A stretch of 43,983 bases of DNA from a virus. This document shows positions 1 through 43,983 of the stretch, piece after piece. Under the pieces are notes generated by a model. That model did no database searches. It worked only from the letters and a program-made list of their open reading frames with translations, and was not told the origin of the DNA. Location of the stretch: the IMG/VR virus record IMGVR_UViG_3300031269_000026, positions 1 through 43,983 of that record, one strand, 5' to 3'. The translations under genes were made by a program, and so were the position numbers. Position 1 is the first letter of the stretch. Every line of letters starts with the position of its first letter.

Positions 1-9
1 AGATGAGTA

Positions 10-612
10 ATGGACCTCACAGACCTGATACAGCCCAAGTCAGACCAATGGAACGCCGACGATTTTGTCAGCGGCCCGCGCACATTCACAATCGAGGGCG
101 TCAAAGTTGACCCGTCCGCAGATCAAAAGATCAGCATGGCGCTTGCTGGATCGAACAAGGTGTTCCGGCCCTGCAAGTCAATGGCCCGCGTCATGGTGCA
201 GGCATGGGGTCCTGACGCCAGCAAATACGATGGCCGATCAATGACGCTATACCGCGACCCCAAGGTGAAATGGGGCGGCATGGAAGTAGGCGGCATCCGT
301 ATCAGTCACATGAGCCATATAGACGCGCCCATGTCCCTCATGCTGACAATGACCAAGCAAAGCCGCGCGCCGTTCAAGGTTGGCGTCCTGCAAGCCACGC
401 CTGACACCACACCAGCACCAACCGCCCCCGACAACGCGCAGGATCTAGCCCGCACCGCAGCCGGTAAAGGCAAGGATGCATTTACCGCCTGGTGGAACAG
501 CGAGGAGGGAAAGCTGTGCCGTGACGCGGTAAAGCCGATCATGGCGGAATTGCAGGCCGCCGTAGCCGACGCAGACACGCCAGAGCCGGAGGATGATTCA
601 TGCCCGATCTGA
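10..612 (+). CDS. Conserved phage early protein of unknown function
   Basis: A 200-residue soluble protein, first gene in the window. The ATG at 10 directly follows a TGA, so it is probably coupled to an upstream gene outside the window. The N-terminal two thirds (residues 1-125) is compact, with a conserved-looking core (SMTLYRDPKVKWGGMEVGG, then RISHM near residue 97). The rest is an Ala/Pro/Thr linker followed by an acidic tail. I recognise the core from hypothetical proteins that sit near recombination or ssDNA-annealing genes in alphaproteobacterial prophages, but I see no catalytic motif and assign no function. It overlaps the next gene by 13 nt. The frame is secure because it is long, codon-biased and followed by tightly packed genes. 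Confidence 0.8.
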   Translation: MDLTDLIQPKSDQWNADDFVSGPRTFTIEGVKVDPSADQKISMALAGSNKVFRPCKSMARVMVQAWGPDASKYDGRSMTLYRDPKVKWGGMEVGGIRISHMSHIDAPMSLMLTMTKQSRAPFKVGVLQATPDTTPAPTAPDNAQDLARTAAGKGKDAFTAWWNSEEGKLCRDAVKPIMAELQAAVADADTPEPEDDSCPI

Positions 613-800
613 TATGTCAAAACCACAAGTGCGGGGCGCAGTTTGCCCCCGCATGGGCCGGGCAAGTGTATTGCTGCACAGCCTGCCGAATGAAGGAGCG
701 CAACTGGCGCAAGGCTCAGGGTGAGAAGGTGATTAACGCGGCTATTTTGGGCAAGGATACCGCGCCTATCGTGGCAGATATATTGCGCGCCAGATCATAA
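600..800 (+). CDS. Small zinc-ribbon-like protein
   Basis: A 66-residue protein that starts inside the end of the preceding gene. Four cysteines are arranged as CQNHKC near the N-terminus and CCTAC around residues 25-29, a spacing that can bind one zinc ion. The C-terminal half is basic and helical (MKERNWRKAQ). Such proteins often bind nucleic acid, but that is inference. The overlap with the upstream gene suggests translational coupling. Confidence 0.65.
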   Translation: MPDLICQNHKCGAQFAPAWAGQVYCCTACRMKERNWRKAQGEKVINAAILGKDTAPIVADILRARS

Positions 801-832
801 AAAGACCGCACCACACCACAGGAGGAACGACG

Positions 833-1042
833 ATGACAAGCAAAACCAAGATGCACGACGCCATAGTAGCCGCCCAGACGCGCCGCGCCGAATACGCATT
901 TTATGCCGAGGCAATTTTGAGCGGCACAAATGAAAAGATCCACGCATGGGGATCAACGCGGGCCGCCGTCGAGGTCAGCATTTACAGCCAGGCCGGTGCG
1001 TATAGCCCGAGCTGTCTGAAAATATACGGACCCGCAGAATGA
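833..1042 (+). CDS. Small hypothetical protein
   Basis: A 69-residue protein whose ATG is preceded by a strong AGGAGG ribosome-binding site about 7 nt upstream. That fixes the start and supports real expression. The sequence is an N-terminal amphipathic helix (HDAIVAAQTRRAEYAF) followed by a short mixed region. I recognise no family. It sits in the same early plus-strand cassette and ends just before the Lar-like gene. Confidence 0.6.
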   Translation: MTSKTKMHDAIVAAQTRRAEYAFYAEAILSGTNEKIHAWGSTRAAVEVSIYSQAGAYSPSCLKIYGPAE

Positions 1043-1053
1043 AGGAGGCACCG

Positions 1054-1287
1054 ATGGAACAGCGTGATCTGATGCCTTGCCCGTTTTGCGCAGGCGGCGA
1101 AACTCACATCCAGCCGCAAGGCCAAATTTGGCGCGGGATGGGGTATTCAGACCCCATCTGCTACCGTCTGATCCATTTCTGCAAAGGCATCTTGCCTGAT
1201 GATTACGTCACGAACCGGATGGAGTTGCGCGCTCGGACTGAGGAACAATGCAGCGAGGCGTGGAACACACGCGCCAGGAAGGAGTGA
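1054..1287 (+). CDS. Lar-family restriction alleviation-like protein
   Basis: A 77-residue protein starting at the ATG at 1054, chosen because GAAGGAGG lies about 6 nt upstream; an ATG at 1039 lacks such a site. The N-terminal LMPCPFCAGG motif and the C-terminal SEAWNTRAR motif are the two hallmarks of the Lar (restriction alleviation) family, a zinc-binding group common in phages. The Rac prophage Lar protein modulates type I restriction-modification to protect unmodified phage DNA. Two further cysteines in the middle (CYRLIHFC) could complete a zinc site. The family call is from motif recognition, and the activity here is inferred. Confidence 0.7.
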   Translation: MEQRDLMPCPFCAGGETHIQPQGQIWRGMGYSDPICYRLIHFCKGILPDDYVTNRMELRARTEEQCSEAWNTRARKE

Positions 1288-1294
1288 ACCTGCC

Positions 1295-1525
1295 ATGACC
1301 GACACCCTTGCCTACGCCCTGCCCCGCGAAATTGCCCGCGTCACCGCCAAGAAGGAACGCTGGATCGGATACCAGCGCGACCACAACATGGGACCGGGGA
1401 TGCAACTGAGCATCAACATCATGCAGGTCGAAATCGAAGCCGCCGTCAAAGCCTGCGCGACCGGTGACGTAGTGGAAATGATGACTGCGCTGCAATCTTT
1501 GAAGGAGTACAATGACGATGACTGA
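1295..1525 (+). CDS. Small hypothetical protein
   Basis: A 76-residue protein beginning MTDTLAYALP. The start at 1295 follows an AAGGAG site and lies just after the Lar-like stop. It is mostly helical, with a segment MQVEIEAAVKACATG and an acidic end (EYNDDD). It overlaps the next gene by 14 nt. No family is recognised. Confidence 0.55.
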   Translation: MTDTLAYALPREIARVTAKKERWIGYQRDHNMGPGMQLSINIMQVEIEAAVKACATGDVVEMMTALQSLKEYNDDD

Positions 1526-1871
1526 CCCGCACGAGAAAGCCGAGGCCCCGATGGGACCGAGTGAACGCGTGGCGAAGGAAATTTATGCCGCTATGGTTTG
1601 GGCGGCGGAACGTAGCGAATTTCCGTTCAAGGCACTAACCTGGACCGAGAATGGAAATTCACATGCGCAGGTCGAGGCTCGCCGCGCCGCCGACGCTGCC
1701 ATTGCCGCGATGCCAGCCCCCGATGCCAGCGCGATCAGGAACGCGGCGCTGATGGAGGCGGCACGGGTCTGCCTAGAGTACAGTAAAGATCACGGGGCAG
1801 GAATGTTCGACGTTCATTCTGCGGAGTGTGAACGGCGGATTATCGCCCTTGCCGGGGAGCCACGCACATGA
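1512..1871 (+). CDS. Hypothetical early protein, Ala-rich helical
   Basis: A 119-residue protein whose start at 1512 is preceded by GAAGGAG. Helical segments contain SERVAKEIYAAMVWAAE and ARRAADAAIAAMPAP. This Ala-rich layout is common among small phage early proteins of unknown role. It ends with GEPRT, the same five residues that end the next gene, and its stop overlaps the DUF1643 start by 4 nt. The shared ending comes from a repeated DNA junction sequence rather than shared function. Confidence 0.6.
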   Translation: MTMTDPHEKAEAPMGPSERVAKEIYAAMVWAAERSEFPFKALTWTENGNSHAQVEARRAADAAIAAMPAPDASAIRNAALMEAARVCLEYSKDHGAGMFDVHSAECERRIIALAGEPRT

Positions 1872-2371
1872 CCCAGACCACGCCAGCCGCCATAATTTCC
1901 CCCTGCGGACTTTATCGTTATCGTTTGTCCCGTTCATGGGCTAACGGCGCTCACTTGACCTTCATCATGCTCAACCCGTCAACCGCTGACGCCAACGTCG
2001 ATGATCCTACAATCCGTCGCTGCATGGGTTTTGCGCGGCGGGAGGGCGTCAGCGGTATTCACGTGGTCAACCTGTTCGCATTCCGGGCGACAAAGCCAGA
2101 GGACATGGCCAATGCCGTCGATCCCGAAGGGCCAGAAAACGCCCGATATCTTGCCGACGCGGCAGAGCTTGCATCCCACTCTGGGCTGCCTCTGGTCTGT
2201 GCTTGGGGATCGCATTGGATGGCATCAGATCGCGCGGAGTCTGTCGTCAGAGGAATCGGTTGCCATGCAAGTCTGTCGTGTCTTGGCACCACCAAGTCCG
2301 GCGCGCCAAGGCATCCGCTATACGTTAAGGGCAATGCCCCTCTGGTGTTGTTTGGGGAGCCGCGCACATGA
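1868..2371 (+). CDS. DUF1643 family protein
   Basis: A 167-residue protein carrying the DUF1643 signature: FIMLNPSTADANVDDPTIRR, then the GIHVVNLFAFRAT segment and a later CAWG block. The family is widespread in bacteria and phages and has no established biochemical function that I know of. The length matches a full-length family member. It starts with ATGA overlap to the upstream gene and its own stop overlaps the start of the micro-gene at 2368, so it belongs to a translationally coupled cassette. Confidence 0.85.
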   Translation: MTQTTPAAIISPCGLYRYRLSRSWANGAHLTFIMLNPSTADANVDDPTIRRCMGFARREGVSGIHVVNLFAFRATKPEDMANAVDPEGPENARYLADAAELASHSGLPLVCAWGSHWMASDRAESVVRGIGCHASLSCLGTTKSGAPRHPLYVKGNAPLVLFGEPRT

Positions 2372-2424
2372 CCCACGCCCCGCTGATTTTCACCGCCTGC
2401 GCGCTGCTGCTGATTGCCAGCGCC
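2362..2424 (+). repeat. 63-bp direct repeat, copy 1
   Basis: The interval 2362-2424 is identical base for base to 7016-7078. It covers the end of DUF1643 and the first 19 codons of the micro-gene. The two copies lie about 4.65 kb apart on the same strand, flanking the repeat proteins and the insertion element. Confidence 0.9.
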
Positions 2425-2463
2425 GCAATTCGCGCCCTGACACCCTGCATAGGAGCCTGCTGA
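2368..2463 (+). CDS. 31-residue single-span membrane micro-protein (copy 1)
   Basis: A 31-codon ORF starting at the ATG that overlaps the DUF1643 stop (ATGA). It encodes a short hydrophobic span (LIFTACALLLIASAA) with two polar residues before it and a Cys-containing tail. The next gene begins one base after its stop. A near-identical start and membrane span recur at 7022-7102 within an exact 63-bp duplication, which argues that this is a real unit. Function is unknown; it could be a small membrane regulator or a lysis-associated peptide. Confidence 0.5.
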   Translation: MTHAPLIFTACALLLIASAAIRALTPCIGAC

Positions 2464-2464
2464 A

Positions 2465-3172
2465 ATGACCATACATATCGTACCTAAAGACACAGTGGGG
2501 CACTACGTCGTACCCGAGGGATGCACTAAGGCAACGGTAAACTGCTGCGATGCGCTGACTAGCATCAGCTTACCCGATGGCTGCACTACCGTATGGCTGA
2601 CCTACTGCGATGCGCTGACCAGCATCAGCTTCCCCGAGGGATGCACTACCGCATTGGTGTCCTACTGCGATGCGCTGACCAGCATCAGCTTCCCGGATGG
2701 CTGCGCTACCGTAGGGCTGACCTACTGCGATGCGCTGACCAGCATCAGCTTCCCCGAGGGATGCACTACCGTAAGGCTGTACGGGTGCAACGCGCTGACC
2801 AGCATAAGATTCCCCGATGGATGCACTGACGCATTGGTGTCCAACTGCGATGCGCTGACCAGCATCAGCTTCCCCGATGGATGCACTGACGCAGAGGTGT
2901 CCAACTGCAACGCGCTGACCAGCATCAGCTTCCCGGATGGCTGCGCTAACGCAGAGGTTTACCGTTGCAACGCATACAAGTCACTACACAACGATTTTCG
3001 CGGTTATCAGATGGTATATGCAGGCGGCTTTTATCACGCAGGCTGTCGGAAATTTACCGCAGAGCAGGCGCTCGATCATTGGGGGCATGGATATGAAGGC
3101 GCCGGAAATGGCCCCGCATACTGCGCCGCAATCCGCAAACACCAAGCCAAAATAAGGAGCCTGCTAACATGA
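2465..3172 (+). CDS. Leucine-rich-repeat-like protein with seven 20-residue repeats (long copy)
   Basis: A 235-residue protein with three parts. It has an N-terminal cap (residues 1-27, MTIHIVPKDTVGHY), seven tandem 20-residue repeats (28-167) of consensus C(D/N)ALTSISFP(D/E)GCTxAxVSx, and a C-terminal domain (168-235) with a CNAYKSLHNDFRGY entry. The regular Leu/Ile/Phe/Val positions suggest a beta-solenoid, as in BspA/LRR_5 proteins, and paired cysteines recur in each turn. No signal peptide is visible, so it is probably cytoplasmic. The gene is followed by a paralogue with only three repeats. The role is unknown; protein binding is the usual use of such scaffolds. Confidence 0.8.
   Translation: MTIHIVPKDTVGHYVVPEGCTKATVNCCDALTSISLPDGCTTVWLTYCDALTSISFPEGCTTALVSYCDALTSISFPDGCATVGLTYCDALTSISFPEGCTTVRLYGCNALTSIRFPDGCTDALVSNCDALTSISFPDGCTDAEVSNCNALTSISFPDGCANAEVYRCNAYKSLHNDFRGYQMVYAGGFYHAGCRKFTAEQALDHWGHGYEGAGNGPAYCAAIRKHQAKIRSLLT
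2546..2965 (+). repeat. Seven tandem 60-bp coding repeats
   Basis: Seven in-frame copies of a 60-bp unit, each coding for one 20-residue turn. Copies differ by a few bases, mostly at the codons between the cysteine and the next CDALTS block. The exact 60-bp period makes copy number prone to change by slippage or unequal recombination. Confidence 0.9.
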
Positions 3173-3636
3173 CCATACATATCGTACCTAAAGACACAGT
3201 TGGGCACTACGTCTTCCCCGATGGCTGCACTGACGCAGTGGTGATCGCCTGCAACGCGCTGACCAGCATCAGCTTCCCCGATGACTGCACTACCGCATTG
3301 GTGTCCAACTGCAACGCGCTGACCAGCATCAGCTTCCCCGATGACTGCACTGCCGCAGCGGTGTCCAACTGCAACGCGCTGACCAGCATCAGCTTCCCCG
3401 ATGACTGCACTGCCGCAGCGGTGTCCAACTGCAACGCATACAAGTCACTACACAACGATTTTCGCGGTTATCAGATGGTATATGCAGGCGGCTTTTATCA
3501 CGCAGGCTGTCGGACATTTACCGCCAAGCAGGCGCTCGATCATTGGGGGCATGGATATGAAGGCGACGGAGATGGACCAGCATACTGCGCCGCAATCCGC
3601 AAACACCAAGCCGAAATAAGGAGCCTGCTAACATGA
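3169..3636 (+). CDS. Leucine-rich-repeat-like protein with three repeats (short copy)
   Basis: A 155-residue paralogue of the preceding gene, with the same N-terminal cap, three 20-residue repeats (28-87) and a nearly identical C-terminal domain. It is exactly 80 residues, or four repeats, shorter. The last two repeats code for identical 20-residue turns. Its ATG overlaps the upstream stop (ATGA), and the translation-initiation region matches that of the first copy, so the pair arose by tandem gene duplication. Function is unknown. Confidence 0.8.
   Translation: MTIHIVPKDTVGHYVFPDGCTDAVVIACNALTSISFPDDCTTALVSNCNALTSISFPDDCTAAAVSNCNALTSISFPDDCTAAAVSNCNAYKSLHNDFRGYQMVYAGGFYHAGCRTFTAKQALDHWGHGYEGDGDGPAYCAAIRKHQAEIRSLLT
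3250..3429 (+). repeat. Three tandem 60-bp coding repeats
   Basis: Three in-frame 60-bp units homologous to those at 2546-2965, with the consensus PDDC replacing PDGC or PEGC. The downstream 207 bp (3430-3636) is nearly identical to 2966-3172. Confidence 0.9.
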
Positions 3637-3809
3637 CCATACGCCACATCCCCGCAATCGACGCGCTGCAAGAGGCGCACCGCCACATCATGGCGCTTTT
3701 CCCCCACGCCGCCGACGACATGAAAGACGACATTGACCGCGAACACCTGATTGCCGGATATACGCTTTTGTGTGGGTTGGTGAAGGCGCAGAAGGAGGCC
3801 GCAAAATGA
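3633..3809 (+). CDS. 58-residue hypothetical protein
   Basis: A short ORF that starts with ATGA overlap to the short repeat protein and uses the same GGAGCCTGCTAAC leader as the two genes before it. It encodes MTIRHIPAIDALQEAHRHIM followed by an acidic, helical rest. Its stop overlaps the next start. Close coupling on both sides supports a real gene; no family is recognised. Confidence 0.5.
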   Translation: MTIRHIPAIDALQEAHRHIMALFPHAADDMKDDIDREHLIAGYTLLCGLVKAQKEAAK

Positions 3810-4105
3810 CCCGCCCTGACATGCGCCAGCGTGACCGCCGTTTGATTGACCAGCACCTGCCGACCGACAACGCGCGCGATCAGTGGTTTCAGGACAACCT
3901 GCCCCACGTTCGCCCCATCATTGACCCGTCGATAGTGGACCGCACAGCAGAGGCCCGCGCGATGGCCGACGATCTGCGCGCGTGTTCCGGCTCGTGGAAA
4001 CATCCGCCCCGCAAACGCCGGACATTCCTGCCCGGTTGGTGGATAATCCCCGGCGCGCTTTTGAGCCTCGCGTTCTGGATCGTGGTATCGTGGTGGGCAC
4101 TATGA
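3806..4105 (+). CDS. Small protein with C-terminal membrane anchor
   Basis: A 99-residue protein starting at 3806, after GAAGGAGG and with ATGA overlap to the upstream gene. The first 70 residues are polar and charged (MTRPDMRQRDRRLIDQHL). The end is one hydrophobic span (GWWIIPGALLSLAFWIVVSWW), which predicts a tail-anchored inner-membrane protein facing the cytoplasm. No family is recognised. Confidence 0.55.
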   Translation: MTRPDMRQRDRRLIDQHLPTDNARDQWFQDNLPHVRPIIDPSIVDRTAEARAMADDLRACSGSWKHPPRKRRTFLPGWWIIPGALLSLAFWIVVSWWAL

Positions 4106-4200
4106 CCGCCCGCCAGATCATCGAAGCGCGCCTGGGCCGAAATCTACCGGCCACGCGCCAACTGCCGCCCGACAAGTGCCGGACGTTCCTGATGCCGTGA
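4102..4200 (+). CDS. 32-residue hypothetical micro-protein
   Basis: A short ORF that overlaps the upstream stop by 4 nt and reads MTARQIIEARLGRNLPATRQ and onward to MP. It is basic and probably helical. Support is only positional coupling, so I hold it loosely. It is followed by about 100 bases without a gene before the next ribosome-binding site. Confidence 0.35.
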   Translation: MTARQIIEARLGRNLPATRQLPPDKCRTFLMP

Positions 4201-4302
4201 AGGCCCGGCTTGATTTTTAACCCATGCTGCCCGTTCTGGGATCATCCCTCACGGTCAATCCGCTTGGTCGTGGTAGGCCGTGGGGGCACAAAGGAGACGA
4301 CA

Positions 4303-4507
4303 ATGACCGAACGCACGAAACTGAAAGAGCACATTGAAGCCGTGCTCAAAGGCATCAAGGGCCTGACTGTCGATGAAGCCACCGACATGCTGCACGAGAT
4401 CGCCGACGAAATTGCAGAGGGTGGCTCCGAGGACCTGTTCAACGGTGCAATCCTGGACGGCATACGATGGGGGTACGCCGCCGCTGTGCAAGTGGAAATG
4501 GCAGGCG
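4303..4507 (+). pseudogene. 5' part of a small phage gene interrupted by the insertion element
   Basis: The ATG at 4303 follows AAAGGAG and opens a helical, acidic protein (MTERTKLKEHIEAVLKGIKG). The insertion begins at 4508, and the frame now stops at a TAG created inside the element's left end (4510-4512). Removing the element and one copy of the 8-bp duplication joins this part in frame to 6814-6962 and restores a 117-residue product ending in SAKGVGTDD. The truncated product may still be made. Confidence 0.85.
4500..4507. repeat. 8-bp target site duplication, left copy
   Basis: GGCAGGCG immediately outside the left inverted repeat. The same 8 bp lies at 6806-6813 outside the right end, as expected for an IS1-like insertion. 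Confidence 0.9.
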
Positions 4508-4526
4508 GGTAGTGTCTCAGTTTGAA
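4508..4526. repeat. Left terminal inverted repeat
   Basis: GGTAGTGTCTCAGTTTGAA, perfect inverse complement of 6787-6805. The transposase stop codon lies inside it, at 4517-4519 on the minus strand. Confidence 0.95.
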
Positions 4527-5404
4527 ATATCTTTCTTTTTATAAGATCCACGCTTTTTGGGCGCAGGGGCGCGCGCGTCGATCAAGCCCACAATCCAAGC
4601 TGTGTCGTGCAAGGTGTCAGATACACCAGCGGCCATTGCGGGTGTCACTTTCAACGTCTTGTGGATGCGCACAAAGTTGTAATGCACGAAATACAGCGAC
4701 AGCATGTGAAGGTGGTTTTCCAGCTTCTTGCTGAAACCGTTGGTCAGGCGGGTGAAGCGGCGCATACCCATACGCATTGTCAGGTTCTGACGCTCAACGT
4801 AGGACGTGCTGACCAGTTCTTTTACAGGTTCACCCATGATCGCCTCTTTGCGCGATCCAGTGAAGCCTGCCGGGGAATACTTGCGCTCTGCTGACTTGCC
4901 GCCAAGTTCGCCATACATCTTGACCAGCATGGCATAGTCAATGTCTGCGCCAAAGGCACTTTCAACAGCGCTGAGATACGCCTTGTGTCCGTCCGTCGTC
5001 AGTTGAACCCGGTTGCTCAGACGTCGACGCAGATCGAACATGAACTCGTGCGCGGTTTCTGCTGAACGGTCGCCAACCTCAAATGACAGGATCATTTTGC
5101 TATCTGCGTCAATCGCGGTCCAAGTCCAGACGTCCCCAGCACCATCAGGTGCTGCCTTGGCGGTTTTTACGTTCTTGTCTTTGGCATAGCAGAAGGACCA
5201 GATTTCGTCACACTCGACGCGGGTGGAGCCTACATTGCGCACCGTCTCATCGTGGTACGCGGCGCAGGCCTCACCAGCCTCAACAAGCAGCTTTGTAACT
5301 GTGTTGATAGATACACCCACAACGCGGCTGATTGAGCGCATGGAACTGCCTTCAACCAACATGCTCAGGATCATCGCGCGGGTTTTTGTGTCAAGCTTGT
5401 TCAT
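4517..5404 (-). CDS. IS1-like DDE transposase
   Basis: A 295-residue transposase that cuts and joins the element's ends. An N-terminal helix-turn-helix (about residues 14-42, containing SMRSISRVVGVSINTVTKLL) binds DNA. The catalytic domain shows an ECDEIWSF segment for the first acidic residue, a TTDGHKAY segment for the second, and SYVERQNLTMRM for the final Glu. The motif HYNFVRIHKTLKVTPAMAAG is typical of the IS1-type transposases found in alphaproteobacteria. A basic, Lys-rich tail ends the protein. The ORF is intact, so the element may be active. A likely promoter lies directly before the start codon. Confidence 0.9.
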   Translation of the reverse strand: MNKLDTKTRAMILSMLVEGSSMRSISRVVGVSINTVTKLLVEAGEACAAYHDETVRNVGSTRVECDEIWSFCYAKDKNVKTAKAAPDGAGDVWTWTAIDADSKMILSFEVGDRSAETAHEFMFDLRRRLSNRVQLTTDGHKAYLSAVESAFGADIDYAMLVKMYGELGGKSAERKYSPAGFTGSRKEAIMGEPVKELVSTSYVERQNLTMRMGMRRFTRLTNGFSKKLENHLHMLSLYFVHYNFVRIHKTLKVTPAMAAGVSDTLHDTAWIVGLIDARAPAPKKRGSYKKKDISN

Positions 5405-5410
5405 GCCATT

Positions 5411-5439
5411 GTTATAGTTGCGGTATCACTATTTAACAA
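5411..5439 (-). promoter_or_regulatory. Candidate sigma70-type promoter of the transposase, possibly leaderless
   Basis: On the minus strand, TTGTTA (5434-5439) and TATAAC (5411-5416) are separated by 17 bases. The transposase ATG begins 6 bases after the -10 box, so transcription would begin at or very near the start codon. I see no Shine-Dalgarno site. Confidence 0.5.
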
Positions 5440-5453
5440 GCAAAAAGTTCACT

Positions 5454-6044
5454 TTAAATTTGTGCAATCGCATCTGCAAGCTTGTCCCAATCGTCCTCAA
5501 GCATGTCTTCCACGGTGCTAGTTGGCAGTTGAAGCTGTTCGGACAAAACTTCTAACGTGACTTCTCCGTCAGCAACTCTTTGCCTTGCTATTACTCGCGC
5601 AGCCTTTGGAAACAGCAGCATAAGACCTTTCTGCTGGGCCAAGATGTCGGCAGCTACTTTCATAGTCATGCGCGGCTCATCGCCAATTGAGGCGCGCCCC
5701 GCCAAAACCATGGCCAAGTCCATAATGTCATTGGAGTCTTTAGTCTTTGCCACATTGGCATCACAGACGTGTACAAGCTCTTTTGCGCACACGATCCGCC
5801 GGGACACAAAATCGACATTGGTTGGATACACAATTAGTGAGACCAAACGCGGCTCCGAGTACATCCCGCCGCTCGGCTCGGTAAGCTGAACATAGGTCCC
5901 AAGCAGTTGTTCGGTGTCCATATCTTCACCAACAACACGAATGTCATCCTGGTATCCCATCTCGACCAACGCGTCGCAGATTTCCTGAATTTCGACCGGG
6001 AGTTCGGTCTTTCCATCAAATTTAGCTTGCAGGTTCTTGAACAC
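5454..6044 (-). CDS. Passenger protein with degenerate ImmA/IrrE-like metallopeptidase features
   Basis: A 196-residue protein if translation starts at the GTG at 6044, which follows GGAGGGG; an upstream GTG at 6089 lies inside a terminator hairpin. Residues around RRIVCAKELVHVCD resemble the RR..AHELGH block of ImmA/IrrE (M78) peptidases with the first His replaced by Lys. The following KVAADILAQQKGLMLLFPKA segment resembles the family's A...LLMP block, and a helix-turn-helix-like end follows (LEVLSEQLQLPTSTVEDML). ImmA-type proteins cleave phage or ICE repressors or act with antitoxins. Lack of a full HEXXH motif suggests a non-catalytic or altered role. The homology is from pattern only. 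Confidence 0.5.
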   Translation of the reverse strand: MFKNLQAKFDGKTELPVEIQEICDALVEMGYQDDIRVVGEDMDTEQLLGTYVQLTEPSGGMYSEPRLVSLIVYPTNVDFVSRRIVCAKELVHVCDANVAKTKDSNDIMDLAMVLAGRASIGDEPRMTMKVAADILAQQKGLMLLFPKAARVIARQRVADGEVTLEVLSEQLQLPTSTVEDMLEDDWDKLADAIAQI

Positions 6045-6060
6045 TCGCCCCTCCAACAAA

Positions 6061-6086
6061 ATAGGCCCGGCAAAAACCGGGCCTAT
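6061..6086 (-). terminator. Hairpin terminator or attenuator between the two passenger genes
   Basis: A perfect 10-bp stem (6061-6070 with 6077-6086) with a 6-base loop. On the minus strand it is followed by the T-rich run TTTTGTT. It lies after the stop of the upstream passenger gene and just before the start of the downstream one, so it would lower transcription into the latter. Confidence 0.65.
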
Positions 6087-6112
6087 CACAGATATTGTTG
6101 ACTCTACAAGAT

Positions 6113-6544
6113 TTAGAGTTTTGTCTTTTCTTTGCCGCTATGCGGAGGGTTGTGAGGCATGCCCTTATCGATAGCAGCCCCGATCACTCTTTCGGCTTCC
6201 TTGCAAATACCAACGTCGGTTGCGTCGGTGCCCGCCAAGAACTTGATGTTATGCAGCTCGCGCCCACCCCTAGACAGAAGGTCGTGGAGGCTAGCCGAAC
6301 AAACTTCGGTCATTTCCTTCTCTCCTTTTTGCCACCGAGCGATGGCGGCTTGAGTTGCAATTCCTGAACGTCGCTCTGCGTCCAGCTTTTCATTCCGTGC
6401 TTTTGCACCAGCTACACCGCTTTTGCGGCGATTCTTTGACGTGTAGGAGGTTTCATCCTCTTCACCCGTCGCTATCCTCGCGACCATAACCGACATGCCG
6501 ATGGTGTCGGCGGGCCGCTTTTGTCCGCTTGGTCCTTTCGGCAT
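6113..6544 (-). CDS. Passenger protein of the MPKGPxGxKRPAD type
   Basis: A 143-residue protein starting at 6544, after AAGGTGGG; the longer ORF start at 6577 lacks a site. The opening MPKGPSGQKRPADTIGMSV and IATGEEDE blocks, followed by KSGVAGAKARNEKLDAERRS and AAIARWQKGEKE, match a hypothetical family common in alphaproteobacteria and mobile elements. The basic G-AKAR/AARW region looks like a short nucleic-acid-binding helix pair. No catalytic motif is visible. With the ImmA-like gene downstream it could form a two-gene maintenance or regulatory unit, which is inference. Confidence 0.65.
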   Translation of the reverse strand: MPKGPSGQKRPADTIGMSVMVARIATGEEDETSYTSKNRRKSGVAGAKARNEKLDAERRSGIATQAAIARWQKGEKEMTEVCSASLHDLLSRGGRELHNIKFLAGTDATDVGICKEAERVIGAAIDKGMPHNPPHSGKEKTKL

Positions 6545-6570
6545 ATGTCCCACCTTTGTTTGCCACGCGA

Positions 6571-6585
6571 GAGTCAAACTGACTC
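6571..6585. promoter_or_regulatory. Candidate operator dyad before the passenger genes
   Basis: GAGTCAAACTGACTC is a perfect dyad with 6-bp arms, 27 bases before the passenger start. Its TCAAACTGA core also occurs in the element's terminal repeats. It overlaps a TTGACA box (minus strand), so binding could control the passenger promoter. Confidence 0.35.
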
Positions 6586-6786
6586 GAATGTCAACCTCTC
6601 GTTGCCTATCTACACACTGCTACACTAGCACAGCAAGACGATTCGCGGTAAATTTTCCGTTGGCTGCGCGATAATTCGCCTCCCGTCAAGTGGTTTCCTT
6701 GCTGTATAGATATGCTTAGCCCCAGTTACTTCAAGACCAGTTTAGCGGTCGGGCTGATAACGCTAGGTTTACAAGCTCGATGAAAA

Positions 6787-6805
6787 TTCAAACTGAGACA
6801 CTACC
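6787..6805. repeat. Right terminal inverted repeat
   Basis: TTCAAACTGAGACACTACC, perfect inverse complement of the left end. An 8-bp copy of the target site follows at 6806-6813. The 210 bases just inside this end hold the promoter region of the passenger genes and no ORF. Confidence 0.95.
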
Positions 6806-6813
6806 GGCAGGCG
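6806..6813. repeat. 8-bp target site duplication, right copy
   Basis: GGCAGGCG directly after the right inverted repeat, matching 4500-4507. Confidence 0.9.
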
Positions 6814-6962
6814 GCGCAATGGTGCGCATCATCCTGCCGGGTGGAGTCGGCATCACACATGAGTGGGCCGACGAAAAGAAAGCCATGCCGCAGATCAACG
6901 CCGCGCTTTATACGCTGGCCAGTGAGCGAACGTCTGCAAAAGGGGTTGGTACTGATGACTGA
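6814..6962 (+). pseudogene. 3' part of the small phage gene split by the insertion
   Basis: Continues the frame of 4303-4507: after the duplication it reads GAMVRIILPGGVGITHEWAD and ends SAKGVGTDD. An ATG at 6780 inside the element is in frame, so a short fusion product (MKIQTETLPAGG...) is possible, but I see no ribosome-binding site for it. The stop overlaps the start of the next ORF at 6955. No domain is recognised. Confidence 0.8.
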
Positions 6963-7015
6963 CCTACACAAACGGGCCGAGGCGCTGGCAGAACAGCATG
7001 GAGCCGGTCCGCAAA

Positions 7016-7078
7016 GCGCACATGACCCACGCCCCGCTGATTTTCACCGCCTGCGCGCTGCTGCTGATTGCCAGCGCC
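7016..7078 (+). repeat. 63-bp direct repeat, copy 2
   Basis: Identical to 2362-2424. It marks the end of the plus-strand early cassette and lies just before the minus-strand tailspike stop. Confidence 0.9.
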
Positions 7079-7102
7079 ACTCGCCCGACGTGTCACGCCT
7101 GA
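7022..7102 (+). CDS. 26-residue membrane micro-protein (copy 2)
   Basis: It has the same first 19 residues as the micro-protein at 2368 (LIFTACALLLIASA span), then a different tail (TRPTCHA). Its stop overlaps the end of the convergent tailspike gene by 10 nt. It may be a by-product of the duplication rather than a maintained gene. Confidence 0.35.
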   Translation: MTHAPLIFTACALLLIASATRPTCHA

Positions 7103-10100
7103 GGCACCACAGTTATTGTAAAGCCTATTGTTCCGTTGGGGGACGTGACATTTGTTGGCCTGACAATCGTCCCGCCCGTGTGGGGGGTGATTATGACTGA
7201 AAATTGGTGCTTGCTTGAGGCGACAGGCCCTTCAATGTCGAATATGCCCTCGCTGACTGGCGCGGATGGATCAAGCGCATAGTCCGGCGATGCCAGCGGG
7301 CTAGACGACCCGAACCTGTGACCCACCACCACCAGTGCGCCGTTCAGTGGCTCCTCGAACGTGTCACTCAATGTCGGCGTGTAGTTTGCGCCTAGCGTCA
7401 GGGCGCTGTCACCCCGCAACGTGGTGCCCGCTGCCGTTGTAGTGGTGCGGGCGGAAAAGGTGAACGTGAAGGTGTCTGACGCTTCGGTTTCCGTCACTTC
7501 TTTGTAAAAGAAGTGGGCTTTGTAGCTGCCGTTGGACACTTCTGTGTCCCAGCTTGTCCCGTTCCACGTGTTGATCGGTCCCGCCGTCCACCCGGCGGGG
7601 AGCGGCATGTCGGCATCGCTGGCTTGTGCCCCCAGTGCAATTCGCAAATCGCCAGCTTCTGCGGGGCCGAAGGTCACAGTCCGAAAATCTTTGTAGGTAT
7701 GTACAGATTCATCGAAGTCCTGCAGGAGATAGACCCCATCGGGCAGCGCCGTAGTTGCCGCCGATGCCGTGACGACAGTCGCCAGGTTTCCGGCTCGGTC
7801 CTCATGGGTGAAGTAGATGTGGTAGGTCGTCCCGGTATCCAGCCCGGTCGCCTGAGACGTCAATGGTGTGCCTGCTGCCGTGGCTGCTATCTGGCCCGCG
7901 CCGTTCGCCGCTGAACCCGTGTGGTCGTTTCCGGCAGCAATCTGCGCGGTCGTCGGGGCTGTTTCCGATGTGCTGGCAACCCACCAGATCGCCCCCTCTG
8001 CGTCGTCGGTCGTGACGCTGATATCGAGGGCAGCCGCAGACGCTTCCGCAGCCGTCGGCAGTGTCAGGACAGGCGAGGTCGTGTCGGCCACATAGACCGA
8101 TGACCGTGCGCCGACGAATGCCAGCGTTGTAAACGGTACACCATCGACGTCGCGGTGCAGATCGAAGCCGTAGAGCGCCTCCCATTCGGCCAGCTTGGCT
8201 TCCAGATTGCGCGCGCCAAGGCCGATGATCACCGACCCGTCTTTTAGCGAATAATCCCCGTTGTCCGGATCGGTGAACACGTCAGTCGGCAAAACCTCCG
8301 TGTCGAATACGCTGTTCATGTTGGCGCTGTTGGCGGCACCGTTGGTCAGCAGGTTGCCCGAGACGTCGAAAAACGTGGTGTACCCGGCCCCGGTCTGGCC
8401 GTTCAGCCTGCCCGCCAGATTGTTCATCACATGATGCGTGTGTTGACCCTGCGGTGTAGAAGACCCCACGTCGATGTTGCGGCCTTCCAGCGTGTTGTTG
8501 ACCACCCAGTTGTGGCTTGGGTGCACAGGTTCAGCGCCCCCGCCGCCGCCGTTCTGGTCGCGGATCGCATCGCCGCCGGTGCCGCGCGGGAAGGACGACA
8601 TGCCGATGATGGTATTCGTCGATTGCTGCCACGTTGCATAACCGCCGCAATTCTCGACCTTGATGCCCCAATACAGCACTGCGTCCGACCCGACGTAGTT
8701 ATTGAACAGGTTGGCGTGTGCGCCCTGCCCGGAATCGCGGAACCGGCTGTACGCAATCAGCGCATCGTGCTGCGAATAAAGCTGCAAGGGCGATTGTTCG
8801 GCGCGAAGGACGTCGCAGTGCAGCAATCTCAAGCCGTCCGATGCCCTCTCGTCGCTGTAATCCGTCAGACTGATGCCATAGGAGCCCAAAACGTCCGCCA
8901 CGCTGACGTTTTCCAGAGTCAGATTGGAAAGGATTTCACCCTTGATGCCGTTGCCGAAACACGATCTTGCCAGAACATGCCGCACGCTCGCACCGGAAAG
9001 GCGGCCTTCGTCATTTCCCAGCCGACCAATTGTTAACGGCGTGCCGGTAAAGTGTCGCAGTTCAAATCCCTCGAACGATACGTGATCGGAACCATAAATG
9101 CCCACGCCATTGCTGCGGGCCATGACCTCCATGCCGTTTGCAAGATGCGTCTCGTCGTTCGGCCAGACAAAATAGGTCACGGTGCCGTCGCCGTTGTCTG
9201 CCAGCCCCCAGCGTCCCTGCGTCATATTCGGCAGCGCATTCAGCAGACCATAGAGATTGCCGCTGCCGTCCGGCGCCGACGCAGGTGCAATTGTCACCGT
9301 GTCGGATGTAGCACTGACGACAGGCGTGATGCTGGTGAAGTTTGGAAACCTGAAATAGGAGGCCCACATCCGTTCAAGCTGGGCCGGGGTGTATTCACCG
9401 ATCACATCCGCATCGGTGATCGTCTCGATGTCACCCGATCCGTCCAGCCCGAACGCGGTGGCCGAGTGATAATTTCCGGCATCGTTGTAGATTAGCGGGT
9501 TGGGACCGTCCGCCGCCCGGTCATACGCAATAGGCAGGATCGCATCGTCCTCGATGATATGCGCCGTGTATAGGCTTCCATCCGAAGGCGACCCAATCAC
9601 GGTCTTGGCAATCGTCACCTTCCAGATCGGCGAGTCCGCCACACCCAGCGTGGACCCCAGCACCGCCGCATCCGCCGCCGTGCATTGTGCCCAGCCAGTC
9701 AGCGCCGCGCCCCCGGTGATGATCGGGCGCTCCGTCCCGTAGCCTGCCAGCACGTTCTTGTCCCCTGATGTGCCGTCCCATGCCGTGATCGAGACATCTT
9801 CGCGGTACGTTCCAGCCCTCACGCGAATGGTCCGCTGCCCGCCTGCCGCCTTGGCCGCATTGACCGCGTACTGGATCGTTGCGAACGGCGCGGCGAATGT
9901 GCCCGCGTCGCCATCGTCACCGTCAGGCGCGACGAAGTAATCCCCATCCACGCCGAGATTGATCGACTCCGACCAGCCGTAGGACAGCAAGCCCCCGCCC
10001 CGCCGCAGACCAAATCCAAGATTGATCGACTCCAACCGGCCGTAGGACAGCGACGACAGCAAGCCCCCGCCCCGCCGCCCGCCAAGGCGCATACCAAATC

Positions 10101-10113
10101 CAAGATTCATCAT
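7093..10113 (-). CDS. Tailspike with right-handed beta-helix and C-terminal beta-sandwich domains
   Basis: About 1006 residues from the ATG at 10113, chosen because GAGGA precedes it and the upstream gene stops at 10124. The N-terminus is a Gly-rich duplicated segment (LGFGLRRGGGLLSYG), probably the virion-binding part. From about residue 55 a pectate-lyase-type start (YFVAPDGDDGDAGTFAAPFA, TIQYAVNAAKAAGG) leads into a long beta-helix, the fold used to bind or cut host polysaccharide. Near residues 670-780 a fibronectin-III-like stretch (TGLDTGTTYHIYFTHEDRAGN) follows, then a Thr-rich beta domain to the end. The active-site residues cannot be assigned from sequence alone. It is the last gene of the lysis-tailspike block. 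Confidence 0.8.
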   Translation of the reverse strand: MMNLGFGMRLGGRRGGGLLSSLSYGRLESINLGFGLRRGGGLLSYGWSESINLGVDGDYFVAPDGDDGDAGTFAAPFATIQYAVNAAKAAGGQRTIRVRAGTYREDVSITAWDGTSGDKNVLAGYGTERPIITGGAALTGWAQCTAADAAVLGSTLGVADSPIWKVTIAKTVIGSPSDGSLYTAHIIEDDAILPIAYDRAADGPNPLIYNDAGNYHSATAFGLDGSGDIETITDADVIGEYTPAQLERMWASYFRFPNFTSITPVVSATSDTVTIAPASAPDGSGNLYGLLNALPNMTQGRWGLADNGDGTVTYFVWPNDETHLANGMEVMARSNGVGIYGSDHVSFEGFELRHFTGTPLTIGRLGNDEGRLSGASVRHVLARSCFGNGIKGEILSNLTLENVSVADVLGSYGISLTDYSDERASDGLRLLHCDVLRAEQSPLQLYSQHDALIAYSRFRDSGQGAHANLFNNYVGSDAVLYWGIKVENCGGYATWQQSTNTIIGMSSFPRGTGGDAIRDQNGGGGGAEPVHPSHNWVVNNTLEGRNIDVGSSTPQGQHTHHVMNNLAGRLNGQTGAGYTTFFDVSGNLLTNGAANSANMNSVFDTEVLPTDVFTDPDNGDYSLKDGSVIIGLGARNLEAKLAEWEALYGFDLHRDVDGVPFTTLAFVGARSSVYVADTTSPVLTLPTAAEASAAALDISVTTDDAEGAIWWVASTSETAPTTAQIAAGNDHTGSAANGAGQIAATAAGTPLTSQATGLDTGTTYHIYFTHEDRAGNLATVVTASAATTALPDGVYLLQDFDESVHTYKDFRTVTFGPAEAGDLRIALGAQASDADMPLPAGWTAGPINTWNGTSWDTEVSNGSYKAHFFYKEVTETEASDTFTFTFSARTTTTAAGTTLRGDSALTLGANYTPTLSDTFEEPLNGALVVVGHRFGSSSPLASPDYALDPSAPVSEGIFDIEGPVASSKHQFSVIITPHTGGTIVRPTNVTSPNGTIGFTITVVPQA
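9955..10103 (-). repeat. Internal duplication in the tailspike N-terminus
   Basis: Two imperfect direct copies of about 65-75 bp encode INLGFGxRxGG..GGGLLSxxSYG. The second has an extra SSL insertion. A third INLG start follows. This lengthens the Gly-rich leader before the beta-helix. Confidence 0.7.
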
Positions 10114-10123
10114 ATCGCCGTCC

Positions 10124-10324
10124 TCATGCGTCGCGCCCTCGCAGGCATTTGAAAGCCGCCTGCGATGTTCCGCGCGGCACGTCTGCATTTTCGTTCAGCC
10201 ATTCGACCATGGCCTTTCCGGTTTTGTAGCAATCGCCCTGGTCGGTGAAATGGCGCTGGTACGCCGCGCACTGCGCATCGCCAACAATGGTAAGGCACAG
10301 CTTGACGGTCAGGAGCCACATCAT
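10124..10324 (-). CDS. Small secreted cysteine-containing protein
   Basis: A 66-residue protein with an N-terminal signal-like segment (MMWLLTVKLCLTIVGDAQC) followed by a polar domain with further cysteines (GDCYKTG, FKCLRG), which suggests a periplasmic, disulfide-bonded product. Its start overlaps the o-spanin stop by 4 nt, so it belongs to the lysis cassette. I recognise no family; a role at the envelope during lysis or superinfection control is possible. Confidence 0.6.
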   Translation of the reverse strand: MMWLLTVKLCLTIVGDAQCAAYQRHFTDQGDCYKTGKAMVEWLNENADVPRGTSQAAFKCLRGRDA

Positions 10325-10521
10325 CTACAGCCTGCCTCGAACCCGAGGACAACCCGCGTTCCTGCCTCGCCCACAGTCTCAGGCGTATCCGTTACATTGG
10401 CCACCAGCGCGCCGCGCAGATCCGCGACCGGCCCATCCAGACCACGGCATAGGCCGGTTTCAGTCACAGGCGCCGTGCAGCCTGTCAGCCCAATTGCAAC
10501 CGGCATAAGCATCCAACGCAT
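10321..10521 (-). CDS. Outer-membrane spanin (Rz1-like lipoprotein)
   Basis: A 66-residue predicted lipoprotein beginning MRWMLMPVAIGLTGC; the LTGC lipobox would be cleaved before Cys15 and the Cys lipidated. The mature part is short and ends in GFEAGCR. Spanin lipoproteins link to an inner-membrane partner and fuse the membranes at the end of lysis. The gene starts inside the 3' end of the i-spanin-like gene in another frame, the usual Rz/Rz1 arrangement, which strengthens the call. The mature sequence is not Pro-rich as in lambda Rz1. Confidence 0.7.
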   Translation of the reverse strand: MRWMLMPVAIGLTGCTAPVTETGLCRGLDGPVADLRGALVANVTDTPETVGEAGTRVVLGFEAGCR

Positions 10522-10678
10522 CCTGTATCCTTTCAATCGTGTCAGCCGTGTCCTGAGCGGCTTCCTGCGCTGCGTCCTTGGCTTCCCATGCCATGCCCAG
10601 CCACACCAGCGCCACGGCCACCACACCGGCCCCTAGCGTCAGCCATACGCCGCGCGGGATGATGCCGAGCAGGGTCAT
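10460..10678 (-). CDS. Inner-membrane spanin (Rz-like)
   Basis: A 72-residue protein with one N-terminal membrane span (VWLTLGAGVVAVALVWLG) followed by a helical, probably coiled-coil segment rich in Ala, Asp, Glu and Gln (KDAAQEAAQDTADTIERIQD) that would lie in the periplasm. This is the topology of an i-spanin, though shorter than lambda Rz. The start overlaps the methyltransferase stop (ATGA), and the o-spanin gene begins within its last 62 bases. Confidence 0.65.
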   Translation of the reverse strand: MTLLGIIPRGVWLTLGAGVVAVALVWLGMAWEAKDAAQEAAQDTADTIERIQDALDAYAGCNWADRLHGACD

Positions 10679-11457
10679 AGGTCCATCGCCTCTTGCGTTG
10701 CGGGATTTTGCTGCTCGACAAAGAGATCCGGCTGGCGGTACGCTTCCTCCACCCGTTTGCACGCTATGTCGAAATAGTCCGAGTCCAGTTCAATCCCAAT
10801 GCCGCGACGGCCCAGCTTGGCGCAGGCGACGAGAGTGGTGCCGCTGCCCATGAAAGGATCTAGGATGGTGTCGGCATTATCAGGTAGGTGGCCTATGCAC
10901 CATTTAATTACGCCAAGAGGTTTTTGCGTTGGATGTTGGCGAATGTCGTCACCCTTGCGGATCATTCCATTCCAGCGCCAATAAATGCGCCGCACCGCCT
11001 TGTCTAAGTTTGTCCACGCAAGTTCACAGTCGGCAAAATCATTACCGCCATTTTGCTTGTCCCAAACCAACCAGCACGAGGTGGGCGGGAGGTGATAGTA
11101 ATTTCCGCCAAAAACAATTGAACTTTGCGCCATTGAAATCGCTATGTTGACGTGCGCATCTAAGGTTTTAGTGTCCCATTCCTTGTGTGCATATTTGTCA
11201 GCTACAGCCAGCTTGCCGCGACTTGCTGACTTAGCTCCACTTTCACCAATCCCATACGGTGGGTCAGTCACAACCGCATCTACCTTCCCCAACCCCGGCA
11301 TAACCTCCAAGCAATCACCCAGCAGCAATTCACACCGGCCAATCACGCGCGCGCGCTTCACGCCCGGCACATTCGCCACAAGCCACTTTTCACGCTCACA
11401 CGCGATGGCCAGCGTGTAGCAGCCCTTTGCATCAGCTTCCCAGATGTAGTCTTTCAT
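10675..11457 (-). CDS. DNA adenine/cytosine-N4 methyltransferase
   Basis: A 260-residue DNA methyltransferase that uses S-adenosylmethionine. The catalytic DPPYGIGES motif is at about residue 65, a target-side HPTQKP motif at 175-180, and the SAM-binding DPFMGSGTT motif at about 200. The catalytic motif before the SAM motif is the beta-type order seen in N6-adenine and N4-cytosine enzymes. The start at 11457 overlaps the stop of the holin-like gene (ATGA). An orphan phage methylase with no partner nuclease most likely marks phage DNA against host restriction. The target sequence cannot be read from the protein. Confidence 0.9.
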   Translation of the reverse strand: MKDYIWEADAKGCYTLAIACEREKWLVANVPGVKRARVIGRCELLLGDCLEVMPGLGKVDAVVTDPPYGIGESGAKSASRGKLAVADKYAHKEWDTKTLDAHVNIAISMAQSSIVFGGNYYHLPPTSCWLVWDKQNGGNDFADCELAWTNLDKAVRRIYWRWNGMIRKGDDIRQHPTQKPLGVIKWCIGHLPDNADTILDPFMGSGTTLVACAKLGRRGIGIELDSDYFDIACKRVEEAYRQPDLFVEQQNPATQEAMDL

Positions 11458-11651
11458 TCCTGCGCCCTCATACGCCCGACAAACCCCGCCACCGCCAAAG
11501 CCGCAATGATCCAAGGCCGGTATTCATGCGGCACCATAGCTTTCAGATCGTCAGGCAATTCCGCCCACACCAGCGGCAACAGCGCCAGGGCGGCAAAAGC
11601 CTGCGTGGAATGCCAGCGTAAAGCGTCGCGGGCGTCTGATACGAGTTTCAT
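11454..11651 (-). CDS. Holin-like small membrane protein
   Basis: A 65-residue protein with a short charged N-terminus (MKLVSDARDALRWHS) and two hydrophobic segments (FAALALLPLVW and WIIAALAVAGFVG) separated by a polar turn, ending RMRAQE. This matches small two-span holin-like proteins of alphaproteobacterial phages (DUF7940-like layout). A holin forms inner-membrane holes that release the endolysin. The endolysin, spanins and this gene are within 2.3 kb, which supports the role. The call is by topology and pattern. Confidence 0.6.
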   Translation of the reverse strand: MKLVSDARDALRWHSTQAFAALALLPLVWAELPDDLKAMVPHEYRPWIIAALAVAGFVGRMRAQE

Positions 11652-11699
11652 TGCGTTTCCTTTCTGGTGTTAAGGGGCGACCGGATCAGCCCCGCCGGT

Positions 11700-12104
11700 T
11701 TACGCCTTGGTCTGGCCCTCGACGCCCCTTCGCATCCGGTCCAGTGTTCTCTGCTGCAACCAGTGCAGTGCTTCCTCGCATTTTGTCAGCGCCAGCGCAT
11801 TTTCCCGCGATGAAAAAGGCCCAGCTTGAAAAGAACGCAGCCGGTCAATGACAATGGCCAGCAATGCCTCTTGCGTAACGCCGTTCACGCCGACTTCATT
11901 GATCGGGCCGTTTTGGAATAAGACGGTTGCGTGTTCTGCCGGAGACCCATGCCGTTTTGTGAACGGGTCGCTTGGGTTGCTTTCGGTGTTGAATCCAGAA
12001 ATCATGTATAGATGGTTTGCCCCGCCGCTTCCGGGTGCATCAACGACATTGATGTCCAGCGTATCGTTTGCCGGGTTAATCTTGTGGTGTTCGATGGCTC
12101 TCAT
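11700..12104 (-). CDS. Acb2/Tad1-hook-domain protein (candidate cyclic-nucleotide sponge)
   Basis: A 134-residue protein. The C-terminal helical hairpin (about residues 90-125) reads AGPFSSRENALALTKCEEAL and then HWLQQRTLDRM, the pattern of the hook domain shared by Acb2 and Tad1. It has the SRE..LA.TK.EEA.HW core. The N-terminal 80 residues form a beta-rich part (INVVDAPGSGGANHLYMISG and VLFQNGPINEVGVNGVTQEA). Acb2 sequesters cyclic di- and trinucleotides from CBASS, and Tad1 sequesters the gcADPR signal of Thoeris. The ligand here is unknown. Its place beside lysis genes differs from the usual early expression, so a structural role cannot be excluded. Confidence 0.75.
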   Translation of the reverse strand: MRAIEHHKINPANDTLDINVVDAPGSGGANHLYMISGFNTESNPSDPFTKRHGSPAEHATVLFQNGPINEVGVNGVTQEALLAIVIDRLRSFQAGPFSSRENALALTKCEEALHWLQQRTLDRMRRGVEGQTKA

Positions 12105-12171
12105 GTTGAGACTTCCTTTCTGACGTCGCGGTTGACGCTCCGCGCGGGCGATAAGGCTTTGCGCCTAAATT

Positions 12172-12795
12172 CTATTTCCCCAACCACCCCAACAACACCA
12201 CCCACCACGGGCGCGGTCGTTCTGCCGGATCTGGCGCGACGTGATCCACCGGCGCAGGCGGGATGCTGTAATCAGGTGGGTGCGGGTGCTTGGCGTCGGC
12301 GATTGCATCCGTGCGCACATCAGTAACGCGCCTGGTCCATCCCCTGCCAAAATCCGGCCATGTCTTGAGCCTGCGCAGGAAGTTCATTCGATCCCGGCAA
12401 AGTTTCTCGATCACGCGCACGGCGTTCAACCTGCCCACTGCCGCCAACGTCACCGGCCCGATGCGTCCATCTTGCGCTACGCCGACCACCGCTTGCAGGT
12501 ACTTGGCTGCGCGCGACGGCCCGCTGTTTACGGCAAAGTCTGCGACGGCATAGTCAACGCCGACCGGCAGTAGATCGGCCTGCACCGCGTCCCAGTATTC
12601 CGCCTTATATACGGCCACCGCCTGCGCGTCCGTCATAGATTTCAGATCGGCCACGGTTCCGCCGCGCTTGATATAGCGCCGGAATGTCGCCAGCGTGATG
12701 CCCCTGTTTGTCGCGCCGCCCGGGTCGCGGGGGTGATTTACGAACCCGCCTTCGTGTTTCAGAACGCGGGGGATGCAGATGCTTGCACGGTCCAT
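12172..12795 (-). CDS. Endolysin, GH108-type muramidase with C-terminal hydrophobic end
   Basis: A 207-residue peptidoglycan hydrolase. The N-terminal LKHEGGFVNHPRDPGGATNR motif is the GH108 signature; Glu15 is the expected catalytic acid. The second domain (ADFAVNSGPSRAAKYLQAVV through DGRIGPVT) matches the family's peptidoglycan-binding part. The C-terminus has a Pro-rich linker and ends WWVVLLGWLGK, which could associate with the membrane. No signal peptide is present, so release depends on the holin-like protein. A GAAAGGGA site precedes the start at 12795. Confidence 0.85.
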   Translation of the reverse strand: MDRASICIPRVLKHEGGFVNHPRDPGGATNRGITLATFRRYIKRGGTVADLKSMTDAQAVAVYKAEYWDAVQADLLPVGVDYAVADFAVNSGPSRAAKYLQAVVGVAQDGRIGPVTLAAVGRLNAVRVIEKLCRDRMNFLRRLKTWPDFGRGWTRRVTDVRTDAIADAKHPHPPDYSIPPAPVDHVAPDPAERPRPWWVVLLGWLGK

Positions 12796-12980
12796 TTTCG
12801 GTCCCTTTCGCTGGGGTCTGTATCAGGATACCACATCTCCGCGCATTTGCACGGCGATGTTGCGAGGCGGCGCAGGGTGCGGTATGATTTGGGGGGGCGC
12901 GGCTTGTCAGTCGGCGGATACCGTCGCAGTAGTGGATTGGGCTATTCCCGGTCGCCCGCGCTCAACACAGGAGGAAAGTG
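12796..12980. promoter_or_regulatory. Divergent intergenic region
   Basis: The 185 bases between the minus-strand endolysin and the plus-strand gene at 12981 contain no ORF of note. They hold a run of seven G (12893-12899) and an AGGAGG site serving 12981. Any promoters for the two directions should lie here, but I find no convincing pair of boxes. Confidence 0.3.
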
Positions 12981-13169
12981 ATGACCCCGTTTGAAAGCTC
13001 CGCACAAAACTACCTTTGGCGTTTTTTCGGAGGATGTCTGTTGTTCTTCATCGCCAATTACATCGGCGTCGATCCAACCAAAGCCGCTGTTTTGTTTCTG
13101 GCGGGCGTGGCGTTTGAATGTACCGCACGGCACATCACGGCGCGGCGCGTTTTGCAAAAGGGACGATGA
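12981..13169 (+). CDS. Small membrane protein on the opposite strand
   Basis: A 62-residue protein starting at the ATG at 12981, about 5 bases after AGGAGGAAAG. Two hydrophobic segments (WRFFGGCLLFFIANYIGV and AAVLFLAGVAFECTA) predict a two-span inner-membrane protein with a basic C-terminus. It is one of the few plus-strand genes in the late region, so it may be expressed at a different time, for example from the prophage. No family is recognised. Confidence 0.55.
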   Translation: MTPFESSAQNYLWRFFGGCLLFFIANYIGVDPTKAAVLFLAGVAFECTARHITARRVLQKGR

Positions 13170-13438
13170 TTGTGTCAGTCACACCAGACGACCACGCAGC
13201 CCGTCTTAGGCTCATTAAAAACTGCCTTGGAATGCTTTGCCACCCAGACGCCCCCCTTGTATTTGGCCCGCGCGGCAGGCCACACGATAAACGTATGCAC
13301 TGCCGCAATGTCGTCAGAGTAATTGCGCCCATAACGCCTTTGACGTGGCGCGACTTGCTTGCCTATGCACGGGCCGGGGTCCGCGATATACAGGTCACCG
13401 ACCGCAGCGGATCCCACAAGTTCACGCGGAAAGTTTAG
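13166..13438 (+). CDS. Hypothetical protein, competing with a minus-strand ORF
   Basis: A 90-residue ORF whose ATG overlaps the preceding stop (ATGA). It reads MIVSVTPDDHAARLRLIKNC and ends SHKFTRKV, and its stop overlaps the stop of the minus-strand gene at 13435 by 3 nt, a neat convergent ending. A GTG-start ORF covers the same bases on the minus strand. Third-position GC is similar in the two, so composition does not decide. Confidence 0.45.
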   Translation: MIVSVTPDDHAARLRLIKNCLGMLCHPDAPLVFGPRGRPHDKRMHCRNVVRVIAPITPLTWRDLLAYARAGVRDIQVTDRSGSHKFTRKV

Positions 13439-13447
13439 CCGAAACAC
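13175..13447 (-). CDS. Alternative hypothetical protein antisense to 13166-13438
   Basis: A 90-residue ORF starting at a GTG that overlaps the stop of the upstream minus-strand gene by 13 nt. It contains YGRNYSDDIAAVHTFIVWPA and ends GCVVVWCD. Continuity with the minus-strand operon favours it; the long gap after it up to the endolysin disfavours it. At most one of the two antisense ORFs is likely to be real. Confidence 0.35.
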   Translation of the reverse strand: MFRLNFPRELVGSAAVGDLYIADPGPCIGKQVAPRQRRYGRNYSDDIAAVHTFIVWPAARAKYKGGVWVAKHSKAVFNEPKTGCVVVWCD

Positions 13448-13617
13448 CGCCAGAATGACGCCTCAGTGTGCCGCGCCTCGTGCCAGCATATCCGATCCAG
13501 CAGCCACACGATACGCCACCGCATGAGCCATGCCAAAGCGCACAAACTGGCCTGCAATGTGCCATTTGTCATCACGTACACCGCCGCGTGTGATGTGTGC
13601 TCTATGATCACGCGCAT
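13435..13617 (-). CDS. Small His/Trp-rich protein
   Basis: A 60-residue protein reading MRVIIEHTSHAAVYVMTNGT, then LCALAWLMRWRIVWLLDRI and EARHTEASFW. The centre could be a single membrane span or an amphipathic helix. I chose the ATG at 13617 because the upstream ATG at 13656 would overlap the preceding gene. No family is recognised. Confidence 0.45.
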   Translation of the reverse strand: MRVIIEHTSHAAVYVMTNGTLQASLCALAWLMRWRIVWLLDRICWHEARHTEASFWRCFG

Positions 13618-13627
13618 GGCCGACCTA

Positions 13628-14098
13628 TTATTCGTGCTCGTCCGGCAGGCTCGCAAACGGCTGATCGCTGTCCGATTGCACCTCTGTGATCGACACAGAC
13701 GCCCGGAGCGGGATCACGCCGAAAAGCAGCGCCTGCCGCGTGTTTGTGACGTAATATGGCGGCCCATCCGCCAGGCACTTTGCGGCCCAATCGCCGATCT
13801 CGTAGGTGATGGTGTTGCCCCGAACATGCTGATACCGAGCAAGCTGCCATCCGCCGGATCTGCACTCCAGCCCGTCGCGGTCAAGCAGTGTGATTTCTGA
13901 CCGCCACCGCGCCGTGATCGCGCCAAATGGCGTTTCCCGCACAAACCGCACCCGGTCGCCCCGCACTTCATACGATATCTCGCGGATCAGATAATCGGTC
14001 GGGAACAGAATCCACAGCGGCGTCACGAACAGAAACGCCACGCACCCGAACAGGCCCAGCCGGTCGGCAAAATTCCAAGTCAGCTTTTTGCTTGTCAC
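13628..14098 (-). CDS. Membrane-anchored hypothetical protein
   Basis: About 156 residues from a GTG at 14098 that overlaps the upstream stop (GTGA); a longer ORF start at 14176 would run into the neighbouring gene. One N-terminal span (LGLFGCVAFLFVTPLWILF) precedes a soluble domain with repeated beta-like segments (LIREISYEVRGDRVRFVRET, ITYEIGDWAAKCL) and an acidic end. The topology suggests a periplasmic domain anchored in the inner membrane. No family is recognised; a superinfection or envelope role is speculative. Confidence 0.55.
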   Translation of the reverse strand: MTSKKLTWNFADRLGLFGCVAFLFVTPLWILFPTDYLIREISYEVRGDRVRFVRETPFGAITARWRSEITLLDRDGLECRSGGWQLARYQHVRGNTITYEIGDWAAKCLADGPPYYVTNTRQALLFGVIPLRASVSITEVQSDSDQPFASLPDEHE

Positions 14099-14334
14099 GG
14101 CTTCCACCCACCAGTTTTGTAGGCCACGATCACACCGATCGCGGATCCGGCGAAAAGGAATATCCGTATCATCCACCGTGCCGCCCAGTTCGACCGCTCC
14201 ACCACAATCACGACACCAGCCATCCGCTCGATCAATGGTGCCTCCCCGGTCGATGATCGCTCCATGAAGGCCCGGTGCAAATCGACCGCGATATTATGCG
14301 TGTCGTCGAGTTTTTTCTTTTCATCGTCAGTCAT
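14095..14334 (-). CDS. Small protein with C-terminal membrane span
   Basis: A 79-residue protein with a charged start (MTDDEKKKLDDTHNIAVDLH) and one C-terminal hydrophobic span (RIFLFAGSAIGVIVAYKTGG). It is translationally coupled to the next gene through a GTGA overlap. Small tail-anchored proteins near lysis genes can be holins or antiholins, but nothing specific shows it here. Confidence 0.5.
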   Translation of the reverse strand: MTDDEKKKLDDTHNIAVDLHRAFMERSSTGEAPLIERMAGVVIVVERSNWAARWMIRIFLFAGSAIGVIVAYKTGGWKP

Positions 14335-14408
14335 TCAGCCCCCTATGCGTTCAGGCGCGGTGTGCGGGTCACAGCCCTGCCCCGTGGCGTTGGGCTCGTC
14401 GTCATTGG

Positions 14409-14702
14409 TCACGTCGCGATCGAGTGGAGGCCCGCAGATGTGGTTTTCCCAATGGCGAGGCTCGGCGCGCAAATCCAGATGCTTGAGTCCGCAGGCAGAT
14501 CGGCCGCATATGACTGCCCGGCCTCTACCGGGATGCCTAGCGCCTCAGACCCGGAAGGCGGCCGCGTGGTGTCGCCGGTGATGATGATGCGTTGTTCCCG
14601 CGATGGGTCGGCCACAATGGCGATGCTGGCCGCCACGCTGAGGGTCTTTTGCGGGGATGCGCCAAACTCCTGAGTGATGCCCGTTATCTCTTCATAAGCC
14701 AT
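14409..14702 (-). CDS. Hypothetical beta-rich protein
   Basis: A 97-residue protein starting MAYEEITGITQEFGASPQKT, with AAAGGA before the ATG. Alternating hydrophobic patterns (AASIAIVADPS, RIIITGDTTR, SSIWICAPSL) suggest a small beta-sandwich. Its place right after the second tailspike gene suggests a virion-associated accessory protein, but no family is recognised. Confidence 0.55.
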   Translation of the reverse strand: MAYEEITGITQEFGASPQKTLSVAASIAIVADPSREQRIIITGDTTRPPSGSEALGIPVEAGQSYAADLPADSSIWICAPSLAIGKTTSAGLHSIAT

Positions 14703-14743
14703 AGCTTGGTCCTTTCATGTGAGGGTGTCAGATCCCGAACCCG

Positions 14744-17485
14744 TCATACGTTCAACCGCCGCCTGCGCGGCTCAACGTGCCAGTTGAAGTCGAGACTGTC
14801 GGCTGCATCATCAACCCATCCTTGAAACTGGATCACCAAGTCATCCGTTGTGCCAACGGTCACAGCGTTTGCAGGTGCCAGTCCAACTTCTGTTGGGGTG
14901 TCGTTTTTCCAAGCCTTGCCAGTGATCGGCATGGAAACTCCGTTGTTTGACATTGCCATGTTTATATCAAACTCAAAGGTTCCAATATCGCCCGATGCAA
15001 AGTTGATTGTGTATGTTTTTGCAAGCGATCCCGTTATCAAGACCTGCACGGTTTTTGCGTCTGTCGTGCCCGTTACCGTGCCGGAAAAATGGATCCTGAC
15101 CTGATCATCGACCAGAAACGCGTTGGCACCGTCTGCCGCCGGAAAAGCCGCCGTGTCCAGCACTGTGTTGGCCGTGGTTTCAATTTGATTCCAAAGGCTC
15201 CCGCTCGTTGCGCCGCTCAAAAACGGCGCTGACGTTTTCCCATACCATTCCCGCGCAATAAGTGGACCTGTACCTGACTTGGTTAGCGTTATATCTTCGG
15301 CAGACTTGATGCGTGTTATCTTGTTACCGATCCCGCCATCTGTCGTGACTTCAACAAGATTGCCACGCGTAAACGAGACATTGTCAATGTCGATTCCCGT
15401 GCCTTCCAGCCGAATCAGCCGCAGGTCGCTATCGTCGGCGGGGTCCGCGCTGCCGGTGATGATGTCAGCAGCAAGACCGTTGTTCACTGTGATATTCTGA
15501 ATCGTGGCATAAAAAGGCACCGTTTCGCTTGCTGCCCCAACGTCGAAGAAAATAGGGATGCCAGTGGTGCGCGGGCAGTTAAAGTGGCCATTTCGCAGGT
15601 AAAAACCTTCGCGCGGCAAATCCTGGTCCGTGCTCGCAAACGATCCGAAAACAAGGTGGTCAATGTTTGCATTTGTGGCGGTGACTGAGAAACCGTCGAT
15701 GCCGCAATTCACCAGCCCCTTTGCTGGCCTGATCACATACGGAACGCCGTTGTACCCACCATAAACGACATGAAAGTTACTGAGGTGAACGTCTCGCGCG
15801 CCTTCCTCGAACTGTATCAGGTTGTTTGGCGTGTTAGCGTCGGGCGCGTCGAAAGACCCGCAGTTGATGTTGAAGTTTGAAACAAGCGTATTGTGCCAGA
15901 ATTGGGCCGGGTTGAATGCTTTTTGAGCAACGTTACCTGTGAAGTTGGTAAAGTTGCAAAACGCCATGCCGTTACAGGCAAGCACCGCCTCAGATCGGTA
16001 AACGTGGATATTATCAAACCGGCCTTCCAGACATGCGCCCAAAGCGAACACGTCAGCATCCGAAAAGTCAGCCGTTGAAAAGCCCAGGTCGCGCAAGGTG
16101 ATGCCAACAACGCCGCGCGATACATCGCCGTTCCAGTCCGTCACGCCGGTGTCCGACCCGTCGCAGCGCGCAACAACCATGTCTGTACGGTTCAAGTCCA
16201 CTGGATAGCGGAAATTCAGAGTTGCGCCGTCGATGCTTTCAAGGAAATTCAACTGCTGGTAAAATGCCTTTCCGTTCAGGTCTGGGTCGCTGCCGTTATT
16301 CCCCAGCTTTGAGAAAATCCGAACCATCGTCCCCGCAGTCAGGTTTGCAGCATCGCCTATTGTCGCCAGCGTTTGCTGTGGCGAGCCTGCCTCCGTTTCG
16401 CTCAGGTCGTACCGCGCGCCGCCCAGCAGGTTTTGCGGATAACTACCGGATCCGTTGTAGTTGCCCAGCGTTAAAACCGAACGCTCGCCGCCGAATGATC
16501 CGGTTGTGTTGAGGTTTCGAATATGAGAACGCCGCCCCGCGCCCCGAATTGTCAGCCGCGCCGCATCCGTAGAATGAATATCCAGCCGCTCCGCAATCGG
16601 CACATAGCCGCCTTCAACCAAAGGCCCCGCCCCAATGATTTCAGGCACCCAGATCGTGCCGCCGCCGACGCCTTGCAGGTAGTCGGATGCTTGCTTGAAC
16701 CCGGCGCTGTATTCATCGGCGTACTGATCGTCGAAGCTGTCCACAGAGTTAAACTCGCGCACATCAATGGCGCGGTAAGGCGTTGGCGTCAGCTTCACAA
16801 GGCCCGCCGTAGCAAAAAAATGGTCAGTCGCGCCAGACAGTGCCATTTCGTACTTGAAGTCTTGAGTTTCAAATTTCTGGTCGACCTCTGCGGATGGGTC
16901 ATCAGCGAAAAGCCCGGCCTCACGCGTATCCGCCAGCATTTCACTGACCGTATTGAACCGTGATCGCATCGAAACGGCCTGGCCCAAAACACCGGACAGA
17001 GATCGCACTGTATCACCGTTTGCCGTGTAGGTGTTGGCAGCAACCACTTTGAAAACTTCTGGCTCTCTGTTGTAACCTACCTCAACTGTGTAATAAGCGC
17101 CCACCATCGGCGAAGGGTAGGCCAAAAGATCAGCGAACGTGTCAAATCGTGGTTTTGCTGGAATCTTGAGCCAGTTGTCTTTGTAAACACTTGTAGATGG
17201 CGAACCCACTGCTGGCACCAAGAGGTCTCCCACATCGAATGAGACGCCAGAAATCGTGCCGGATGTGCTCGCGAAAAACAGAATGTCAGCGACTTCTATG
17301 GTGGGGAAAACGCCAAGGCTGGCATCCCAAGCAGTCGGCAAATAGTCGAGACCAAGCGCAGTGTTGATGCCAGACGCCAGATCATCGAGGGCAACGTCCA
17401 GGCTGGAACGAAATACCCGGTCGCCCGCGATGTACTGGTCCACAAACTGCCAGATGCGTGTGAATGTAGTTCCTGTGACCGGCAT
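14744..17485 (-). CDS. Second tailspike, pectin-lyase-fold beta-helix
   Basis: A 913-residue protein starting at 17485, after GGGAGT; the longer open frame (to 17731) reads like shadow sequence and overlaps the upstream gene. The first 60 residues (FTRIWQFVDQYIAGDRVFRS, LDVALDDLASGINTAL) resemble the N-terminal adaptors of podoviral tailspikes. The middle (about 230-640) has the repeating turns of a beta-helix (DVREFNSVDSFDDQYADEYS; LTIRGAGRRSHIRNLNTTGS). The C-terminus is a beta domain that may trimerise. With the tailspike at 7093 the phage has two receptor-binding or depolymerising spikes. Confidence 0.8.
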   Translation of the reverse strand: MPVTGTTFTRIWQFVDQYIAGDRVFRSSLDVALDDLASGINTALGLDYLPTAWDASLGVFPTIEVADILFFASTSGTISGVSFDVGDLLVPAVGSPSTSVYKDNWLKIPAKPRFDTFADLLAYPSPMVGAYYTVEVGYNREPEVFKVVAANTYTANGDTVRSLSGVLGQAVSMRSRFNTVSEMLADTREAGLFADDPSAEVDQKFETQDFKYEMALSGATDHFFATAGLVKLTPTPYRAIDVREFNSVDSFDDQYADEYSAGFKQASDYLQGVGGGTIWVPEIIGAGPLVEGGYVPIAERLDIHSTDAARLTIRGAGRRSHIRNLNTTGSFGGERSVLTLGNYNGSGSYPQNLLGGARYDLSETEAGSPQQTLATIGDAANLTAGTMVRIFSKLGNNGSDPDLNGKAFYQQLNFLESIDGATLNFRYPVDLNRTDMVVARCDGSDTGVTDWNGDVSRGVVGITLRDLGFSTADFSDADVFALGACLEGRFDNIHVYRSEAVLACNGMAFCNFTNFTGNVAQKAFNPAQFWHNTLVSNFNINCGSFDAPDANTPNNLIQFEEGARDVHLSNFHVVYGGYNGVPYVIRPAKGLVNCGIDGFSVTATNANIDHLVFGSFASTDQDLPREGFYLRNGHFNCPRTTGIPIFFDVGAASETVPFYATIQNITVNNGLAADIITGSADPADDSDLRLIRLEGTGIDIDNVSFTRGNLVEVTTDGGIGNKITRIKSAEDITLTKSGTGPLIAREWYGKTSAPFLSGATSGSLWNQIETTANTVLDTAAFPAADGANAFLVDDQVRIHFSGTVTGTTDAKTVQVLITGSLAKTYTINFASGDIGTFEFDINMAMSNNGVSMPITGKAWKNDTPTEVGLAPANAVTVGTTDDLVIQFQGWVDDAADSLDFNWHVEPRRRRLNV

Positions 17486-17549
17486 GCTCGGACTCCCATA
17501 ATCGTCTTTGGGGCAGATTGACCCGAAGTACCGCACATGTGCGGCGAAA

Positions 17550-17825
17550 CTACCGGCCCAGGTCGCCACCCATCTGCGGCTCATCAAAGAAGGCATCATC
17601 TGCCGTGATGATGGCGGCAGTCTCAAGCACGGCTGCGCAAAATTCCTCCCGGGTTTCCGGAAGCCGGACGGTTTCGGGCATCGCAAGTGCCTTTTCCACG
17701 TTTCGCGCCGTCTGCCACTGCGCATCTGCAATGTCGGGAGCCCCGGCCAGCGTCACTGTATTGGTGACGATAGCGACGGGAATTGCCACGCAAACGGTCA
17801 GGATGATCGCCTCGGACACCTTCAT
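17550..17825 (-). CDS. Small membrane-anchored virion-region protein
   Basis: A 91-residue protein with an N-terminal hydrophobic segment (AIILTVCVAIPVAIVTNTVT) and a soluble remainder (ETREEFCAAVLETAAIITAD) ending QMGGDLGR. It starts within the last codon of the giant gene (ATGA overlap), so its translation is probably coupled. The role is unknown; its position between the ejection protein and the spike suggests a late product. Confidence 0.55.
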   Translation of the reverse strand: MKVSEAIILTVCVAIPVAIVTNTVTLAGAPDIADAQWQTARNVEKALAMPETVRLPETREEFCAAVLETAAIITADDAFFDEPQMGGDLGR

Positions 17826-20800
17826 GGAATCAGCTTTTGCAAGCGCAGGAACTCCTTGTTGAATTGAACATATAGGACCTGCTGCGCTTTCTCAATGCGC
17901 TCGTATTCCGCCATGCGGGCCCGATCATCGAGGCTCTTGTCAAGGCGGGCCTTCATCCGCTCCCTGTTCAGCCCGCTGACCTGGCGGTTGATCCTGTTCG
18001 CCTGCGTGTACATGCGGTCGAGGATCTTGTAGCGCGCATCCACTGGTTCCCCTGCATCGTCGCCCTGCTTTTTGCGAGAGTGCGCGTCCCTGACTTCGCT
18101 CAAGCGGTCGTAATAGGCGCGACGATCCATCCAAACGCCGGTGGTGACTGTCACCTTTGGAAGGAACGGTATGGCCCGGTCATCAATCAGATCCGCCTTT
18201 CCGGTCGCGGCCTTGACCGCGACGTCGATCGTGTCCGTCCAGAACGTGCCCGCGCTGCCGGTTGCGGTCCCGATGGCGTGATCAATGTATTCCGGTGAGA
18301 CATCCAGCCACCCGCTTTGCGCCGCGTTTCCGCCTGTTTCCCGGTTGAGATAGTCGGCCACCTGGCGCGACATTTCAGAGACCCCGACATAATGCTTGTA
18401 GGCCATGGGCCCATAGTCGCTGAAATCGTATTCCGGGCGGATCGGGTTGCCCAGCCAGTTCTCGTTGTTCCGGAACTCCATTATGTCCTTCAAAAGAATC
18501 GGCGTCACCATGTCGGCGGGGTCGGTGAACCCCAGGGGCGATACGTCTGACGCGGCAGCGATTGCCACGTCCAGCATAGCCTCGTCTGCCGTCTTGACCC
18601 CGCGAAACACCTTGCCGATCTGGCGCCCAGCATAAGGGAACACCGAATAGACGTAGGGCATTGGCACGGACACGGCATCGTCCATCTGGCCCACGCCGCC
18701 CACACCATCTTCGCCCTGACGAACCATGAACAGGAAATTGCGCCGCGACTGGTAATCGGGGATCTTGTCATAGGCCAATTCGTCATCATCATCCGTGGCC
18801 GACAGCGAGGCGTTGACCAGATCCTCCATCAGCCCGTAGGACAACAGACTTGCCCCGACCGCCAAGCCGTACTTGCTGGTAAACACCGAAAGGAACACCT
18901 GCAGGCCTTGAATAGCCGCGTTGAAGAACAGGAACATTGCGTTTAGCCACGTCCAGTTGCCGCGGCGGTTAAAATTCACCGTGAGGTTCTTGGCCAAAAG
19001 GGCGGCGTCCTGCTTGGACCACCCCCGCTTGCGGGCCTCGACGTAGGACGCCAGCCGTATGGCGTTGTCCACTGCAATGTTGGTTCGCTCGATCATGCCC
19101 AAAGGCACGTTGTCCCGCGTCGAAAAGAACGCCCGGGGTCGGGTCGCTACTTTCAGGATCCGGGCGGCGCGATTGCCGCGCGCCAGGTCGATCCGGCGCG
19201 ACATATCCTCAGTTCCGGCGGTCGGATTGTCGAGCGTCCAGAAACTGATCTTAGCGCCTGCTTCCTCAAACTCTTTCCAGTGTCTGGTCCATACGGTGTT
19301 TTCCTGGTTGCCCATGCCCTTGAAGGACCCCATGAAGGCCTTGCCCCATGTCTTTGATACAGCCGCACCAAACCCCTTGGAGTCCGTCATCTGCGGCAGG
19401 TTGATCTGCGCGGCCTGAAAATCCCGCAGCGCGTTCGTAACGACAAACTCAGGGTTCAACATGGTGAGGATCATGGATTTGTAGCGTGTATAAGCCCCCA
19501 GTACGCGGACAACGCCGTTCAACTGATCCGCGCCGACCGCCCCGAGCGCATTAGCCAGCCGGTCATCATGCAGTACGATCCTGTGTTCATGACCCTGGAT
19601 CTTGATCGCAAACTCGTTGGGCTCCAATCGGCTGTTGGCAGGTTGCTCGACACGCGTCTCCACAAGCCCGGTCGTGCGATTGTAGAACCGCTTTTGCTTA
19701 GGCTTTTTCACCGACCACATGGCGTCGGACGGGTGCGCCTTGGCCAGTTCATAAAGTGCCTGCGACACGCGGTTTTTCTCAGCCCGGATAGAAACCTCCT
19801 TGGCCTGAGTAATTGCCGATATCAGCGGATTGAAGGCCATTGAGTTTCGGCCCATGGCGCGCATGCTTTCCGGGCCCCGCACGTTGTACCGTGGGCCGGT
19901 GCGGCGCGCGTCCAGTGTCGCCTCCGCGCCATCGCTCTCATCAAAGCCCTGCAACGGCACATAATGGGCGTACTGGTTTTTCCAGATTACATATTCCTTG
20001 GCCGACAACAGCCCGGCATCGCGCCGCAGTTTCAGTGTCCGTTCGCGCAGTTCATCAACCAAGTCGCCAATCTGGTCCAGTTCCGCCTGGTGCGCGCCGG
20101 ATGCCATTTGCGCAAGGTATGCGTCAGCATCCGCGTCCGTGATGCCCGACCCGCCGTCAGGCATGGCCAGGTTGATCGAAGCGATGCGCGCGTTTCGCTC
20201 CTTGGCATGACGTGCCGCCAGCCAGTCGCCCACGTTTTCCGTTGTCAGACCGCCATTGGTCTTGGCAATGATGTCGATGATCGGCTTGGTGAAATCCTCG
20301 TCGATCACAAACAGATGCCGCCCGGCCTTGCCCGAGAATGTCGTTTCGGTGGCGTAGGCATTGAGGTGGTTGGGCACGGGCCGTCCAGTGTCGGCCTCGA
20401 TCGCCTGCTGTGCCCGCAGTACGGGTAAGAAGCGGTCCTGCACGTTGAACCGGGCCTTGTCGATGTTGTCGTAGATCGCGGCGCCAACGCCTCGGATCCT
20501 GCCAAAGACAGAGACACCGGATCGCGTCAGTTCATCCCAGATTACCCGGTCGGGCACATGCACCGGCAGCGGCCCCGGCGGCGGTGGCCCCGGCGGTGTC
20601 GGACGGATGCGCGGCATCGGCGGGTTGCGCTGTTCCATAAGGGACGCGATGGATGCCGACTCCGCATTGCGCGCTCCGATCTGCCCGGCGATGACCTTGC
20701 CGAACACGCTTTCTGCGGTGGTAAATCCTTCGCCCCGCATGGCGTTGCGGATTGCCTTGAGCATCCGGTGGATCTTGTTGAACGCCCGGACCAGCAAAGA

Positions 20801-23800
20801 ACCCTGCGGTGCCGAACGGCTGGCCGCCCGCTGCGCAAATTCCTCCGCAATGGCTTCCTCGATCATTTCAGACGGCAACAGGTCAGGATACCGCGCCCGA
20901 ATGTCGTGTTTCTCGACCCAGCCGCGCTTGGCCGCAGCCTCAAGGGCCGACCATTCCTCCTTGGTAAACAGGTTCATCGCCCGCATGGCGTGGATCGCCT
21001 CATGGTACAGCGTGGCCATGGGGTTGATCGCCTGCCCGATCAGAACGTCGATCTGGCCCATGCCGTTCGCGCGCATGGCACCCTGGCGGTTTGCGCCGGG
21101 CACATCCATGTCCAGACCGACACGCTTGAGGTTCAGCCGGTCCAGTTCCGCCCGCAGCGCAGGTAGCATTGCCGATGCGGCATCACGATCCATGGCGGTG
21201 CCCGTGGCGGCGGGGCGCTGCTCTGCGGCGATTGGCTCCACAATTGGGTTCGCATCTTCAAAACCCTGAACTGGCTTGGCGATGTCCTCGATGAACGCCT
21301 TGCGGGCATCCTCACTGCGGAACGCAAAGGTCGGGCCCTTGCCACGCTTCTGTGCGGCCTTGTGCCACCATCCGCCGTGCGTCTTGGCAACAGCATTGAG
21401 GCGAACGAACTGGCCCTTGTCGACACGGCTTTCCATCGCGACGGCAGGGAACACCTTTCCCGCCCTCGATGTCACTGTCGTCATGGTTTGCGCGCCAGGA
21501 TCGGACGACACGGGCGCGGTCACGCGCGTCCCGGTGTCACCCTGGGCGGCGGCATCCGCTGCGTCTGCGGCATCCATGTCAGCTTCAACACCAGACGGGC
21601 CGATGCGATCGGGCCGGGCCGGGCCTGCGATGCCTTCAAGCCGTTCGAAGAAGTCGGCAATGGTGCCGGATCCGGTCATGTTGATGTTGGCGGCAGGCGT
21701 GAACGCCTCGGGCTTCATCACCCGGTCGAAGATCAGGACCCGGGCCGCAACTGCGGTGCCCGCACGCTCGAACGTCACGGACGGCAGGGACACGTCAGCC
21801 GAAAGGTTCCACTCGATGGACGTCTTGCCTATCCGGTCCATGAGTTTGCCGAATTGCTTGTCAGCTGCCGGGCCGGTCGGGACCAGCGCAACGACGCGAC
21901 CGCCGGGCCGCGTGTGCTGCATGGCTTTCAGGAGGTGGTCATATGCTGTCTTGCCGCCCGAACCGAACGGCGGGTTCATCACGACCACATCGTACTTGTT
22001 CACAATGTTCAGGTTCTCGAACGTGTCGTTGACCACGCGCGACCCCGGCGCCAGCAACTCGGCGCGGCTCGACAGATCCGCAGACGGCTCGACAATCGTC
22101 CGGTCGGCATGGCCGGGAAAGTAGCGCGCGATCGCCCCGTCACCAGCAGACGGTTCAAGCACCTTGTCGTAGGGCCTGACACCCGCCCACTCGACCATCT
22201 TGAGCGCCAGCGGTTCAGGCGTCGGGAAAAAGTCCAAACCCTTGCGCTGGTCGCGCTTGCCCTTCATTTTCTGGCGGCCGTAATAGTGCGTCTTGGCCTT
22301 GTCGAACTCGCTGGCCGTGTTGTCCACGCTGTCCCGTGCGCGACCGCCGATCCCGTCGCTCGATGATGGCAGGTTCCTGTCGGCCTCGGTGTAGGCATCG
22401 ACAAAAGCCTGTTGGATGGCCCGGGCCTCGTTGCCCATGGCGAGGTTTTCAACGGCGCCGGACTGTTCGGCGATGCGCCGGGCGAAGGCCTCACGCTCCC
22501 ATGCTGTGCCGATCGTGTAGTAGCGATAGGGTGCATTGGATACGCTGCCCACGCGTCGGGTGCGTCCCTCGGCCTGCAGGCTTGTGGTTGGCTTGGTCGG
22601 CATGCCTAGGTTGATCATAACGCGTTGGTGGCCGCCGGTGGTGTCGTGCAGGCTGATGCCGCCGGACCCTGCGTCTGACTGGACAACAAGCACGTCGACA
22701 CCGGACCCATCCAGATTGAACGCGTCCTTGTTTTCGGACCTCTTGCCTTTCGATATGGTGCCGTTGAACTCTCGGGCCTGATCGCCGAACGCCTCCATGA
22801 TCTGATCTTTCGGCGCTGTCAGACTGCCAAAATCCAGATCGTTGAGCCACGGCAAGTCGCGCTCCATCTGCATGCGCGCGGACTTGAGGTCCTCTGTTCC
22901 TGTGACCTTGAACGGACTGGTCGCCCCGCCCACGTTGAAGTCATGGAACACCACGACCTTGCGCCCCATGGCGAGGTGCTTTCTGATGTCTGGAATAGCC
23001 GCCTCGGCCTTCATGGCTTCCAGTAGCTGCTGGCGTTTGAGATATGTGAAATTGCGATTGACGGCCTTTCCCAATTCCTCCCAGCCCATAGCCGCAACCC
23101 TTTTTGCGTCGATGCCCTCCTGACCCGTCGTGCTGTCCTTGATTGCGGCCTGCAGTGCGGCCCGCTCCTCGGACTGCTTTTTCCAGATGTAGGCAATGGC
23201 CTCGTCAATCTTGCTGCCGATTTTATTCTCGACCGCAACAAACTTGCGGTCATAGTCAACATCAACCTCAAGTTTGCGCCCCCACAACGACCCCTCGCGC
23301 TTGAGCCTTTCGTGAAACTCGCGCTGGAACACGCCCCGGTCAACTGCGGCCTCGGGTTGGGTCAGCTTGTGATAGCGGATCCTGTATCCAAAGTTCTCGA
23401 CCATGAACCACTCGCGCCCGCCCTGATCGCTGCCTTCGCGGCGCTCGTCCTTCGGGTAGTCGAACAGATACCCCTCGCCGTAGTCCGTGTTTTTCTCATA
23501 GGAAAACGGCGTGGCCGACATGAACAGGACATTGCTACGCGGTGCTGTCGCCTTCTTGGCCGCGTCCCGTGCTTCCTGATAAACTGCGGCCATGGCTTCG
23601 GACTGTCGGTCCTTGTTGGTAATCGCGCGGGCCTTTGCCATCGCATCCCGTCGCTTCATCAATTCCTTGTCGAAAAGGTGCGTGGGCTTGTTGCTGATCG
23701 CGCGCAGGGTCCGCAGGGCTCCGGTTTGCTCCCCGGCCTTGTTCTGGGAAAGCGTGTGCGCCTCGTCGGCGATCACAAGATCCCATTCCCGATCTGCCAA

Positions 23801-26800
23801 AGTCTCATTGTTGGCTAGGTTGGCATAGGTGGTCACAAGCACAGGGCCGCGGCCCTCGCCATTGTCGCTGACGCCGTCCATCTGTGCCGCGTCCAATCCG
23901 GTCATTGGCGCAGACTCAACCCAATTGCGGGCTTCCTCCGCAGACCTGACCACGACCAGAACGGCCTTCGCGCCCCTGTCGACCGCGCGTTTGGCCGCGC
24001 CCAGCCCGGTGAACGTCTTGCCCGTGCCGACACCGTTGGTGATCAGCATGCCAAAGCCTTGCTTCTTGCCGTCCTCGGGCCGGAATAAACGCCGTTCGAT
24101 CCGCACCACGTCATCCACTTGCGCGGGCTGCAGTTGCGGCACGCTCTTGGCCACCTCCGCATGGTGCCTGGTCGGCGGGCTGTAGGTGTTGGTTACGCGG
24201 TCGGGGCTGTTTGTAGCAGTTTTTCGAGTTTGATCTGATCCTGAGTCGTCAGGCCGTAGTCCCGGCTGGCTGCGATCACCGCCATCTGCACCGTCTCCAT
24301 CACGGTCAGGCCGTCGCCCAGAGGGTCGCCCGTCGCCTTGAACGCCTGCACCGCTGGTGCCTCCCACAGCGTCGGCATCACGGCCAGGTAGGCCAGCGCC
24401 ACCGTCTCGCTGCCTGCCTCCTTGGTCAGCCGCTTCATTTCGGCCGCCATCTCGTCGTCCAGGACGTCCTGCGGCAGGGGAAACATCGCTTCCGCCCAAC
24501 TGGTCCTGAGATCCTGCGTTTCCGCTATCGCGTTCCACACTTCCGCCGGGTGCCTGTGCATCTGTCTCTCCTGTCAGGTCGATCTTGCCAGAACGCGCGT
24601 CGGCAAGGAAGCGTTCGAAGTAAGGGCGCATGGCGCGGAATGTCTCGCGGGTCAGGCCCTCGGCCAACAAAGGTCGCGCCATTGCGATATAGGCATCAGT
24701 GTCCGACATTGCATCAAGATCGAAGCCTTCGATGTTGCGCGCGAAGATCGGGACAGTGGCCGCGTAGGTGTCATCGTCAAAGGACGCGGTGTCCTCCTTC
24801 AACCCGCCGGGTTTCTTGCCGAACAGGTTGTTGAGCGCACTCGCGTCGGCAGACTTGGACGGCTTGCGGGGCGCGCGGGCAGGCGGCGGCGTCATCTGGA
24901 TCGGTGCGGCGTCTGTGGCGGCAGGGCCTTCCGCCTTATCCGATTCCGCACCAAACAGCGCGGCCTCTGCTGCGTCGAAGTCGGTTACTTCAGGCCCTGA
25001 TACCCGCCCGTTTCCGTCGCCACCTTGCGAATTTTGCGGAGTTGATCCAGTTCCGCCTCGTCCAGCGGGTGCAGGCCGTCCCGCTTCTCCGTCTCGACCA
25101 TCAGCCTGATCCGGGCCTCTATCTCGGATCGGGGTGACATCGAATCCAGCCCGTCCAAGCTGAGCGCGAACCTTGGCATCGGTTGCTTTGAATACTTCTC
25201 GGACATCAATGCTCTCCTTCTCAACAATTTGGGCAGAGTTGCCCGAAAAATCAATGACCCCATGCCGATGCAGGATCAGGTTAAAGATATGCCCATGAAC
25301 CGCATCCGCGACGTCTGCCGAAAGCGTCCCGCCTTTGACTTGCGGCAAAAAGTGCTGGAACAAAACCTGATGCACGCGATTGACAACGTCCTTGCGCGCG
25401 CCAAACGCAGCCTTGTCGTCCCACTTGTCCGCTGCCTTGTACCCGGGCCCCTTCCGAGCCGTGCTGACCGCACCCTTGTGCCCCATCGCGCGCACCTCGG
25501 GGAAGCCGACGCCCATTATTGTGATGTCTGCCGGGGAAAAGCCTCTATTGCTCGGGTGGTTGTGGGTGACGTACCCCACGAGACCGGCGTTTGCGGCGCG
25601 GTAAAGCGCATAAGACGGGTCCACTGACCCTCTGTCGCCCGATATCACCTCAAGCGGCAGGCCGTCCACGTCGAGCGCAACCAATATCTCCACGCCCGTA
25701 GCTTTGCCCTCCGCAAGAACAAACTCATCGGCACGCGCCTTTCGTGCTTCCATGGTTGGCAGGGCTTCCATGTCTGCCAGAAACGCAATGGAGTCCGCGC
25801 TTGTCGAATAGTCACGGCTTACCACCGGGAGTTTTTCGCCCGGCTCACGATATCGGTCGAGGCGTGCAGTCATTTTTGCCCGCGGGTCGGCATCAGTGTC
25901 CCGCCCGCCACCATCCTCGATATCGCTCTGTGCGTTGAACAAGGGCCCGCCGTCATCCTGCGGCGTGGTGGTGCCTATCTTGGACTGGTTTTTTCTGGTG
26001 TCGGCCTGCGCCTTGGCTTTGGCGTCGGCGGCGGCCTTTACCGCAGCGGCATTGGTGTCGCTGTCCCGCTCAAAGCCTGGCATGACGCCTTGCTCGCCCT
26101 CGGGCGTTTGTTCCGTGTTGCCAAACAAGGACGCCTCGGCGGAGTCAAATGGGTCTGCCGCCGGGGCATCTTGTTCCGGCGTTACTTCCGGGGCTTGGGC
26201 TTGCCCCCCTTGCGGAGCCAGTTGTCCACCTGCGCCGCCGCCAGCCTGGCCCTCTTGGCCTCCTGCGCCAGTTCCTTGAAGCGATCCGATGATATCCCTG
26301 AGAAACGCCCGGCGGGCTCTGGCGACGGGTTCTCCGGATTTGACGGCACGGGCGGCTTTTGTGAGCGCATCACTGATCGGTCCCTTCATGTTGGCTTGGC
26401 GCTGGATGTATTCCAGAACCTTTGCGTCCTGCTGAACCTGCGCCTCGTTGGCGTTCTGGTCCAGCGTGTTGCCCGCGCCCTCGATGGCTTCGCCGTTCTT
26501 CAACAGCGTGTTGAACGCGGACTTGTTCTTGCGAAGATCCTTGACGGCCCCGTCGAGAACCTTGGCCCGTTCCAGATATAGGGACTGCGCAACCTGTTCG
26601 CTACCGAACATATCGGTCTGGGTCTCGGTCGCCGTGTTGGCAGCGGCGTCTCTGGCGATCATTTCGGCCTGCGCTGCGTTGATGCTCTGCTTTTTGCCTA
26701 GAGTCGTCAGCATGCCCAGAATGTCGGCCTGTACGGCCTGATCCTTGACCACACGCCCGACCACAGACCCATCACGATCACTTGCGACGTTATTCGCCAC

Positions 26801-29224
26801 CATGCCAAAGGCGTCACCGGACAAGCGGCGCAGCCCTTCGGCGTCGCGGACAAGCGCGGACTTCGGCGGCAAGCCAAGATCCTCGATGGACTCGTTTCGG
26901 TCGCGCAAGACCCTTGCAGCATCCAGCGCCGTACCTGTGCCCTCGCCGATGTTCTTGAGCGCGGCAAGAGACATGACCTCCTTGGCGGTATATCCGTCCG
27001 TCTCGTTGTAAATAAGTGCGGGCATGCCGCCCACATCAGCCTGTCCAGATTCCGCCGCGCGCTTGGCGAGGCCAACACGCTGGTGGCCGTCTGCGACAAT
27101 CAGGCGCCCGTCCTTGGTGCGATACAGCATTGCTTGACCGGCCCGCGCCGGGTCAAAATTCCTGACACCCTGTAGCCGATCCGTGACGCCGGACTCATCA
27201 CCGCCGCTCTTGTACTGAAATATGCTGGCGTCAGTCTCAAGAGACAGCATTTCCTCGCTGGTCAGAAATTTGCTCTCAGGCCCGCCAGACCCGGAAGGCG
27301 TAGGCGTCGCAATGTCGGCCTGCTGACCTGCAGTAGCATTCTCGGCGGGGCGGGATCCGGGTCCCATATCGGCGTCAACCGCCCCACCTTGATCCGCACC
27401 CGGGAGGACGGGCACGGATTCCGGTGTCTCTGTTGCTCCATCATCGACAACCTCGACGGCCCCGGTCTGCGTGTCGAAACGCACGGTGCGGCCTGTCTCG
27501 CGCTGTTGATCGCCCTGCCCTTCGATTTCGGGCAAAAGCTCGTACCGATCTGGCGCATCCGGATCGAGCGGCATTTCCGGCGTGTCTTGCGGCGCGGCCT
27601 CTGGTGCGGCCTCTGGCGTTGCAGTTGGTGCTGCGGCGGGCGTTGTGGTTTCCTCATCGCGGTCTCGACTGCGGCCAAGGGCATTCGCCCCGCCGCCCAT
27701 TAAGCCGCCAAGGATCGCCCCGACAAGCGCCTGCTTTCCAACGTCCTTGTTGATGATGTCCTGTTCTGGGTCGTAGACGCCCAAGGCAATCAGGTTTTGC
27801 CCGATCGCCAATCCGCCCTCCTGGATGCCTTCCTCGATGCTGCCTTTGAATGTTGCGGATGCGAACCGACCGAGGCGACCAAGGATGTCACCCCTTACGC
27901 TGTCAGGAAGTCGGCCCAGTGCGCGCCATAAGGGGATGGCCTCGGACGTGCCCATGAACCCGGCAATTGCGGCCGCCGTCTGCGCATCGCGCTCGCTGGC
28001 GCCGGACTGCTTTGCCCGGTCATAGGCTTCCGTCTTGGCGACATCGGCGCCCATTTGCGCGGTGACAACCGCGCCATATGGTCCGGCAACAATGGGCGGC
28101 ACCATGAACGCCACCACAGACCCCGCTCCAGAAAACAGATCAGACCAAAGGGAATCGTCCTGCGGCGGCACACCAAAGGTTTTGTCCGTCCAGTCTTTCA
28201 GGGCGTCAGCCGTCCGCTCTGCCTTTTGCGTCCTGTAGCCTGCAAAGACCGGGCCGAACTCTGCGGTGTCGCTCCACTGCGCAACGGCTTCGGTCGCCTG
28301 GTCGAGGCGCTGGGTGTATGTAGCGCGCTCCTGCGGTGTCATTGGCGACTGGCCGTCATCCGACAAGCCTTTTGCAAGGATGTCCTCGAACGACTGGACT
28401 TGGCGCGCGGCCTCCTTCACCCATTTCGGCGCGTCTCGCTTGATCGCATCGAAAAGAGTCTTGTCGTTGATGCCTCGGGCGCGGACGATGCTTTGGAAAA
28501 CCCCCGATGCGCCTTGCGCGACTTCCTGGCCGCGACGCGTTGCCAGATCGCCAAAGGTTTCATCGGCGAAGGGGTCGACGGCTTTTGCGGCAGGCGGTGC
28601 GCCCGGCACGTTGGTCGCCTGCTGGTACTGCTGCCAGCCGATACCCTTGCCCTGCATGGCATCGAGAATGGATTGCCCGTTGCCCGGTATGGATTGCCCG
28701 GAAGGCATTGCGGGGCTCGGCATGGCCATTGGCGGTGCGGGTGGCGTCACTTGTGGTGGGGCGGCCTGCATCGGTGCGCCCGACGGCTGCGTGGCCTGCC
28801 GGTATGCCTGCTGTCCAAAAGACGGTCCTTGCATGGCCTGCAGCAAAGCCTCGCCAGTGGCCGGGACGATCTGTTGCGCCGCGACTGGTGGCGTCTGGCC
28901 CGGCGCCATGGGCCGCAGGGATGTTACGGGCGGCAGGTCCTGCTTCGGCATTGGCGCTGCGGCTGGGGCATTGACGCCGCGCATCATGGCCACAATGTCT
29001 TGCGGAGCGGACGGCATTGCGGGCTGCGCCGGTGGCGTCTGCGGCATGGCGGGGCGCGTCTGAGGCTTGGGCTCCGGCGCGGTTACGCCGACCTTGCCAA
29101 AGAAATCCGCCCGATCCATGTCTGAATAGAACCGCGCGTGCAGTGCTTCCGCCAGGGACGAGTCGTCAAGATCCCCGTATTCCGGAAATTTGCGCCGAAT
29201 GTCGGAAATTTTGATGTCAGCCAT
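17822..29224 (-). CDS. Giant polyvalent ejection protein, DarB-like (3800 aa)
   Basis: A single 3800-residue ORF. In order: a PxYxDLDD-type N-terminal motif (1-50); a Pro/Ala/Gln-rich linker; hydrophobic helices near 375 and 508; a ParB-like nuclease motif (ADGHQRVGLAKRA, about 714); a JAB/RadC-like HNHPS motif (about 1221) with S..D nearby; a helicase with Walker A GVGTGKT (about 1735), DEAH (about 1820) and a second helicase half (SDAGSGGISLHD, about 2187); an adenine-methylase NPPF (about 2418); a zincin HEAIH (about 2742); and an LPD38-like C-terminus with a hydrophobic region near 3440. Such proteins, like P1 DarB, are packaged and injected to protect incoming DNA. Three linkers carry nested +1-frame ORFs. 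Confidence 0.85.
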   Translation of the reverse strand: MADIKISDIRRKFPEYGDLDDSSLAEALHARFYSDMDRADFFGKVGVTAPEPKPQTRPAMPQTPPAQPAMPSAPQDIVAMMRGVNAPAAAPMPKQDLPPVTSLRPMAPGQTPPVAAQQIVPATGEALLQAMQGPSFGQQAYRQATQPSGAPMQAAPPQVTPPAPPMAMPSPAMPSGQSIPGNGQSILDAMQGKGIGWQQYQQATNVPGAPPAAKAVDPFADETFGDLATRRGQEVAQGASGVFQSIVRARGINDKTLFDAIKRDAPKWVKEAARQVQSFEDILAKGLSDDGQSPMTPQERATYTQRLDQATEAVAQWSDTAEFGPVFAGYRTQKAERTADALKDWTDKTFGVPPQDDSLWSDLFSGAGSVVAFMVPPIVAGPYGAVVTAQMGADVAKTEAYDRAKQSGASERDAQTAAAIAGFMGTSEAIPLWRALGRLPDSVRGDILGRLGRFASATFKGSIEEGIQEGGLAIGQNLIALGVYDPEQDIINKDVGKQALVGAILGGLMGGGANALGRSRDRDEETTTPAAAPTATPEAAPEAAPQDTPEMPLDPDAPDRYELLPEIEGQGDQQRETGRTVRFDTQTGAVEVVDDGATETPESVPVLPGADQGGAVDADMGPGSRPAENATAGQQADIATPTPSGSGGPESKFLTSEEMLSLETDASIFQYKSGGDESGVTDRLQGVRNFDPARAGQAMLYRTKDGRLIVADGHQRVGLAKRAAESGQADVGGMPALIYNETDGYTAKEVMSLAALKNIGEGTGTALDAARVLRDRNESIEDLGLPPKSALVRDAEGLRRLSGDAFGMVANNVASDRDGSVVGRVVKDQAVQADILGMLTTLGKKQSINAAQAEMIARDAAANTATETQTDMFGSEQVAQSLYLERAKVLDGAVKDLRKNKSAFNTLLKNGEAIEGAGNTLDQNANEAQVQQDAKVLEYIQRQANMKGPISDALTKAARAVKSGEPVARARRAFLRDIIGSLQGTGAGGQEGQAGGGAGGQLAPQGGQAQAPEVTPEQDAPAADPFDSAEASLFGNTEQTPEGEQGVMPGFERDSDTNAAAVKAAADAKAKAQADTRKNQSKIGTTTPQDDGGPLFNAQSDIEDGGGRDTDADPRAKMTARLDRYREPGEKLPVVSRDYSTSADSIAFLADMEALPTMEARKARADEFVLAEGKATGVEILVALDVDGLPLEVISGDRGSVDPSYALYRAANAGLVGYVTHNHPSNRGFSPADITIMGVGFPEVRAMGHKGAVSTARKGPGYKAADKWDDKAAFGARKDVVNRVHQVLFQHFLPQVKGGTLSADVADAVHGHIFNLILHRHGVIDFSGNSAQIVEKESIDVREVFKATDAKVRAQLGRAGFDVTPIRDRGPDQADGRDGEAGRPAPAGRGGTGSTPQNSQGGDGNGRVSGPEVTDFDAAEAALFGAESDKAEGPAATDAAPIQMTPPPARAPRKPSKSADASALNNLFGKKPGGLKEDTASFDDDTYAATVPIFARNIEGFDLDAMSDTDAYIAMARPLLAEGLTRETFRAMRPYFERFLADARSGKIDLTGETDAQAPGGSVERDSGNAGSQDQLGGSDVSPAAGRPGRRDGGRNEAADQGGRQRDGGAGLPGRDADAVGGTSGAGVQGDGRPSGRRPDRDGDGADGGDRSQPGLRPDDSGSDQTRKTATNSPDRVTNTYSPPTRHHAEVAKSVPQLQPAQVDDVVRIERRLFRPEDGKKQGFGMLITNGVGTGKTFTGLGAAKRAVDRGAKAVLVVVRSAEEARNWVESAPMTGLDAAQMDGVSDNGEGRGPVLVTTYANLANNETLADREWDLVIADEAHTLSQNKAGEQTGALRTLRAISNKPTHLFDKELMKRRDAMAKARAITNKDRQSEAMAAVYQEARDAAKKATAPRSNVLFMSATPFSYEKNTDYGEGYLFDYPKDERREGSDQGGREWFMVENFGYRIRYHKLTQPEAAVDRGVFQREFHERLKREGSLWGRKLEVDVDYDRKFVAVENKIGSKIDEAIAYIWKKQSEERAALQAAIKDSTTGQEGIDAKRVAAMGWEELGKAVNRNFTYLKRQQLLEAMKAEAAIPDIRKHLAMGRKVVVFHDFNVGGATSPFKVTGTEDLKSARMQMERDLPWLNDLDFGSLTAPKDQIMEAFGDQAREFNGTISKGKRSENKDAFNLDGSGVDVLVVQSDAGSGGISLHDTTGGHQRVMINLGMPTKPTTSLQAEGRTRRVGSVSNAPYRYYTIGTAWEREAFARRIAEQSGAVENLAMGNEARAIQQAFVDAYTEADRNLPSSSDGIGGRARDSVDNTASEFDKAKTHYYGRQKMKGKRDQRKGLDFFPTPEPLALKMVEWAGVRPYDKVLEPSAGDGAIARYFPGHADRTIVEPSADLSSRAELLAPGSRVVNDTFENLNIVNKYDVVVMNPPFGSGGKTAYDHLLKAMQHTRPGGRVVALVPTGPAADKQFGKLMDRIGKTSIEWNLSADVSLPSVTFERAGTAVAARVLIFDRVMKPEAFTPAANINMTGSGTIADFFERLEGIAGPARPDRIGPSGVEADMDAADAADAAAQGDTGTRVTAPVSSDPGAQTMTTVTSRAGKVFPAVAMESRVDKGQFVRLNAVAKTHGGWWHKAAQKRGKGPTFAFRSEDARKAFIEDIAKPVQGFEDANPIVEPIAAEQRPAATGTAMDRDAASAMLPALRAELDRLNLKRVGLDMDVPGANRQGAMRANGMGQIDVLIGQAINPMATLYHEAIHAMRAMNLFTKEEWSALEAAAKRGWVEKHDIRARYPDLLPSEMIEEAIAEEFAQRAASRSAPQGSLLVRAFNKIHRMLKAIRNAMRGEGFTTAESVFGKVIAGQIGARNAESASIASLMEQRNPPMPRIRPTPPGPPPPGPLPVHVPDRVIWDELTRSGVSVFGRIRGVGAAIYDNIDKARFNVQDRFLPVLRAQQAIEADTGRPVPNHLNAYATETTFSGKAGRHLFVIDEDFTKPIIDIIAKTNGGLTTENVGDWLAARHAKERNARIASINLAMPDGGSGITDADADAYLAQMASGAHQAELDQIGDLVDELRERTLKLRRDAGLLSAKEYVIWKNQYAHYVPLQGFDESDGAEATLDARRTGPRYNVRGPESMRAMGRNSMAFNPLISAITQAKEVSIRAEKNRVSQALYELAKAHPSDAMWSVKKPKQKRFYNRTTGLVETRVEQPANSRLEPNEFAIKIQGHEHRIVLHDDRLANALGAVGADQLNGVVRVLGAYTRYKSMILTMLNPEFVVTNALRDFQAAQINLPQMTDSKGFGAAVSKTWGKAFMGSFKGMGNQENTVWTRHWKEFEEAGAKISFWTLDNPTAGTEDMSRRIDLARGNRAARILKVATRPRAFFSTRDNVPLGMIERTNIAVDNAIRLASYVEARKRGWSKQDAALLAKNLTVNFNRRGNWTWLNAMFLFFNAAIQGLQVFLSVFTSKYGLAVGASLLSYGLMEDLVNASLSATDDDDELAYDKIPDYQSRRNFLFMVRQGEDGVGGVGQMDDAVSVPMPYVYSVFPYAGRQIGKVFRGVKTADEAMLDVAIAAASDVSPLGFTDPADMVTPILLKDIMEFRNNENWLGNPIRPEYDFSDYGPMAYKHYVGVSEMSRQVADYLNRETGGNAAQSGWLDVSPEYIDHAIGTATGSAGTFWTDTIDVAVKAATGKADLIDDRAIPFLPKVTVTTGVWMDRRAYYDRLSEVRDAHSRKKQGDDAGEPVDARYKILDRMYTQANRINRQVSGLNRERMKARLDKSLDDRARMAEYERIEKAQQVLYVQFNKEFLRLQKLIP
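24193..24561 (-). CDS. Nested ORF 3 inside the giant gene (+1 frame)
   Basis: A 122-residue ORF over giant residues 1554-1677, ending just before the helicase domain. The ATG at 24561 follows AGGAGAG by 6 bases. By hand count about 101 of 122 codons end in G or C. The protein is helical and normal in composition (HPAEVWNAIAETQDLRTSWA; MAAEMKRLTKEAGSETVALA; YLAVMPTLWEAPAVQAF). The giant frame here is Gly/Asp/Arg-rich (GRPGRRDGGRNEAADQGGRQ). This is the best supported of the three nested ORFs. I recognise no family. Confidence 0.65.
   Translation of the reverse strand: MHRHPAEVWNAIAETQDLRTSWAEAMFPLPQDVLDDEMAAEMKRLTKEAGSETVALAYLAVMPTLWEAPAVQAFKATGDPLGDGLTVMETVQMAVIAASRDYGLTTQDQIKLEKLLQTAPTA
24985..25206 (-). 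CDS. Nested ORF 2 inside the giant gene (+1 frame)
   Basis: A 73-residue ORF over giant residues 1339-1413. The ATG at 25206 follows AAGGAG by 8 bases. The product (MSEKYSKQPMPRFALSLDGL, then EIEARIRLMVETEKRDGLHP and a LDEAELDQLRKIRKVA helix) has ordinary globular composition. The giant frame here is the low-complexity DRGPDQADGRDGEAGRP stretch. It ends just before the giant frame returns to a normal segment (EVTDFDAAEAALFG). No family is recognised. Confidence 0.55.
   Translation of the reverse strand: MSEKYSKQPMPRFALSLDGLDSMSPRSEIEARIRLMVETEKRDGLHPLDEAELDQLRKIRKVATETGGYQGLK
26182..26370 (-). CDS. Nested ORF 1 inside the giant gene (+1 frame)
   Basis: A 62-residue ORF in the +1 frame over giant residues 951-1014. 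Its second half (DRFKELAQEAKRARLAAAQV then DNWLRKGGKPKPRK) is an amphipathic basic helix whose codons almost all end in G or C. Over the same bases the giant frame reads GTGAGGQEGQAGGGAGGQ. The ribosome-binding site is only moderate (AAGGGA). Its first half overlaps a normal-looking part of the giant, so it may alternatively record an ancient frame change. Function is unknown. Confidence 0.4.
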   Translation of the reverse strand: MRSQKPPVPSNPENPSPEPAGRFSGISSDRFKELAQEAKRARLAAAQVDNWLRKGGKPKPRK

Positions 29225-29978
29225 TACGGATTCCTAAAGGGTCGCTTTCAGTCGGTCCCGGCATGCCGGATGCGGGCGGTGTCATGGTTGGGCTTGTCGA
29301 CATCACCGATGGTCCCGCCGCGCCCGGCTGTGCCAAGGGCGTTGTGGGCGCTGCTGGCGATGCACTCTCGCTGCCGGGCGTCCGGTATGGATCGCCGCCG
29401 GGCGTGGTGTACGGAACAAGCTCGCCGGTGCGCGTGCGGCCGTAAAGGATGCCGTCCGGCCCTGGATATTCCCCGTAGAGCCTTGGTGACGACTGTCCGC
29501 CGCCTGAACGCCGCGGGGCGCTGCTGCGCCTTGAACCGCCGGTTGAAGCGCCCTTGCCCTGCTTCATCATGTCGGTCAGCGATGCCTTGAGCAAAGAGCC
29601 GACTTCGGGCGGCAGGTCAGGGTCAGCCATAAGATCGAGAATAGACCGCATCTTGTCGTCGCCGCCCAGCTGCGTCATGGCCTGGTCCATTGCGCTGTCC
29701 TTCCGCTCATCCTCGGCAGTCTTGTAAAGGCCTTCTGTCCGCGATCCGACCGCGCCGCCGACCATTGGCGCCAGAAATGCCAAAAGCGGGGATCCGGACC
29801 CACCGACGCTTTGCCCGGCTTGTTGCAGGGCGGCTTGCACCATCTGGCGTTGCATGTCGGAACCACGCTCCGGAAGAACGCCGCCAGGGCCGCGCGAGAA
29901 GATACCGGACATGCCGCCGCCACCGGCGGGAGGGACAAACGGGGGCGTACTGCCGCCCATGTTAGCGAACTTTGACAT
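29217..29978 (-). CDS. Low-complexity virion/ejection protein
   Basis: A 253-residue protein, rich in Gly, Pro, Ser and Met in its first and last thirds. A helical centre (MQRQMVQAALQQAGQSVGGS; LLAFLAPMVGGAVGS) resembles the short hydrophobic helices of podoviral ejection proteins. It overlaps the giant gene start by 8 nt and abuts the upstream gene through TGATG. Its place between the hub genes and the giant suggests a small internal virion protein. Function is inferred from position. Confidence 0.55.
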   Translation of the reverse strand: MSKFANMGGSTPPFVPPAGGGGMSGIFSRGPGGVLPERGSDMQRQMVQAALQQAGQSVGGSGSPLLAFLAPMVGGAVGSRTEGLYKTAEDERKDSAMDQAMTQLGGDDKMRSILDLMADPDLPPEVGSLLKASLTDMMKQGKGASTGGSRRSSAPRRSGGGQSSPRLYGEYPGPDGILYGRTRTGELVPYTTPGGDPYRTPGSESASPAAPTTPLAQPGAAGPSVMSTSPTMTPPASGMPGPTESDPLGIRNG

Positions 29979-31042
29979 CAGTGAATCTTTCCGCGCATCG
30001 CTTCACGCTCAAGTATTTCTATGCGGCTCAATGACTGCTGCAGTGCGGCCAGCATGAGACCGAGATAATCCACCACTGAAATGTGGTCCGGGCGGCCAAG
30101 GCCCGTCATTGCGTGAAAATCCTCGGCCATCGGCCCGATATGGGTCCCGGTGTCGCCCGGCGGGGCGTGGCGCGGCAGGTAATTCCAGACCTTGTTTGGC
30201 ATGTGGGCAACCACATCTGCCGCCCAATGTTGATTTATGTCAGCTTCAACGCTCTTGAACTGTACGGACGACTTGATCAGGGCCGCGCCGATGCTGCCAA
30301 GGGTCGACGCAGTGCTCATCTGCTGCTGCTGGTTGCTCTGGTAGGCGGCCATGTCTGCCTGATACTTGTCGCCCACTATGCCGCCGATGTTGATGCCTGC
30401 AGCATTGCCGGACGGGGCGTTGGTGTTTGGCTGATAGTTGCCGGTCATCAGCCCCATGATTTCATTCATGGCGTTGCTGCGCTCGGAACTGTCCAGGCCG
30501 AACTGACGCGTCTGTTCCTGGCCCGCCGCAATGTTCGAGTCCTGCGCCAGGCGGCTGATCGTGTTCTGAGTTTGCCTCTGCTGTTCGCCGTAGGCATCAT
30601 TGAAGGCCTCGCCGCCAAGCGGGATGCCCCGGGCCTGCAGGTTTGTCAGGAGGCGGGAGTTTGATTTCTCAATGCCCGGCGCCATCATCGAAAAGCTGCG
30701 GTCGAAAATGTCCTGTGCGACCGTTCCGCGGTCCTTTACCCTGGCAGCGTCCGGCATGTTGTCGACGTTCTGGCCGATGATCTTCTCGGTGAAGCTGGCC
30801 GCTGCGGGCTGCAGGATTTCACGGATCTGCCGCTCACTGTCGCTTTCGATCTGTCGCACGGCGGAGCGGGACCCTTCCGGTGCCGTCCCCCTGACAAACT
30901 CTTGCGTGGTTGGGTCTGTATAGCCGTACTGCACGCCCGAACCGGACGGCGCGTAGGTATCAAGCCGATTGAACTGCGATTCCGCCGCCGCTGTCTCGTA
31001 TGGATCCGGCGCTTCTGGCTGGCCTCCGCCTTTTTTGCCCAT
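29978..31042 (-). CDS. Virion protein with C-terminal S74-like chaperone domain
   Basis: A 354-residue protein. The first 250 residues are polar, Gln/Asn-rich and helical (GYTDPTTQEFVRGTAPEGSR; NTISRLAQDSNIAAGQEQTR). The last 100 residues resemble an endosialidase-type intramolecular chaperone (peptidase S74): IGPMAEDF at 302-309 and VVDYLGLMLAALQQSL with a coiled-coil end (SRIEILERE). S74 domains fold trimeric spikes and are then cut off. The usual N-terminal SDxRxK catalytic part is not obvious here, so cleavage is uncertain. The position before the ejection genes differs from typical spike genes. Confidence 0.55.
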   Translation of the reverse strand: MGKKGGGQPEAPDPYETAAAESQFNRLDTYAPSGSGVQYGYTDPTTQEFVRGTAPEGSRSAVRQIESDSERQIREILQPAAASFTEKIIGQNVDNMPDAARVKDRGTVAQDIFDRSFSMMAPGIEKSNSRLLTNLQARGIPLGGEAFNDAYGEQQRQTQNTISRLAQDSNIAAGQEQTRQFGLDSSERSNAMNEIMGLMTGNYQPNTNAPSGNAAGINIGGIVGDKYQADMAAYQSNQQQQMSTASTLGSIGAALIKSSVQFKSVEADINQHWAADVVAHMPNKVWNYLPRHAPPGDTGTHIGPMAEDFHAMTGLGRPDHISVVDYLGLMLAALQQSLSRIEILEREAMRGKIH

Positions 31043-31424
31043 CTTGAATCCACCTGCAATTTTTTCGGTACATTTTCATCACTAGGATGTCGGACCCGTC
31101 ATGTGCGGCAAACCGAATGATTGCCTCCGGTTCAAACCCGAGCTTGCTGGCCAAGTTGATCGAAGCCAGGTTGCTCATCGGGACGATCACGGAAATGACC
31201 TGACATCCCAGCGTGCCGAACGGATAATGGAACATTGAAAAGAGCGTGCCACGGCTGGCCCAACTGACGTCTGGTAGCGCGGCGATGGATGCCTCAATGT
31301 GAACGCCATTGAACCGCTCATAGACGATCCCGGCGACAAGCTGGCCGTCTTTGACCACGCCAAGGGCCTTGGCCTCGCTTGCGATCTGAAACCCAGGGAT
31401 GCGGGCGGCCACCCACTTTGTCAC
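30960..31424 (-). CDS. GNAT-type acetyltransferase-like protein
   Basis: About 154 residues if the GTG at 31424 is used; a clear ribosome-binding site is missing, and CTG at 31445 is possible. Motifs fit a GNAT fold: LGVVKDGQLVAGIVYERFNG as the central beta strands, then QVISVIVPMSNLASINLASK and LGF as the acetyl-CoA-side helix with its N..s..l..klGF signature. Such genes sit in tail regions of many podophages; the substrate is unknown. The last 83 bases overlap the next gene in another frame. Confidence 0.65.
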   Translation of the reverse strand: MTKWVAARIPGFQIASEAKALGVVKDGQLVAGIVYERFNGVHIEASIAALPDVSWASRGTLFSMFHYPFGTLGCQVISVIVPMSNLASINLASKLGFEPEAIIRFAAHDGSDILVMKMYRKNCRWIQDGQKRRRPARSAGSIRDSGGGIAVQSA

Positions 31425-31462
31425 GGCCCGATCAGCGCCGAACAGGACGTTTCCGACCCGGG

Positions 31463-32920
31463 CTAGTTGACCGCGAGCGTGATGTTGACGATCTGCGCCC
31501 ATCTTGCCGTAACCTCCAACCGCAATTGGTAAACATCGCCAACAGCGTCCAAGCCGATCGTGTCCGATATGGCGATGGTTTCTATTCCGTCTCCCGAATT
31601 GTTCGGGTCGATCGTCACCGTCTGCCAGGCTTCTGCAAGGTCGGATGCCGTCTCGTTGTGGTCCGTCAGGACGGCAATGCGAATTGCAAGCGGCCCCTTG
31701 GCAAGGATCGTAGGGGTGATTGAGGCAAGGCCGGATGTGCCCGCCCTGAACCATCCGGTGTGAAGTGTCGCAAGCATTGGCTCGCCTGCGGTCTGACTTC
31801 TGGTGATCTTGCCCAAGCACCCATCTTGTGCAGTGAACCCGGTTGCCTGTCCGAGATTGTGCCAAACGTCTGCCGGGTAGTCCGCAGTCGCCCATGACCC
31901 GCTCTCAAGGTAATAGACCCACTGTTGCGAAACACCAAGATAGGTCCTGTTGATCACTGAAAAACTTGAGTCTGCGGATGTGTGCAGCTGCCAGTCGCCA
32001 CCTTCCTCGATCGCGCGCAGGATCTCATCAAGGATCGGACGCGATATTTTTGACACTAGCGCCATTGCACCCTGCCGCAGGGACTCGCCAACGCTGATTA
32101 TGCCCGATGTCGTAAGCATCCACGCATCGCTGCCGATCTGGGTAAAGGACCGGCTGGATGCCGGGGGCGCTACCTTGATGCGCGACAATAGCCGCCAGTC
32201 CTGCGCATCGCCTGGGTCCAAGCCCTCGTAAATGACCACCTGCCCCGTGCTGGTCATAATCGCCAGTACATCGTTCATCCCGTGCCCCGCGTCGACGGTC
32301 AGGCTTGCTATTTCGCTGATTGATCCCGTGATGTTGCCCAATCGGCCAAGCGGGAACCGCTGCAGCGCCCCCGTGACGGCGCCTACGTCGCCATAGTAAA
32401 ATTCCAGATCGCCGCCGCGCTTCCACAAATAGGGCCGGTCATGGTGCGCGACGATCCCGTCAAACTCGTCCTGCGTGACGGCGGTTTCCGTGGTGAAGGC
32501 AGACGGGGCAAAGGTTGTTCCGTCGAAAGTCAGAGGGTCATCGCGGCCATCTGCGATGATCGCCCGACCGCTGATATAGGCAACGCTTGCGCGACCGTCG
32601 AAGCTGCGCGCGAATGTGGCGGCTCCGGCGGATGCCTGGTTTGGTGTCGTCTCGATGTAGAGTGATCTTCCGGAAAACTCGAACGGAATCCGTTGCACGG
32701 CTGACGACGGCCCATCTGACAAAATGGCTTGCGGTCGCGTTTCCAAAAGCGCCCCCGTGGATTTCCAATTCAGCATCTCTCCCGCATAAACCGCCCGCAT
32801 CTCTGCGTTGCTTGCTTCGGAAAACAGGCCGCCGATGGGAAGCGGCAAAGATACATCCCGTGCGGCCCCACGCTGTCCGGCTTGTGCGCGTTGGGCTCTC
32901 ATCTGCTGCCTGCGTCTCAT
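31463..32920 (-). CDS. Tail hub / stopper protein with beta-propeller-like repeats
   Basis: A 485-residue protein with a basic start (MRRRQQMRAQRAQAGQRGAA), a PIGGLFSEASNAEMRAVYAG entry and then many beta-strand blocks (LTFDGTTFAPSAF; YLWKRGGDLEFYYGDVGA; DWQLHTSADSSFSVINRTYL). Length and layout resemble P22 gp10-type hub proteins that close the portal channel, which have about 470 residues. It follows the connector and collar genes in the assembly order. The call is by size, fold pattern and context. Confidence 0.55.
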   Translation of the reverse strand: MRRRQQMRAQRAQAGQRGAARDVSLPLPIGGLFSEASNAEMRAVYAGEMLNWKSTGALLETRPQAILSDGPSSAVQRIPFEFSGRSLYIETTPNQASAGAATFARSFDGRASVAYISGRAIIADGRDDPLTFDGTTFAPSAFTTETAVTQDEFDGIVAHHDRPYLWKRGGDLEFYYGDVGAVTGALQRFPLGRLGNITGSISEIASLTVDAGHGMNDVLAIMTSTGQVVIYEGLDPGDAQDWRLLSRIKVAPPASSRSFTQIGSDAWMLTTSGIISVGESLRQGAMALVSKISRPILDEILRAIEEGGDWQLHTSADSSFSVINRTYLGVSQQWVYYLESGSWATADYPADVWHNLGQATGFTAQDGCLGKITRSQTAGEPMLATLHTGWFRAGTSGLASITPTILAKGPLAIRIAVLTDHNETASDLAEAWQTVTIDPNNSGDGIETIAISDTIGLDAVGDVYQLRLEVTARWAQIVNITLAVN

Positions 32921-33660
32921 GTGCGAATGATCCAGTTGACCGCCACAACAGGCGGGATGATGTCGAACGGCTGATCGCCGCCGGTGTCTGCAATCGTAAT
33001 GCCGGTGGTTTCCGTGCTGTTGGTGCCGCCTGCGGTTTCTTCATCGACGGTCAGGCCGGTTGTCGCAGAGTCCACCGTGATTCCGGTTGTTGCGCTGCCC
33101 GTGTTGCCCGCCGCGCCCCCCGCGTCCGTCCCGGCGGTGCCCGTGGTTGTTGCCGCCGCTGCCGCGTGAGTGTGGCCCGGGTCAGTGACAGTGTGAACGT
33201 GCCCGGGGTCCGTAACAGCGTGATCGTGCGGTGTGCCGGTGAACGTGTGGGTGTGCCCCGGGTCGGTCACGGCATGGCTGTGCGACGGCATCTGGTCGAC
33301 CGTCAATGTCACGGCTGCGGCGCCTGCATAGGCCAAGAGCGCAAAGCCCGGATCCCCGCCTGCACCGAGAATGGCACGGCCCCGCAGGTCGGGCAGGTTG
33401 AATGTCGTCGCGGTCTCCCCGTAGGTCGCGCCAAGAATGCCGTAGAGTGTTGGAAACTCTGCCTTGATCAGCGCGCGGCCGTCACAGACTTTCCAGCCAT
33501 CACCGGCGTCGACGGTCGAAAGTGTCGGGGCAATGGTCCCTGTCGGCGGCAGGATCAGGCGGATTGCCGCGATCAATTCGGCGGTATTGTCAGAGGGGGT
33601 GTCGTAGGTGCGGGTCCTGCGGCGGTAAAGGTCGACGTCCGGAATCGTAATCTCGGGCAT
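32917..33660 (-). CDS. Phage tail collar-domain protein
   Basis: A 247-residue protein with the collar-domain signature: GWKVCDGRALIKAEFPTLYG, then ATTFNLPDLRGRAILGAGGD, and the closing PPVVAVNWIIRT. Between them lies a His-rich repeat block (SHSHAVTDPGHTHTF and VTDPGHVHTV), common in these proteins and often metal-binding in fibre tips. Such proteins form tail collars or short fibres at the virion tail. It overlaps the hub gene by 4 nt and the connector gene by 1 nt. Confidence 0.8.
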   Translation of the reverse strand: MPEITIPDVDLYRRRTRTYDTPSDNTAELIAAIRLILPPTGTIAPTLSTVDAGDGWKVCDGRALIKAEFPTLYGILGATYGETATTFNLPDLRGRAILGAGGDPGFALLAYAGAAAVTLTVDQMPSHSHAVTDPGHTHTFTGTPHDHAVTDPGHVHTVTDPGHTHAAAAATTTGTAGTDAGGAAGNTGSATTGITVDSATTGLTVDEETAGGTNSTETTGITIADTGGDQPFDIIPPVVAVNWIIRT

Positions 33661-34607
33661 CAGCTGACCATCCAGCGGCCGTTCTCAAGGGGCCACGTCT
33701 CATAGCCTCGATCTTCGCATCCAATCAGGAAGGACCGGGCCCCACCGGCATCCTCGGCAATTCGCACGGCAAGCTCCGTCTCATACTCGTCTGCCCGTTC
33801 AGCGAACGGCAAGCCAAGGGCGCGCTGCAGGTGCCACGTCATGCCAAGAGACAACAGGTAATCATCATTGAAGGCGGGCAGGTCCGTATCGGCTGTAAAC
33901 TCCGGGCGGCGCACTTGCGGGAAGGGTCCGACACCGGATGTCGGAAGCAGACGCTTGAGGATTTCCTCGGGTTCGGTCGGCCACACGGAAAGATCATACC
34001 CTGGCAGTTCGCCGTAGAGGGCTGCATCGGTTCGGTTGTCGTTGATCAGGTCGGCATTGTTCAGCTTCATCCAGCCGTCGCGCGACACAACCGGCGCATT
34101 GGTCTGCAGCGGCTCAGATGACAGGTTGAAATCCCCCTCCTGGATCAGTGACACGACAGGGTAGCGCGAAACATACTCGATCGTCACAAGCTCCTCGGTC
34201 GTCGGTGTCGGGTCGATCCAGAGGGCGTTGTTCTTGATGCGCCAGCCGTGCGGCGCCACATTTGCACTGCCGCCATAAAGCCACCACGCCCAGACCTGGG
34301 GGGTTGCCGGGCCGACAAGCCCCATTGGCCAGCCGTCGCGCTGTTCGGTGCCGGGGATGATGCGCAGGAAGTCCGGCGGCAGTTCATAAGCATAGCGCCC
34401 GGGCTGCAGCGCAAAGACCCATGTTGAATGGAAGTCACTCAGCCCGGCCCATCGCGTCCGGCGCAGAAAGTCGCGCAGCACGTCCTTTGCGGCGGTGCGC
34501 AGGATCCGCGCAATACGGTCCTGATTGCCAAACAGGGACGCCGGGCGAGGTGCTGTTGCATCCCGCTCCGCCGCTTCCTGCCCAATCTCAAGGATCGTGC
34601 GCGCCAT
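33660..34607 (-). CDS. Head-tail connector / adaptor protein
   Basis: A 315-residue protein beginning MARTILEIGQEAAERDA with an early helical bundle (RIARILRTAAKDVLRDFLRR), then beta segments (YAYELPPDFLRIIPG; ALWIDPTPTTEELVTIEYVS) and a C-terminal helical stretch. The helix-rich start with a later beta part fits podoviral adaptors (gp4-like or tail-tube connectors), and the gene lies between capsid and hub genes. The family is not certain. Confidence 0.5.
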   Translation of the reverse strand: MARTILEIGQEAAERDATAPRPASLFGNQDRIARILRTAAKDVLRDFLRRTRWAGLSDFHSTWVFALQPGRYAYELPPDFLRIIPGTEQRDGWPMGLVGPATPQVWAWWLYGGSANVAPHGWRIKNNALWIDPTPTTEELVTIEYVSRYPVVSLIQEGDFNLSSEPLQTNAPVVSRDGWMKLNNADLINDNRTDAALYGELPGYDLSVWPTEPEEILKRLLPTSGVGPFPQVRRPEFTADTDLPAFNDDYLLSLGMTWHLQRALGLPFAERADEYETELAVRIAEDAGGARSFLIGCEDRGYETWPLENGRWMVS

Positions 34608-34611
34608 GGTG

Positions 34612-35388
34612 TCAGTCCTTCAAGGGATCGAGGTCATCCGCCCCAAGGTCGTCGTTGCCGGTAGCCGGGTCGCCGCCGCCCATGAAGCCGTCATTTTCGT
34701 CCAGCTTGTAGGGGGCATCGTCCGACACGCGGGCAACAGACTCGACACCACCCGCCGGGGCCTGTTGGGCCGCATTGCCGCCCATGCTGCGCATCGCCTG
34801 GTTCTGCGCTTCCAACTTGACGTTCTGAGTTTCCAGAAGTGCCAGGCGCTTTTCCATCGCGGCCAGCGCGGACTCGGCACGGGCCTGAACGTCTGCGGCC
34901 TTGATCGTTTCGGCCTCGCCGTCACGTTTTGCCATCCATGCAACGGCGATCTTGCGCGTCCGGCTGGCTTCCATGCCGATCTGTGCGACAACGTCATCGC
35001 TGATGTCACAAAGGTCCTCGACGCAGCGGATTGCGTGCATGTCGAGAATTGCGATCTGAGAGCGCGAAATGCCTGGCAGGTCACTCAGGGGCGTGCCGTC
35101 CGTGGGCACGTCCTCATATTGAGAGAACAGCGCATATTCTCGGGGGAACTGGCGCGCGGCTTCTTCGGGTGTGATTGTGCGATGCGCGACGGTCAGGCGG
35201 TCGCCCTTGGGCTGCTTGGCCACGCAAAGGCGGTTTTCAAAGGTCCCGTTCTTGGAAAAGTCCTTGGATTTGATCTGGACGCGATTCCAGAAGAACGCGA
35301 CAAGCAAGCCGCTCTGATTGCCCACCGGCCCCATGTGGGACGACAAGTCGGCTGCGGTGAGGTCTCGGGAAATGGCGGGGTTGCTCAT
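34612..35388 (-). CDS. Virion-region protein with helix-hairpin-helix-like and coiled-coil segments
   Basis: A 258-residue protein starting MSNPAISRDLTAADLSSHMG at 35388; the longer open frame runs into the hairpin after the capsid gene. A helix-hairpin-helix-like stretch (LSDLPGISRSQIAILDMHAI, CVEDLCDISDD) is followed by a long coiled coil (ALAAMEKRLALLETQNVKLE) and an acidic Gly/Asp tail. It lies immediately after the capsid gene, so a head decoration or minor capsid role is likely by position. Confidence 0.55.
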   Translation of the reverse strand: MSNPAISRDLTAADLSSHMGPVGNQSGLLVAFFWNRVQIKSKDFSKNGTFENRLCVAKQPKGDRLTVAHRTITPEEAARQFPREYALFSQYEDVPTDGTPLSDLPGISRSQIAILDMHAIRCVEDLCDISDDVVAQIGMEASRTRKIAVAWMAKRDGEAETIKAADVQARAESALAAMEKRLALLETQNVKLEAQNQAMRSMGGNAAQQAPAGGVESVARVSDDAPYKLDENDGFMGGGDPATGNDDLGADDLDPLKD

Positions 35389-35421
35389 GGTCAGGTATGC
35401 CTTGATCCTGTTGAAATGGGG

Positions 35422-35449
35422 AAGGCCGGGCAACGCATCGCCCGGCCTT
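35422..35449 (-). terminator. Hairpin after the major capsid gene
   Basis: A perfect 10-bp GC-rich stem (35422-35431 with 35440-35449) with an 8-base loop, 6 bases after the capsid stop on the minus strand. The following bases are C-rich rather than a long T run, so it may act as a partial terminator or protect the capsid mRNA end. Confidence 0.6.
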
Positions 35450-35455
35450 TGTCGC

Positions 35456-36409
35456 TTAGTCGGTCAGGATGCCGTTCAGCTTGCGGTTTTCGCAGATGAA
35501 GTTGCCCATACCGGCGAGGATCACCGTGTCGGAATCCTCGGTCAGCGGGCGACGCGGGCCGCCCAGCACGACATTGTTGCGCTTCTTGTGCATGATCAGC
35601 TCGATCGTGCTCATGTTCAGGAACTTCATGCCGGTCGGGGCATAGCCGCCCTGCCCGCCGTCAGCGACAACTGGAACCGTCTCGAACATGATATTCGTGA
35701 AGCCAGCCGATGCCATGTTCTTGTCCATGAAACGCTGTTGCGCCTGCAGCGACTGCGAGAACACGCTGTAGTATGTGTTGTCGCTGATGATGCAGGATAC
35801 CTTGTCCGTGCCGCGGCAGGTGTCAAGGTACAGATCAAGCATGTCGCCGTAGATCGAGGCAACCGCAGCGCCGCCGGTGCTGGCCCGCTGGTTGTCCCAC
35901 CAGTTATAGGTCGTGGAGTTGATCCCGCCAACGGTCGATCCTGCGGTCGATGACACCAGAAGCTCAAGGCCGCCAAATTCCTTGCCGGAAGATGACGTTC
36001 CGTCGCCGTGCGCCGACTGGTGCATCTGGTTCTGAATCGTCTTTTCCGCGTGCATGGTGCGGGCGCGCATCATGTTGATGACTTGCTCCTGACCATCGTT
36101 CTGCAGCATTTCCAGACCGGAAATCGACACGCCACATGCGTATTGTTTCCAGGGAAATTCCGCAGACGTCAGGATCTCCTGACCGGCGACGTTCAGCGCC
36201 TCACGGCCTGCATACCACTGGAAGTTGGCGTTTTCCTCGCCGACCATGATGGGCGTCGAGATCGTCCGGCCGCCGCCGATGGTGCGCATCCGCTTGCGGC
36301 GGCGCAGCTCGTAGTAAAGGATGTTGTTGCGCGAAACGGCGTCAGCAATGTTCTTGCGGCGATGCGCAAGAGTTGCTGTCATCAGCTCGCCCCAATTCGG
36401 ATTCGCCAT
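35456..36409 (-). CDS. Major capsid protein
   Basis: A 317-residue protein that fits an HK97-type coat: an N-terminal helix (WGELMTATLAHRRKNIADAV), an E-loop-like stretch (GGRTISTPIMVGEENANFQW), a long spine helix region (EQVINMMRARTMHAEKTIQN) and the axial/peripheral beta blocks near the end. Gene order (portal, scaffold, this gene, then a hairpin) is the classic capsid arrangement, and codon use is strongly biased to G/C endings, as expected for the most abundant virion protein. The specific capsid family is not resolved. Confidence 0.8.
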   Translation of the reverse strand: MANPNWGELMTATLAHRRKNIADAVSRNNILYYELRRRKRMRTIGGGRTISTPIMVGEENANFQWYAGREALNVAGQEILTSAEFPWKQYACGVSISGLEMLQNDGQEQVINMMRARTMHAEKTIQNQMHQSAHGDGTSSSGKEFGGLELLVSSTAGSTVGGINSTTYNWWDNQRASTGGAAVASIYGDMLDLYLDTCRGTDKVSCIISDNTYYSVFSQSLQAQQRFMDKNMASAGFTNIMFETVPVVADGGQGGYAPTGMKFLNMSTIELIMHKKRNNVVLGGPRRPLTEDSDTVILAGMGNFICENRKLNGILTD

Positions 36410-36440
36410 GTTGATACCTCAATAGCGATCCCGTGCTGTG

Positions 36441-37598
36441 TCACTCGGTCCAGAAGTGGCGCAAGACGTCCTCAATCGGGGCGTCGTCGTTAAGCACGGG
36501 GCGACGGCTGGCACCTTGGCCCGCTCCGTCAATTGATTTGCTGGCAGCTTTGGCCCGCTGGACCGACGCTGCCGCCTTGTTCTGTTGTGTTGGTGCCATG
36601 CGGGGCTCTGACTGTGCGGCGGGATTTCCGAAAGCCGCCTGCATGTCAGCCACCGACTGCGTGTAAAACCGATCCAGGTCTGCCGTTGTGACGCCCTGGC
36701 CTGTAGTCGTGACGTGGTTTTGAGCCATAGCCGTAATCTGTGGTTCGAGGTTCTTGAAGTAGGGACGCTTTGGCTGGCCGGACTCGTCTTTTTCGGTGAG
36801 AAATGTTGTGAACTCGTTTTCAACGTCCCGAACCTGCGCCCGCTGCGCACTGTCGGGACCAAAGGACGGGCGGCCGCCGGTCAGCTGCGCCTTGAGGGAC
36901 GCATTTTCAGCACGCAGGGCCTTTGTGTCCTCGTCCTCGAACAGGTCATCCTCGGGCTCATCCTTGACCACCTTGTAGCCGTGGAACTTCGCGGCAGCGG
37001 CCAGCACGTCGCCGATCTTGTCGGGCGCGGATGCCATTTCCTGCGCAACCCATGCAATGTACTCGTCCGGCTTTTCTTGTGCAAATGATGCCAGATCGGT
37101 CAACTTGCTCACTACATCGGCGGGCTTGGCGCCGAACCGGGTCATCTGGTCCTTGATGTACGGCTTTTCGAATGCGGTGAATGCCTCATGGGACTCGGTC
37201 AGTCGCCGGGCGATTTCCGCGCGCCGATCGTCGGGAATGTCTTTGAGAAGGTCATCTGCGGAGGCGCTGGACAGATCAAGCGGGTCCTTGTCCTTCGCTT
37301 TGCCTTCCGCCTGCTTGGGATCTTCATCGTCGGAGTCCGTCTTGTCGTCGGCTGGCTTGTCCTCGTCACCGACGTCGCCCTTGATCTTGGCCTTTGCCGC
37401 CAGGTCGTTGCCTTCATCCTGGGAAACGGTTTTGGGCCCGTCCTCGCCGTCGATCGGCTCCTGGTTCATCCCCGCGCCGTCATCTTCTTCCTCGGCGTTG
37501 AACCCTTGGTCCTCAAGCGCCTTGCGCATGAACGCGGTCGTGTCGTCCTCGTCGTCCTCGTGGTCCGTGAAAATGTCGCTCATATCTTTATCCGCCAT
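36441..37598 (-). CDS. Scaffolding protein
   Basis: A 385-residue, highly charged protein lying directly before the capsid gene. The N-terminal 110 residues are acidic (MSDIFTDHEDDEDDTTAF; DKPADDKTDSDDEDPKQAEG), the middle is helical (PDDRRAEIARRLTESHEAFT), and the basic C-terminus (KAAASVQRAKAASKSIDGAG) would bind coat protein. This layout is typical of podoviral scaffolds that guide capsid assembly and then leave. The start follows a GGAGGATCCC site. Confidence 0.75.
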   Translation of the reverse strand: MADKDMSDIFTDHEDDEDDTTAFMRKALEDQGFNAEEEDDGAGMNQEPIDGEDGPKTVSQDEGNDLAAKAKIKGDVGDEDKPADDKTDSDDEDPKQAEGKAKDKDPLDLSSASADDLLKDIPDDRRAEIARRLTESHEAFTAFEKPYIKDQMTRFGAKPADVVSKLTDLASFAQEKPDEYIAWVAQEMASAPDKIGDVLAAAAKFHGYKVVKDEPEDDLFEDEDTKALRAENASLKAQLTGGRPSFGPDSAQRAQVRDVENEFTTFLTEKDESGQPKRPYFKNLEPQITAMAQNHVTTTGQGVTTADLDRFYTQSVADMQAAFGNPAAQSEPRMAPTQQNKAAASVQRAKAASKSIDGAGQGASRRPVLNDDAPIEDVLRHFWTE

Positions 37599-37660
37599 GG
37601 GATCCTCCGTCGAGTAGCTGTAGGCGCATCGTGGCGGGGTTGGGTGGTGGTGTGCGGCAA

Positions 37661-37894
37661 TTATTGCCGGGATGCCAGTGCGTGGGCGTGCATGGCCTTT
37701 AGGCAGAACTCCAACAGATCGCTGCGGGCCAAGTGCCGGGTGCGCGCGGCGTCCGGCGGCGCGGTGCGCAGCGATATGGCGGCGTCCAGTGTGCCCAGCA
37801 GTTGACCGGCATGACGGTTGACCGCCTCGCGCAAACGGCGTTCCTCATCGGCCTCGCCTTTTCTGGGGGGCAGCATGTCGGTTGCTTTGCTCAC
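37661..37894 (-). CDS. Small helical protein with weak hook-domain likeness
   Basis: A 77-residue protein (MSKATDMLPPRKGEADEERR; LREAVNRHAGQLLGTLDAAI) ending TRHLARSDLLEFCLKAMHAH. The final helix pattern is loosely like the Acb2/Tad1 hairpin end, but it lacks the full SRE..LA.T.EEA core. It starts within the stop of its upstream neighbour (4 nt overlap). I treat it as hypothetical. Confidence 0.5.
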   Translation of the reverse strand: MSKATDMLPPRKGEADEERRLREAVNRHAGQLLGTLDAAISLRTAPPDAARTRHLARSDLLEFCLKAMHAHALASRQ

Positions 37895-38379
37895 TTGATC
37901 ACCTCGATATCGGTGCTGATTTCTGTCCCGTCATCCAGTGACCCGGATTCTTCCATCGGCTGCGCTTTTAGATCGGGCGGAATTGCCAATGGATCGGTTT
38001 CGATGAACCGCTTGATGTCTGACACGACACCCCGCTCATAATCGTAGTGCTCGGCCCACTCGTTGCGGTGCCCAACGCCCGCGTCATACTCGGCCAGATC
38101 GTTGCGCTCCATGTACTCGTGCTTTTCGTGCCGGTTTGTGATGGTTTCCGCGTGGTCCAGTTTCCCGGTGCGAAACGGCTGGAAGGGCGGGGCAACCTGT
38201 GGCGTGGCCAGATCCTTGTTGCGCGGCGGCGCTGGGGGGCGGCAGTTATGCGGCCAAGGCCTGTCCAGCCTGTGCCAGCCGTCGCAGGTCCGGCACTTGC
38301 GAGACCGGCCGGGCGCTTCGGCCCGCTCCGGGGCGCCAAAGATGCGCGCGTGTTGTGTTGGGTCAGCGGCGTAGCGCAT
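37891..38379 (-). CDS. Hypothetical zinc-finger-like protein between portal and scaffold
   Basis: A 162-residue protein. The N-terminal quarter has a CRTCDGWHRLDRPWPHNC block that could hold zinc. The rest is polar, His- and Glu-rich (ITNRHEKHEYMERNDLAEYD) and ends in a hydrophilic tail. Genes of this type in capsid operons are often accessory to head assembly, but no family is recognised. Confidence 0.55.
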   Translation of the reverse strand: MRYAADPTQHARIFGAPERAEAPGRSRKCRTCDGWHRLDRPWPHNCRPPAPPRNKDLATPQVAPPFQPFRTGKLDHAETITNRHEKHEYMERNDLAEYDAGVGHRNEWAEHYDYERGVVSDIKRFIETDPLAIPPDLKAQPMEESGSLDDGTEISTDIEVIK

Positions 38380-38403
38380 TGTGTGGCTCCCTGGCCAAAG
38401 TGT

Positions 38404-38769
38404 TCACAGATCGCGCGGGTTGGGTGCGCCGTAGCGCCCCTGCATCATCTGCATGAGCTGGTCGATCATTTGCATGTCTCGGTAGTGCATGGCTTTCTGC
38501 CCATCGTCCACGTCATCGGGCGGCGGATCTGACAGCATGTACCCTTCTTCGCTCAAGCGGCGCATCTGGTCGGTGTCTCGGGCGGGTGACAGGTTCGGCC
38601 CCATCATCAGGGCCCCCAAATCCGTTACCTGCGGGAACCACTGCCGCCCAGGGCCTTCGGCTGGTGGCATCTGGCCACCAGCAACGGGCGTGACGCGTTG
38701 CCCTCCGACCGGGGCAGACTGGCTGCCCTGTCCACTGCCAAGCATCATCAGGCGCAACAATTCTTCCAT
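38404..38769 (-). CDS. Hypothetical Met/Gln-rich protein
   Basis: A 121-residue protein starting MEELLRLMMLGSGQ at 38769, just after the portal stop and preceded by GAGAGGAT. It is Pro/Gly-rich in the middle and has a Met/Gln helix near the end (MQMIDQLMQMMQGRY). The gene lies in the head operon; its function is unknown. A longer in-frame extension upstream overlaps the portal and is unlikely to be used. Confidence 0.55.
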   Translation of the reverse strand: MEELLRLMMLGSGQGSQSAPVGGQRVTPVAGGQMPPAEGPGRQWFPQVTDLGALMMGPNLSPARDTDQMRRLSEEGYMLSDPPPDDVDDGQKAMHYRDMQMIDQLMQMMQGRYGAPNPRDL

Positions 38770-38770
38770 A

Positions 38771-41017
38771 TCAGGATCCTCTCGTTTCGCGCTGCGGGGG
38801 TGGCGCGTTCTGAGCCTGCGCGGCAATATCTGCGCTCTTGGCAAGCAGATCCGTGCCTTTCATCTTCATTTCGTGCTCGCGGTCGGCCTGGTTGTTCTTC
38901 GCGTCGTACTCCATCCGCATCTTGTCGATTTCGGCTCTGATCTTCGCAACTGTGATCTGCGTTTCTTCCGGCGGCTCGCCTTGCGGCTCATCGGGAAGGG
39001 CTGAGATAAGCCCCTCAAGTGTGCGGGATTTCGGGAAGCCTCGAACGCCGAACAAGAGCAATTCCTTGACCGTCTTGTAGTCGAACTGTCCGGATCCGGC
39101 CAGCGGCGCCAGCGTAGATACAAAGTTGGCAAACGCTCCAAGGAACTCGATGCGGGCCTCCTTGTCGGCCTGTTCATCGGCCAGAACCGTTGATTGCGTC
39201 TCGATCGCCACCGTGATCTTGCGGCCGTAGTCCGTTTTGAGGCGCGCATGCACGGCCTCCCAGCTGGTATCTGGCACCTTTTCCAGCTTTGGTTCCTCGG
39301 GTGGCGGCGGCAACGGCCCGGCCATCTGTCCGGCCTGCACCGCCTGGGTCATGGCCTGGTGCATTTGTGACAGTTGTTCGAACTGTGCCTTTGCCTGATC
39401 CTGCTGCGCAATCATCATCATGCGTTCGGCCTCGGTCATCGGCATGTCCATGCCGCAGATGTCGGCGATTGTCTTGGTGTCGAAGTGCTCAAGCCCTACC
39501 TCGACCATTAGACGGATCATGTCGCGCGCATAAATCGCCATGCGGCGTTGCCGCTCTGACAGCCGCAGGCCAGCGTAGCGGCCTTTGATCTGCTGTGCTG
39601 TGGCGGTCTCGCTGGGGTCGCTGGTGGCGCGCATCACGTCCGACACGCCAGACGCCTCAAACATCGCTTCCTTGGCTTGCTCTCGCAGCATCTGCAGCGC
39701 CTGCAGGACCTTGATCATGGCCTCGATGGGAAGCCACTGCACGATCCCGTTCATCCCGCCCTTTTCAAGCAATCCGATCCAGTCCGAAACAGGAACCATC
39801 TCATTCTTGCCGTTGAGCAACTTCTTGACTTCCGTGGCCATGGACCCCGGGAACAGGCCGGACACGGACAGCGCGCTGAGAATCGTTCTCATCTTCTCGG
39901 TGGCGGTGTCGATTTCGCGGGCCCGGCGCTCGTAGTAGCTGATATCCGGGCGCGGCGTCATCTGCTGGCCTTTGCGTGTAGCCATGAGTGGCGGCGGCAT
40001 CGGGTAAAATTCTTCCAGCCCAAGCGGGTCCGGGATGCGGTCGAGGGTTCCGGCCTTGTACGCCTGGCTCCACCAAATAACCTCGCCGGTCTCCTTAGAC
40101 CAGATTTCCCATACCGACGCGGTGTCGTAGGGCGATGCAACCGGCGTGCCTGTCTCCGAGTCTGCTGACATAGAGGCAAAGCCTCGGTCCCGGTCCTCGT
40201 CGCTGATCCCGCGCTGCGCGAACTCTAGGCCGAGGTTTGTGAAGGACATGGCCTGCGCGATTTCCTCGCCAAACCGTTCTTTGACTTTCACGCGCGACAT
40301 CGGGACCTCGATCGCCAACCACGGGAGTTGATCCCATGATGTCGCGGGGGCCAGCAACAGCCGTTCCCACTCGACGGGACGGGTCAGTACGCTTTCATCT
40401 GTTTTGACCTCGACCACAGACTGCGCGCCGGTCATCGGGTCGGTGACGATCTGCTCCTCGAAGCTGGCCTTGTAGAGCACGCGTCCGGCCCCGCGCCCCG
40501 GAATCAGCCAGTCGTCCCTGGCGCCCTCCATGGTCACATCGAACCGTTCGGTGTCGACAAAGTAGGCCGCCAATCTCTGGCATGCCTCTGCGGCCATGGT
40601 AGCAACCGGATCCTTATTTCCATCGCCGTGAAACCTGCGCCGCGCGACGGGTGCCGGTGTCTCGGAATAGATCAGCGGCTTGAGAACGTCGACCGTGCCG
40701 TGAATTAGCGCCGTCTTGTCGCTGATTTCGTTGGTCTTGGCGGCATCGGTCTGCTCGCCGCCGCGCCCCGGGTCATTGTCTGGGCCAAAATACAGCCGCT
40801 CGCAAGCCAGGCCTTCGACGCGCCACCTGTTTTCGTGCGTCATCCCGGCCTTGATCTGCGTATCCCAGAACGTCCAGTCTGAATCCGGCCCTGCGGTGTC
40901 GTCCTCGGGGTCCGGAAGGTCGGGCAAATTCTCGGCGCGCGTCATCTCGAACGGCACCACTTCCGATGCGTCCGAGCCTGCGGCGTTAGCCGGTACAATG
41001 TTCCGGCGGTCACTCAT
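38771..41017 (-). CDS. Portal protein
   Basis: A 748-residue protein of the size of P22-type portals (about 725). It has a long mixed N-terminal domain (DWTFWDTQIKAGMTHENRWR), helical stem segments (SDVMRATSDPSETATAQQIK; GRYAGLRLSERQRRMAIYA) and a charged C-terminal coiled coil (RAEIDKMRMEYDAKNNQADR) that would form a barrel. The SETATAQQIKG stretch is common in podoviral portals. It forms the dodecameric DNA channel and terminase docking site. Gene order (terminase, portal, scaffold, capsid) fits. Confidence 0.85.
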   Translation of the reverse strand: MSDRRNIVPANAAGSDASEVVPFEMTRAENLPDLPDPEDDTAGPDSDWTFWDTQIKAGMTHENRWRVEGLACERLYFGPDNDPGRGGEQTDAAKTNEISDKTALIHGTVDVLKPLIYSETPAPVARRRFHGDGNKDPVATMAAEACQRLAAYFVDTERFDVTMEGARDDWLIPGRGAGRVLYKASFEEQIVTDPMTGAQSVVEVKTDESVLTRPVEWERLLLAPATSWDQLPWLAIEVPMSRVKVKERFGEEIAQAMSFTNLGLEFAQRGISDEDRDRGFASMSADSETGTPVASPYDTASVWEIWSKETGEVIWWSQAYKAGTLDRIPDPLGLEEFYPMPPPLMATRKGQQMTPRPDISYYERRAREIDTATEKMRTILSALSVSGLFPGSMATEVKKLLNGKNEMVPVSDWIGLLEKGGMNGIVQWLPIEAMIKVLQALQMLREQAKEAMFEASGVSDVMRATSDPSETATAQQIKGRYAGLRLSERQRRMAIYARDMIRLMVEVGLEHFDTKTIADICGMDMPMTEAERMMMIAQQDQAKAQFEQLSQMHQAMTQAVQAGQMAGPLPPPPEEPKLEKVPDTSWEAVHARLKTDYGRKITVAIETQSTVLADEQADKEARIEFLGAFANFVSTLAPLAGSGQFDYKTVKELLLFGVRGFPKSRTLEGLISALPDEPQGEPPEETQITVAKIRAEIDKMRMEYDAKNNQADREHEMKMKGTDLLAKSADIAAQAQNAPPPQRETRGS

Positions 41018-41019
41018 TG

Positions 41020-42555
41020 CTAGGTCCGTTCATTTGCCTCATCATGCCGGGACCATAGGTCATCCAGGGTCTCGCCGTGCGGCGAACCTTTGGCCTCGAC
41101 CGGCTTGCCTTCGATCACACGGTCGAGGAACCGCCCGAACAGGGTCGCAGCGTCAACGGCGTCGTCGTGTCGGCCGGTCGGAAATTGCAGCAGTTCCTTT
41201 TCGAACGCGTCCAGGTGTTCGAGGAAATCCTTGCCGATCTGTGAGCGGTTCGGCAGGAACAGTTTGCCCATGGATGCCATGCCCAGAAGCGCATGCGCCC
41301 GTTGCTCCTTGCTGACGCTGGACGTCATCTGCACCCGGTTTACGAACACCTTTTCGCGGCGCATCATCAGTTTCAGGAAGGGGCCGACACTGTTGATGAT
41401 CTGTCCGGATTCCTCCACGGCGCGCATGGGCTTCCACTTTTTCACCAACCGGATGAACTCCGCGGCCCACACATCCGCCTCGCGCCGCCCTCGCCACATA
41501 TCGAGTAGGTAAATGTTCCAATCGGCATCAACACCCCAAACCATGTGGACGGTGTAGTCTGGATCCGGCGCCCCTGCCTCGTCTTTGGTCGCATAGTCGC
41601 TGCTGATGTAGATTTGCAGGCCGGTGCGGTCCAGCTTGCCGGGTGCATAGCGAGATATGTGCTCCTGGCGAAACATGAGTCCTTCTTCGGGGCTCGGGCG
41701 CTGCTGGAACAGGGCCGACCAGACCCAGCCGCCGCGCTTCTTCATGCCGCCCAGCTCTGCATCTCCGAACGCCTCGGGCCAAAGCCAGTCGCCGGGCTTG
41801 CGGCCGAGCGGGTCATCGTCGCGCTCTGCACTGGCGGCCAAGCACAGCACAAACCACTTTTCGCCAGTCTCCCGGTCCTTGTACCATCCCGTGCGGCCAT
41901 CGAAGTCCTCGGGCAGGATCCGGCCTGCAGGATCATCGAGGTGCCACCGCGTAAAGATCATCAATTGCTTGCGGCGGCCCTGCAGGCGGGACAACAGGTC
42001 GGTCTTGTACGTCTCCCAGGCTTCCTCTCGCATGTGGGGCGACATGGCGATTTTACGCCCTTTGATCAGGTCATCCATGAACAGCCATTCGGCAGGGTTG
42101 CCGTGCTGGTTCCCGCCGAACATGCCGAACGAGTTGTATTCGCCGCCCTGTGGGTTCGCGAACGCATCCTTTGCCGCTGTGTCGTGGCGCAGGAACACGT
42201 CAGGCCACGGCCACTCGGGCTGCAGCATCCGGTTGCGCACCTTGCCGCCCAGCTTTTTCGCGAACCGCTCCGTGTGGACCACGCCCATCATCGCCGCTTC
42301 CGGGTGTCGGCCCATGATCCAGCTGGGAAACAGGTCCGAGAACAGCGTGGTCTTGCTGTGGCGCGGGGGCATGAACACCATTGCCCGATCGACCTTGTCG
42401 TCCTCCATGCTCTGCGCCAGCTTGCAGGCCAGCTTGATATGCTTCGGTGGCTCGAACCGGGTCATGCGCATGTAGTAACGCAAAAAGGACCGTTGGCTTT
42501 CGGCCCGGTCCTCATCCTCGCATAGATCGAGGTATTCCTGTTCCGTTATGCCCAT
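41020..42555 (-). CDS. Terminase large subunit
   Basis: A 511-residue DNA-packaging motor from the ATG at 42555; a GTG start at 42585 would place the start on a hairpin. The ATPase has a Walker A-like MPPRHSKTT (about residues 63-71), Walker B WLFMDDL (about 161) and an adjacent coupling motif. The C-terminal nuclease shows its acidic residues in SSDYATKDE, RAVEESGQ and GRHDDAVDAA. It cuts concatemers and pumps DNA into the head with the small subunit and the portal, which are both nearby. Confidence 0.92.
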   Translation of the reverse strand: MGITEQEYLDLCEDEDRAESQRSFLRYYMRMTRFEPPKHIKLACKLAQSMEDDKVDRAMVFMPPRHSKTTLFSDLFPSWIMGRHPEAAMMGVVHTERFAKKLGGKVRNRMLQPEWPWPDVFLRHDTAAKDAFANPQGGEYNSFGMFGGNQHGNPAEWLFMDDLIKGRKIAMSPHMREEAWETYKTDLLSRLQGRRKQLMIFTRWHLDDPAGRILPEDFDGRTGWYKDRETGEKWFVLCLAASAERDDDPLGRKPGDWLWPEAFGDAELGGMKKRGGWVWSALFQQRPSPEEGLMFRQEHISRYAPGKLDRTGLQIYISSDYATKDEAGAPDPDYTVHMVWGVDADWNIYLLDMWRGRREADVWAAEFIRLVKKWKPMRAVEESGQIINSVGPFLKLMMRREKVFVNRVQMTSSVSKEQRAHALLGMASMGKLFLPNRSQIGKDFLEHLDAFEKELLQFPTGRHDDAVDAATLFGRFLDRVIEGKPVEAKGSPHGETLDDLWSRHDEANERT

Positions 42556-42571
42556 GTGCCCCACCGCGCTA

Positions 42572-42609
42572 ACCAGCGCCGCCACAATCTGAAAGGTGGC
42601 GGCGCTGGT
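42572..42609 (-). promoter_or_regulatory. 14-bp perfect hairpin before the large terminase gene
   Basis: ACCAGCGCCGCCAC at 42572-42585 pairs perfectly with 42596-42609 around a 10-base loop. It lies between the small gene ending at 42659 and the terminase ATG at 42555. No T run follows on either strand, so a plain terminator is doubtful; RNA processing, attenuation or a packaging-related site are possible. Confidence 0.6.
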
Positions 42610-42658
42610 GTATCATTTAGAACAGGCTCATCTGTTCGCCGGGTCGCGCTGGTGGCTT

Positions 42659-43165
42659 CTAGTATTCCCGCGTTCCGGGGATCAGATACTGCGCCCCGAT
42701 CAGCGTGTCCTCGACCTCGTAGGGATCCGCGCTTGTGTAGAGCGTGCAAAAGGACGTGTCCGAACGGTCGCGCAGGTTTTCGACCTCCCATGTCACCCAA
42801 TCGTCGGCCGGGTGGCTGAAGTCCATCTGCAACCAAAGCGCATGCGATTGCTCCCAATTCGTGCGCATTTCTTCCGGCCATTCCGCCCGGCGCCGCTTGG
42901 CTTCCGCCGTGTCGTAATAGTTCAGCCGCCCCTCGATCGCAGACTGAAAGCCATTGTCCTGTTTGTAACCGGATCCAAGATCCAAACGGCATTGGTAGCT
43001 GCTGTGGTCGTCAAACGTGACCGTGATCCATGCCTTGATGTAGCCGCCCGTGCGGTGGCCACACGCGACCCGCTGCGCGATGTCCTCGAACACCCAGAAG
43101 TCAAACGCCCTGCCCGCAAGATCCGCGTGTTCGGCATTCTGGACTGTGACTGTGGTCGGTCTCAT
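42659..43165 (-). CDS. Hypothetical protein, conserved type
   Basis: A 168-residue soluble protein (MRPTTVTVQNAEHADLAGRA; FDFWVFEDIAQRVACGHRTG) with many Trp and Asp residues and an acidic second half. It starts 3 bases after its upstream neighbour stops. Similar-sized proteins occur beside terminase genes, but I recognise no domain. Confidence 0.55.
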   Translation of the reverse strand: MRPTTVTVQNAEHADLAGRAFDFWVFEDIAQRVACGHRTGGYIKAWITVTFDDHSSYQCRLDLGSGYKQDNGFQSAIEGRLNYYDTAEAKRRRAEWPEEMRTNWEQSHALWLQMDFSHPADDWVTWEVENLRDRSDTSFCTLYTSADPYEVEDTLIGAQYLIPGTREY

Positions 43166-43168
43166 CGC

Positions 43169-43498
43169 TCACGCCTCCACGATCAAATGGCTGAAATGCT
43201 GCTCAACGACTTCCGTCGAAAGTTCCTGCTGCGCCCACTCGAACGCCGCGGCCTCAGTGAGCGGCTTGATCCCCTCGCCGCCCGTCCACGAGCGCTGCCC
43301 CGCACTGCGCGCCCACATCGACCGGGCGCCACCTTCACCGGCCAAGAAGTACCGCCCAGACCTCGGCGTCGTGTACAGGCCAGCGGACCAATACTGAAAA
43401 TCGCGCGTGCTGTCAGCGCCGTGGCCAAGGTTGTCGGTCTCGCCGATCAGTTCAGCCTTCTCGGTGTCGTAGCGAGTCCCGTTGATGATCGCTTTCAT
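43169..43498 (-). CDS. Conserved hypothetical protein of the MKxIINGxRYDT type
   Basis: A 109-residue protein starting MKAIINGTRYDTEKAELIGE, with an AAGGAGG site before the ATG. The blocks FQYWSAGLYTTPRSGRYFLA and GEGG are typical of a small family widespread in phages and bacteria whose function is unknown. The length fits a complete member. Confidence 0.65.
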   Translation of the reverse strand: MKAIINGTRYDTEKAELIGETDNLGHGADSTRDFQYWSAGLYTTPRSGRYFLAGEGGARSMWARSAGQRSWTGGEGIKPLTEAAAFEWAQQELSTEVVEQHFSHLIVEA

Positions 43499-43569
43499 GT
43501 CTTATCCCTCCTTGTGTTGCACACCTTGTTGGTGCGTAAGGAAAGGTATGCACCCGTTGAGTGCGTGTG

Positions 43570-43983
43570 TCAATCATCTTTTTTCGCATGTTCGCGGCGC
43601 CGCTCATATTCGGCAATCTTGGCCGCTCGGTCCTCGTCGCTCATATTGCTAACGCGCTGAGGCTCATTTGGCGGCGTGACGGCATCTGGCTTGCCCCAAA
43701 GGCTGCGCTGCCGGTTGGCCAGCCAATTCATCGCGGCGGATGGGTCTGGCGGCAGTTGTGTTTTAGTCTGCGCTACGACAACTTCACCTTCCTTCGACTT
43801 GAACGCCCTTTCGCTGGTGACTGTCATGCCGACCGCGCGCTGATAGAGGCCATGAGCCACATTTCCGTCTGCCAAAACCTTGCCTGAATTGACTGCCTCA
43901 GAAAAACCGTCGTGTTCGCGCTGCCACGCATAGAAGGTTTCCGTTCTGATCCCGAACGCCTTTGCCATCTGTTCGTCGGTCAG
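43570..43983 (-). CDS. Terminase small subunit, cut by the window end
   Basis: At least 132 residues; the frame is open past the window edge (LTDEQ before the first Met), so the N-terminus is missing. The visible start (MAKAFGIRTETFYAWQREHD) is a helix-turn-helix, and the later PDPSAAMNWLANRQRSLWGK block is typical of small terminases. It binds the packaging site and activates the large subunit two genes downstream. It ends in a basic tail. Confidence 0.8.
   Translation of the reverse strand: MTDEQMAKAFGIRTETFYAWQREHDGFSEAVNSGKVLADGNVAHGLYQRAVGMTVTSERAFKSKEGEVVVAQTKTQLPPDPSAAMNWLANRQRSLWGKPDAVTPPNEPQRVSNMSDEDRAAKIAEYERRREHAKKDD

Follow-up and report, generated by a model that had tools for sequence, protein, structure and literature searches.

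A 3,800-residue phage-type polyvalent protein and reciprocal motifs at the touching ends of neighbouring phage gene products

Described polyvalent proteins and the locus in the window

How phages select the giant proteins that are taken into the head and exit with the DNA is for the most part unexplained, the closest precedent being the N-terminal signal of P1 DarB. DarB (2,255 aa), which counters restriction in cis, is packaged in the head, and its N-terminal 30 residues bring a reporter into the capsid (PMC9024508), so that N-terminal loading signals have a precedent in this capsid targeting sequence. It carries an adenine methylase (residues 91-272) and then an SF2 helicase (Walker A at 857) in one chain. 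In Burkholderia phage JC1, the giant Bcep22-like, DarB-like protein gp69 (4,515 aa) was identified by 51 unique peptides in CsCl-purified virions, with a score second only to that of the capsid protein (PMC9144972). The phage-type polyvalent proteins of Iyer et al. (2017) include combinations of DdrB-type ParB, methylase-SNF2, zincin and LPD38 domains similar to those found here; DdrB-ParB and LPD38 were reported in the phage type only, and RadC (JAB) in polyvalent proteins of conjugative elements only (PMC5512222). The accessible part of the text of a 2025 survey of the ParB-CTPase fold describes phage ParB folds fused to methylases, with NTP binding, and does not name DdrB or polyvalent proteins (PMC12704722).

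The window, that is, the whole stretch of DNA analysed, is a virus record of 43,983 bases. An open reading frame of 3,800 codons with an ATG start runs on its minus strand from 29224 to 17822 and makes up 26 % of the record, in agreement with the quarter given in the initial annotation. The frame is real, as that annotation had assumed: the computed chance of 3,800 codons without a stop at 60 % G+C is approximately 1e-54, and relatives were found across most of its length. PHROG 10691 matches the protein over long stretches (E=0), so its family is already catalogued, without a function. The gene closes the virion gene block, a late block on one strand (terS-terL-portal-MCP-tail-tag gene), downstream of the terS, terL, portal, major head and tail genes, all on the minus strand. 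As terS is truncated by the right end without resuming at the left, and no terminal repeats were found in the record, the record represents an incomplete genome and is not circular. The features of the locus are:

43570-43983, minus strand: small terminase gene terS, cut by the right end of the record
29217..29978, minus strand: gene directly upstream of the giant gene, 253 aa, overlapping it by 8 nt; no family match
29226..29243, minus strand: DPLGIR codons at the C-terminus of the upstream protein, which ends ...TESDPLGIRNG because the stop lies two codons further on
17822..29224, minus strand: phage-type polyvalent protein, 3,800 aa, from the open reading frame, profiles, motifs and relatives

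The best explanation, to which as a whole we give a probability of about two in three, is that the open reading frame codes for a polyvalent protein which is packaged in the virion and ejected, and which belongs to a marine podovirus with relatives among alphaproteobacterial phages and prophages. The domain anatomy, the conserved catalytic residues, the gene context, the homology to a virion protein and the paired end-motifs were observed directly; from them we infer packaging, ejection, docking and every activity with its target.

Domain anatomy and conservation of the giant protein

The following parts were recognised in the predicted protein, all on the minus strand:

29084..29224, minus strand: N-terminal tag, residues 1-47 (ISDIRRKFPEYGDLDDSSLAEALHARFYSDMDRADFFGKVG); the same motif occurs at the N-termini of large phage proteins
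28061..28138, minus strand: hydrophobic segment, residues 363-388 (Kyte-Doolittle >1.4)
27674..27730, minus strand: Gly-rich hydrophobic segment, residues 499-517 (Kyte-Doolittle)
26642..27277, minus strand: ParB nucleotide-binding fold and helix-turn-helix, residues 650-861 (ADGHQR 711-716, N758, fold)
25430..25756, minus strand: JAB/JAMM domain, residues 1157-1265 (E1179, H1221-x-H1223-x6-S1230-xx-D1233; fold)
22400..24160, minus strand: SF2/SNF2-type ATPase, residues 1689-2275 (GVGTGKT 1731, DEAH 1820, SATPF 1903, EGRTRR 2219)
21695..22261, minus strand: N6-adenine DNA methylase, residues 2322-2510 (TP 2335, EPSAGDG 2357, NPPF 2417)
20615..21157, minus strand: zincin-like metallopeptidase motif, residues 2690-2870 (HEAIH 2741, EE 2789-2790)
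17852..20500, minus strand: C-terminal module, mostly helical, residues 2909-3791, common to JC1 gp69 and to Vibrio and temperate coliphage giant proteins
18173..18775, minus strand: LPD38 (PF18857), residues 3484-3684 (Pfam E 5.4e-37)

Each of the six domains named in the initial annotation (ParB-like, JAB-like, helicase, methylase, zincin and LPD38-like) was recovered, the last with the Pfam value listed. The hydrophobic regions it mentioned are present, including a third, weak stretch at residues 3427-3461, but they are few and weak. Residues 48 to approximately 205 are Pro/Ala-rich.

The ParB-like part was identified by its fold. Residues 640-1310 were modelled with AlphaFold2 (mean pLDDT 79), and Foldseek matched the nucleotide-binding and helix-turn-helix domains to ParB/Noc (E 1e-4). 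Comparison with ParB-CTP complexes gave Z 8.8 for 7bnr (135 residues, rmsd 11.2, two domains), and further fold matches were PadC (Z 8.5; 95 residues, rmsd 3.1), Noc (7.3) and KorB (7.2). Box II (GxxR) is present, G713 and R716, together with the H of GH..R and N758, being kept in 85 of 85 relatives. Box III reads K-N and not E-N (K757 in 67 of the 85), and since the usual Glu is missing, canonical CTP hydrolysis may have been lost; in non-canonical ParBs this box frequently diverges.

The JAB-like part was recognised by its motif together with a fold match of Z ~7. The metal site (E, HxH, S and D) is unchanged in nine of nine relatives. Canonical JAB/JAMM domains have the spacing HxHx7SxxD, and all nine have HxHx6SxxD, one residue short, so that canonical isopeptidase action may have been lost. 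The fold resembles PfJAMM1 (Z 7.1; 104 residues, rmsd 3.7), an Rpn11 homologue (7.0) and BubCD (6.9), and cytidine deaminases, which share the general fold, match at Z 6.0-6.5; values below 8 were taken as supportive only together with the motif. Pfam RadC gave no match, and Prok-JAB only a weak one, in two of the nine members. The presence of a JAB site within a phage-type chain extends the catalogue of Iyer et al., where RadC is given as conjugative-type only (PMC5512222).

The helicase assignment agrees with Pfam ResIII (1e-7), and its DE and EGR..R residues are kept in 87 of 87 relatives. The methylase has a PHROG match (8.6e-29) and the features of the gamma-class N6-adenine methylases (TP cap, motif I and NPP(F/Y)), EP..G.G and NPP being kept in 84 of 84. 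The zincin part was assigned by motif only, HExxH and a downstream E, both kept in 35 of 35 relatives; the model of this region was of moderate quality and had no PDB fold match. The model of the C-terminal region (residues 2660-3800) gave no PDB fold match above noise, which does not show a new fold. Pfam searches with ten sub-pieces returned nothing in the first 1,700 residues or between residues 2900 and 3300, padloc and NCBIfam gave generic helicase and methylase matches only, and PDB sequence searches with JAB, ParB and C-terminal alignments gave nothing convincing.

The protein combines disparate catalytic and binding domains with LPD38 in one chain encoded among virion genes. It is a true addition to the polyvalent proteins, varying in some features: with it, the phage-type polyvalent enzymes gain a chain that unites a ParB clamp, a JAMM-like site and a helicase-methylase pair in reversed order.

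The nearest relatives are found in Rhodobacteraceae prophages and in Ruegeria phage 45A6. ANH49087.1 of the latter (3,912 aa) is a nearly full-length homologue with the same domain order, the tag and an upstream open reading frame ending in DPLG, but it is only 33-50 % identical and is annotated as 'hypothetical protein', and no study of ANH49087.1 was found. A Salipiger prophage protein (4,039 aa) has 49-61 % identity, and a Thiosulfatihalobacter relative 66-69 % over residues 1475-3796. Serratia phage Parlo gp081, the Klebsiella ZX1 PLxRFG protein and a Pseudomonas phage Skulduggery protein share the helicase-then-methylase block (42-45 % identity), whereas their N-termini and the C-termini encoded upstream are different and they lack the tag.

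P1 DarB also has an adenine methylase and an SF2 helicase in one chain, and matches the window protein only in the methylase part (E 3e-8) and, marginally, in the helicase part. Its order is, however, the reverse of that in the window, and direct comparison found no ParB, JAB, zincin HExxH or tag in DarB. The earlier likening to DarB-type proteins thus stands for a phage-type polyvalent protein with methylase and SF2 helicase, and fails for the domain order and the additional ParB, JAB, zincin and tag. Judged from this comparison, the giant protein in all likelihood works like DarB, though by domain order it is no DarB. A relationship between the tag and the N-terminus of DarB was also considered, and no homology was detected by sequence.

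The initial annotation had raised inactive motifs in all close homologues as a point against it. This was checked and is not so: the catalytic residues of the five enzymatic parts are essentially invariant in 9 to 87 relatives, drawn from viral contigs, prophages and isolates, which argues that the activities are under selection. The same invariance speaks against the protein being chiefly structural, a packaged ejection protein whose tag and helical C-terminal module form a trans-envelope conduit and whose enzymatic domains are accessories swapped by recombination. Such a role would account for the C-terminal module being the most widely shared part, for tag-carrying proteins of 500-900 aa without recognised enzyme domains in the same slot after ejection genes, and for the differences in domain order and inserts among relatives (JAB follows the methylase in L046, and in some relatives hundreds of residues are inserted between methylase and zincin); we nevertheless consider it unlikely, and prefer a packaged protein with working enzymes.

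Reciprocal motifs at touching ends of neighbouring products

The N-terminal tag, approximately 46 residues long, is similar in otherwise dissimilar phage proteins. Among the loci read it was found at extreme N-termini only, in 92 loci and in addition two tandem duplications. When viral contigs were scanned with the tag alignment, the position not being imposed, 79 new loci were obtained; in 77 of these the match starts 0-3 residues from the first start codon, and the remaining two (L336 and L347) have tandem N-terminal copies. The carriers are mostly 500-900 aa or 2,400-5,300 aa long and, once the tag is removed, fall into many clusters unconnected by BLAST. The N-terminal region 60-560 of the giant protein is not common to the 500-900-aa tag proteins.

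In 87 of the 92 tag loci the open reading frame immediately upstream ends in DPLG(I/L/V)R, an ending found in 90 of 24,453 open reading frames (at least 60 aa) of the loci read. Three such endings were scored as non-adjacent, one of which (L347) is in fact adjacent, its start having been mis-set; of the other tag loci, one shows DPLEIR and another is truncated where the contig stops. Loci fetched regardless of the tag included 186 polyvalent-type genes with neither motif, three with both, none with DPLG but no tag, and three scored as having the tag without DPLG. Phage 45A6 is among these last three and does have a DPLG open reading frame, in another frame; its annotated upstream gene (L002, 15542-17100) ends in a different frame from DPLG, probably because of a frameshift or an annotation error. 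The 253-aa upstream gene of the window belongs to the same cluster as the upstream gene of 45A6.

An independent scan by DNA pattern alone, DPLGIR-stop overlapping ATG, gave 118 matches, 112 of which lead into a tag; in the remaining six the frame is short on one side or both. After deduplication there were 137 pairs with 31 upstream clusters, 31 downstream clusters and 48 combinations, cluster numbers that vary with BLAST sensitivity and pair counts that are not independent events, since many loci are related. Reciprocity, adjacency and position at the touching ends of neighbouring products are thus established for the predicted proteins. Upstream genes had PHROG matches to 'DNA ejection' (7 of 49), 'released from the phage upon host infection' (six) and 'DNA ejection protein' (three), and also to virion structural and lytic families. 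The few named matches of tag carriers were to DNA ejection, DNA transfer, minor head, endolysin, DarB-like and methylase families.

The stop of the upstream gene abuts or overlaps the downstream start in 57 of the 87 pairs, and TTAGGA within the DPLGIR codons resembles the Shine-Dalgarno sequence of the giant gene. In many abutting pairs, including that in the window, the TTA-GGA of the L and G codons doubles as the downstream ribosome-binding site, so that L and G may be conserved in part for both purposes. It could be proposed from this that DPLGIR and the tag are solely a translation-coupling signal in the DNA, a Shine-Dalgarno sequence with start context, and no protein motifs. Against this, nearly all synonymous codons are in use for D, P, L and G, including CTC and GGC; BA3, FGH and Vibrio 1.183 keep DPLGIR though their downstream genes have a separate AGGAG and a longer gap; the tag extends over 46 aa downstream of the start; and no RNA fold was found at the junction (z +1.45). 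A signal in the DNA only is therefore highly improbable, and conservation at the protein level is clear from the codon comparison.

The paired reciprocal end-motifs, as judged from their distribution over very different phages, look like a loading or docking system that has not yet been described. They are simple, lend themselves to direct tests and seem to be unreported: a literature search of limited coverage found no paper with the peptide DPLGIR or DPLGLR, and for the tag core, among the matches listed, only milk-peptide and similar papers.

For polyvalent genes without the tag, a general upstream C-terminal motif was sought, but TG(Q/K/R/T) endings occurred in 10 of 192 against a background of 1 %, which gives no rule; these were mainly in the Parlo/ZX1-like group. 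In that group (L057, L060, L062, L068, L064) an ending of the form D(T/N)KTGQM... tends to take the place of DPLGIR on the upstream gene. Untagged giant proteins (L037, L036, L239, L243) have other recurrent short N-terminal helical modules (MATYEELMAALRKADAAGD..., MSSYLDDFKKQNPGVEKYSDAEI...), which are perhaps alternative loading tags.

Packaging and proposed course of infection

The C-terminal 892 aa of the giant protein match JC1 gp69 over 98 % (E 3e-50), and homology between the two was demonstrated at this module. Both are giant late proteins with a methylase, a helicase and a C-terminal module of ~890 aa, gp69 differing in its N-terminal lytic transglycosylase, in having the methylase before the helicase and in the lack of a reported tag. 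As the homologous module belongs to a virion protein, packaging in the head and ejection are likely, and the giant protein probably travels in the head and enters the cell together with the DNA, which it would protect. Relatives that lack the tag, such as the JC1 protein with its lytic transglycosylase at the N-terminus, are packaged as well, so the tag is not shared by all. Packaging in the phage's own virion is read from a homologue, which leaves some room for a protein made early in the infected cell and acting there without being carried in the virion. The location of the gene at the end of the structural block, its overlap with an ejection-type gene and the abundance of gp69 in purified virions make this very unlikely, and a packaged protein is preferred.

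We tentatively propose, at somewhat less than even odds, that podovirus-type phages have a two-part loading system in which the C-terminal DPLG(I/L)R of an ejection-type protein and the 46-residue, probably three-helix tag of the next product dock interchangeable cargo, ranging from proteins of 500 aa to polyvalent enzymes of 5,000 aa, into the head or ejectosome. The DPLGIR of the upstream ejection-type protein and the tag of the giant protein would bind each other directly, or via the portal or head, and in this way place the giant protein in the head or the ejection apparatus; alternatively to direct docking, peptide and tag may share one binding partner. Whichever cargo follows the ejection gene would then be loaded and ejected, the C-terminal LPD38 module possibly serving as a shared virion-related scaffold. 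If this is correct, a short, widespread pair of reciprocal end-motifs would allow ejected effectors to be recognised in metagenomes by a sequence rule, the loading step could be tested directly, and chosen proteins could be delivered by laboratory phages.

The giant protein would exit with the leading DNA. In the cell, the ParB clamp with its helix-turn-helix and the SF2 ATPase may hold the incoming DNA and travel along it, the ParB part being, by its fold, a putative NTP-gated DNA clamp whose hydrolysis is doubtful given the altered Box III. The N6-adenine methylase would modify the entering DNA and so shield it in cis against type I and III restriction, as DarB does, and the zincin might process its own chain. 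The JAMM-like metal site could remove or cleave a protein or nucleotide tag; bacterial ubiquitin-like conjugation defences would be a plausible target. The protein might also act on more than one host system, as suggested in the initial annotation.

A second, separate DNA methylase gene is found at 10675-11514 on the minus strand (N6_N4_Mtase, E 1.5e-23), giving the phage at least two methylases. Elsewhere in the record, the open reading frame 4517-5404 (minus strand) has weak matches to IS1-type transposases (E 1e-7), the product of 2465-3172 (plus strand, 235 aa) contains BspA-type leucine-rich repeats (E 2.5e-10), and that of 7093-10188 (minus strand, 1,031 aa), with weak pectinesterase/beta-helix matches, is a tailspike candidate.

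Follow-up and report, generated by a model that had tools for sequence, protein, structure and literature searches.

Introduction

Among the small proteins encoded by phages are anti-restriction and anti-CRISPR proteins, most of them acidic. In overlaps of the phiX174 type, such as gene E in gene D, a complete gene lies within another gene on the same strand, in the +1 frame, and is translated from the same mRNA (PMC8227390). In the asymmetric overlaps of known genealogy reviewed there, it is always the de novo frame that varies more (PMC8227390). At the other end of the size range is the polyvalent DarB methylase-helicase dyad, in which, in the P1 order, the methylase lies N-terminal to the helicase (PMC5512222); a text search of that paper found no mention of nested genes.

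Here we analyze a 43,983-nucleotide stretch of viral DNA (the window; IMG/VR virus record IMGVR_UViG_3300031269_000026, positions 1 to 43,983). The nearest relatives that we found come from two marine alphaproteobacteria, Thiosulfatihalobacter marinus and Salipiger marinus, where they occur as prophage sequences. The window contains a giant gene whose product, like the DarB dyad, has a SWI2/SNF2-like helicase, an adenine methyltransferase-like domain, and an LPD38 domain; in contrast to P1 DarB, the order is reversed, with the helicase rather than the methylase coming first. Inside this giant gene lies a complete +1-frame gene on the same strand, as in overlaps of the phiX174 type, and it is likewise predicted to be translated from the mRNA of its host. 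It differs from those overlaps in that the host is a giant gene of dsDNA tailed phages and in that it occurs across phages of several bacterial phyla. It also differs from the asymmetric overlaps of known genealogy, in that the small nested frame is constrained and predicted to be well folded whereas the long host frame is neutral. Its product resembles anti-restriction and anti-CRISPR proteins in being small and mostly acidic and in having two free-standing relatives that adjoin defence systems; unlike them, it is encoded on what appears to be a structural-gene mRNA and is strictly tied to the giant. Our literature search, carried out mostly outside subscription papers and preprints, found no description of this nested gene.

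Results

An open reading frame with conserved start signals inside a polyvalent-protein gene

The giant protein combines an SF2/SWI2-SNF2 helicase (residues 1705-2226), an adenine methyltransferase-like domain (residues about 2320-2450), and an LPD domain, the combination that defines DarB-like polyvalent proteins. The Pfam ResIII and LPD38 matches lie above cut-off, those to MTS and the helicase C-terminal domain are weak, and PHROG DNA methyltransferase families also match. The gene shares its strand with the portal, terminase, virion structural, and tail genes, and its product is probably carried in the virion.

Table 1. Features of the giant gene and the nested gene in the window.
Feature	Coordinates	Strand	Remarks
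Giant polyvalent-protein gene	17822..29224	minus	3,800 aa; helicase, adenine-methyltransferase-like domain, LPD38
Giant residues 1555-1677, disordered (predicted) Gly/Asp/Arg-rich linker	24194..24562	minus	same DNA as nested gene
Helicase-methyltransferase module of giant	21628..24154	minus	always after nested gene
Nested +1-frame gene	24193..24561	minus	122 aa; ATG 24561-24559, stop 24195-24193
Shine-Dalgarno AGGAG of nested gene	24568..24572	minus	6 nt before nested ATG

A first-pass annotation, made from the sequence alone, had pointed to a complete, ATG-started ORF of 122 aa in the +1 frame of the giant, and its coordinates proved exact. That annotation named no strand; ORF and giant are both encoded on the minus strand. 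The ORF lies wholly within the giant ORF on the same strand, in the +1 frame relative to 29224..17822 (offset 4663 mod 3 = 1). The ribosome-binding site that had been proposed upstream of the ATG is present; it reads AGGAGAG if a spacing of 4 nt is taken. So, too, are the codons ending in G or C, put at about 101 of 122: GC at nested codon positions 1/2/3 is 0.67/0.44/0.83, the last value corresponding to exactly 101/122. As claimed, the nested product has an ordinary helical composition, and the giant frame, described as Gly/Asp/Arg-rich over the overlap, has a G/S/D/R/A-rich composition.

The start site is conserved in the family. The start codon is ATG in 145 of 147 homologues, and 127 of the 147 nested starts have a suitably spaced Shine-Dalgarno match of 4 nt or more ahead of them; among 14,081 other +1-frame ATGs of these giants the figure is 18%. 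The mRNA near the nested start is also less structured than at positions picked at random along these giants (mean +4.8 kcal/mol, Wilcoxon p 2e-19), a signal that owes part of its size to A-rich start sites.

These start signals bear on the idea that programmed +1 frameshifting takes some of the ribosomes translating the giant into the nested frame, which would make the nested product the C-terminal end of a shortened giant and not a protein of its own. Frameshifting is common in phages and the nested frame is always +1, as such a mechanism would have it. Against this, the ATG and Shine-Dalgarno sequence are conserved right at the start of the domain, and the free-standing copies described below begin there as well. 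Furthermore, in 58 of 126 homologues the nested frame is closed by a stop no more than 6 codons ahead of its start, sometimes directly before the ATG; because these stops lie so near, there is almost no room for a frameshift. We consider this explanation very improbable.

The nested ORF accompanies every upstream-fused giant examined

We scanned viral contigs and bacterial genomes with the helicase module as query and obtained 183 distinct loci, counting a locus as upstream-fused when 150 or more codons of open giant frame precede the helicase. All 173 upstream-fused loci have a nested homologue, always in the +1 frame; one of these is a decayed remnant. The nested gene is absent at 7 loci, which lack the upstream fusion or are fragments. 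The non-fused loci are mostly flavobacterial, and in these the helicase starts its own ORF. We looked for homologues that keep the linker but lack the +1 ORF, which would have counted against the first-pass annotation, and found none among the 173 with the exception of a Pseudomonas thermotolerans prophage remnant (L152, 6815-8441), where both genes have decayed: only the first 19 residues of the nested product are left, and the giant is truncated too.

Searches of phage records with the 122-aa product by tblastn found Ruegeria phage 45A6 at 51%, with weaker matches in Klebsiella phage ZX1 and in Vibrio phages 1.232.O and D274; with relatives as queries, Serratia phage Parlo and Pseudomonas phage Skulduggery were added. 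Every one of these matches lies inside a giant CDS, none is annotated as a separate gene, and all that we checked are in the +1 frame. Nested matches and full-length matches to the helicase region occur in exactly the same eight phage records. Judging from record titles, several of which denote MAGs, the hosts include alpha-, beta-, and gammaproteobacteria, Negativicutes, Bacteroidota, and Verrucomicrobiota.

Some loci depart from the typical arrangement. In certain Acinetobacter prophages no more than about 180 codons of open giant frame precede the nested gene. At another locus (L206, 4286-5062) the giant breaks just past the nested gene: the helicase continues in a different frame, and relative to the upstream half the nested gene keeps its +1 position. 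This is a natural version in two genes or else reflects a sequencing error. The giant frame is also interrupted at two further loci (L141 and L131). We considered a separate helicase start just past the nested stop; because there is a giant-frame ATG near the junction in only 35 of 122 loci, such a start is not general.

None of the other same-strand, alternative-frame ORFs of the giant is conserved in a comparable way. A second ATG-started +1 ORF, of 140 aa, lies over a different giant linker (27262-27684, minus strand); it has no homologue in any locus and is therefore probably due to chance. On the opposite strand, long ORFs that cover the helicase and methyltransferase match many sequences; we read these ORFs as shadows of the conserved giant.

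Selection acts on the nested frame in the overlap

To compare the two frames we used a simplified, OLGenie-like counting method in which substitutions are classed by their effect in both frames; its correction for saturated classes is rough. In 22 disjoint pairs, dN/dS of the nested frame at giant-nonsynonymous sites is 0.225 (95% bootstrap CI 0.18-0.27), whereas dN/dS of the giant frame at nested-nonsynonymous sites in the overlap is 1.04 (0.92-1.17). The 71 overlapping pairs show the same direction. The nested frame is thus the selected frame in the overlap, as the first-pass annotation had proposed from codon usage, and a +1-frame dN/dS near 1, which would have spoken against it, was not seen (0.23).

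The distribution of differences over codon positions tells the two frames apart as well. At giant positions 1/2/3, differences per codon are 0.28/0.24/0.45 upstream and 0.15/0.11/0.38 in the helicase, compared to 0.27/0.14/0.12 in the overlap.

The giant frame is nevertheless maintained there, even though its amino acids are not constrained. Across 147 homologues there are no giant-frame stops inside the nested region; synonymous shuffling of the nested gene leads to an average of 1.8 such stops per gene. We therefore infer that the giant is translated through the overlap with its residues almost unconstrained. In the reverse test, the +1 frame stays open in 12.5% of synonymous shuffles of the giant codons at the source locus and in 8.7% on average over 103 homologues. 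The summed log10 P over these homologues is -148, a value that is over-counted as the loci are related; the open +1 frame exceeds chance.

These data also bear on the possibility that GC-rich, codon-biased DNA produced the ORF as a mere shadow of a conserved giant. GC-rich genomes do hold many long spurious ORFs, of which the window has dozens. Yet the giant-frame residues are neutral in the overlap, so that there is nothing to shadow; the nested gene is conserved in the AT-richer phages of Vibrio and Acinetobacter too; and the other alternative-frame ORFs of the giant behave otherwise. Together with the predicted structure and the free-standing homologues, the dN/dS values refute this reading, to which we assign practically no weight.

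The nested product is predicted to be a compact helical domain

AlphaFold2, given 91 homologues, models the nested protein with a pLDDT of 96.3 and a pTM of 0.89, as seven helices, predicting a compact all-helical domain. In contrast, the giant-frame translation of the same DNA (31 homologues) has a pLDDT of 54 overall and of 38-49 in the blocks of the overlap core, and this segment is predicted to be disordered. The linker thus looks like the by-product that the first-pass annotation had taken it for, with a dN/dS near 1 and a disordered model.

The nested family has no detectable relatives. Foldseek searches of solved and viral structures found no similar fold (best E 1.4 and 0.76), and sequence searches of Pfam, PHROGs, PADLOC, and PDB with the nested family gave scattered weak matches and no convincing family. 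The C-terminal part of the family has a weak likeness to the PrmC N-terminal domain; it lacks fold support and we treat it as chance. We found no relationship in sequence or fold to known anti-restriction or anti-CRISPR inhibitors.

Two free-standing relatives lie next to defence systems

A family-profile search of about 1,800 genomes found two copies outside any giant, besides the nested copies and two chance PrmC matches. In one (L191, genome G1086, 1461-9025), the homologue is the N-terminal domain of a 557-aa protein encoded directly upstream of HsdR, HsdS, and HsdM; further on, past this type I restriction operon, is an AbiU2-like HEPN protein. In the other (L192, genome G1292, 8551-8961), a 136-aa homologue is encoded upstream of cas9, with a CRISPR array beyond cas9. 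This gene has its own promoter-like sequence and sits between two similar promoter-like segments with the inverted repeat ATGGAC...GTCCAT.

Both free-standing copies are chromosomal and begin at the same point as the nested domain. Their placement within clades of nested sequences from Negativicutes (support 0.98 and 0.99) suggests that they escaped from the overlap. Judged by their sequences, they show that the small protein would be able to exist as an independent gene product, without the giant. Their defence-system neighbourhood is suggestive, with two cases.

Given these neighbours, the nested product could be a real but independent anti-defence effector of the anti-restriction or anti-CRISPR type, placed in the giant for co-expression and compactness and not on account of any binding to it. 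Consistent with this, the giant module resembles the anti-restriction protein DarB, the nested protein is mostly acidic across the family (median pI 4.9), and the only two free-standing copies adjoin an HsdR-HsdS-HsdM operon and cas9 with its array. However, two cases are few and adjacency to defence genes may be chance, PADLOC gave no convincing match, and an independent effector would be expected alone more often. The strict one-to-one linkage to one giant architecture also argues against it, as does correlated divergence: the divergence of the nested protein and that of the helicase are correlated (Spearman 0.64), and no permutation reached as high a value. On balance, we regard an independent effector as unlikely.

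Discussion

Our results favor the reading that the nested ORF is a genuine, separately translated gene and that the giant frame across it serves as a spacer; we put the probability of this at roughly 0.9. Internal initiation on the giant mRNA, at the nested ATG, would yield a distinct protein about 120 aa long. Ribosomes translating the giant would cross the same DNA in their own frame, producing a flexible spacer that joins the N-terminal part of the giant to the helicase-methyltransferase module, and selection on the giant frame in the overlap would act mainly against stop codons. That a separate protein is made from the same mRNA, as the first-pass annotation suggested, is strongly indicated at the level of gene sequence by the ATG, the Shine-Dalgarno sequence, the upstream stops, and the stand-alone homologues.

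What this separate protein does is a more tentative matter. We think it close to an even call that it is a dedicated partner of the helicase-methyltransferase module, perhaps holding the module inactive before delivery or aiding its folding or packaging. We favor this role because the nested gene is never missing at intact fused modules and follows the module phylogeny; the argument is one from co-occurrence, and the two free-standing copies persist without a giant.

To say that the nested gene is overprinted on the giant, as the first-pass annotation did, makes the giant the older of the two, an order of origin that the data do not establish. By the yardstick that the newer frame evolves faster (PMC8227390), it is the giant linker, not the nested gene, that looks like the newcomer. 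The giant may thus have formed by fusion across a small gene that already existed, although our search of about 1,800 genomes found no ancestral free-standing copy. On such an account, an upstream gene would have become fused to a helicase-methyltransferase gene by reading through the small gene in another frame, leaving an overprinted linker selected only to stay open, and the small protein, new in fold, would serve translocase-methyltransferase machines as a regulator or anti-defence partner. Taken as a whole, this scenario is possible but doubtful. Since nested ORFs are suppressed by gene callers, the family would then have gone unnoticed in phages of several bacterial phyla.

The separately translated gene that we favor would represent a previously unannotated protein family, without a detectable relative in sequence or fold, inside one of the largest phage genes. 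The nested ATG takes in the third base of a GAT codon of the giant, and a substitution that leaves the giant protein unaltered could abolish this start. It would reverse the usual asymmetry of overlaps, with the short nested frame constrained and the long host frame drifting as a spacer. The nested gene is never lost where the fused giant is intact, and it shows that ancient conserved genes escape current phage annotation.

Follow-up and report, generated by a model that had tools for sequence, protein, structure and literature searches.

A putative 73-residue gene nested in the +1 frame of a giant phage gene, with other nested reading frames in the linkers of the giant family

A 73-aa open reading frame, termed here n73, is situated in the +1 frame of a giant phage gene and is very probably an overprinted gene; there are no expression or proteomic data, and this reading relies on comparative analysis of sequences. 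It is held with considerable confidence that n73 is a real, selected gene overprinted in an inter-domain linker of the giant and translated by the scheme given below. What was observed is a +1 frame that keeps its place, its start and its stop in distinct giants, that is conserved at the protein level, and that coincides with a shift in base composition. Length of the frame and presence of a ribosome-binding site are only suggestive; it is the conservation and composition tests that, as far as sequence comparison can go, support the status of n73 as a gene.

The nested reading frame and its host gene

The window, by which is meant the whole stretch of DNA analysed, corresponds to a virus record of 43,983 bases in which portal and terminase genes are present. 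The host reading frame of n73 (Table 1) matches helicase and LPD38 models as well as PHROG families of giant proteins and of methyltransferases, and its relatives carry names such as DarB-like or PLxRFG. It meets the criterion for a phage large polyvalent protein, i.e. a very long multidomain open reading frame with helicase, methyltransferase and LPD regions. The giant fully encloses n73, which is on the same strand and in another frame, so that the criterion for an overprinted gene is also met.

Table 1. Features of the window discussed in the text
Feature	Coordinates	Strand	Description
Host giant	29224..17822	minus	3800-aa DarB/PLxRFG-like large polyvalent protein; helicase, methyltransferase, LPD38
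Helicase/methyltransferase region of giant	21653..24154	minus	Bait used for finding relatives
n73	25206..24985	minus	73-aa ORF; ATG at 25206, TAA ending at 24985; +1 frame of giant
AAGGAG, Shine-Dalgarno-like	25219..25214	minus	7 nt (AGCATTG) before n73 ATG; giant-frame codons for EKE
n122	24561..24193	minus	122-aa ORF in next linker; +1 frame; AGGAG 6 nt before ATG
Third nested ORF	26370..26182	minus	~62 aa, upstream linker; +1 frame; weak RBS

An earlier note on this DNA gave the coordinates of n73 correctly but without the strand, which is the minus strand. The AAGGAG that it described is present, at 7 nt from the ATG and not at 8. It also described the giant-frame reading as low in complexity, and the translation across n73 is indeed DRGPDQADGRDGEAG. 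A globular composition, claimed there for the n73 product, is only partly right: the predicted structure is a two-helix hairpin (helices at residues 25-43 and 47-62) with loose ends and a mean pLDDT of 68, the helices alone being at about 85. A conserved segment, (L/I)GLDGxDSxSPRSEI, precedes the first helix. No match to the n73 of the window was found in Pfam or PHROG, and the best in NCBIfam (E 0.093) is far below the model cut-off; a PHROG search with two further copies gave no match either. The n73 model has no counterpart among viral folds (BFVD) at E 1e-3, a type of search that cannot show that a fold is new.

Conservation of the nested frame

Relatives were reached via the helicase region of the giant, first among named phages and then with an alignment (A1), whose yield was 80 loci in viral contigs plus another 66 in genome contigs. 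Single-protein queries with the giant found no relatives in viral contigs, where the alignment succeeded. An A1 search of 394 genomes gave mostly methyltransferase-only matches, and these were left unused.

Homologues of n73 are present in six other distinct giants, L009, L010, L011, L012, L013 and L014, the last of these at the same place as in L089, a Salipiger marinus locus. All seven copies are in the +1 frame and in the same linker, at a distance of 833-1412 nt ahead of the helicase. Each has an ATG and a stop codon of its own, and the length of the N-terminal part differs between them. The six relatives share the core (L/I)GLDGxDSxSPRSEI and most also have a C-terminal ATExGG; the L010 copy is shortened and has no Shine-Dalgarno (SD) motif. 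The sample consists of these seven distinct copies and one relic, known mostly from uncultivated virus contigs. A hidden Markov model (HMM) of the six others recovers the n73 of the window at E 3.4e-20 in a search of 40,976 open reading frames. The same holds for every copy, each being recovered by the HMM of the other six, and the best unrelated frame has an E no better than 0.025. The earlier claim that the giant contains another nested gene, placed in a linker of its own and in the same +1 frame, is upheld, since six further distinct giants keep the frame, the start, the stop and the position; absence of such conservation would have refuted it, and this was tested and not encountered. The observation itself is confirmed and its interpretation as a nested gene is supported, on the strength of sequence comparison, with translation inferred only.

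Which of the overlapping frames is conserved? The mean leave-one-out score across the n73 stretch is 71 bits for the +1 frame, 38 for the giant frame and 22 for the third frame. In pairwise alignments of giants, which span about 2000 codons, windows were ranked by +1 minus giant-frame identity, and the n73 window comes first in the L010-L011 comparison and third in L012-L013. (The n122 rows were not used for L010-L013, where n122 is situated further upstream.) In both pairs, the first codon position of the giant changes more than the third across n73: changes at the three giant codon positions number 18, 11 and 13 in L010-L011 vs 115, 75 and 233 in the helicase, and 28, 18 and 19 in L012-L013 vs 137, 110 and 219. 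Identities across n73 taken from whole-giant alignments are not higher in the +1 frame for the window and L014 (giant 0.44, +1 0.41) or for L009 and L011 (0.48 and 0.38), and are slightly higher for the window and L009 (0.38 and 0.43). With the n73 proteins of the window and L014 aligned directly, identity is 54% in the +1 frame vs 49% in the giant frame. The criterion of protein-level selection on the nested frame beyond that on the host frame is met, with the pairwise windows giving a mixed picture.

The tree built from 26 helicase regions places n73 in a single supported group only, where seven of the ten rows have it. The contig of another row in this group, L088, ends 768 nt before the helicase match, and the place of n73 is not visible. 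The helicase relatives L002 and L008 are without n73 and have other small +1 reading frames there, those filling the linker in L002/L150 and in L008 being different.

Nested reading frames across the giant family

The linker next to that of n73 carries the sister frame n122, which an iterated HMM search detected in 145 of 153 giant/helicase frames, 144 of these inside the giant at +1, with 126 distinct proteins. The eight frames without it are helicase reading frames of fewer than 900 codons with little upstream sequence. The n122 start is ATG in 92/92 distinct contexts, and 67 of the 92 have an SD-like motif. The structural model of n122 has a pLDDT of 96.6 and a pTM of 0.89; there is no match in BFVD at E 1e-3 and none in PDB, the best VIA Z being 3.4. 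All eight of the named phage records that hold n122 annotate only the giant at that place. The third nested frame of the window has related +1 frames in L014, with a GTG start, and in L009.

Some loci depart from the usual arrangement. In L062, L063, L067, L073, L075, L077, L078, L102, L104, L106, L127 and others, of which the named ones are from Acinetobacter, the helicase frame has only about 1240-1285 codons and the giant seems to be split, with n122 still at +1 just before the helicase. Stand-alone helicase reading frames of about 610-860 codons, without n122 or the giant, are found in L111, L112, L117, L119, L132 and L133, which are Aquimarina, Allomuricauda and Chryseobacterium contigs. 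These might represent an ancestral or a reduced state.

How common are nested frames in the family as a whole? A codon-usage scan of 134 giants found 74 +1 frames that overlap n122 and 54 further ones in 45 giants, and none in +2. On repetition the count was 129, again all in +1, with 0.6 per synonymous shuffle for comparison. Frames in the first 150 codons of stop-to-stop frames, giants with short flanks, and the duplicates L089, L040, L065, L092 and L001 were left out of the scan. Near-identical loci, e.g. those of Acinetobacter, were kept, and the counts do not represent independent cases. Nor are the frames listed all necessarily genes, as some (L021, L041, L145) resemble low-complexity translations. 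Both n122 and n73 of the window pass the scan of giants; the third frame, with a score of 19.5, is below the cut-off. The confinement to one frame has a suggested source in the giants themselves: the +1 frame offers roughly ten ATG codons for each one in +2, and below 57% GC it also contains fewer stops.

Other nested frames are particular to certain lineages. At L019:4678-5166, the nested +1 frame encodes an HNH endonuclease (phrog_3377, E 8e-45); the giant frame stays open across it and reads as a Gly/Asp-rich linker. The podophages L003 (Parlo giant, aa 788-870) and L004 (ZX1 giant, aa 1041-1098) have a further nested +1 frame in common in an upstream linker; in the Parlo giant no other GC3 minimum is as deep as the one found here (z -7.83).

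It is conceivable that the linkers of the giant family constitute a dedicated second coding layer, with a folded 122-aa core, common to phages whose bacterial hosts belong to several phyla, and lineage-specific accessories that include n73 and the HNH endonuclease. The nested genes would be translated by internal initiation in +1, would have been missed by annotation and would have shaped the linkers instead of being shaped by them, and their products would be partners of the giant in packaging or ejection. This broader proposal could equally well prove right or wrong.

Origin of n73

Did n73 arise within the giant gene, or was it once a separate gene that landed in the linker or was enclosed by a fusion, and is now a passenger with the giant frame the younger of the two? 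The second possibility concerns origin only and is compatible with n73 being an overprinted gene. It is a serious contender, with the balance leaning slightly against it. The HNH endonuclease of L019 provides a parallel, as there the giant frame reads through a recognizable gene as linker. The linker over n73 is likewise of low complexity while the codon-position composition of n73 is normal, and in L002/L150 and L008 this linker is filled by other small reading frames.

Against a once separate gene counts the lack of any free-standing n73 in the searches of phages, viral contigs and plasmids and of the 394 genomes, and the stand-alone homologues in related phages anticipated by the earlier note did not come to light. 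A tblastn search of phages with the n73 protein gave no homologue, and a search of viral contigs with the protein gave none. A query designated A3 gave five loci in viral contigs, all on contigs already among the relatives of the giant. Plasmids had no n73, although the query was a blended one and the test weak. The genomes of L088 and L150 lack n73, and that of L089 has only its known copy. The 394 genomes, all of one family, gave three matches. One is the known Salipiger copy, in the same genome as L089. Another is a chromosomal relic, G228 (L163), where an intact n73 is beside a giant-frame linker remnant that has no match to the giant of the window. The third, of 22 bits within a 569-aa frame, was judged to be due to chance. 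The exclusive use of the +1 frame would also be favoured by birth inside an existing gene.

Chance and base composition

Could codon bias, in a linker that is rich in GC and low in complexity, have produced n73 as a mere by-product, with similarity in +1 echoing homology in the giant frame? Openness of the frame does not speak against this: the +1 frame of the window giant has 11 ATG-initiated reading frames of at least 73 aa, and between 37 and 39% of synonymous resamplings leave the n73 segment open (P 0.37-0.39). The giant has two SD-led ATG reading frames of at least 73 aa in alternative frames vs 0.38 expected in 500 synonymous-codon shuffles (P 0.044). Length together with a ribosome-binding site was rejected as proof of n73 on these grounds. 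In addition, the conserved core of n73 is mirrored by a conserved giant motif, GRAGF, which corresponds to GLDG in n73.

Base composition points the other way. GC by codon position is 0.66/0.48/0.72 for the whole giant; across n73, the GC3 of the giant drops to 0.41-0.55, with GC1, the third position of the +1 frame, at 0.69-0.79. A similar fall in GC3 with high GC1 is seen across n122. When amino acids are taken into account, no GC3 minimum of the giant is deeper than these two, n73 ranking first (z -6.03) and n122 second (z -5.63), and giant-frame GC3 is depleted across n73 in 7/7 copies (z -4.2 to -7.0, with the copy of the window at -6.3). In view of this depletion, the higher leave-one-out scores of the +1 proteins, the restriction of GRAGF-like motifs at this place to giants that carry n73, and the family-wide excess of +1 frames over shuffled replicates, a by-product is highly improbable.

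Translation of n73

An SD-like motif is found within 16 nt of the start in 6/7 copies of n73, and the background rate is 12.4% of 14,872 +1 ATGs. Ahead of the ATG the +1 frame stays open over 8 to 57 codons, depending on the copy, and the copies do not visibly resemble one another there; homology is therefore taken to begin near the ATG. This makes internal initiation likely and a frameshift product unlikely. A programmed frameshift would make n73 the 3' portion of a longer product, in which a truncated giant ends in an n73 tail. This reading is suggested only by the single frame of all nested frames found, which a shared shift mechanism could give, and it is very doubtful, as the upstream codons look unrelated (slippery sites were outside the test), SD-like motifs precede most n73 starts, and the one-frame bias has a simpler possible source in the abundance of ATGs and fewer stops in +1 below 57% GC.

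As an overprinted gene, n73 would most likely be translated by ribosomes that start at its own SD/ATG on the late mRNA of the giant and stop after 73 codons; both internal initiation and its timing are inferred. Ribosomes in the giant frame would cross the same DNA and produce a Gly/Arg/Asp-rich disordered linker, which may tolerate dictation by the other frame. The n73 product is predicted to be a small two-helix hairpin. Any function is likewise inferred. The idea that n73 serves as a small partner, either of the giant or in virion assembly, and is made together with the giant and alongside the conserved 122-aa nested product, is weakly held, as it is inferred from place alone.

Significance and comparison with known systems

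Overlapping genes as such are nothing new, but linkers of this kind would have to be read differently if those of a single giant contain a repeated, frame-locked set of small genes, one of them conserved in nearly every giant examined. If the proposal is true, a folded and conserved phage protein has been left without a name by present annotation. Removal of the nested start need not alter any amino acid of the giant, so that a clean experiment is possible. The nested set also offers a test of how overprinted genes originate, by birth inside a gene or by capture.

The host reading frame is of the same kind as the large polyvalent proteins of phages (Iyer et al. 2017, PMC5512222), with its huge size, its helicase and methyltransferase regions and LPD38. 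Genes nested in giants are not mentioned in the portion of that paper available, whereas here a second coding layer is proposed in the linkers. A literature search that included PMC5512222, PMC9144972, PMC9505181 and PMC13299392, some of it in partial text only, turned up no account of nested genes inside giants of this type; bioRxiv and most of the subscription literature were outside its coverage. In Burkholderia phage JC1, a DarB-like giant was detected in virions by mass spectrometry, according to the accessible part of PMC9144972; its membership of the present giant family is not established.

Serratia phage Parlo has an annotated o-spanin embedded in its i-spanin gene. An embedded o-spanin has its own start and is in another frame inside a larger phage gene. 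n73 is similar, being a small phage gene in another frame of a larger one. It differs in that it has no cysteine and therefore no lipobox, so that the criterion for a nested o-spanin of the Rz1 type is not met, and in that it is situated in a giant of the virion module and not in a lysis cassette.

Known same-strand viral overprints are mostly single overlaps in compact genomes. n73 shares with same-strand overprinted virus genes, as treated in the available text of a review (PMC8227390), the encoding of two proteins by one stretch of DNA in different frames. The nested frames described here differ from known viral overprints in that the linkers of a single giant gene of a phage appear to accommodate several small ones, in +1 in every case, and in that one nested gene is present in nearly all of the giants examined while others differ by lineage.
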